IMG/VR virus record: IMGVR_UViG_3300036771_000096
Location: 1-27,671 of that record
Direction: 5' to 3' (one strand)
Length of the DNA: 27,671 nucleotides
Origin: a virus
The position numbers and the translations under genes are program-made. Below are positions 1 through 27,671 of this stretch, in pieces; position 1 is the stretch's first letter, and each line of letters starts with the position of its first letter. The notes beneath the pieces are model-generated. The model searched no databases, was not told the origin of the DNA, and saw nothing but the letters and a program-made list of their open reading frames with translations.

Positions 1-127
1 CGACCTGACCAAACTCACGCCCCTGCACTTCGACATCCCCAAGGGGACGTACACCAAACATCAGTTCCCCGACCCGTTCGTCACGCCCAAAGGTAAGAGC
101 ATCAGCAAGCCGGCGAAGTGGTAGGCC
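1..127. repeat. Terminal direct repeat, left copy (circular contig overlap)
   Basis: These 127 bases are identical to the last 127 bases of the window. An exact 127-base end overlap is the usual signature of a de Bruijn assembly (k = 127) closing on a circular molecule. The copy holds the 3' end and the TAG stop (122-124) of the NYN-domain gene whose full form lies at the other end. It should be counted once, giving a circle of 27,544 bp. A genuine short terminal repeat on a linear molecule is possible but less likely, because the repeat falls inside a coding sequence. Confidence 0.9.
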
Positions 128-500
128 TGGACCCGATTTTTTCACCCTGAAATTTTCGGAGCCGGTACGCCTCGCGCCGCCGCTCCAGCGACGCCAGATG
201 TTCGCGCCGAATACGCCGGCGGGCGCTGAGCAGGGAGGCGGCGCTGCACCCCGGATGAGCTGCGTACCAGGCCGACAATTTCGCCGTCACGGCCCGCTCG
301 ATTCGAGCAGCTTTGCGCTCGCGCCGGGCGCTGATTTCATCCCGCCCGGCCTGACTGTATTTTGAAAATCTGCCGTGCCTCCACCGAGGCGAGCGCCACG
401 ACTTCAGAGACCTCCCGCCGTGCATTCGACACCGGCCGTTCGGCATGGCCGCCGTCCGACATTTCCCGCCCTGACGTGTACGCGCCCCGCAAGCCTTCAT
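102..500 (-). CDS. HGGxSTG-type small zinc-finger-like phage protein
   Basis: A 132-aa basic protein starting at the ATG at 500. Its N-terminus (MKACGARTRQGGKCRTAAMP, then NGRCRMHGG) matches the Cys/His-rich block of the HGGxSTG-domain proteins that are common in phages and prophages. The conserved Cys and His residues (about C4, C14, C24, H27) could bind a metal ion. The remainder is Arg-rich and helical. An open frame continues upstream to 653, but the conserved block begins exactly at this ATG, so the longer form is unlikely. No clear Shine-Dalgarno sequence precedes the start; a duplicated 13-bp sequence lies there instead. The gene converges on, and overlaps by about 23 bp, the NYN-domain gene (on the circle). 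Its function in this family is not established. Confidence 0.7.
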   Translation of the reverse strand: MKACGARTRQGGKCRTAAMPNGRCRMHGGRSLKSWRSPRWRHGRFSKYSQAGRDEISARRERKAARIERAVTAKLSAWYAAHPGCSAASLLSARRRIRREHLASLERRREAYRLRKFQGEKIGSRPTTSPAC

Positions 501-530
501 AGGGTATCCGCCCCTGCATAGGGTATCCGA
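498..530. repeat. Tandem 13-bp direct repeat at the HGGxSTG gene start
   Basis: CGGATACCCTATG (minus-strand reading) occurs twice, at 530-518 and 510-498, with a 20-bp period. The second copy contains the start codon of the HGGxSTG protein. Such a pair over a translation start could be an operator or a translational control site; this is inference. Confidence 0.6.
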
Positions 531-790
531 TTTTCGCGCTCGGAGAGGCGAGGACTGGCGACTCTTTTTAGTGGTCAAAATATGTAAAAGTTCGCCGACC
601 GCGGAGGGCATTTTCTCACGTTTCTCTCGCGCTATTTTTCGGCCCGGCCGCACGCTTTTTTAGTGTGGAAATAATCGGAAAATTCGACCGCGCGGCAATC
701 ATTTTTGGGAGCCGAGCACCTGAGCACGTTCCGCCTCCCATCTATAGCTGTAAAGCTTGGAACGAAAGGGGAAGAGTCGGTTTATATGTC

Positions 791-820
791 ACCATGCTTT
801 CTATATATATAAATCATGGT
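791..820. other. AT-rich block with short inverted repeat (possible DNA unwinding element)
   Basis: ACCATG (791-796) and CATGGT (815-820) enclose an 18-bp, almost pure A/T core with a TATATATA run. This is the most AT-rich spot near the iterons and a natural candidate for the strand-opening site of an origin. It could also be a promoter or operator. Confidence 0.4.
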
Positions 821-927
821 CTCTATCTTCGGGAGTGAAAGGGGATACGGGGAGCCACTGTTTTAACACCTGCCCGCTCTTGCTTGGCGAAAACTGATGC
901 TTAATTCGCGCTCTCCCCAGACGAATT

Positions 928-1025
928 AATGTTCGTAACTTTGATGATTCAATGTTCCAAACTTTGACTTTCTTCGCGCCCGTTCAATGTTTGTAAGATT
1001 GAAGTTTTAATGTTCGTAACTTTAA
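928..1025. repeat. Four 17-bp iterons
   Basis: Four copies of a repeat with consensus AATGTTCGTAACTTTGA lie at 928-944, 951-967, 986-1002 and 1009-1025. The first and last copies differ by one base; the middle two carry a few substitutions. Start-to-start spacing is 23, 35 and 23 bp, so the copies lie about two or three helical turns apart and in the same orientation. This is expected of a Rep-protein binding array, although a ParB-type or repressor array cannot be excluded. Confidence 0.7.
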
Positions 1026-1206
1026 TTTCGGAGGGCAAAAATTGTCGCGCGGGCTGGCTCTTTTTTAGCGCGAGCAGGGGCGGAAAGTTTGGACATCTGG
1101 TGCCGCTTTTTTTGGTCTCTTTTTTGCCGTTTGTCGCGCCCGATAACGCGGGGTGTCGCAGCACTTTTGAACTATTAAGAATCCGTAAGGTGCGCGCGTT
1201 TTTTAG

Positions 1207-1215
1207 TGTGGAAAA
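1207..1215 (-). promoter_or_regulatory. DnaA-box-like 9-mer
   Basis: TTTTCCACA on the minus strand matches the relaxed DnaA-box consensus TTWTNCACA. A one-mismatch version (ATTTCCACA) lies at 664-672 in the other T6AG repeat. A single 9-mer is weak evidence, but its position beside the iterons adds support. Confidence 0.4.
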
Positions 1216-1239
1216 TAGCAGAAAGTTTGTCTCATTTTG

Positions 1240-1478
1240 TCTCATCTGACGATCCCCTCGGCGAACTGGCTGATGCAGAAGAGAAAGAAGAGGGCTGGGG
1301 AAAGTCCACGCCACTGAAGACCGGGGCCAGCCAGCGCATGGCGCTCGACGCCCTCATTGCCGTGAGTGCCTGCCGGCAGAAGACCACAGTCGTTACAATC
1401 AACTGGGGCGATTTCGAGGCCATCCGGTACTACTGTGACGTGAAGGTCATTAAAGCATCGGGCTACTTCAAACGGTAG
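1240..1478 (+). pseudogene. Truncated PIN-domain (VapC-like) protein, C-terminal remnant
   Basis: The frame ending with TAG at 1478 translates into MALDALIAVSACRQKTTVV, then TINWGDFEAI and a short tail. This is the C-terminal half of a PIN-domain nuclease: the Asp of the ALDALIA helix, then the TxNxxDF strand/loop carrying the last acidic residue. The N-terminal part with the first catalytic Asp is absent. The sequence upstream of about 1240 is origin-like DNA with a tandem TTTGTCTCAT repeat, and there is no ribosome binding site. I read it as the remnant of a toxin gene cut by a deletion; no antitoxin gene is visible beside it. A short expressed protein cannot be excluded. Confidence 0.6.
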
Positions 1479-1936
1479 CCATCTCCCGTAGTGTTGATTA
1501 GAAATCCTTATAAGACCGCCTGCATCCTATAATAGCCATTATGGTTTATCTGTATTGTCTTTGTCGGGTGCAGTGGACAGTGATGATGAATGTTCTTACC
1601 TCACCATCAAAAATTTAATGTTGACAGTCGGCAGTAAAGGTATAGAATGCCCCCGCGCAACACTTATATGGCGTGTTTCACCCACGCTCGATCTCAACGA
1701 CACTCATAAAAGCCCCTGACTGGATGTAAGAGTTCAATCCTTTAGCGACGCAATGTTGAAGTGCGTCGATTCCGGCGTCGTGCGTTAGCAGTTCGAGCCG
1801 GGTCGTGCGCGCGCAGACTCCTGCCGTCATAGACGTGACGGCAATTGGGGCGGGTTCAGCCGTCCCGATGCGGTAGTTCTGCGCCTTGTCGGAGGCGCTT
1901 AGCTACTCCTGTCCCTCATCCGAAAGGAGAATCTGT
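1479..1936 (+). other. Intergenic region with promoter and long structured leader
   Basis: No gene is seen. It holds a good sigma-70-type promoter (1621-1648) and then a leader of about 280 nt before the next start codon. The leader has two clear hairpins: a 7-bp stem (1746-1752 with 1762-1768) and an 8-bp perfect stem with a 6-nt loop (1822-1829 with 1836-1843). Neither is followed by a T-run, so they are not obvious terminators. A leader this long may carry regulation; no known riboswitch class was recognised. Confidence 0.4.
1621..1648 (+). promoter_or_regulatory. Sigma-70-like promoter
   Basis: A perfect -35 hexamer TTGACA (1621-1626) and a -10 hexamer TAGAAT (1643-1648, one mismatch) are separated by 16 bp. 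It points toward the gene starting at 1937. Confidence 0.6.
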
Positions 1937-2857
1937 ATGAGATTGATTAGAGGTTTACGGCGAAGCCGCCTAATGGCCGTCGTGCTGGTGGCCGCTTTCG
2001 TCGTCGTGGGAGGTGTAGTCTTCTGGCACGCGTCCAAGCTCCCGGCCGAAGCCTTTTCTGTGGATAAACAACAATTGAAAGAGCGTCTGCGTAAAGGCGT
2101 CGGGAGTGAAGTCCACTTCGCCTCCGCAGTCTCAAGGCCCGAGCAGGTGGACGAGGCGGTCGGCTCCGCGGCCGATTTCATCTACTGGCGCTCCGGCCTG
2201 AGGATGTCCGACGAGACGAGGAAGAGTCTCGCAAAGGCGGAGAGCGATGTCCTGAAGGGCAAGGCCAAGCGTATCACCCTCGGCGAGTTGACCGACGACC
2301 TCACGTCGTCAGTCGTGGAGAGGCTGGCGACCGCCACGGACGAAGAGATCGAGCAGGCCGCCGATGCCTCGGCCGACGTGAATGGCGAAATCAGCTCGCG
2401 GGCCGACGGCAGGTGGGGCGTCCTGACTAAGGACGAGTTTGTTCGGCAGGCGAAGTCGGCCCGCGAGTGGGGCAGGCAGGGTGACTCGGCGCTGGGGGTC
2501 GCACTGCGCCCGATGGTCGAGGAAGGGGTGAACGAGCGTGCGTCTGCACTCAGCGCGGCTCTGCCCGAGCAGTTCGGACAGGCCGGCACGCAGGGCGTCA
2601 CGCCGACGCAGGCGCTGCTCATCGTCTACTCCGTGGGGACGGACGACCCGCTGGCCGATTCGCGCGGCGACATTGAGCAGACGTTCGTGCAGCAGAGGAT
2701 GGACGCGCGCCTGACGAGGGAGCAGAAGAAGGCGCAGAAGAACGTCTCCGGCCACCCCTACGGCGAGCACGGCGCGTTGCACCCGTCCGCCGCCGCCCTC
2801 TTCTTCAAGACGGCTGCGGGCAAGCTCCTGAGCCGCGCCCAGGGAGGTACCAAGTGA
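1937..2857 (+). CDS. Membrane-anchored hypothetical protein
   Basis: A 306-aa protein. The ATG at 1937 is chosen over an upstream TTG (1886) because AAAGGAG lies 8 bases before it and a membrane segment follows at once. After a basic N-terminus with several Arg, residues about 12-30 (LMAVVLVAAFVVVGGVVF) form one transmembrane helix, so most of the chain should face the periplasm. The rest is charged, Ala-rich and mostly helical, with no Cys and no catalytic motif I recognise. It ends with TGA overlapping the ATG of the lipoprotein gene (TGATG), so the two are translationally coupled and probably work at the same envelope site. Family unknown. Confidence 0.75.
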   Translation: MRLIRGLRRSRLMAVVLVAAFVVVGGVVFWHASKLPAEAFSVDKQQLKERLRKGVGSEVHFASAVSRPEQVDEAVGSAADFIYWRSGLRMSDETRKSLAKAESDVLKGKAKRITLGELTDDLTSSVVERLATATDEEIEQAADASADVNGEISSRADGRWGVLTKDEFVRQAKSAREWGRQGDSALGVALRPMVEEGVNERASALSAALPEQFGQAGTQGVTPTQALLIVYSVGTDDPLADSRGDIEQTFVQQRMDARLTREQKKAQKNVSGHPYGEHGALHPSAAALFFKTAAGKLLSRAQGGTK

Positions 2858-3576
2858 TGAAAAAGCTACCGCTTGTCTTATCGCTCTCTCTTCTGCTTCT
2901 CCTTGCGGGGTGCAATCCCTTTGCCGAGCAATATTGCCCCTTGACCGGGCCTGCTAACGCGCCCTACAGAATCAACTACCCTTGCGTTGTTACTGAGACT
3001 AACCCTTGCCTTGGGCCCGGGGACACAGCAACCGGTACCGTGGGAGCGGATGGAACGTTCAGGGTTCCGCAGCATGGGTTTAGCTGCTCCTTCTTACAGT
3101 CGATAGCCAGATTCGGCAGCAACCAGAATCTCACCCTCTCGGCCAATCCGGCGTCGGTCTACCTACCCACTCCTCCCGCGTCGGGAACCATCACCGGTCA
3201 GAGCTTCGATGCTACTTACGGAATGCCCCAGGTCGATTACTTCGATAGCAACGGCTATCTGATCGGGTCGGCCAGCGCGACTTCCGTGTCGGGTGATGGA
3301 ACGTCGTTGCAGGCAAACATGCCCGACCTGTCCTCCGTTTACTCAGGCACCTACCAGGTGAAGGTAACCAACAAGACGTACGACGGCTACTACCTGAACA
3401 TAGTCGGCTCCGCGACCATGACCGGATGGGGCAGGGACCGGGTTGACTCCGACGGCGACGGGTGGTACGACGACGAGGACTGTGCCCCTTACGATCCGTC
3501 CCTCAACTACAGCTGCGTCGAGACATGCGGCGGCGACGGCATTCACCCGATTACACTCTGCGAACCGCTCTACTGA
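2857..3576 (+). CDS. Predicted lipoprotein with thrombospondin-3-like calcium-binding segment
   Basis: A 239-aa protein. The N-terminus MKKLPLVLSLSLLLLLAGC is a typical lipoprotein signal with lipobox LAGC, so Cys19 should be lipidated. The middle (about 95-170) is a beta-rich segment of alternating Ser/Thr and hydrophobic residues that resembles an Ig/IPT-like domain. Near the C-terminus VDSDGDGWYDDEDCAPYDP is an Asp-rich repeat of the thrombospondin type 3 kind, which binds calcium. Several Cys pairs suggest disulfides. The start overlaps the stop of the upstream gene, and GGAGG lies 8 bases before the ATG (a GTG directly before it is possible). No enzyme motif is seen; a surface-binding or structural role is likely. 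Confidence 0.8.
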   Translation: MKKLPLVLSLSLLLLLAGCNPFAEQYCPLTGPANAPYRINYPCVVTETNPCLGPGDTATGTVGADGTFRVPQHGFSCSFLQSIARFGSNQNLTLSANPASVYLPTPPASGTITGQSFDATYGMPQVDYFDSNGYLIGSASATSVSGDGTSLQANMPDLSSVYSGTYQVKVTNKTYDGYYLNIVGSATMTGWGRDRVDSDGDGWYDDEDCAPYDPSLNYSCVETCGGDGIHPITLCEPLY

Positions 3577-3776
3577 TTGTCTCCTCCACTCTTGAGACAG
3601 CCTATGAAGGATTTCGCGGTAGCTGCAAGCGGCCCGGAACGAGCCGGGCATCTGAAGTAGGACGCTCCGGGGCGGAAGTGAGCAGGTCATATCGAGTTGC
3701 TCACTTCCGCCTGCGGGGGCTGACAGAACTCAAGTGAAAATTCAAACAAGGTAGAAGGGAGTCCCGGGCGGCGGGA
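3577..3776. other. Intergenic region with two hairpins
   Basis: Two inverted repeats lie here: GCCCGG/CCGGGC (3632-3637 with 3644-3649) and a perfect 13-bp pair (3672-3684 with 3698-3710, loop 13). Neither has a T-run, so they may be weak terminators, mRNA-stabilising hairpins or operators between the lipoprotein and hydrolase genes. Confidence 0.5.
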
Positions 3777-4526
3777 ATGATGCTCAAGCGCACGCGGTTC
3801 ATGGCTCTGTACTCTTTACCGCGCTGGCGCGGGTTCATGACGGCTGGCAGCGGCGTATTCATAAGCCTGCTGCTGACGCTTCTCCTCGGCGCGGGCTATG
3901 CCCGCCTGGGCGCGCCGGCGAGTGACCGCACATCCCCGCTCACATACGTAGCGGTCGGAGACTCGACCGGGATAGGCTTAGGCGCGCGTGACGGCGGCGG
4001 GTACGTTGATCGCCTCTTCGCGCGGGTCAAGCAGAAGCGCCCGGGCTCTACCCTCATCAACCTCTCCGCGGCAGGGGCCACGACCGCGGACGCCCTGCAC
4101 AAACAACTCCCGCAGTTGGGCGGCACCCGGGAGACGCTCGTCACGGTATGCATCGGCCTGAACGACCTGCTGCGCGGCTGCCAGGCGGAACAGTTCGCCG
4201 AGGATTACGAGGCACTTATCACAAGACTAAGGCAGTCTGGCGGGCGCATAGTCGTGACGAACCTCCCCGATGTCGCTTCTGCGCCGGTGATGGAGGGTAA
4301 GGCTGACGAGTCATTACGCCCACGGCTGCTGCAATTCAACAGAGCCATAGAGCAGGTCGCCGAACGGCACAAAGTGACATTGGTCGATCTCTATAAGTCG
4401 AGCGGCAACACATTCAAGGCGCATCCGGAGTTTTTCTCCTCTGATGGGCTGCACCCGTCTGATGAAGGATACGCTTACTGGGCTGACGTGATGTGGCCGC
4501 CAGTAGAGCAAGCCATCAATCAATAG
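3777..4526 (+). CDS. SGNH/GDSL-family hydrolase, membrane-anchored or secreted
   Basis: A 249-aa protein with all the SGNH blocks visible. Block I is VAVGDSTGIG with the nucleophile Ser at about residue 63. Block II is INLSAAGATT with the oxyanion Gly. Block III is GLNDLLRG with the Asn. Block V is SSDGLHPSDEGY with the catalytic Asp and His. The length is usual for the family (esterases, acetylhydrolases, lysophospholipases). An N-terminal hydrophobic stretch (about 25-42) preceded by basic residues directs it to the inner membrane or periplasm. The start may be either of two adjacent ATG codons (3777 or 3780); the ribosome binding site is weak. Its substrate cannot be told from sequence. 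It may trim acyl or acetyl groups from envelope polymers. Confidence 0.88.
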   Translation: MMLKRTRFMALYSLPRWRGFMTAGSGVFISLLLTLLLGAGYARLGAPASDRTSPLTYVAVGDSTGIGLGARDGGGYVDRLFARVKQKRPGSTLINLSAAGATTADALHKQLPQLGGTRETLVTVCIGLNDLLRGCQAEQFAEDYEALITRLRQSGGRIVVTNLPDVASAPVMEGKADESLRPRLLQFNRAIEQVAERHKVTLVDLYKSSGNTFKAHPEFFSSDGLHPSDEGYAYWADVMWPPVEQAINQ

Positions 4527-4628
4527 TCGTGAGAGTACATGAATAGAACGTCCTATAATCTTTATTACGTCCGCTTATATATTTGAACAATAAGTATGGG
4601 TATATCTTATTGGTCTTTATAGAGTCCA

Positions 4629-4835
4629 TCACTGATGGCGTTGCTCGTAAGCAATCACGGCCTCGACGGCGCCCTCGTGCATGGTCTCGGGGCGGACATA
4701 CATCCAGTGCTTCTCAAACTCCTCGTCGGTCATCTCCGGCCGCGCGGCCCGCTCTTTATCCTTCAGCCACTGCTCGGCCCACTGGCGGAGTTCCGGGTCG
4801 CGGTTAAGCGCTGTGCGTGCCGCGTGCATGTTCAT
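4629..4835 (-). CDS. Small hypothetical protein (68 aa)
   Basis: The start at 4835 (MNMHAARTAL) is preferred over a TTG at 4862 because GGAGAG lies 9 bases upstream (4845-4850). The protein is acidic and helical, without Cys or membrane segments, and ends YEQRHQ. A perfect TATAAT lies about 42 bases upstream on the same strand. No family recognised. It converges with the hydrolase gene across about 100 bp of AT-rich DNA that shows no strong terminator. Confidence 0.55.
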   Translation of the reverse strand: MNMHAARTALNRDPELRQWAEQWLKDKERAARPEMTDEEFEKHWMYVRPETMHEGAVEAVIAYEQRHQ

Positions 4836-4876
4836 GAAATGTGTCTCTCCACACTGAAGCAAAATTAGTCGGTGCC

Positions 4877-4882
4877 ATTATA
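4877..4882 (-). promoter_or_regulatory. Perfect -10 hexamer upstream of the 68-aa gene
   Basis: TATAAT reads on the minus strand. No good -35 is seen at the usual distance, so the promoter call is tentative. Confidence 0.35.
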
Positions 4883-4997
4883 GCGCTCGCACTGCCGCGC
4901 AATCTATTCGGAGCCCTTTTGAGGTGCGGGAAAGTATTGCGTTTTGAGCTCGAAACTTCCGGGTGTCTCAGGTGCAAATCTGAGTTTTTCAGAGGTT

Positions 4998-5540
4998 CTA
5001 CGCAACGTTCAACTGCCGTCCGCCCTCGGCCGCCACGTTGATCTGCACGGACGGCCAGATAATCGCCTCAAGCTCGGCGTCGGTCATGGCCTGAAGTTCG
5101 TCGGCCATAAATTCAAGCAGCTCGTCGGGGACGCTTTTTAGGTGCTCTCTCCACAGCTCAACGAAGCGGCTTAACGACTCTTCGTCCAGCGCACGTGCGA
5201 GGCCGCGCAGGGGAGGGCGCGAGGGCACCTCGCGGGCGCGGCGTCGTAGCCACTCCATCAGCGCGCACGAACGGCGCGAGGCGGTTATCGTGGCGAGCGA
5301 GCTGCCGACGCCGTAGAGTTCGACCATGACTGCACGCCAGCGAGGCGCGCAGCCTTCGACGTTCCACGGCATCGGGCGCCCGCATTCGTGGCAGCCGCCA
5401 GCGAACTGGTCGGCGGGGTCTTTCGGGTCAGGCAATAAATCGCCGAGCGCGTGAGTAGCACAAAACGCGCGCCGCGCTTCCTCGGCATACAAGGCGTCTT
5501 CGGCCCTGCTGACTCGGGCGTCCATCCTCACGACCTGCAT
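4998..5540 (-). CDS. Hypothetical phage-like protein with CxxC pair
   Basis: About 180 aa from the ATG at 5540 (MQVVRMDARVSRAEDALYAE). The open frame continues upstream, but that part overlaps another small coding frame and has the composition of a shadow. AAGGGAGG lies very close to this ATG, so a GTG at 5531 or ATG at 5525 could be the true start. The middle has GGCHECGRPMPW plus a further Cys and a Trp-rich part, suggesting a small metal site. The C-terminus is helical and acidic (VPDELLEFMADELQAMTDAE). It is the last gene of a run of small genes led by a terminase-small-subunit-like protein. No function assigned. Confidence 0.6.
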   Translation of the reverse strand: MQVVRMDARVSRAEDALYAEEARRAFCATHALGDLLPDPKDPADQFAGGCHECGRPMPWNVEGCAPRWRAVMVELYGVGSSLATITASRRSCALMEWLRRRAREVPSRPPLRGLARALDEESLSRFVELWREHLKSVPDELLEFMADELQAMTDAELEAIIWPSVQINVAAEGGRQLNVA

Positions 5541-5548
5541 TCCTCCCT

Positions 5549-5695
5549 TCAAGGTGCGAGCGGGAGCGCGCCGGGGCTCGCGTCTTCCGGCGCGTCTTCG
5601 TAGCGCACGCGCATTTCGGCCGGTGCACAGGGGCCAACCTCGGCCGAGTCGCCGAGAGCACCCGACAGCTTTTCGACTCTGCTTTTCGTGCTCAC
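5549..5695 (-). CDS. Small protein (48 aa), paralogue-like neighbour of the 5692-5910 gene
   Basis: A GTG-started frame whose first bases overlap the TGA of the preceding gene (GTGA at 5695-5692), a classic coupling arrangement. Its protein begins MSTKSRVEKLSGALGD, like the preceding protein (MGVKSRVESLERATGN), and ends PGALPLAP at TGA 5549. Third-position GC is high along its length, unlike the two alternative frames. Below about 60 residues, it would be missed by length-based gene calling. Function unknown; the shared KSRVExL start suggests a short helical or coiled-coil segment. Confidence 0.6.
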   Translation of the reverse strand: MSTKSRVEKLSGALGDSAEVGPCAPAEMRVRYEDAPEDASPGALPLAP

Positions 5696-5910
5696 GCGGC
5701 TTCCCTTTGTTCGACGTACACGATTTGAAGTGTGAACGGGCTACCACAGCCAGGACAGTTCAGTTCGTAGGTGTCGCCGGGGTTCTCTACAAAGCCCTCC
5801 CGCATGACGGGCGACCTCTCGACCTCTGCGGCGCGGCGCTCGCACAGCGCGCAGGGCTGGCCGTTGCCGGTCGCACGCTCTAAACTCTCGACCCGACTCT
5901 TAACGCCCAT
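5692..5910 (-). CDS. Small zinc-ribbon-like protein (72 aa)
   Basis: Starts at the ATG at 5910, overlapping the end of the upstream HTH gene by 11 bp. It has two Cys pairs: CALC (about residue 21) and CPGC near the C-terminus (LNCPGCGSPF), the usual layout of a small zinc ribbon. The N-terminus KSRVESLERA is helical. Small zinc-ribbon proteins next to terminase-like genes are common in phages, usually without known function. Confidence 0.65.
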   Translation of the reverse strand: MGVKSRVESLERATGNGQPCALCERRAAEVERSPVMREGFVENPGDTYELNCPGCGSPFTLQIVYVEQREAA

Positions 5911-6301
5911 TCTTGCCCCCCTTCTTATCCGCGAGGAATTTTTCTAACTCCGCGACCCTCGGCAGAAGGTCTAAGGTTTCGACGGTCTTGTGCGCTCCTT
6001 CGATGATCGCGCGCGCGGCGGCCACTCTCGCCGAGGCGGGCGCGTCTTCACTCTCCGCGATGCCTATTAGCACCTTCGACGCCTTCGCCACGTTGGACGT
6101 GAGAGACGCGGCCCCGGCCTCCAACAGCTTGCAGCGTTGCGCCCTGTACGCCGTTGCGAAGGTCTCATCTTTAAGCCAGCGCCAGAGCGTCGTCTCCCCG
6201 ACCCCTGCGTCCTTCGCGGCGGCGCGGACTTCGCCGAGGGCGAGCAGGGAGGCCAGGGCCTTGTCCTGCTTAGGTGTTAATTTCTGGCCGGCGTCTTCCA
6301 T
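5900..6301 (-). CDS. Helix-turn-helix protein resembling phage small terminase subunit (phBC6A51-like)
   Basis: A 133-aa protein starting LTPKQDKALASLLALGEV. A helix-turn-helix follows (AAAKDAGVGETTLWRWL, about residues 28-45), then a long helical region rich in Ala and Arg and a C-terminal helix ending in Lys/Gly. This order (LTPKQ-like start, Tyr/Trp-type HTH, LLE helices, ASARVAAARAIIE-type repeat) is typical of proteins annotated as phage HTH or small terminase subunits. Small terminases recognise packaging sites, but no large terminase gene is present, so here it may act as a DNA-binding regulator. The start has only a weak ribosome binding site. It leads a four-gene minus-strand run to 4998. 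Confidence 0.7.
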   Translation of the reverse strand: MEDAGQKLTPKQDKALASLLALGEVRAAAKDAGVGETTLWRWLKDETFATAYRAQRCKLLEAGAASLTSNVAKASKVLIGIAESEDAPASARVAAARAIIEGAHKTVETLDLLPRVAELEKFLADKKGGKNGR

Positions 6302-6486
6302 CGTCTACCAAAGTCTTCCACCTGACGCGCCGTTTTCAATATGCAATTACGCGCCCTTTATGCGAGCCCCCTGCATAGTGAACAGAAGACCTGTGCACAA
6401 GATGTTGCGCGGGCCTTCATGGCCGAACAGTAGGGTTTCATTATCAGCGGACACAATAGCCATTAGCGGACGCGGGGATTATGGCT

Positions 6487-6831
6487 CTACATCACGCCGG
6501 GCAGTTCTTCGATTGATAACTCCTCACCCGTCTGTTCATGGTAGAGGGCAACAGCCTCGGCGTCCTGAGCGAAGCTTCGCAATAGCCCGTTGACAGGCTT
6601 GAAAGCTTCAGTCATGGCTTTCAGCCCGCCACCCGTCGCCTCGATTACTTCAAGAATCTGACGCCCGAGCGGGTCGCTTTCATCCAGAGTAGATAACGCG
6701 GGGATTTGTTGGAGGGCGCGAAGCTCTTCCAAACTGGCGAGCAGGCCCTCCGATGCCTGCCGCAATGAAAAAGAGTGGGAAACAAGCCATCGGATCAACG
6801 TAACCTTATCCGCAGCGGTCAATTCTTCCAT
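6487..6831 (-). CDS. Hypothetical protein, last gene of the primase-tail operon
   Basis: A 114-aa acidic, helical protein with no Cys, signal or membrane segment. GAGGTGA lies 5 bases before the ATG, and the gap to the upstream gene is 9 bp. It sits two genes after the tape measure gene, where long-tailed phages usually encode distal tail proteins, but its sequence is not recognisable as one. The 185 bp after it (6302-6486) contain no gene; two AGCGGAC boxes (about 6437 and 6457) are the only repeat noted there. Confidence 0.6.
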   Translation of the reverse strand: MEELTAADKVTLIRWLVSHSFSLRQASEGLLASLEELRALQQIPALSTLDESDPLGRQILEVIEATGGGLKAMTEAFKPVNGLLRSFAQDAEAVALYHEQTGEELSIEELPGVM

Positions 6832-6840
6832 CAGTTCACC

Positions 6841-7113
6841 TCAAGGCAGAAGGGAAAAAGCGCCGGGGATGGTGTCGGGGTCAAGACCCCAAGCGCGCGC
6901 CATCTCGCGCATCTCGTCGCGCGTGTTAAGCGCGAACTCTAGCCGTGGATAATGATATCCTCGGAGGGCGTGAAGCGTCCCCGGCATGAGCGTTTCGCCG
7001 CGTGCGCAGTTGATGGCGTGGCCGAGAAGAAACCTCCAAATCGAATACGCCCTCTCCTCCGGCGTCAGCCGCTCCCACTCTGGACAATCGCCGCAACGGG
7101 CTATGAAGCGCAT
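6841..7113 (-). CDS. Hypothetical protein after the tape measure gene (90 aa)
   Basis: Starts at the ATG at 7113 with AAGGGAG 8 bases upstream and only 12 bp after the tape measure stop. The N-terminus has a CGDCPEW motif and one further Cys (NCARGE), with several Trp and Tyr, so a small metal site is possible. Coupled spacing makes co-translation with the tape measure protein likely. A tail-tip or tail-associated role would fit position but not any recognised sequence. Confidence 0.6.
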   Translation of the reverse strand: MRFIARCGDCPEWERLTPEERAYSIWRFLLGHAINCARGETLMPGTLHALRGYHYPRLEFALNTRDEMREMARAWGLDPDTIPGAFSLLP

Positions 7114-7125
7114 TCCGTGTCTCCC

Positions 7126-10100
7126 TTAAAGGCGATCCATGCCTAAATGCGACTGCAATGCGCGGCGAAACCCGGGTGAGGACTCGGAGTGTTCGAGCAC
7201 AGCATTCCCAGCCGCCCGTATCCCCGCCGTGGTGTTGAGCCCCTTCTGCAAGATTGATTCGGGGCTGGCCGCCTCCCACGGTCGCAGCGCATTTACGACC
7301 CGGCCGTGTGAGTCAATCACGGCTGTCGTGCGCAGTTCGTCGCGCCTGTCCATCGCGTCGAGGCGGTCGAGCACGGCGGCGAGCACGCTCCCCGTCACGC
7401 CGGCACCCGACGCCTGCCCGAGCGGACGGCCGCCGATGGAGGGCGAAGGCAGAAGCGTGTTTCCGTTGACGGTAATCGGAGAGGCGGCAGAGCCGGGGAC
7501 GTTGTAAAGAAATTCGTGCGGCAGTTGCGGGCGCGTCCCCTGTCCTGTGGATGCGGCGTATTGGTCTATCAGCTCTTGCACGGGCGGGAGGTTGATAACT
7601 TCCGCGAGGTGAGAGCGAACCTGTCCGCGCCCGTATGCCTGCTCGCCCATCGCCTTGATCTGTTGGAGCGTGCCCATGTCTTTGACATCGACGCCGCGGG
7701 CCTGCTGAATGGCCTTCTGTAATTCCTTCTCCGTCTTATGTGAAAAATGTTTCCACAAAGCCAGCCCGCCGATGACTGAGCCGGCAACGACGGCCGTCCA
7801 CGGGTTAGTCAGGAGCGCCCCCAACGAACCGAAAGCGCCGCCCCCAGCCGCGCCCGCCCCCGCCGTCGAGCCCGCAGCCGTAGAGCCGCCGCCGAGGCCG
7901 AGACCCAAAGCCGCACCGCCACCCCCGCCGAAGAGTGCCGCGGCCGTCCCGCCGCCGAAGACCGACGCTATCCCGGCGCCCGGCGCCGCGCTGAAAATGA
8001 GAGGAGCCGAAGCGCTCGCGCCACTGAACAGACCACCCGCGGCGGCAGACGCCCCAGCGGATGCGGCGGCAGATGAGCCGCCGAGGCCGAAGAGGCGCCC
8101 GACCCCGCCCAAGAGACTACCAAGCCACCCGCCGCCCTTACTGCCACCGCCGAACAGCTTATCCGCCAGCTTCGCGGCCTCGGCTTTCAGAACCATCTGC
8201 GTGACCGCGAGCCCCCAATCCTCCCCGATGGTCTTGACCGTCGCGCGCCATCCCTCGCGGACGTGGGAAAAGGCGTCGTCAAGGGAGGACATGAAAATCC
8301 CTTTCATGTTCGCGGAGGTAAAACCCAGCTCGCGGAAGGACTGGCCGAGGCCACTGACGCGCACTCTCACCTTCTCCAACTCTTCCCCGCCGCGCTGCCC
8401 GAAGTCCTGTACGGCCCGCTGGTCGTCGAGCATCAGCGCGTACATCATCTGCAACGCGGGTATGACATCCTTCTGCGCCACGTCGCCGACGCCTTCGATG
8501 TAGACGCCCGAGTCTTTCAGCTTGCCGTTGAAGAGGCCGACCGATTCGGCCATCGCCTGAAGGCCCGCCGCCAACTCAGGGTCTACGCGCGGGCTCTGCC
8601 CCTGCCAGAGCTGATCGTCTAACTTACTGAAGTCAACCCCCGACCAATCGGAGCCCGCGAACCGCCCTAGTCCCGTTGTCAGGTCGGCGCCGCCGTAGTC
8701 GCGCGAGGGGGTGCCGGCGAGGCCGCGGATCACCGCGAGTTGGTCGGCGGGGCTCAAGTCTTGAAATCGCCCGCGCCCTTCGTCGGGCGAACGGTCGCCG
8801 CGGGTACGCCAGTTAGTTGACGCGGCGAGGTCGCGCACGGCCGCCGCCAACTCATCATCGCGCGTCGGCACGGCCTCGCCCCCGCGTACCGCGTTGAGAA
8901 GGCGGGAGGCCGAGCCGAACTGTTGGTCGTAACGGAGCGGATAAGCCGACTGCTCGACGCGTTGCGCCAACTGCCCCGGCGTTCCCGACTGAGACTGCCG
9001 GGCCGCCACCTCGAAGAACTTTCGGATGGCGTAGTCGGGGTCTAAGGTCTGCTCACGCGTGCCCCACCCTTTGCTCGGCCACATCTGAAACGGGCCGAAC
9101 GCCCGCGGGACGCCCCGACTATTCCTATCGCCTTCGTTGTTCAGGTTAAAACGCGACTCGACGTTAGCCGCCGCAAAGGCCGCCTCAATCTGCTTCTCGG
9201 TCGCGCCCACCTCGCGCGCTATCTCTAAAATCTTCTGCGCGAACTCAACCTGCACTTGCGACCACTGCCCGCCGCCGAGTGCGCCGCGCCCACCCTGAAA
9301 CAGCCCCATCACGCCGCCGGCTTTCTGCATCTCGGCGGTGAAACCTAACTTCCACCCCTGCGCGGCGTAAGCCCCGAGGGGTATAAATTCAGTGGCCGGG
9401 CTCTGCGCGCCAATGCCTTTGGCGAAGTCGCCCAGGTATGACTTCGCCAAGTCGAGCCCCGCGCCCGCGGCGCCCTTCGCCAAACCCGCCTTGATGTCCG
9501 CGCCGAGCTTTAAAGCCCCGCCCGTGAAGTCGCCCGAGGCGAGCGCGCGCCCCGTGGCCTCAAGTAAGCCGGTGACGGGGGAGATGGCGGATTGAATGTT
9601 AGACGCCACGCCCGCAGCGCCCGGGCCGCGCACCACATCGACGGCCTGCCGCAAGAAATCAATGGTGGTAGCGTGGACGGGTTGGGTGGCGACGCCGAGT
9701 AGCTTACTGATCGCCGTGTCATACCGCCGGGTCATGCCCTCAACGGTCTGCGTCATCTCGTCGGCGGCTTGCGTCCATTTAGGGCCAGTAAACGAATGCG
9801 TGAGGATGGTTATGAAATCCTCACCCGAGAGCGTGCCCGACGTGATAAGTTGCTCGGCCCGCTTTTTGGAGACCTGCAACTCCTCCGCGATAATGTCGTA
9901 AATGGGAATCTTGTTTCGGACGAACTGACGCACGACGCGCGCGTCTACTTTGCCGGTCTCAAGAACCCTCTCGATCAAGTCGGTGACGGCCGCGACCCTC
10001 CCCTCGCCCCCGCCCGTCGCCGTCGCCTGCGTCGCCAGAGCGCGCACGAGGTCTACCGCGCGCTGACCTTCCACGTTGAAAAGTTGCAAGTCCTCGACCG

Positions 10101-10572
10101 CGTTGACGAGGAAGCCCCGGCCGACGTTCGTGCGGAAAGCGATGTCGGAGATTTCCGACAGTTCGCGCTTCACGTCCGCGGCACTCCCGGCGACGAGGCC
10201 GAGTTGGATTTGTTGTTGCTTGAGGGAGTCGTTATAGGCGATGCCGCGCTCTGTGGCGTCCAGCAGTGTGCCGCTCACTTCACGGTAGGCTGCCGCGATG
10301 CCTTCGCCGACGACAGGGATTCCCTTCAATCCCGCCTCGGTGATGTTGATGAGTTTATCGACCGCGAGGCCGAAGTCGCCGAGCGCGACCTTCAGGCCCG
10401 TGTTGAGCTTGGCGGCGGACGACGAAAGGAGACCGTTGAAGGTGTCGGCGAAACTGGCGGTGTCGCGCTCGGCGTCGGCCGTGAACTGCCGGACGAGCGC
10501 GCGCGCCTGCGACAAGTCACCTTTGAGCTTGTCGCTCGGCGCGCGAAATTCATAAGTCAGCTCATCGGCCAT
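7126..10572 (-). CDS. Phage tail tape measure protein with lytic transglycosylase domain
   Basis: A 1148-aa protein. In long-tailed phages the tape measure protein fills the tail tube, sets tail length and passes into the cell ahead of DNA. Residues about 1-130 are helical. About 140-320 match the tape-measure N-terminal domain (KRELSEISDIAFRTNVG, later RQFVRNKIPIYDIIAEEL). About 440-565 form a lysozyme-like transglycosylase domain, with the likely catalytic Glu in NVESRFN (about 472) and GPFQMWP about 20 residues later. The C-terminal third has a long Gly/Ala-rich, membrane-compatible stretch (about 860-980). ATG 10572 has AAGGGGTG upstream. It follows the virion-morphogenesis and frameshifted chaperone genes, confirming a tail module. 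Tail length by the usual 1.5 angstrom per residue rule would be about 170 nm, if the whole chain is used. Confidence 0.93.
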   Translation of the reverse strand: MADELTYEFRAPSDKLKGDLSQARALVRQFTADAERDTASFADTFNGLLSSSAAKLNTGLKVALGDFGLAVDKLINITEAGLKGIPVVGEGIAAAYREVSGTLLDATERGIAYNDSLKQQQIQLGLVAGSAADVKRELSEISDIAFRTNVGRGFLVNAVEDLQLFNVEGQRAVDLVRALATQATATGGGEGRVAAVTDLIERVLETGKVDARVVRQFVRNKIPIYDIIAEELQVSKKRAEQLITSGTLSGEDFITILTHSFTGPKWTQAADEMTQTVEGMTRRYDTAISKLLGVATQPVHATTIDFLRQAVDVVRGPGAAGVASNIQSAISPVTGLLEATGRALASGDFTGGALKLGADIKAGLAKGAAGAGLDLAKSYLGDFAKGIGAQSPATEFIPLGAYAAQGWKLGFTAEMQKAGGVMGLFQGGRGALGGGQWSQVQVEFAQKILEIAREVGATEKQIEAAFAAANVESRFNLNNEGDRNSRGVPRAFGPFQMWPSKGWGTREQTLDPDYAIRKFFEVAARQSQSGTPGQLAQRVEQSAYPLRYDQQFGSASRLLNAVRGGEAVPTRDDELAAAVRDLAASTNWRTRGDRSPDEGRGRFQDLSPADQLAVIRGLAGTPSRDYGGADLTTGLGRFAGSDWSGVDFSKLDDQLWQGQSPRVDPELAAGLQAMAESVGLFNGKLKDSGVYIEGVGDVAQKDVIPALQMMYALMLDDQRAVQDFGQRGGEELEKVRVRVSGLGQSFRELGFTSANMKGIFMSSLDDAFSHVREGWRATVKTIGEDWGLAVTQMVLKAEAAKLADKLFGGGSKGGGWLGSLLGGVGRLFGLGGSSAAASAGASAAAGGLFSGASASAPLIFSAAPGAGIASVFGGGTAAALFGGGGGAALGLGLGGGSTAAGSTAGAGAAGGGAFGSLGALLTNPWTAVVAGSVIGGLALWKHFSHKTEKELQKAIQQARGVDVKDMGTLQQIKAMGEQAYGRGQVRSHLAEVINLPPVQELIDQYAASTGQGTRPQLPHEFLYNVPGSAASPITVNGNTLLPSPSIGGRPLGQASGAGVTGSVLAAVLDRLDAMDRRDELRTTAVIDSHGRVVNALRPWEAASPESILQKGLNTTAGIRAAGNAVLEHSESSPGFRRALQSHLGMDRL

Positions 10573-10576
10573 AACT

Positions 10577-11050
10577 TCACCCCTTCACCGGCAGGCCGCG
10601 CCGTCGCATCTCTTCGGTCGCGGCCTTCTTCACACGGGCCTTTAAGTCTCGCTTCTGCCACTCGCTCGGCGAGTAGACCTCGCGCGCTGGTATCGTCGCC
10701 GTGCCGCGCTGGTGGTAACTCGCGGGCGCGGGCAGGCGGAAGGTGATGCGGTCGCCCGAGACTTCGATCAACTCGCGCAGGCTGTCTACACTCGTCAGCC
10801 GCGCTCGCGTGGCGCCCGTCCTTTCGAGCGTGCGCGTGCTGTACCCTTCCGAAATCTTGAGGCGAATAGTCTGCGGCTTATCAGGCTGCCACAGCCCCGA
10901 AGCGCCGGCCGCCCCCTCGGAATCGAACTGCTCGCGCTCGACATCGGCGACCCATTCCGTGACGGGCTCGCGCATCAACTCGCCGGGGTGCTCGAATGCC
11001 GATTCCATCTGGCCGAACGCCCGTTCAAGTGCGCCGAAATTAACGCCCAT
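10577..11050 (-). CDS. Phage virion morphogenesis (tail completion) protein, Mu gpG/P2 gpS-like
   Basis: A 157-aa basic protein matching the layout of the phage virion-morphogenesis family: an N-terminal helix, a central segment (SGLWQPDKPQTIRLK) with a TG-type motif (ERTGATRARLTS), a beta segment (RITFRLPAPASYHQRGTAT), and a C-terminal basic helix after PARE. Family members help join or complete the tail. In phages the gene usually lies near the head-tail joining genes, before the major tail protein. Here it lies between the tail chaperone and tape measure genes, and no major tail protein gene is present. It ends 4 bp before the tape measure start and has a plain ATG at 11050. Confidence 0.7.
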   Translation of the reverse strand: MGVNFGALERAFGQMESAFEHPGELMREPVTEWVADVEREQFDSEGAAGASGLWQPDKPQTIRLKISEGYSTRTLERTGATRARLTSVDSLRELIEVSGDRITFRLPAPASYHQRGTATIPAREVYSPSEWQKRDLKARVKKAATEEMRRRGLPVKG

Positions 11051-11059
11051 CGTTTCACC

Positions 11060-11338
11060 TCAGAAACCCGCCGGGGCTTCACCTTCCGGTTTTTGAAACA
11101 GCACCGCGAGGCGAGCGCGCATCCGGCATTCGTGCATGTGCTCCCGCTGTCGCCAGGCTAAAAGCAGCTCCCGTGTGAGCGGGTCTGAGACCTCCGCAAG
11201 CCTCCCGCCTTCGGCCGCGAGCCACTGCACCGCGTCGCACACGGCCGCCACGTCCGGCCCCTCTTCAGTCTCTTCGCCCGCCCCGTGGAGCCGGTCAACC
11301 CGCTCTCGGATTGCCGGGACGAGCTGGCTCAGTTTTTT
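11060..11338 (-). CDS. Tail assembly chaperone, -1 frameshift extension (T part of G-T)
   Basis: This frame has no start or ribosome binding site of its own and begins directly at the slippery sequence of the upstream gene. It reads KKLSQLVPAIRERVDRL and continues for 90 residues after the slip to TGA at 11060. It is helical with several Trp, Cys and His. In lambda-like and many other long-tailed phages the corresponding extension is made only by a few percent of ribosomes, and the G-T fusion binds the tape measure protein during tail assembly. The fusion here would be about 371 aa. Confidence 0.8.
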   Translation of the reverse strand, partial: KKLSQLVPAIRERVDRLHGAGEETEEGPDVAAVCDAVQWLAAEGGRLAEVSDPLTRELLLAWRQREHMHECRMRARLAVLFQKPEGEAPAGF

Positions 11339-12174
11339 CTGAGTGCCGCCGTCGCGCGGCTCAGGTGGTAAGAGTAAGCGCGCGCCTTGTGAAGCATCGG
11401 CACCGCCCCCCTGTAGCCCGAGTGCGCGACGTGCAGCGCGTCGTAGCCGCTGGCGAACTCCTCGATGTTCCCGCCGAGTTTGTCCGCGCCGCCCGCCTGC
11501 GCCTGCGCCGCGTTGAACGCCGCGAGGCGCTGAGAGTCGGGCCGCCGCAGCGTGTGAGAAACTTCGATCATGCGGTTGCCGAACGGCACGCGGAAGCGGT
11601 TGACGACCGCGCCGGTTGACGCGGCCCACGACGGCCGCGCCTTCGTCTTTGTAACGGGGGTCGGGATGGGCTCGATTCCGAAGACGGCAGCGTTGATAAG
11701 CTCGGCCTTTTCCAGTGGGCCGAAGAGGCGGTCACGCCAGTCCGAAGGCACCTCTTCGCCCTCTTCGCCGATGCCCTCGACGCCCGACATGAGCACATCG
11801 AAAAGCCAGCAGCCGGCGGCGTTCATTCCGCCGAGCTTCAGCGCCGTATCCCCATCCTCTTCCGGCGCCTCCGCGGCGAGGGCCGCCGCCATCATGCGGG
11901 CGAAGGTGACGAGCGTCGTATCGGCCAGGGGCTCACATATTAGCGTCACGTCAACGCGCCCCTCCTCCCCCCACAGAGAGACCGGGAGGCGCTGGCGGGC
12001 CGTCGAGTCGTACACGTCCGCCTCGGGTTCGTCAGCCGTGCCGGCGTCAGGCTCGGGCTCTCCTTCGTCGGCGGGCGTCGCCTCTTCGGCCGCGGGCTCG
12101 CGGGACTCTTGCGGCTCGGTCGCACCGACCGGCAGCGGGTTCTCTGTCATGTCCTGATTAGGTTCCGTGCTCAT
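11329..12174 (-). CDS. Tail assembly chaperone (G part), 281 aa
   Basis: Starts at the ATG at 12174 (MSTEPNQDMTEN) with AAAGGA 7 bases upstream; an upstream TTG is rejected. The first 60 residues are acidic, Pro/Glu-rich and probably disordered. The core (about 65-275) mixes beta and helix (RQRLPVSLWG, RFRVPFGNRMIEV). The final codons before TGA form the heptamer A-AAA-AAC. Position two genes upstream of the tape measure, together with the frameshift, identifies it by analogy as the gpG-type chaperone; sequence similarity to named members is not obvious to me. The first gene product keeps the tape measure protein soluble until the tube polymerises around it. Confidence 0.75.
   Translation of the reverse strand: MSTEPNQDMTENPLPVGATEPQESREPAAEEATPADEGEPEPDAGTADEPEADVYDSTARQRLPVSLWGEEGRVDVTLICEPLADTTLVTFARMMAAALAAEAPEEDGDTALKLGGMNAAGCWLFDVLMSGVEGIGEEGEEVPSDWRDRLFGPLEKAELINAAVFGIEPIPTPVTKTKARPSWAASTGAVVNRFRVPFGNRMIEVSHTLRRPDSQRLAAFNAAQAQAGGADKLGGNIEEFASGYDALHVAHSGYRGAVPMLHKARAYSYHLSRATAALRKN
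11332..11338 (-). promoter_or_regulatory. Programmed -1 ribosomal frameshift site A-AAA-AAC
   Basis: In the zero frame the message reads AGA AAA AAC TGA. A AAA AAC fits the X XXY YYZ rule for tandem -1 slippage, and the stop codon follows at once. After slippage the next codon is CTG and the frame stays open for 90 codons. Downstream GC-rich sequence (for example CCGGCA/TGACCGG-type pairs) may form a stimulatory stem, but I could not fold it. Confidence 0.85.
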
Positions 12175-12178
12175 CCGT

Positions 12179-12421
12179 TCATCCTTTCGCAAGCGACTCG
12201 GCGCGGCGCTTCGCGCTCTGGTAAAAGCCGACCGCGAGACGTTCGCGCGGTGGCAGCCTGTAGAACTCTTTCAAGTCCAAATCCGACAACCTTTCGAGCA
12301 GCCCCGAGCGTGTGAAGGTCGCGCGGCCCTCGGCCTGCGCCTTGAGGCTTTCAAGCTCCGCGTCCATGACGAGCGTCGCGGGCTTGGCATCAACATTATG
12401 AACCCTTTTTGATTTTCTCAT
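12179..12421 (-). CDS. Small basic hypothetical protein (80 aa)
   Basis: Starts MRKSKRVHNVDAKPATLV at 12421 and ends TGA 4 bp before the chaperone start. It is charged and helical, with an Arg/Lys-rich C-terminus (FYQSAKRRAESLAKG). In many long-tailed phages the gene before the chaperone encodes the major tail protein, but this protein is far too small. An inverted repeat AACCCTT/AAGGGTT (12403-12409 and 12422-12428) straddles its start and might be a control site. No family recognised. Confidence 0.6.
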   Translation of the reverse strand: MRKSKRVHNVDAKPATLVMDAELESLKAQAEGRATFTRSGLLERLSDLDLKEFYRLPPRERLAVGFYQSAKRRAESLAKG

Positions 12422-12430
12422 AAGGGTTTG

Positions 12431-12598
12431 TTATGCCGCTTTTTTCAACGTGGCCCGTGCCTTCCGCTCGGCGTACAGCCTGACTTTGGTCTGAAGGCCC
12501 AGGGAGACTTCGCGGGCGAAGCGCCGCGGCTGTTCGTCGCGGCATCTGAGCAAGGCTTCGAGCCATTCGTTTATGATGAACGGGCCTTCCCTCTTCAT
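12431..12598 (-). CDS. Small hypothetical protein (55 aa)
   Basis: A short frame reading MKREGPFIINEWLEALLRCR and ending in a basic helix with TLKKAA. GAGGTGAGG lies immediately upstream of the ATG at 12598, and the stop of the upstream gene (12607) is 8 bp away, so it sits naturally in the operon. It is too short for usual length cut-offs. Its frame explains third-position GC better than the overlapping longer frames on either strand. Function unknown. Confidence 0.6.
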   Translation of the reverse strand: MKREGPFIINEWLEALLRCRDEQPRRFAREVSLGLQTKVRLYAERKARATLKKAA

Positions 12599-12606
12599 GC
12601 CTCACC

Positions 12607-12969
12607 TCAATTCATCGACAAGGCGACGCGCGAGCGGAGAGCGCGTCGCGTGTCATACGTGCAGTTGAAAAGCGTCCGGTCTAATTCCTGACTCAGACAC
12701 TCGGCGAACGTGCCGCGGGCGATAATCTCTTGATTGATTGCGTCAGTCAGCGTATCCGCGTCCGCCGCCGGGCGGGACGGGTTGGGGTCAAAGTCAGTCC
12801 CGCCGAAGGCTTCGAGCAGTTGATAGTCCTGCCACATCTGTTCGAGCGTGGGGCCGCCGAGACTGACGCGAATCGCGGAGGCCCGTTGGCAGCTCTCGTA
12901 CCAATCGCGCGCCCTCTCGGTGACAAGGCGCAGCCAGGCGGTGAAATGGTCTTCGGTCGAAGTGTTCAC
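12607..12969 (-). CDS. Hypothetical protein (120 aa) coupled to the primase gene
   Basis: Starts with GTG at 12969, overlapping the TGA of the primase gene (GTGA). It reads MNTSTEDHFTAWLRLVTERA, is acidic and mostly helical with three Cys and several Trp, and ends ALRSRVALSMN. No domain recognised. The overlap makes translation dependent on the primase, so a replication accessory role is possible but unproven. Confidence 0.6.
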   Translation of the reverse strand: MNTSTEDHFTAWLRLVTERARDWYESCQRASAIRVSLGGPTLEQMWQDYQLLEAFGGTDFDPNPSRPAADADTLTDAINQEIIARGTFAECLSQELDRTLFNCTYDTRRALRSRVALSMN

Positions 12970-14816
12970 GCGACCCCCTCTCTAATCGGCACGCCGAGCG
13001 GGTAGCGGCTCGATATGCTGTCCACGATCTTGTAGACCTCGTTTGATTCGAGCGGCGGCGACACCCTTTCGACGTTGACCCTCATCAACTCCTGAAGCAG
13101 GTCGCCGCGGCTCCCCACTTCGCCTTTGCCCCACAGCGCGCACCCGACGCGGAACAGTCTTTCGTTGCGCTCGCCCTCGACGATGGCCGTGCCGCCGGCA
13201 GAGGCTTTACGGTCGCGGTAGGCTTGGAAGTCCACGGGCACGCGCGGGGCTTCGCCCTCGGCGCGCGTCAGTTCTTCGACGAGCCACGCGGGCGCCTCGG
13301 CGATGTAGACGTTTTTCTCGACCTCGTACCGGCGGCCCGAAGAGTGAACCGAAGGCGGGGCGACGAGATATCCGCCCTCGGCCTTCAGGTCGATGCCGGG
13401 CGCGAGCTTCGCGCGGTGCGGCTCGACGCCTTCGGGCAGGCGGAAGACGAAATGATTGCCGAGCGAGCCCGTCCGCACGGTAAAGGTCTCTAACCAATCA
13501 TCCCCGTGCGCCTCTACCAAATCGCAGAGCGAGGCGTCGCCGCCCGAGCGCGGGTCAACGTCCACGCCGAGGAGCCGGAGCGGCCCACCCATCGCCCACG
13601 CGAGATTTGCGTGCGGCTCTTTGGCGAACCATCGGCGGATTGCGGCCTCGTCTTCGGTCGCGTTCTTCACGCCGCGGGGAGTCAAAGCGGGAATCGGGTG
13701 CTTGCCTGCGCTCCGGCATTCCGAGCCTTCGGGGCAATGGCAGACGCCATCCGTGCAGCCGTAGACGGGGAAGACGGCGATCCCCTGCGCGGCCATGTTG
13801 AGCGCGTAGGGCAGCGCGTCGGATTCGGCCTCTTCGGGCGTTTCCGAAAAAGGCGCCTCCGCAAACTCTTGAACCGGCGCGGCTTCTGGCGCACCCCCTA
13901 GAGAAATTTCTCTAGGGTCGCCGGGGGGGTCTACCTCAAAATCGGTAACGCTGTCTTTACCACTGTGCGGCGGGTCGGCGGGTCGGCTTGCTGGGTGCAT
14001 AACGTCGCGCAGGCGCTCGCGGGCGAGCTTCTGTTTGATGTGCTTGCCGATCTCGATAATCTTTGCCGCGTGGCGCTGGGCGGCTAACTCGGGGTCGCCG
14101 CCGCTGTCGAACTCCTTGACGAGCGCGCGCTCGGCCGCCGTCATGACCTTCGTCCACATGCCCTTGACGACCGCCTCGGTCGCGAGGTCTCCGGCCGCCC
14201 AGCGTTCGCACTCGTCACACTCCCCTGACCCGGCCGGGTGTCCGCACGCGGCCTCAACCGCCTCGGGCTCGGGCCTCTCTTCGACCGTGACGACCGGGAG
14301 GGCGTTGATGGCCTCGTCGAGCAGTTCATCCGTCACGGCGGCGCGCGGGTTTTTCCAATAGTCCTCAGACTGTCGGGCCTTGAAGTAGACGGACTCGGCG
14401 GCGTCTAAGAGCGGGTGCGCCTGATACCAGGTGAAAAGCTGATCCTCGTCGGCCCGCTTGACGGTGACGAACTCTCGGCCGCACGCCTCCTCTGCCGCGC
14501 GCAGGGCGTCGAGCCTGGAGCCCATGAACTTCGCGGCGTTCTCGGTCTTACCCGTGTAATCGAAGTAGGGCGTGACCCACTGGTGAGACTTCATCAAAGC
14601 CCGGCCCGGCTTGGACAAGTCCTGGCCGTGGAAGAAGGCGTGCAGCGCGTGGACGGTGTGAAAGACGGAAGGCTTGAAAGCCTTCCGCCCCTCTTCGTCG
14701 AGCCCCTGCATGATGCGGTTCAGGAGGCGGTTGACGACGGCCGCGACGTGCTGGTAAGAGCGCCGCGCGCTCGTGGCGTCTCGGCGGGTGAAAGGCTGCG
14801 GGGCCGCCTGCGTCAT
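12966..14816 (-). CDS. Prim-Pol (bifunctional DNA primase/polymerase) replication protein with novel N-terminal region
   Basis: A 616-aa protein; the ATG at 14816 is chosen because it overlaps the stop of the upstream gene (TAATG). Residues about 335-515 form a Prim-Pol domain of the archaeo-eukaryotic primase superfamily. GVDVDP carries the catalytic DxD (about 419/421), GSLGNHFVF the conserved His (about 455), and PGIDLKAEGGYLVAPPS the third Asp (about 476). A C-terminal helical region (ERNERLFRVGCALWG, then NEVYKIVDSI) resembles the primase C-terminal domain. The first about 330 residues are not recognised: a helical part, a CGHPAGSGECDEC Cys cluster and an acidic linker. No helicase domain is fused or encoded nearby. 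It probably primes or initiates replication of this circle. Confidence 0.85.
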   Translation of the reverse strand: MTQAAPQPFTRRDATSARRSYQHVAAVVNRLLNRIMQGLDEEGRKAFKPSVFHTVHALHAFFHGQDLSKPGRALMKSHQWVTPYFDYTGKTENAAKFMGSRLDALRAAEEACGREFVTVKRADEDQLFTWYQAHPLLDAAESVYFKARQSEDYWKNPRAAVTDELLDEAINALPVVTVEERPEPEAVEAACGHPAGSGECDECERWAAGDLATEAVVKGMWTKVMTAAERALVKEFDSGGDPELAAQRHAAKIIEIGKHIKQKLARERLRDVMHPASRPADPPHSGKDSVTDFEVDPPGDPREISLGGAPEAAPVQEFAEAPFSETPEEAESDALPYALNMAAQGIAVFPVYGCTDGVCHCPEGSECRSAGKHPIPALTPRGVKNATEDEAAIRRWFAKEPHANLAWAMGGPLRLLGVDVDPRSGGDASLCDLVEAHGDDWLETFTVRTGSLGNHFVFRLPEGVEPHRAKLAPGIDLKAEGGYLVAPPSVHSSGRRYEVEKNVYIAEAPAWLVEELTRAEGEAPRVPVDFQAYRDRKASAGGTAIVEGERNERLFRVGCALWGKGEVGSRGDLLQELMRVNVERVSPPLESNEVYKIVDSISSRYPLGVPIREGVA

Positions 14817-15109
14817 TACGCCGCCCTCCGATTCTGCCACGTCGGGCGCGGCGACTCTTCGCGTTCGGCCCTCTCGGCGCCGCGTACTAAGGCGTCAACG
14901 GCCGAGGCTGACGCGCCGTGCATCAAAGCCCGCTGCTCAAGTCGGGTCAGGACGACGCCGCCCTCGACTACGTGCCGGCGGCGCTTCATCAAGGCCGTCT
15001 CGCTTGAGGCGCTGGCAGCCGGGGCGGGCGTCATGCCGAAGGCCCGAAGACCTCCGCGCGCGTCTGTTTGGGGTTTGCTTTCGGTCGGTAGGGTTGGTAG
15101 GATACGCAT
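14816..15109 (-). CDS. Hypothetical protein leading the primase-tail operon (97 aa)
   Basis: Starts MRILPTLPTESKPQTD at 15109 with AAGGA 7 bases upstream. It is basic, low in complexity at the start, and more ordered after about residue 40 (MKRRRHVVEGGVVLTRLEQR). Its stop overlaps the primase start. No family recognised; being first in the operon, it may be a regulator or primase partner. Confidence 0.6.
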   Translation of the reverse strand: MRILPTLPTESKPQTDARGGLRAFGMTPAPAASASSETALMKRRRHVVEGGVVLTRLEQRALMHGASASAVDALVRGAERAEREESPRPTWQNRRAA

Positions 15110-15150
15110 GTCCGCGTCCTTTCAGCAGTAGGTCAAGTAAGTGTTATCCG

Positions 15151-15189
15151 CGCCCCGAGAGAATGAGCCCTCTCGGGGCGTTTCAGTTT
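15151..15189 (+). terminator. Terminator-like 11-bp hairpin
   Basis: CGCCCCGAGAG and its exact complement flank an 8-nt loop, followed on the plus strand by TTTCAGTTT. Transcription known to reach it would come from the minus strand, where no T-run follows, so its working direction is unclear. Confidence 0.4.
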
Positions 15190-15202
15190 GCGCGGGCAAA
15201 TT

Positions 15203-15260
15203 GCAAAAGCCCTGCGCGCATCGCGGGCCGCTACTCCCGGTCTGCGCGCAGGGCTTTTGC
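15203..15260. repeat. 18-bp perfect inverted repeat (possible cruciform or terminator)
   Basis: GCAAAAGCCCTGCGCGCA (15203-15220) is exactly complementary to 15243-15260, around a 22-nt centre that itself contains CGGG/CCCG. The minus-strand copy ends GGGCTTTTGCAATTT, so it can terminate transcription from the upstream HTH gene. The length and perfection are unusual for a simple terminator. Confidence 0.6.
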
Positions 15261-15583
15261 GTGGATGCGCGACCGCGGCGGCGGACGGCGCACTCTCGTT
15301 CAAAGCTCAAGCGGCGGCGGTAGCGGGTCGCCGATAAACTTTTGTGTGCTGATTGAAGTGCGGGCGGGGATGAAGAATCCTTGACGCGGAGAGCGCGTCA
15401 AGTTAGGATTTATCGCCCGTCGCACTTAACAGCGGCGGTATCCAACAGAGCAGGCGCGGCGTGACCCTGGAAAAGTTCGCCGCGTTTTGCTTTTCAGCAA
15501 AACGTCTTTTCACCCACCTTCGATACCTGAATCAAAAAGAACTGAGTGTGACTATACACACCGCGACACAAGGCGTCAACGTT

Positions 15584-16399
15584 TTATCGCTCCGTTAAAG
15601 TCTTACCGTCGAACTCTATCAAGGTCGGGTATAGCGGCATTCCCAAGTAATACCGTTTGGCGGCGTCCCATCCTTTAAGCCCTCTCGCTAGAATGTGACG
15701 CTGAAGTAAGCGGGGCGTCACGCACAACTCTTTTGCGATTTGAACTTGCGTGGCATCGATGCCATGCTTTTGAATTGCCTGCTTTAAGGCTTCTTCATCG
15801 AACCTCTCGCCGCCGCCGCGCGTCTCGCGCCGGTAGAACTCGAAAGCCTTGCCGATGATCTCCAACTCTTCGGGCGTGTTCTGATGTCCGGCGAAGCCGT
15901 GCACCGTTACTAGCCGCCCGTGCGTGGGGTGTGAATGTACGTCAATTTTGAGCGCGCTATTCCTGTGCGTGATTCGCGCGGCGAAGTAGTAAACGAACTT
16001 CTCAGGCTTGCCGTCATCTCCTTCCGTCCACGTGTAAGAGAGGAACGCGCCCGAAGGCTTGGGCATCTCCTCTGTTGAGTCGAGTCCGACTATCTCGACC
16101 TTAAAACCGGCGTAGCGCGGGATGAAATGATTATCCGTGACGGTCTTAATGCGATACTTCCCGCGTTTGATTTCTGGCGTGTCAAGTGTCACGACAAAGC
16201 GCGGGTCGGGGGCGAGGCCGAAGACGTAGCTGGTGACGCCCTTCGGCGGCCTATGCTTCTTAAACTTCTTTCCCTTCACCCAATGACTACCGAAGCGGCG
16301 CATAGTCGGGTAGTGCTGGATTACGCTATCGCGCGCCGTCGGCGTGAGTACGTTATCGAGAAAATCCGGGTCACAGTAAGGGCATTTAGTCTTCGACAT
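15584..16399 (-). CDS. Unknown protein with N-terminal CPYC and C-terminal helix-turn-helix
   Basis: A 271-aa basic protein. The ATG at 16399 has GGAG 8 bases upstream; a GTG directly before it is possible. The N-terminus MSKTKCPYCDPDFLDN looks like half of a zinc knuckle. The middle is beta-rich (SYVFGLAPDPRFVVTLD, then RITHRNSALKIDVHSHPTH). The C-terminus contains a helix-turn-helix (IDATQVQIAKELCVTPRLLQ, about 215-240), also seen in FIS-like or Mor-like regulators. I do not recognise the family. A DNA-binding role is supported by the HTH. It could be the replication initiator for the iterons, the activator of the primase-tail operon or a regulator of something else. Confidence 0.6.
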   Translation of the reverse strand: MSKTKCPYCDPDFLDNVLTPTARDSVIQHYPTMRRFGSHWVKGKKFKKHRPPKGVTSYVFGLAPDPRFVVTLDTPEIKRGKYRIKTVTDNHFIPRYAGFKVEIVGLDSTEEMPKPSGAFLSYTWTEGDDGKPEKFVYYFAARITHRNSALKIDVHSHPTHGRLVTVHGFAGHQNTPEELEIIGKAFEFYRRETRGGGERFDEEALKQAIQKHGIDATQVQIAKELCVTPRLLQRHILARGLKGWDAAKRYYLGMPLYPTLIEFDGKTLTER

Positions 16400-16423
16400 C
16401 ACAGCTACTCCCCCGCCTACGAC

Positions 16424-17122
16424 CTATTTCCGAAGAAGTTTTTTCCAAGAGTCCTGATAGTTGTTTTCGTCGAACACTACCTGTTCAATCTTTTTCACTC
16501 CAGGCGGAATTTCATCGGCGCTGATATATAACTCGAAGGGGGTAGGCTCCCCAGGCATCGCATCCGCATAGGTTGTGTGACCGCCGAGAAGTTTGCCAAC
16601 TCCGTCTCGATAGAGAAAAGTTATCCAAACGCTTGTCTTGCCGGGGTAAGGGTTTTTAACCTCGCCAGTCACGTGAACTGCGCCGTACTCATTCGTGCGC
16701 GACCTTACCCCTACCAATTCAAAAGGTAGGAAATCTGACGACCTGTAGACTGTTGGTTCATAGTGAGCGGCAAGAGGTCTGATTTCGATTTTTGCAGGCA
16801 TTTCGTCGGCAAAAGTAAAGCCGCAGAAAGCAATTCTACTCTTCGGGGGAATTCCCGCCGAACTATAGGTCTGTGTGGTAATGACGGAGCTGTCCGCAGC
16901 CCTAGCGGTCATCCTCACGCTAGGGCTTGAGGCGAATTGATCCTCGTAGGGGTTCTCGACAATAACTATAAAACTGACCTTGACCTTGCCGATACTGGTA
17001 GGGGAAACATACGAGGCCGATTCGATAACCGTGGTTTCGGTATCTCGCGTAACTTGAGCCAACGCCGGTGCCGAGAGGGCGAGCGCCGCGATGATTGCGA
17101 GTAATGTTAGACGTGAGCGCAT
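16424..17122 (-). CDS. Secreted protein with FxLYD-like repeat
   Basis: About 232 aa. The ATG at 17122 has AAAGGA at proper spacing; an ATG at 17128 is also possible and the longer open frame is not. The signal peptide is MRSRLTLLAIIAALALSAPA, then LAQ, with cleavage after ALA. The mature chain has two similar beta-sandwich halves, each with a KV-x-VENPY or EVKNPYPG strand followed by a turn and a 'F.F.D' or 'FELYISADE' end. The second resembles the FxLYD family of secreted beta domains found in envelope proteins. No catalytic residues are seen. It lies between the unknown HTH gene and the partition operon without obvious coupling. Confidence 0.75.
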   Translation of the reverse strand: MRSRLTLLAIIAALALSAPALAQVTRDTETTVIESASYVSPTSIGKVKVSFIVIVENPYEDQFASSPSVRMTARAADSSVITTQTYSSAGIPPKSRIAFCGFTFADEMPAKIEIRPLAAHYEPTVYRSSDFLPFELVGVRSRTNEYGAVHVTGEVKNPYPGKTSVWITFLYRDGVGKLLGGHTTYADAMPGEPTPFELYISADEIPPGVKKIEQVVFDENNYQDSWKKLLRK

Positions 17123-17204
17123 CTTCATCCTTTCGCCGCCCTGCCCCGTACGTAGGCATCCATACCTTATTTTTTTGGCCTCGGCAATAGCTAAATTCAA
17201 TCGT

Positions 17205-17260
17205 TTGAGTAATTAGCTAATCGGTTAATTGAATAATCGCTTACGCGAATAACTGAGTAT
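17205..17260. repeat. AT-rich repeat block downstream of the partition operon (candidate centromere 1)
   Basis: The segment has CTAATCGGTTAATT, GAATAATCGCTT, TTACGCGAATAA and CTGAGTATTCAG in close order. The GAATAATCG and GCNTACGCGAATA elements recur in the block upstream of the same operon (18905-18975). AT-rich short repeats beside parA/RHH genes are usual centromere sites. The element could equally be an operator for the 17122 gene. Confidence 0.5.
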
Positions 17261-17524
17261 TCAGCCACGCGATTTCAACCACCTTTCCAAGAGTTCTTCG
17301 ACCAATTCGCTGAACTCCTTATCCTCCAAAGCCAGCGCCGACTTAACCTGCTTGTGAACGTCCCGGCGGATGTAGGCGGAGGCTTGGGTGTACTCCTCCT
17401 TGTTCTCGCGCTTCCCGCCGGCGTAGCCGCGGGGTCGGCCCCTGCCCCGCTTGCCCGACTCCTCTTCTCGCTTCAGCTCCGCGCGGGCGTCGAAGATGGA
17501 GCTGAACTTGCTCCGGTTAGCCAC
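17261..17524 (-). CDS. parB: ParB-like ribbon-helix-helix partition protein
   Basis: An 87-aa basic protein. Its GTG start (17524) overlaps the parA stop by one base (TAGTG), and GGAGGAG lies about 9 bases upstream inside parA. A flexible basic N-terminus with AT-hook-like GRGRPRGYAGGKR is followed by a ribbon-helix-helix (TQASAYIRRDVHKQVKSALA, then FSELVEELLERWL). This is the layout of small centromere-binding proteins paired with class Ib ParA proteins. The ribbon binds centromere repeats, the N-terminus stimulates ParA ATPase, and the protein usually represses its own operon. Likely sites are the repeat blocks on either side of the operon. Confidence 0.8.
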   Translation of the reverse strand: MANRSKFSSIFDARAELKREEESGKRGRGRPRGYAGGKRENKEEYTQASAYIRRDVHKQVKSALALEDKEFSELVEELLERWLKSRG

Positions 17525-18114
17525 TAGGCGATCTCCTCCCCCACGGCGATGTACGCGCGCCAGGCGGCCTCGGCGCGCGCGTCGCCGACCTTGTTGACGG
17601 GCCTCCCTTGCAGCGCGGCCTTCTGGAAAGCCACCAAGCGCGGTATCTCGCCTCTGAACAGCGGCAGGCCGCGGTCTTCGAGCAGCGCCCGCGCCTCCTC
17701 GCCGTCGTGGCTCGGGCGGGGCGGGATGATCGTCAGGAGGATGCGGTATCGTTCGGAGCCTATCTTCTCCAGCGCCGCCACGGTCTGAATCAGGGCGTCA
17801 ATGGCTAAAGCGTCCGGCGTCGTCGGGATGATGAGCAAGTCGCACCCGTCGGCCAGCTCCTTGAGGTCGGACTCTTCCGGCCGGGCCTCGGTGTCAATGA
17901 CGATGTGCTCGAACGCTCTCGCGTGGCGCGCGGCCTGCCGCTCGTCAACGACGCGGAAGGGAAGCTCGCCCCGTTTAGTCCAGCCCGTCGCCGAGCGGTT
18001 CGGGTCGCCGTCGATAAGCAGGGCAGGGGACTTCTGCTGCATGTAGGCGGCGAGGTGGACAGCCGTCGTCGTCTTTCCCACCCCGCCTTTGAAGCTGGCT
18101 ACGGTAATAATCAT
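17524..18114 (-). CDS. parA: ParA partition ATPase (class Ib type)
   Basis: A 196-aa P-loop ATPase. The deviant Walker A is KGGVGKTTTA at the very N-terminus (about 9-18), with the signature Lys before GG. DGDPNRSATGW follows at about 35. Walker B is HIVIDTEA (about 70-77), and PTTPDALAID matches the ParA/MinD switch region. There is no N-terminal HTH, and the length is that of short plasmid ParA proteins. ParA forms ATP-dependent patches on the nucleoid and moves plasmid copies apart with its RHH partner. ATG 18114 overlaps the TGA of the upstream membrane-protein gene (ATGA). This gene is strong evidence for low-copy plasmid maintenance. Confidence 0.95.
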   Translation of the reverse strand: MIITVASFKGGVGKTTTAVHLAAYMQQKSPALLIDGDPNRSATGWTKRGELPFRVVDERQAARHARAFEHIVIDTEARPEESDLKELADGCDLLIIPTTPDALAIDALIQTVAALEKIGSERYRILLTIIPPRPSHDGEEARALLEDRGLPLFRGEIPRLVAFQKAALQGRPVNKVGDARAEAAWRAYIAVGEEIA

Positions 18115-18899
18115 TCGGCTTCAGCGGCCTCGTTTCGCATACCCAATATTCCTTCAATCTGCTTGGGAATTGCTTTGTTGAAGGTAACAACCTCAGGCCA
18201 TAGATAGCCCAGGTGTGTTACCTGTTTCGGGTCGCTCATTAGGTCTTTTGACCACCTCGCAACTTCGGCGTCTAGCCTGTACACCTCCTTGACGATTGGC
18301 CTAGTCCTCTCGTAAAGGGACGGAGCTAACGTCGCCACGACGAGTTGGGCGCCGAGCATTTCTGTGTAGATGGTGGCCATCCTGCTGTCATGTTCCTCCA
18401 CGTGTTTTACCGTGAAGGTGTTTGGTTCATGTCTAGCCCACCACGTCAGCGCTTCGAGCGACTGTCCGCCGGCAGCTATCTTCCGCGTCAGTTCCGCGAC
18501 CGCCAGCCGTGTCTCGCGCAGGATTTCATCCTCTCTGTTTTGCTGCCGCCTGTCCGCGGCCTCCTTCTGCGAGCGGTTCCAGCGGTCAAGTTCATCCTTG
18601 CGAGATTCTCGCCACTTTTTCTCTTCCAGATTCCACTGCTTTTTGCTCGACAGATATACCCCGCTGAGGGCTAGGAGCGCGCCTACGCTCGTCCCGATCA
18701 GGCTGGGCAGGGAATCGAAGAATAATTGCCGGAATGTTTTAGGCGCTGCCTGCGCCTTGTAGTAATCAATCTGTGCCTGAACCAGTTGCCGCTGAAGGTC
18801 GTCAGGCTGGCTTTGGGCGTGAGCGCATAGCGGCGCGCACCCAACGAGTAGTAGGAGTAGCAGCGGCCCGGGGGTTGTTATCTTTTTTGGCCAGACCAT
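18111..18899 (-). CDS. Membrane/lipoprotein of the partition operon, unknown function
   Basis: A 262-aa protein. The N-terminus (PLLLLLLVGCAPLCAHAQ) is either a lipoprotein signal (lipobox LVGC) or a cleavable signal ending AHA. A second hydrophobic segment (SLIGTSVGALLALSGVYL, about 66-83) is a transmembrane helix. A strongly charged coiled-coil-like segment (about 85-130) and a helical C-terminal domain follow. The stop overlaps the ATG of parA. Start choice is by position only: there is no ribosome binding site, but TATATA lies 4 bases upstream, so a leaderless message is likely. An envelope protein as the first gene of a partition operon is unusual; it may anchor or modulate segregation, or be simple cargo. 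No family recognised. Confidence 0.6.
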   Translation of the reverse strand: MVWPKKITTPGPLLLLLLVGCAPLCAHAQSQPDDLQRQLVQAQIDYYKAQAAPKTFRQLFFDSLPSLIGTSVGALLALSGVYLSSKKQWNLEEKKWRESRKDELDRWNRSQKEAADRRQQNREDEILRETRLAVAELTRKIAAGGQSLEALTWWARHEPNTFTVKHVEEHDSRMATIYTEMLGAQLVVATLAPSLYERTRPIVKEVYRLDAEVARWSKDLMSDPKQVTHLGYLWPEVVTFNKAIPKQIEGILGMRNEAAEAE

Positions 18900-18909
18900 G
18901 ACTATATAG

Positions 18910-18975
18910 CTTTTTTGCTTATCCGGTTATTTGCGTACGCGAATACTCGAATAAGCAAAAAACCGATTATTCAAG
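18910..18975. repeat. Repeat block upstream of the partition operon (candidate centromere 2/operator)
   Basis: A perfect 12-bp inverted repeat (TTTTTTGCTTAT, 18910-18921, with 18950-18961) encloses CCGGTTATTTGCGTACGCGA. The latter contains GCGTACGCGAATA (18933-18945), matching 12 of 13 bases of the site at 17239-17251. AACCGATTATTC (18961-18972) is the reverse complement of the GAATAATCGSTT motif seen downstream of parB. It lies directly upstream of the first gene of the operon, where RHH autorepression sites are expected. Confidence 0.55.
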
Positions 18976-19341
18976 CTTGCCATTGCGCCCCTCCATCAAC
19001 CGCTCGACCATCTCGGCGAGCCGGTCAAGGCGAGCATTGGCCTGTGTGCTCTGCTCGACGAGGCGGTCTATCCGCGCGTTCGCCTGCGCACCCTGCTCGG
19101 CCAGTCGCCGCAACTCGTCTTCCGTGTGAATCTGCGCGTCAACTAGGGCGGCTATCTTCTGCTCGCTGTTGGCCTGCGCCTCCGCGAGTTCGGCTTGCGC
19201 GGCGGTCAGTTGCGCCTGCGCCGCCCCAAGCTGGTTAATCCACCCGAGGTGTGTGTCGAACCGCTCGCCGTGGCTCTGCACCAACCGCGTGAGCGTGACG
19301 AAGGCGCCCTCTAACTCCGCTACCCTATCCTCTGTGCTCAT
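18967..19341 (-). CDS. Coiled-coil protein (124 aa)
   Basis: Reads MSTEDRVAELEGAFVTLTRL and continues as an almost unbroken amphipathic helix with 11- to 14-residue repeats (two copies of QANARxDRLxE around 85-110). Composition is Ala, Gln, Glu and Arg; there is no membrane segment. It probably forms a rod-like dimer or trimer. It is the third gene of the operon led by the HTH regulator at 19803 and ends just before the candidate centromere block. Similar small coiled-coil proteins are frequent on plasmids and phages, without a common function. Confidence 0.7.
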   Translation of the reverse strand: MSTEDRVAELEGAFVTLTRLVQSHGERFDTHLGWINQLGAAQAQLTAAQAELAEAQANSEQKIAALVDAQIHTEDELRRLAEQGAQANARIDRLVEQSTQANARLDRLAEMVERLMEGRNGKLE

Positions 19342-19357
19342 CTCCTAGTGCCTTTCT

Positions 19358-19552
19358 TCACGCTGCGTCCTTTCCTTCGGGTTCGCGCCCATCACGCTCG
19401 CGGCTCACCCGGTAGCGCCTCCGCATGTCGTCGAGCATCGCCTTCAGTTCGGGGCTCGGCTCGGGGCGCTTCCGCTCGGGCGTCTTGACGAGGCGCGGCC
19501 CGCGGCCGGCGCTGAGGTGCTCGATGATGTCGGGCTCGTGCTCGTCGCTCAC
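19358..19552 (-). CDS. Small charged hypothetical protein (64 aa)
   Basis: GTG start at 19552 overlaps the TGA of the regulator gene (GTGA). It reads MSDEHEPDIIEHLSAGRG with a Pro/Arg/Glu-rich middle and a basic helix (MLDDMRRRYRVSRE). Likely largely disordered. Translation appears coupled to the regulator, so it may be its partner or antagonist; this is inference. Confidence 0.55.
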   Translation of the reverse strand: MSDEHEPDIIEHLSAGRGPRLVKTPERKRPEPSPELKAMLDDMRRRYRVSRERDGREPEGKDAA

Positions 19553-19803
19553 GGCTTCGCCTCCGGTTTCTTCCGCGACCTGCGCGGGGGCTCTTGTGCT
19601 TCAGCCTTGCGCGGGCGGCCTGTTTTCTTCGGCGGCTCAAACGTCGTTAGGTCGCCTTCGGGAATCATCCACACATCCCCGCGTGACTCTTTCCGCACGT
19701 AGGCGTTTGGCAGGAGCCCCCGTTGACACCATAGCCGCACGTTGGCCGCCGTGACGTTGAACCGTTCAGCGACTTGCGACGTGGATAAGTCTTTCGCGCT
19801 CAT
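19549..19803 (-). CDS. MerR/excisionase-like helix-turn-helix regulator with AT-hook tail
   Basis: An 84-aa protein. Residues about 5-50 form a winged helix-turn-helix of the MerR/excisionase type (STSQVAERFNVTAANVRLWC, then a wing with GDVWMIPEGDL). The tail KKTGRPRKA is an AT-hook-like segment followed by a Lys/Arg/Pro-rich end. Start at ATG 19803. It lies beside a divergent promoter region with three copies of GCGCGTGCG, one of them near its own -10, so it is the natural candidate to bind them and control both itself and the plus-strand operon at 19941. No integrase gene is present, so an excisionase role is unlikely. Confidence 0.75.
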   Translation of the reverse strand: MSAKDLSTSQVAERFNVTAANVRLWCQRGLLPNAYVRKESRGDVWMIPEGDLTTFEPPKKTGRPRKAEAQEPPRRSRKKPEAKP

Positions 19804-19940
19804 GGTCGGACATCCTAGCGCGTGCGCAATTACTTTGTAAAGAAATAATTTGCGCGTGCGATTATTATTCTCTTGACTTATATGTTTGCGCGTGCGAAAA
19901 TACTTTTCACGTTAGGACATTGAAGCGGAGGCGGCAAGAC
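19804..19940. promoter_or_regulatory. Divergent promoter region with three GCGCGTGCG operators
   Basis: Three direct copies of GCGCGTGCG start at 19818, 19852 and 19888 (34 and 36 bp apart), each followed by an A/T-rich tail (for example GCGCGTGCGAAAATA). Plus-strand promoter: TTGACT (19873-19878) and AAAATA (19897-19902), spacing 18, with the third operator filling the spacer. Minus-strand promoter: TTTACA (19841-19836) and TAGGAT (19817-19812), spacing 18, with the first operator in the spacer next to the -10. Binding would block both promoters at once. Related sites with TAC instead of CGT in the centre occur at 17239 and 18933. Confidence 0.65.
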
Positions 19941-20234
19941 ATGCTGAACATCAACCCCGAGACGATGCATGCGATAGCGCAAGAGGCTTTCGACAAGGCG
20001 CAGGGCGACGGGCGCTGGCAGCGGGCGATTGCGAAGGCGGTCGAGCAGATACGTGAGAACCCTTACATCCACTTCGACGGCTCAGCCGCGCTCATCCTCT
20101 CGCCCGAGTCGAACGAAATCTACACCGCGAACGGCACGTGCCAGTGCAAGGCGTTCGAGAACGGCCACCGGCCTTGCTGGCACCGCGCCGCGGCTCGACT
20201 CCTCAAGAGGTATCACGAGCGCAAGGGGCACTAA
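19941..20234 (+). CDS. SWIM-type zinc-finger protein (97 aa)
   Basis: The ATG at 19941 has GGAGG 9-10 bases upstream; an in-frame non-ATG start further up is rejected. The C-terminal half has the SWIM pattern CQCKAFENGHRPCWHRAAA (CxC, then CxH), which binds zinc and commonly nucleic acid. The part before it (VEQIRENPYIHFDGSAALIL, then SESNEIYTANG-like) is the usual beta lead-in, as in proteins that print cysteine-rich SWIM domains on transposon or phage DNA. It leads a plus-strand operon under the regulated promoter. Function unknown beyond likely nucleic-acid binding. Confidence 0.75.
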   Translation: MLNINPETMHAIAQEAFDKAQGDGRWQRAIAKAVEQIRENPYIHFDGSAALILSPESNEIYTANGTCQCKAFENGHRPCWHRAAARLLKRYHERKGH

Positions 20235-20300
20235 GCCCGACAGTGAAGGGAAGGGGCGCACCTCACGCGCTCTGGATTCGCCTCCGACAGTGAACAGACG

Positions 20301-20340
20301 AGAGCCCCGCGGCCACTTTCCAGGGCAACCGCAGGGCTCG
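20301..20340. other. Hairpin between the SWIM gene and the next gene
   Basis: GAGCCCCGCGG (about 20301-20311) and CCGCAGGGCTC (about 20329-20339) form an imperfect 11-bp stem. No T-run follows. The surrounding 130 bp hold no gene. It may be an intra-operon processing or attenuation hairpin. Confidence 0.45.
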
Positions 20341-20366
20341 ACACCAACGAAGGGAAACCAACGCCG

Positions 20367-21182
20367 ATGCGAAGGCAGAATAACACTGAGCGCGCGCGCC
20401 GTGCCGCCGAAGACCTCGACACCATCCGCGAAGTCTACGAGCGCGGCGGGGGCGTCTCACGCTCTTACCGCGTCAACCTTTCCCGAGCTATCAACAAGGC
20501 GGCAGACATGGCGGTCGTGCGCCTGGGGCGCTCCTACCCCGAGAAGTACGAGCAGGCGGAACGCGCGCTTAAGGGGACGAGTTACTACAAGGCGCGCATA
20601 GAAGAGGTGCGTTTCTGGTGCGAGGAGATACGCGCCTTGTGGGAGCGGCCCCACGACATGACGGCCGAAGAGTTTGAGGGCGCACGGGGGAAGCCCCCGA
20701 AGAAGGCGACAGGGAAGAAGGCGAAGACGCTCACCCTCGAACTGACGCGGGACGTGCCGCACGTCGGTTTCGTCCGTGACGAAAAGGTTTCCGTGACCGA
20801 GACCGACGCCCTCAAGTTTTGGGACATCGGCGTCGCGCGCCGCCGGGGCGAGTCGGCGGGCATCGGGCGCGTCGTCGCCGTCACACCCGAATCAATCACT
20901 CTCCGCCGCGTGGACGGCGATGAAGTTTACGACCGCGCCGACCTGGAACTGCTCGGCGTCGCCTCACCCGAACCGGTCGGCAAGCTCGACGGCCTCACCG
21001 ACGAACAGCGCGCGCAGGTCGTGAAGGCGCGCAAAGCCCTTGAAGCCCTCGGCGGCGAAGACGATCAGATTCTCCGCGGCACCGAGCGGTACAGGCTCGA
21101 AAAGATCATCTTCGACATCGAGTACCCGGCCGACGACCCCGACGACTGGGGCGCGTGGGAAGAGAAGGGAGGCGAAGACTAA
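20367..21182 (+). CDS. Hypothetical protein (271 aa) of the SWIM operon
   Basis: Starts MRRQNNTERARRAAEDLD. The first about 100 residues are helical and basic, containing an Arg/Tyr/Trp-rich segment (YYKARIEEVRFWCEEIRALW). A Lys-rich linker (about 112-122) leads to a small beta domain (FVRDEKVSVTETDALKFWDI, then IGRVVAVTPESITLRRVDGD) that resembles a short SH3- or Tudor-like barrel, and an acidic C-terminus ends EKGGED. No family recognised. The ribosome binding region GAAGGGAAACCAACGCC is adequate. Confidence 0.65.
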   Translation: MRRQNNTERARRAAEDLDTIREVYERGGGVSRSYRVNLSRAINKAADMAVVRLGRSYPEKYEQAERALKGTSYYKARIEEVRFWCEEIRALWERPHDMTAEEFEGARGKPPKKATGKKAKTLTLELTRDVPHVGFVRDEKVSVTETDALKFWDIGVARRRGESAGIGRVVAVTPESITLRRVDGDEVYDRADLELLGVASPEPVGKLDGLTDEQRAQVVKARKALEALGGEDDQILRGTERYRLEKIIFDIEYPADDPDDWGAWEEKGGED

Positions 21183-21197
21183 GACCGCGAACGAAGC

Positions 21198-21232
21198 GGG
21201 CCGGGCGCGTGCTGAAGACACGCGCCCGGCCC
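21198..21232 (+). other. 14-bp perfect hairpin inside the plus-strand operon
   Basis: GGGCCGGGCGCGTG and its exact complement (21219-21232) enclose a 7-nt loop. It lies between two genes and lacks a T-run, so it is more likely an mRNA stability or processing element than an efficient terminator. Confidence 0.55.
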
Positions 21233-21268
21233 TCGGCCACAGTTCAGAGACTTTGGAGAGTTCAGACC

Positions 21269-21607
21269 ATGACCAAGAAGAAAGTACAGCCGGCCGCGGC
21301 GCCGGGCAAGGGCGAAGCGCCCGCGCTCAGTTGGGCGAAAGACATCAGCGGGCGCAACCCGCTCACGCTTGAAGAGGTGAGGGAACTGGCGAGAGACATC
21401 GCCGTCCGCCTGGAGATGGAAGAGGGCCGCGGCCTGCTGCTCATTCTCCACGCGCTCACCTACTCCATGATCATGGGCGACCGCGAGCACATCTTGCAGG
21501 CGGTTAAAGAAGAGTCCGCGTGGCTCTTCCCCGCCTTCGACACGATGGTCAGAGAAGAGATGCGGCAGCACCTCGCGCAACTCCGCGCGAAAGGGGGTGC
21601 GCGATGA
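21269..21607 (+). CDS. Hypothetical protein (112 aa)
   Basis: Start at the ATG at 21269 (MTKKKVQPAAAPGKGEAPAL), with TGGAGAG about 8 bases upstream; the longer frame runs back through the hairpin and is rejected. After a disordered Lys/Ala/Pro-rich start the protein is helical and acidic (LTLEEVRELARDIAVRLEME, then GLLLILHALTYSM). Its TGA overlaps the next ATG (ATGA). No family recognised. Confidence 0.6.
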   Translation: MTKKKVQPAAAPGKGEAPALSWAKDISGRNPLTLEEVRELARDIAVRLEMEEGRGLLLILHALTYSMIMGDREHILQAVKEESAWLFPAFDTMVREEMRQHLAQLRAKGGAR

Positions 21608-22036
21608 ACAGAATGCCGTCCGGCATCTACGAAGACGCCGACGACTTCGCGCACCTGCATGCGCGACCCCGACACCGACAGAAAGGTGAGGGCGGCGCTC
21701 GAACTCGCCTTCATCGACGTGGCGGTCTACAAAGACATCCGCGTCCCGTTCTACACCTACCCGCGCGAGGCGTTTCTTGCGATATGGGGCACGCCGAACC
21801 CGCGCGACAAGCCCGCGCACGACGGGCAGACCTTCCACCACTACGCCTGCCCGGTCATAAGGCTAATGCACCTCGTAAGCTTCGCCATCCGGGGGCGCTC
21901 GCTGAAAGAGTACGAGGAGCAGCTAAGCCCCGACTACAAGTGCGACGAGTGTCACGCCGCCCTTCGTCGAATCGCCCGCGCGTGGGTGAAAAGAAACTAC
22001 ACCCGAGGCCGCGCGGAAAGGAGCGCGGCGGCATGA
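21604..22036 (+). CDS. Hypothetical protein with apparent +1 frameshift
   Basis: Translation should start at the ATG at 21604, which overlaps the preceding TGA (ATGA), giving MNRMPSGIYEDADDFAHL. Near 21658 the coding signal moves one base forward into the frame MRDPDTDRKVRAALELAFID, which ends with TGA at 22036. Joining the two by skipping one C (CTG-C-ATG) gives a coherent protein of about 143 aa. Its end has CDECHAALRRIARAWVKRNY, with a CxxCH pair. Without the shift, an ATG at 21659 could start a 125-aa protein, but it has no ribosome binding site. The cause may be a sequencing error, a real mutation or programmed shifting. Confidence 0.5.
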
Positions 22037-22143
22037 ACTACGAACAGAGAAGGGAGGGCCGCCCGCGGCCCCTCTTCCGCCCCACGGCTCGCCACGGACG
22101 CCGCCACCCGCGCCGGCAGAAAGGGGTGAAGGCCGATGCCTGA
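22033..22143 (+). CDS. Possible very small Arg-rich protein (36 aa)
   Basis: An ATG overlapping the preceding TGA (ATGA at 22033) opens a short frame, MNYEQRREGRPRPLFRPTAR, that stops at 22143. The overlap favours it, but most of the frame lies in a dispersed repeat (22042-22093), so it could be chance. Confidence 0.3.
   Translation: MNYEQRREGRPRPLFRPTARHGRRHPRRQKGVKADA
22042..22093. repeat. Dispersed repeat C, copy 1
   Basis: These 52 bases (starting GAACAGAGAAGGGAGGG) match 23425-23476 at 46 positions by eye, in the same orientation. This copy contains GGGCCGC/GCGGCCC and could fold. A weaker relative (GTGAACAGACGAGAGCCCCG) lies near 20290. Its role is unknown. Confidence 0.6.
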
Positions 22144-22353
22144 GCGCCAGCGCCGAAGGCGCGACACCTTGAGGGCGGCGGGCCTATGCGTCACACTTGA
22201 CAGTCGTTCAGCACCGGGTGTACTTTGCGCTCATTCCCCCACAGTTCGATGAGCTTTGACGCGTAGCCCCAAGTTAAGCCTCAATCCCGCAGTTCACAAC
22301 CTTAGCCGGGCACGAGCAGCGGCCCTGCCAAGCCACCAAAAGAGGAGGGAACC
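22144..22353 (+). other. Intergenic region with weak promoter
   Basis: No convincing gene. TTGACA (22197-22202) with TACTTT (22221-22226, spacing 18) could be the promoter of the secreted protein at 22354; the -10 is poor. A short frame starting ATGCCTGAG at 22136 exists, but nothing supports it. Confidence 0.35.
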
Positions 22354-22644
22354 ATGCGTCTATCTGCCAGCATAGCGAGACGGCTCGTCTTCGGCATAGC
22401 TCTGACTCTGATGATCGGCGGTGCTGTCTTGCCGTCGAGGGGAGTTAGTTCTTCCAGAGTTTCATGTGCCGGGTCTGAGAAGGAAATTACCTACTACAGC
22501 GACGCGTCCTACTCACAGGTGGTAGGCACCAGGCACATTTATTGTAACGGGCGGGGCACGCTGGTGGGCACAACTTCGCCCTACCATACGGAGGACATTC
22601 TCAACGTCTGTTGCCCCGACCAGAATGGCTGCGTACCCTGTTAA
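22354..22644 (+). CDS. Small secreted Cys-rich protein, possibly DUF6289-like
   Basis: A 96-aa protein. GGAGGG lies about 5 bases before the ATG at 22354. The signal sequence covers about residues 1-33 (RRLVFGIALTLMIGGAVL). The mature part has five Cys, an EITYYSDASYSQVVGTRH motif and a CPDQNGCVPC end. YYSDA followed by a VVG turn and a Cys-rich tail is seen in small secreted DUF6289-type proteins; I am only moderately sure of that assignment. Such proteins have no known function. A strong terminator follows the gene, so it is probably expressed alone. Confidence 0.65.
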   Translation: MRLSASIARRLVFGIALTLMIGGAVLPSRGVSSSRVSCAGSEKEITYYSDASYSQVVGTRHIYCNGRGTLVGTTSPYHTEDILNVCCPDQNGCVPC

Positions 22645-22678
22645 AATTCGGCCCACCTGGAGGATTCGGGTAATGAGC

Positions 22679-22715
22679 GGGGCGGGTCTCTTCGGAGGCT
22701 CGCCCCATCTCTTTT
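22679..22715 (+). terminator. Intrinsic terminator with UUCG loop
   Basis: GGGGCGGGTCTC pairs with GAGGCTCGCCCC (two G-U pairs) around a UUCG tetraloop at 22691-22694, followed by ATCTCTTTTG. It lies 35 bp after the secreted-protein stop and before the convergent gene at 22732. Confidence 0.75.
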
Positions 22716-22731
22716 GTCTAATACCTCCGCC

Positions 22732-23220
22732 CTAGCCCTGGCACTCGACCTGGAAGTCGAAGCTGGTCGCGGTTATCTGACCGTTGGCGTTGACCGTCGT
22801 GTGAATCGTCGTCCGCACGACGAGGTTGTCCGCGCTGCCCTGCGCGATCAGGTGTAGCTGCCCGACCGAGTTGAGCACGTGCGCGCCATTGTCAATCGGG
22901 GTCTGCTCGATTGAGTCCACCGTCTCGTTGGCGTTGTACTGTACGCCGCTCGCCGACGTGCCGCTCAGGTGGAACTGGATGTGCGTCTTGAAGGTGGTGT
23001 TGTTTGTATTCGTGGTGAGATGCACTACCACGTGCGAGTCGCCGCTGATGTTGACCGTCTCGCCGTTGCAGGCGGTGGCGGTAAAGTCAATCGGGACGGT
23101 GGTGTTGTCGGTTGACGTGGTGGCCTGCGCCTCGGCGCGGGGCGGCGTCGCTAACATGGGCAGCGCCAGCGAGCACGAGCAAGCCAGGAGTAGTAGGAGT
23201 CGCAAGGATTTTCTGTTCAT
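22732..23220 (-). CDS. Secreted beta-rich hypothetical protein (162 aa)
   Basis: ATG 23220 with AAGGAGAG about 9 bases upstream. The signal peptide is MNRKSLRLLLLLACSCSLAL, continuing to about residue 31 (EAQ). The mature chain is rich in Thr, Asn and Ser with alternating hydrophobics (VVVHLTTNTNNTTFKTHIQF, then TTIHTTVNANGQITATSFDF) and has a Cys at each end (TACNGE and VECQG) that can form a disulfide closing a beta-sandwich. No catalytic motif. Similar Thr/Asn-rich secreted proteins are common in soil bacteria, without known function. Confidence 0.75.
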   Translation of the reverse strand: MNRKSLRLLLLLACSCSLALPMLATPPRAEAQATTSTDNTTVPIDFTATACNGETVNISGDSHVVVHLTTNTNNTTFKTHIQFHLSGTSASGVQYNANETVDSIEQTPIDNGAHVLNSVGQLHLIAQGSADNLVVRTTIHTTVNANGQITATSFDFQVECQG

Positions 23221-23578
23221 GCGTCATCTCTCCTTTGGTCAGAGGAAATAGGGCACGCCCCGCGGCGGAAGTTCGGCGCGCTGGTGGACTGGTGAGTGAA
23301 CGCCGGCGAGATGAGCTAAGGCCCCGGCGTTCATCCGTAGAACTGTCTTTCGCGTAGCGCCGGAACTCTATACCGAAATGAAAAGGGAAGGCAAGGGAGA
23401 GGACAGGCAAGAAGAGCGGACAGTGAACAGAGAAGGGAGGGGCGCCCGCGGGCTCTCTTCCGTCCCACGGCACGCACCCCGCCCGCCACGCGCGCCACGC
23501 TGGCGCAGGCTGCACGATTCAGCCCCGAGACGTGCCGCGGCATACCCGGATTCAACCTGGGGCGATTCTGTGCGAAGT
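23221..23578. other. Intergenic region with inverted repeat and dispersed repeats C and D
   Basis: No gene is seen. A 10-bp perfect inverted repeat (23297-23306 with 23324-23333), copy 2 of repeat C and copy 1 of repeat D lie here. The open frames that cross it are low-complexity Arg/Gly/Pro shadows. Confidence 0.5.
23425..23476. repeat. Dispersed repeat C, copy 2
   Basis: Partner of 22042-22093 (46 of 52 bases alike by eye). Lies between the secreted protein at 22732-23220 and the gene ending at 23579. Confidence 0.6.
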
Positions 23579-23580
23579 TT
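23543..23580. repeat. Dispersed repeat D, copy 1
   Basis: TACC, then GGATTCAAC and GGGGCGATTCTG with GCGAAGTTT recur at 26797-26835 in the same order and orientation, with a few changes and a 1-2 base gap. This copy touches the stop codon of the gene at 23579. Confidence 0.55.
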
Positions 23581-24871
23581 AATGTTTTCTACTCGGAGCG
23601 CTTCGCGTGTGCGGGTGAACGTATGTTCCGTCTTTACGGTAATAGCCCTTAACGTTGACGGTTCCGTCTGCCGGGGCCGGGGTGTAACTAGACGAAGGTG
23701 AGTCAGACTTAGATAGGCTTTTATATTGAAGACGTGTTGCGAACTCTTTAAAGCCTTCGACGGCTTCACGAGCAACCCGAAATTCGGTAGTCCCCCATTT
23801 ACCTTCAATGCTCTTAGCTTTTAGAAGACTCTCCACATCGGAGGCGGTCAGGGATACGGTTGCTCTTTCCTGTACCCACTGCATAAGCTCCGACCGATTA
23901 AATGTGTAATCTTTGATAGGCAGAGAAAGCCTTTCGGCGTCGGTCAAGAGATATAGCGTGTCTGCCTTTGAATATTGAAGCGGTGAAGACACGCTACCTT
24001 TGTCGGTCGAAGAAAGAAGTATGGCGAACTGTACATTCCCGTCACTCTTTGTCCCTTTATACTTGGCTACGGCCGTAACCCAGAGACCTTCCAAGTCGGA
24101 TTCAGGGCGTGAAAGGGAGTCCTGTAATACGGCGGTGGTTGTATCACTAAAGCGGTCATACTCGGTTGATATTCTGTGCAGCCCTTCGGGCAGGGGGTCG
24201 GACACAACGGGCTGCTCGACAAAGAAAATGTTACCGAATAAATGGAAGGCCCGCAGTTTATCACTAGCATTTGTGCCCGACAGGGATACATCAATAAAGC
24301 CCACCTCTCCCGCGGGAGTCTTCAGTACAAACCGTACCGGAGACTCTTCGTTCTCACCTGGCACGACATCCACAACATCGACTTTAGTAGGACTCGATTC
24401 CATGCCCACGTAGCCGGAATCGCCAAAGTCGGAGACGTACCGCCTTAAAGTCTTTTCCTTTAACCAAAGCACCTTGCCCTTATATGCGGCCCTTGCGTAT
24501 TCAATGTCCGCCACCGGGGCAATGCCTTCAACTTGGTTATTAACAGACTCGGCGACAAGTTTTTCCCCCGTATTCTCGACGGTCATCTCAACGTTCCACG
24601 CTCCAGATACGACCGCGGAAGCCGAAGATACCCCTGTCACCTGAGCCACCCGCCCGACATATGTTTCATAAGGCAGCGGGCTTCGCTTGTTTTTTCGTGA
24701 AATGCCTTGGTATCCGTAGCTTCGCAAGGACGGTGATCGACCTAAAAAGACAAACCGCCGACCCACCCAATCAGTGATCCGTAGCGTTGATGGAGTGCCC
24801 GAATTTTGTCCAGCTAATGAGGTGGATATAAGAAGAGCTATAAAGAGTAGGCAAGCAAACAGATGTCGCAT
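23579..24871 (-). CDS. Secreted hypothetical protein with C-terminal YYRKDGTYVHPHTRS motif
   Basis: A 430-aa protein. ATG 24871 has AAAGGAG 7 bases upstream. The signal peptide is MRHLFACLLFIALLISTSLA, with cleavage before GQN. The mature part is a mixed beta protein with repeated VG/VT turns and a helical segment near 330-385. The C-terminus VNVKGYYRKDGTYVHPHTRS is a short motif found at the end of many small or secreted bacterial proteins. No catalytic site is recognised. Base composition is less GC-rich than the primase-tail operon, consistent with a different origin. Confidence 0.75.
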   Translation of the reverse strand: MRHLFACLLFIALLISTSLAGQNSGTPSTLRITDWVGRRFVFLGRSPSLRSYGYQGISRKNKRSPLPYETYVGRVAQVTGVSSASAVVSGAWNVEMTVENTGEKLVAESVNNQVEGIAPVADIEYARAAYKGKVLWLKEKTLRRYVSDFGDSGYVGMESSPTKVDVVDVVPGENEESPVRFVLKTPAGEVGFIDVSLSGTNASDKLRAFHLFGNIFFVEQPVVSDPLPEGLHRISTEYDRFSDTTTAVLQDSLSRPESDLEGLWVTAVAKYKGTKSDGNVQFAILLSSTDKGSVSSPLQYSKADTLYLLTDAERLSLPIKDYTFNRSELMQWVQERATVSLTASDVESLLKAKSIEGKWGTTEFRVAREAVEGFKEFATRLQYKSLSKSDSPSSSYTPAPADGTVNVKGYYRKDGTYVHPHTRSAPSRKH

Positions 24872-24925
24872 GTGAGTCTCCTTTCGGGCTGTGGACTCTA
24901 TACGTGAATCGACAAAGACTGTGGC

Positions 24926-26524
24926 CTACGCCACGGAGACGCTCTGCGGCAATGCCACCATGGGCAGCGCCTGCTGCCCGTCCCTTAGCATCGCCAGCGT
25001 CTTCCTGTATTCGGCCGCCTCGGCCGCCAGCGTCATGTCGATCTCGCCGTGATTCTCCCTGACGGCCTGTGCTATCTCGTCAATCGTGACCCGGAAGAAC
25101 TCCTTACGGTGATTGATGAGATTAACCTGTCGTCCGTTGAAGAGCTTGTGCAACTTGTTCTCCAGTGTGGGGGCGTCATTCGAGTAGATGATGGCGTGTA
25201 CGTCGAAGGCGAATGGGACTGAGGCGTCGCCCAACTCCCGCACCCTGTCCATTGGGTCGAGTCGGCGCGTCATGCCGATTTTGTAGACGTGCTCGCCGAA
25301 CGAGCCAACGTTGGAGATGATGTAGACGTGGCCAGAGCGGGTCATCTGAGCCTGCGCGATAGCGCGCTCCTTGTTGGTCTTCGCCTCGGCCAGCCGACGC
25401 TGTAACTCTTCGACCTGCCACATCAGCTTCTGCTGCTTCTCGCCGACGGCGCGCTGCGCCTCCTCGGTGGCCTTGCGCAGGGCCTCGGCGTAGCGCTTCT
25501 CCTCCTTCTCAGCGTCGAGCTGGGCCTTCTCCAGTTCCCTGAGCGCGGTTTCCTCTTCCCGCATCTGCTCCCGGATGCGGCGCTGCTCTTCTTTCTCCTC
25601 CTGCACCTTGTCTTGATATTCATGGACGAGGAATAGCTCTTCGAGTTTCAAATACAGATAGTCGCTGGCGATGTGGCAGGCTTGAACTTCGGCCATGCCG
25701 TTGATGGCCTCGTAGGCTTTCTGGATGCGTGCCTCCATGACCTTCACGTTGTTGTATTTCACCTTCGCGACCGCGGCGTCACTCTCGCCGTTGAAGGCCC
25801 GGAGCATCAGCTTCAGCGTCTGGTTAACCGACTTTCGCCCCTCGGCACGGCTTCCGTTGACGGCCCACTCCACCGGGCAGACGGCGGCCGACTTATTCTT
25901 AACCATCTGCTTCTGGCGGTCGCGTATCTCGTCCAGCTTACGCTGGTAGCTGATTGAATCGGCGAACGCGTGCCGCGGCTTGTAAAAGCCGAAGGACTGG
26001 AGGTTGGCCTCCTCATCGAGGGCGTTGAACTCCGCGCGCAGCCGGTCGATACTTACCTGGAAGGCGGCCATGTCCGACTCGCCCTGCCGGCGCTTATCAC
26101 GCAGATCGTCAAGCAACTCCTGCTGGTTGACCTTGATTTGCGCGATTACCCCGTCCAGTCGAGTTTGCTCCGCCTCCAATTCGGCACGCCGGGCCTGCGC
26201 CTCCGCCTCGACTTGAGCCCGCGCCTTCTGCTTCTCTGTTTCTAGGCCCTCCAGCACACGCCGCCTCTCATCCAGGGCGCCGGCGATGTCAGCCTGAATC
26301 GTCGCGCGCTCCGATTCGAGGGCCTGCAACACACGCGCCTTCTCGGCTTCAACGTCGAGTACGGCCCGGTAACGGTTTTTGAAGTCTTTGTGCTCTCGTG
26401 CGAGTTGCTGGTGGGCTTCGTCGAGTTGCCGGTGCGCGGCTGCCTGTTTTTGCAGACGCAGGAAGAGAAAGACTGCGGCGGCGACAGCTATGGCCGCCAA
26501 GATGCCGAGGGCGACGGTGAGCAT
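24926..26524 (-). CDS. DUF4041-type membrane protein with C-terminal GIY-YIG (T5orf172/MUG113) domain
   Basis: A 532-aa protein; GGAGG lies 7 bases before the ATG at 26524. Residues 1-22 (LTVALGILAAIAVAAAVFLF) form a transmembrane helix. A long coiled coil (about 25-185) leads to the DUF4041 core (about 195-310: SFGFYKPRHAFADSISYQRK, then VKVMEARIQKAYEAIN) and a second coiled coil (to about 395). The last domain (about 398-480) is a GIY-YIG-type fold: GHVYIISN, VYKIGMTRRL and the Glu of LENKLHKLF. GIY-YIG domains cut DNA. The DUF4041 plus MUG113 pair is widespread on phages and mobile elements; its target is not known. It could act in defence, superinfection exclusion or recombination at the membrane. 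Confidence 0.85.
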   Translation of the reverse strand: MLTVALGILAAIAVAAAVFLFLRLQKQAAAHRQLDEAHQQLAREHKDFKNRYRAVLDVEAEKARVLQALESERATIQADIAGALDERRRVLEGLETEKQKARAQVEAEAQARRAELEAEQTRLDGVIAQIKVNQQELLDDLRDKRRQGESDMAAFQVSIDRLRAEFNALDEEANLQSFGFYKPRHAFADSISYQRKLDEIRDRQKQMVKNKSAAVCPVEWAVNGSRAEGRKSVNQTLKLMLRAFNGESDAAVAKVKYNNVKVMEARIQKAYEAINGMAEVQACHIASDYLYLKLEELFLVHEYQDKVQEEKEEQRRIREQMREEETALRELEKAQLDAEKEEKRYAEALRKATEEAQRAVGEKQQKLMWQVEELQRRLAEAKTNKERAIAQAQMTRSGHVYIISNVGSFGEHVYKIGMTRRLDPMDRVRELGDASVPFAFDVHAIIYSNDAPTLENKLHKLFNGRQVNLINHRKEFFRVTIDEIAQAVRENHGEIDMTLAAEAAEYRKTLAMLRDGQQALPMVALPQSVSVA

Positions 26525-26796
26525 TTGAAACCTCCGGGGGTGATAAAGCTGAAAGCTCGGCTGGTCGGGATTCTGGAGGCTCTATGTACGAGGTAAACGC
26601 AGAGCCTCCGGTCGTCGGTTATGGGTCGGCAGCAGGTTTGTCCTTGAGTGAGAGCAAGCCTAGCGGCCGCGCCGGGTGACAGACAATATGCCACGTAGGA
26701 GGCATACGTCAACGTCTGAGAGACAAGGCTAGGTCCCGCGCCGCGTGCGCGCTTTGCCGCTTCCCTTGAGAGATTCACTCCTTAGACGGCCCGCAG

Positions 26797-26835
26797 TACC
26801 CCTGGATTCAACACAGGGCGATTCTGCGCGAAGTT
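26797..26835. repeat. Dispersed repeat D, copy 2
   Basis: Partner of 23543-23580. The longer surrounding sequence still aligns loosely, so the two copies may be the ends or remnants of a small mobile or recombined segment. Confidence 0.55.
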
Positions 26836-26916
26836 TGAGGGAGGGAAGCGAGCAGGATTTCCGCATAGCGAAAAGTGCGCGGAGCACCGGCCGGAGCGCA
26901 GGGGGCATCAAATAGT

Positions 26917-26946
26917 TTGACCTCAACGGTCGTTGGGGTTTATCTT
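26917..26946 (+). promoter_or_regulatory. Promoter of the NYN gene with palindromic operator in the spacer
   Basis: TTGACC (26917-26922) and TATCTT (26941-26946) are 18 bp apart. The spacer holds the inverted repeat CCTCAACG-GT-CGTTGGGG (26921-26938, one mismatch), a natural repressor site. The predicted message has about 65-70 nt of leader. Confidence 0.5.
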
Positions 26947-26989
26947 TATCGCAAATCAACCTCGGCTGGGCCGCGAGGCTCACCGAGTC

Positions 26990-27020
26990 CCTCCGGGTTG
27001 CGGCCCGGAGGTTTTATTTT
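26990..27020 (+). promoter_or_regulatory. Hairpin sequestering the ribosome binding site of the NYN gene
   Basis: CCTCCGGG (26990-26997) pairs perfectly with CCCGGAGG (27004-27011) around a 6-nt loop, then TTTTATTTT runs directly into the ATG at 27021. GGAGG in the right arm is the only ribosome binding site. The same structure is a good intrinsic terminator. Either transcription ends before the gene or translation is blocked until the stem opens. A second stem CCTCG/CGAGG (about 26960-26978) could compete with it. Confidence 0.65.
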
Positions 27021-27668
27021 ATGCCCCCAATTAACCGCACGATCTTCCTCGTAGACGGCTTCAACCTTTACCATTCCCTCAAGAGTGCGAGCCACGATTT
27101 GGGCGGTGCGGGAACGCGCTGGCTCGACATCCGCGCGCTGTGCGCCTCGTACCTGTCGGCCATCGGTGGCAACGCTCAGGTGGAGGCCATCTACTACTTC
27201 TCCGCGCTCGCCACGCACCTTCTAGCCGTAGACCCGCAAATCACCGCGCGGCATCAGGCTTACCTCGAATGCCTGACGGCCACGGGCGTTTCGGTCGAGC
27301 TGGCCCGCTTCAAAAAGAAGCAGTTCAAGTGCATCCACTGCGGGCAGACCATCAAGCGTTTCGAGGAGAAAGAGACGGACGTGGCGGTCGCGTCGAAACT
27401 GCTGGAGGTGTGCTGCACCGGCCAGTGCGACACGGCGATGATAATGACCGGTGACACCGACATCGTGCCGGCAGTCAGGACGGCTCAGAGACTCTTCCCG
27501 AACGTGCAGATCGGCTTCCTCATGCCCTACAAGCGGCACAACAACGACCTGACCAAACTCACGCCCCTGCACTTCGACATCCCCAAGGGGACGTACACCA
27601 AACATCAGTTCCCCGACCCGTTCGTCACGCCCAAAGGTAAGAGCATCAGCAAGCCGGCGAAGTGGTAG
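27021..27668 (+). CDS. NYN-domain (PIN-like) RNase protein
   Basis: A 215-aa protein with the NYN/LabA-type fold. The first acidic strand is TIFLVDGFNLYHS (Asp about 12). The central Glu/Asp pair is KETDVAVASKLLE (about 117-129). The third strand is IMTGDTDIVPAVR with the last Asp pair. KCIHCG with two Cys may bind zinc. NYN proteins are PIN-related nucleases, mostly acting on RNA, and are often found in mobile elements and beside toxin-antitoxin or defence genes. The gene is complete here; bases 1-124 of the window repeat its 3' end. Its expression seems tightly held by a promoter operator and a hairpin over the ribosome binding site. The target is unknown. Confidence 0.88.
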   Translation: MPPINRTIFLVDGFNLYHSLKSASHDLGGAGTRWLDIRALCASYLSAIGGNAQVEAIYYFSALATHLLAVDPQITARHQAYLECLTATGVSVELARFKKKQFKCIHCGQTIKRFEEKETDVAVASKLLEVCCTGQCDTAMIMTGDTDIVPAVRTAQRLFPNVQIGFLMPYKRHNNDLTKLTPLHFDIPKGTYTKHQFPDPFVTPKGKSISKPAKW

Positions 27669-27671
27669 GCC
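27545..27671. repeat. Terminal direct repeat, right copy (circular contig overlap)
   Basis: Exact duplicate of positions 1-127. Base 27545 corresponds to base 1, so the gene ending at 27668 and the fragment ending at 124 are the same gene. Confidence 0.9.

Follow-up and report, generated by a model that had tools for sequence, protein, structure and literature searches.

Known satellites of phages resize or replace heads, redirect packaging, or supply heads and steal tails. Plasmid satellites that carry parA, a small-terminase gene and a gene for a MerR-like regulator have been described in Vibrio (PISP and cf-PISP; PMC13230959). In Vibrio crassostreae, PISP and cf-PISP are small circles with parA, a replication gene and a partial virion set, in which a capsid and protease (in cf-PISP also a portal and the large terminase, TerL) are encoded without tail genes (PMC13230959). 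Capsid-forming PICIs (cf-PICIs; Alqurainy et al. 2023, as summarized in PMC10690885) also provide part of the virion themselves and obtain the rest from a helper; according to that summary they supply heads, take tails and integrate in the chromosome. The Streptococcus satellite phages of the Javan series are chromosomal and carry an integrase, whereas the phage-plasmid pLBA of Leptolyngbya boryana has a plasmid-borne tape measure protein (TMP) and terminase together with capsid, portal and TerL.

The DNA analyzed here (the window) makes up one complete IMG/VR record of 27,671 nt with identical ends, and is therefore a circle of 27,544 bp; 127, the length of the repeat, is a usual SPAdes k-mer size. 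Like PISP and cf-PISP, the circle is a plasmid with parA and its own replication gene, and it shares a small-terminase-like gene and a MerR-like regulator with PISP. In gene content it differs from both in carrying a TMP, a candidate chaperone and a tail-completion gene and no head genes. We favor, tentatively and at something short of even confidence, a reading in which the circle is a low-copy plasmid acting as a phage satellite (a "satellite-plasmid") that re-specifies tail and packaging, not the head. The features of general plasmid character are as follows.

1-127, terminal repeat of 127 nt, identical to 27545-27671, a sign of a circular molecule
564-1227, iteron-like repeats found by repeat search, a 29-nt TTTTTTAGTGTGGAAA... 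family and a 20-nt TTAATGTTCGTAACTTTGAT family, putative plasmid origin region
17261-17524, minus strand, RHH/ParG-like partner of ParA, resembling the gene after parA in L008 and L009
17524-18114, minus strand, ParA partition ATPase (PF01656)
19549-19803, minus strand, MerR/HTH_17 regulator (MerR_1 above cut-off, 1.3e-4)

The ParA/RHH pair and the iteron-like repeats bear out the description of the circle as a partitioning plasmid in the initial annotation. Outside the module described below, the circle consists of this ParA/RHH plasmid with host-like cargo and other accessory genes; some decayed-looking bits were also seen there. ParA is 67% identical to a cyanobacterial protein and 66% to ParA of Granulicella and Abditibacteriota plasmids. 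Host assignment through ParA and the cargo proteins was attempted, and no host is claimed because the matches are scattered across many phyla.

The Prim-Pol, chaperone, tail-completion, TMP and small-terminase-like genes form a single minus-strand cluster from 15109 to 4998, with the following parts.

15110-15583, minus strand, leader rich in secondary structure, including several strong hairpins (z = -5.6)
14816-15109, minus strand, 97-aa ORF, first gene of the module, overlapping the Prim-Pol start
12966-14840, minus strand, Prim-Pol and PriCT_1 replication protein (PF09250, 1.8e-35; PF08708, 1.7e-7)
12607-12969, minus strand, 120-aa protein matching no family in HMM scans
12431-12598, minus strand, 55-aa protein matching no family in an HMM scan
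12179-12421, minus strand, 80-aa protein matching no family in HMM scans
11329-12174, minus strand, candidate gpG-like tail assembly chaperone, 281 aa, assigned only by frameshift and position
11332-11338, minus strand, slippery heptamer A AAA AAC, in-frame at the end of G
11060-11332, minus strand, gpT-like extension via -1 frameshift, 90 codons to 11060, with coding-like codon-position GC
10577-11050, minus strand, tail-completion/Neck1/virion morphogenesis protein, 157 aa (PF05069 and phrog_26 relatives)
7126-10572, minus strand, TMP, 1148 aa (Pfam TMP_3, E=3.2e-17, above cut-off)
6841-7113, minus strand, 90-aa protein matching no family in HMM scans
6487-6831, minus strand, 114-aa protein matching no family in HMM scans
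5900-6301, minus strand, small-terminase-like (TerS) HTH protein, 133 aa (phrog_2538, E=2.4e-6)
5692-5910, minus strand, 72-aa protein with two CxxC motifs, overlapping the TerS end (phrog_2622, an unknown family, 1.6e-4)
5552-5695, minus strand, 48-aa ORF (MSTKSRVEKL...) of no family
4998-5534, minus strand, last gene of the module, for a 178-aa protein whose N-terminal half is Cys-rich (GC3 0.77; no family)

The initial annotation had correctly listed the tail and TerS-like genes of this module, to which the Prim-Pol gene also belongs; the Prim-Pol product has a unique N terminus of about 340 aa and no helicase domain. The last ORF of the module, placed initially at 4998-5747, is present with a start more likely near 5534, and the two small ORFs of 48 and 72 aa lie between it and the TerS-like gene. 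The best promoter-like match (15579-15551) falls inside the leader, and an Rfam search gave no match. The TMP, chaperone, tail-completion and TerS-like genes are intact and on the same strand as Prim-Pol, separated by gaps mostly of at most about 12 nt, apart from an unpacked gap of 185 nt before the TerS-like gene.

The TMP carries TMP_3 at residues 110-293 and a muralytic (lysozyme-like) domain at about residues 437-590 with a conserved catalytic-type Glu. Plasmid proteins matching it, several of them from conjugative plasmids, were rejected as relatives, the matches falling in the muralytic domain common to C40/NlpC-P60 peptidases. The virion-morphogenesis protein that had been proposed next to it is matched in tblastn by the "tail completion or Neck1" protein of Arthrobacter phage ArV1 (E=9e-4) and weakly by the "virion morphogenesis" protein of MW202444; both of these themselves match phrog_26, and that of MW202444 also PF05069.

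The candidate chaperone was recognized by its position and by a canonical -1 slippery heptamer. The heptamer falls in the gene two places upstream of the TMP gene, and the -1 frame stays open after it, in keeping with the frameshifted chaperone proposed initially. A strong heptamer near any gene end occurred in only 3.9% of circles in codon shuffles. The arrangement recalls lambda gpG/gpGT, with a -1 frameshift at the end of G upstream of the TMP gene, here with the tail-completion gene intervening. No gpG homologues were found by HMM (families), BLAST or tblastn, and the AF2 model of gpG (pLDDT 38), like the predicted structure of a 272-aa protein, was too poor for a fold search. The frameshift and position suggest that gpG is a tail chaperone. 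In tail assembly, TMP, chaperone and tail-completion protein act in that order (PMC10884400).

The TerS-like protein, also named in the initial annotation, scores below cut-off against PF13022. Its best matches among named phages are Streptococcus satellite phages, with 36-38% identity to Javan satellite proteins, among them a 112-aa HTH protein; the Javan elements differ in their unrelated replication genes, and the annotation of Javan156 lists no TMP. The family match hints at a small-terminase role, a weak assignment within an HTH family.

HMM scans covered nearly all ORFs of at least 55 aa. Across 20 main ORFs, 146 further ORFs and the small ORFs of the module, they turned up no family of TerL, portal, capsid, tube, baseplate or lysis proteins; the sole exceptions were a GDSL-lipase gene matching tail-fiber/lipase families and an endolysin-like domain within the TMP. 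Six-frame searches of the window with phrog_2, phrog_38, PF04860 and PF05065 were also negative, whereas each of these profiles was detected in at least 1 of 2 control records and head genes were detected in control phages by identical methods. The scanned ORFs likewise include no integrase family, in contrast to PICIs, which integrate in the chromosome by means of an integrase. The window thus has neither the complete virion gene set of a phage-plasmid nor a satellite-type capsid protein like that of PISP and cf-PISP. These absences agree with those reported initially. The label "phage tail module" was overstated, since neither tube nor baseplate genes are present and the circle therefore cannot build a tail alone.

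The main rival, which we hold to be a serious possibility while thinking it probably wrong, is a phage-plasmid from which deletion removed the genes for head, tube and baseplate, or else a plasmid with a captured late-operon fragment, the tail genes being relics or neutral. In line with such decay, plasmid functions fill the usual TerL/head site between TerS and the tail genes (4998 round to 15109), the TerS gene follows an unpacked gap, and tail completion is placed between chaperone and TMP, an order unusual relative to ArV1 and Vibaki; the plasmid set also contains full phage-plasmids, such as pLBA, that have TMP, TerL, portal and capsid. However, all ORFs of the module are intact, and so are its slippery site and T extension; codon usage in the module resembles that elsewhere in the circle (r=0.97, within null), and a similar head-less kit has been kept in a second, smaller circle.

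This second circle, L136 (IMGVR_UViG_3300013027_000041; 14,220 bp, 55-nt identical ends), encodes a ParA 61% identical to that of the window, an RHH partner, a primase also matching phrog_1156, and a 1300-aa TMP (TMP_3, 2e-29). Its TerS matches phrog_2538 as does that of the window (HHalign 62% between the two, weak as an assignment in an HTH family) and overlaps an intact TerL, which the window lacks; L136 shows neither a recognizable chaperone gene nor one for tail completion. No head or tube genes were found in L136. Related circles had been suggested as a check, and L136 is such a head-less ParA/TerS/TMP circle, although its gene set is not identical and the two TMPs are not detectably close (E=0.013).

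Other searches yielded no close relative of the module. Megablast of the window against phages and plasmids gave no match, as did concatenated module proteins against plasmids, and pattern scans gave no relatives, either in viral contigs, searched with TMP, Prim-Pol, gpG or ParA singly, or in genome contigs, searched with TMP. Scans with TerS, tail-completion and muralytic alignments returned relatives with that one gene only, except L058, in which the muralytic domain and tail-completion gene occur together. Cyanobacterial ParA plasmids were considered as carriers of the kit, which was annotated in none of the four inspected. Among the 13 further top-ranking ParA relatives from IMG/VR, 12 measure 24-52 kb and one measures 149 kb; none carries TMP_3.

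The finding of L136 makes both one-off decay and an assembly chimera less likely. False circularization of a phage contig and a plasmid via shared sequence, which we regard as very improbable, would fit the somewhat different GC (about 65% in the module, 52-66% in the rest) and junction regions (about 4.87-5.0 kb and 15.1-15.6 kb) unsupported by any relative. It accords poorly with the exact 127-nt closure, the codon preference common to module and rest, the packing of Prim-Pol and tail genes on a single strand and the independent recurrence of ParA, TMP and TerS in L136; a search for a repeat spanning both junctions found none.

An anti-phage module, in which the plasmid TMP, chaperone and tail-completion protein mis-assemble with the tube proteins of an infecting phage, block its tails and protect the host, is unlikely. 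Blocking of tail assembly is a known satellite and prophage defense (Tai, PMC11364771; Tab, which targets TMP, PMC10884400), and the plasmid has other accessory genes, but the blockers described are small proteins dedicated to that task and do not comprise a whole set of TMP and chaperone. Moreover, such a module would not need a TerS-like gene, and the muralytic domain would be pointless.

Collectively, the intact packed genes, intact frameshift, the TerS-like protein with its satellite-phage matches and L136 shift the weight toward a satellite or tail-altering plasmid without deciding the matter. The initial annotation had offered the right candidates (decayed phage-plasmid, satellite borrowing heads, or plasmid making or altering tails of another phage), of which the borrowing of heads is too weak, as tube and baseplate genes are missing too and a helper would have to supply most tail parts. 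In the favored reading, that of a plasmid acting as a satellite, ParA/RHH would maintain the plasmid and, to judge from the genes, the Prim-Pol primase would replicate it from its own origin. On growth of a helper phage the late operon would supply TerS, which would recruit the helper's large terminase to plasmid DNA, along with TMP, G/GT and tail-completion protein, which would nucleate, gauge and cap tails built from the tube and baseplate proteins of the helper and attached to its heads. The resulting particles would contain the plasmid together with the plasmid's own TMP, which would determine length and entry and bear a wall-cutting domain. Such logic would mirror that of PISP and cf-PISP, with the helper's tail and packaging re-specified rather than the head, and would reverse that of cf-PICIs as summarized in PMC10690885, the window also being without tube and baseplate.

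It is conceivable, if rather doubtful, that the window and L136 represent a class of satellite-plasmids that parasitize phages by re-specifying the tail and the choice of packaged DNA instead of the head. Such plasmids would supply TMP (in the window also chaperone and terminator) and TerS, and would rely on the helper for heads, tubes and baseplates. If so, a tail ruler, chaperone, cap and packaging selector without head or tube would mirror the strategy of capsid-forming satellites. Piracy would then extend to tail length and to the specificity of DNA entry, and some environmental plasmids called viruses though without capsid genes would be accounted for.

The window is a complete IMG/VR record whose first 127 bases are identical to its last 127, the repeat being not one base longer, and it therefore represents a 27,544-bp circle. 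That the circle is an assembly chimera is very improbable. Megablast against 50,697 phage and 72,556 plasmid records returned no relative, an Rfam search gave no match and no tRNA genes were found in the window. ParA is 66–67% identical to ParA of cyanobacterial, Granulicella and Abditibacteriota plasmids, and the plasmid half further contains:

564–1227, iteron-like repeats of two families, a probable plasmid origin
27021–27668, plus strand, NYN-domain (PIN-like nuclease) protein
outside the phage-like module, RHH (ParG-like) partner of ParA
outside the module, MerR-type regulator
outside the module, DUF4041/T5orf172 protein
outside the module, GDSL lipase
outside the module, several secreted proteins

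Many plasmids carry relatives of the NYN protein, among them very small enterobacterial ones, and in a Granulicella plasmid an NYN gene lies close to parA. The end of a short ORF (1206–1478, plus strand) resembles by eye a PIN-domain toxin C terminus and is perhaps a decayed toxin gene. A 51-nt sequence at 22042–22092 with a G+C-rich, hairpin-like core is repeated at 23425–23475 with 90% identity, and the gene at 23579–24871 (minus strand), encoding a secreted-looking 430-aa protein, is probably a recent arrival (GC3 of 0.51 versus ∼0.75 in most genes).

The phage-like module occupies 15109 to 4998 on the minus strand, in the following transcription order:

97-aa protein, first gene
Prim-Pol/PriCT_1 protein (PF09250, E = 1.8e-35), second gene
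small proteins of 120, 55 and 80 aa
281-aa protein with a −1 frame extension
tail-completion protein, 157 aa
tape measure protein (TMP), 1148 aa
proteins of 90 and 114 aa
185-nt gap
small-terminase-like HTH protein, 133 aa
ORFs of 72, 48 and ∼178 aa, end of module

From the 97-aa gene through the 114-aa gene, neighbors overlap or are separated by at most ∼12 nt. The Prim-Pol protein has a unique N terminus of ∼340 aa and no helicase domain. The intergenic leader (15110–15583, minus strand) is much more strongly folded than its shuffled versions (z = −5.6). It forms several strong hairpins, a 25-nt inverted repeat among them, and could be a regulated leader, a Prim-Pol replication origin or a packaging site.

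The TMP matches TMP_3 at residues 110–293 and contains a lysozyme-like domain (about residues 437–590), with the invariant Glu retained, that is common to actinobacteriophage TMPs and lysins and also occurs in C40 or NlpC/P60 family peptidases on actinobacterial plasmids. With this domain excluded, the N-terminal part matches Microbacterium phage tape measure proteins (best E = 5e-6). The 157-aa protein matches the "tail completion or Neck1" protein of Arthrobacter phage ArV1 (E = 9e-4) and, weakly, the "virion morphogenesis" protein of phage MW202444 (E = 0.4); an alignment of it with the proteins of ArV1, Vibaki and MW202444 spans its length, the HQ.G and P motifs being invariant, and these relatives match phrog_26 (1e-22 range) and PF05069.

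The 281-aa frame ends AGA AAA AAC TGA, placing the slippery heptamer A AAA AAC in the correct phase at 11338–11332. A −1 slip here extends the frame by 90 codons whose codon-position GC is coding-like (0.81/0.48/0.75). The coding sequences examined contain 14 X XXY YYZ sites in phase, and this one alone gives a −1 extension of more than 45 codons. In 3.9% of codon-shuffling trials, at least one gene had some strong heptamer in its final ten codons; the RNA downstream shows no notable folding (z = −1.4). Since no sequence similarity was detected for the 281-aa protein, its designation as a lambda-type gpG/gpGT tail chaperone depends on frameshift and position.

The initial annotation saw no large terminase (TerL), portal, capsid or protease, and this was borne out: 20 main ORFs, 146 further six-frame ORFs down to 55 aa plus two shorter, and the small module ORFs, scanned against PHROGs and/or Pfam, yielded no TerL, portal, capsid, protease, tube, baseplate, holin or integrase family. 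Six-frame searches of the window with two TerL profiles, a portal profile and an HK97 capsid profile were likewise negative, each profile being recovered in MW202444 and/or pLBA, a Leptolyngbya boryana phage-plasmid. PHROGs detected capsid, portal and TerL in pLBA, where all but the terminase are annotated as hypothetical; the method is thus effective on phage-plasmids with poor annotation. Such searches can still miss divergent proteins, as they do with gpG. The largest unassigned module protein is at most 178 aa, and the larger uncharacterized proteins outside the module look secreted or membrane-bound, judged by their N termini. Decay is a plausible if somewhat doubtful account of the circle.

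A scan with the ParA alignment identified a second circle, L136 (IMGVR_UViG_3300013027_000041; 14,220 bp, ends identical over 55 nt), encoding a ParA 61% identical to that of the window and an RHH protein. Directly after the par genes, on the same strand, lies a gene for a 1300-aa TMP (phrog_2335, 4e-32; TMP_3, 2e-29), and the L136 primase matches phrog_1156, which is the best PHROG match of the window Prim-Pol as well. L136 has a small terminase (TerS; phrog_2538, 8e-8) and a TerL (phrog_2, 9e-26); head, tube and baseplate genes were not found in it. Homology between the two TMPs is not detectable by BLASTP (E = 0.013), and L136 therefore represents a recurrence of the kit and not a close relative. 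Among the best ParA relatives in IMG/VR, the other 13 all lack TMP_3; this ParA type thus does not generally come with the kit. A chromosomal locus adjoining a CTP synthase-like gene (L233, 6984–19366, in a genome from the search centered on G001, Pleurocapsa) contains a TMP-like gene followed by further large ORFs; the C-terminal part of its product shares 40% identity with the L136 TMP across 307 aa. The locus is possibly a prophage or tail-like island.

The 133-aa HTH protein matches phrog_2538 "terminase small subunit" (2.4e-6), and its best named-phage matches are Streptococcus satellite phages (E = 9e-6; 36–38% identity over 120 aa). Because the phrog_2538 protein of L136 overlaps the start of a genuine TerL, a TerS identity is plausible; compared directly, the two phrog_2538 proteins are weakly similar (HHalign probability 62%).

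In tail assembly, the chaperone coats the TMP and brings in the subunits of the tube, which is capped by tail-completion proteins before it is joined to the head (PMC10884400). Given these roles, the circle encodes ruler, recruiter and cap, and likely also a packaging selector. A defence function is unlikely. No description of a tail-specifying satellite was found in the openly accessible literature. Over decay, defence and chimera we tentatively favor, at less than even confidence, a satellite plasmid acting on tails, through a helper-dependent mechanism that we infer throughout: a helper phage would supply tube, baseplate, head and TerL, and the plasmid would re-specify its tail and packaging.
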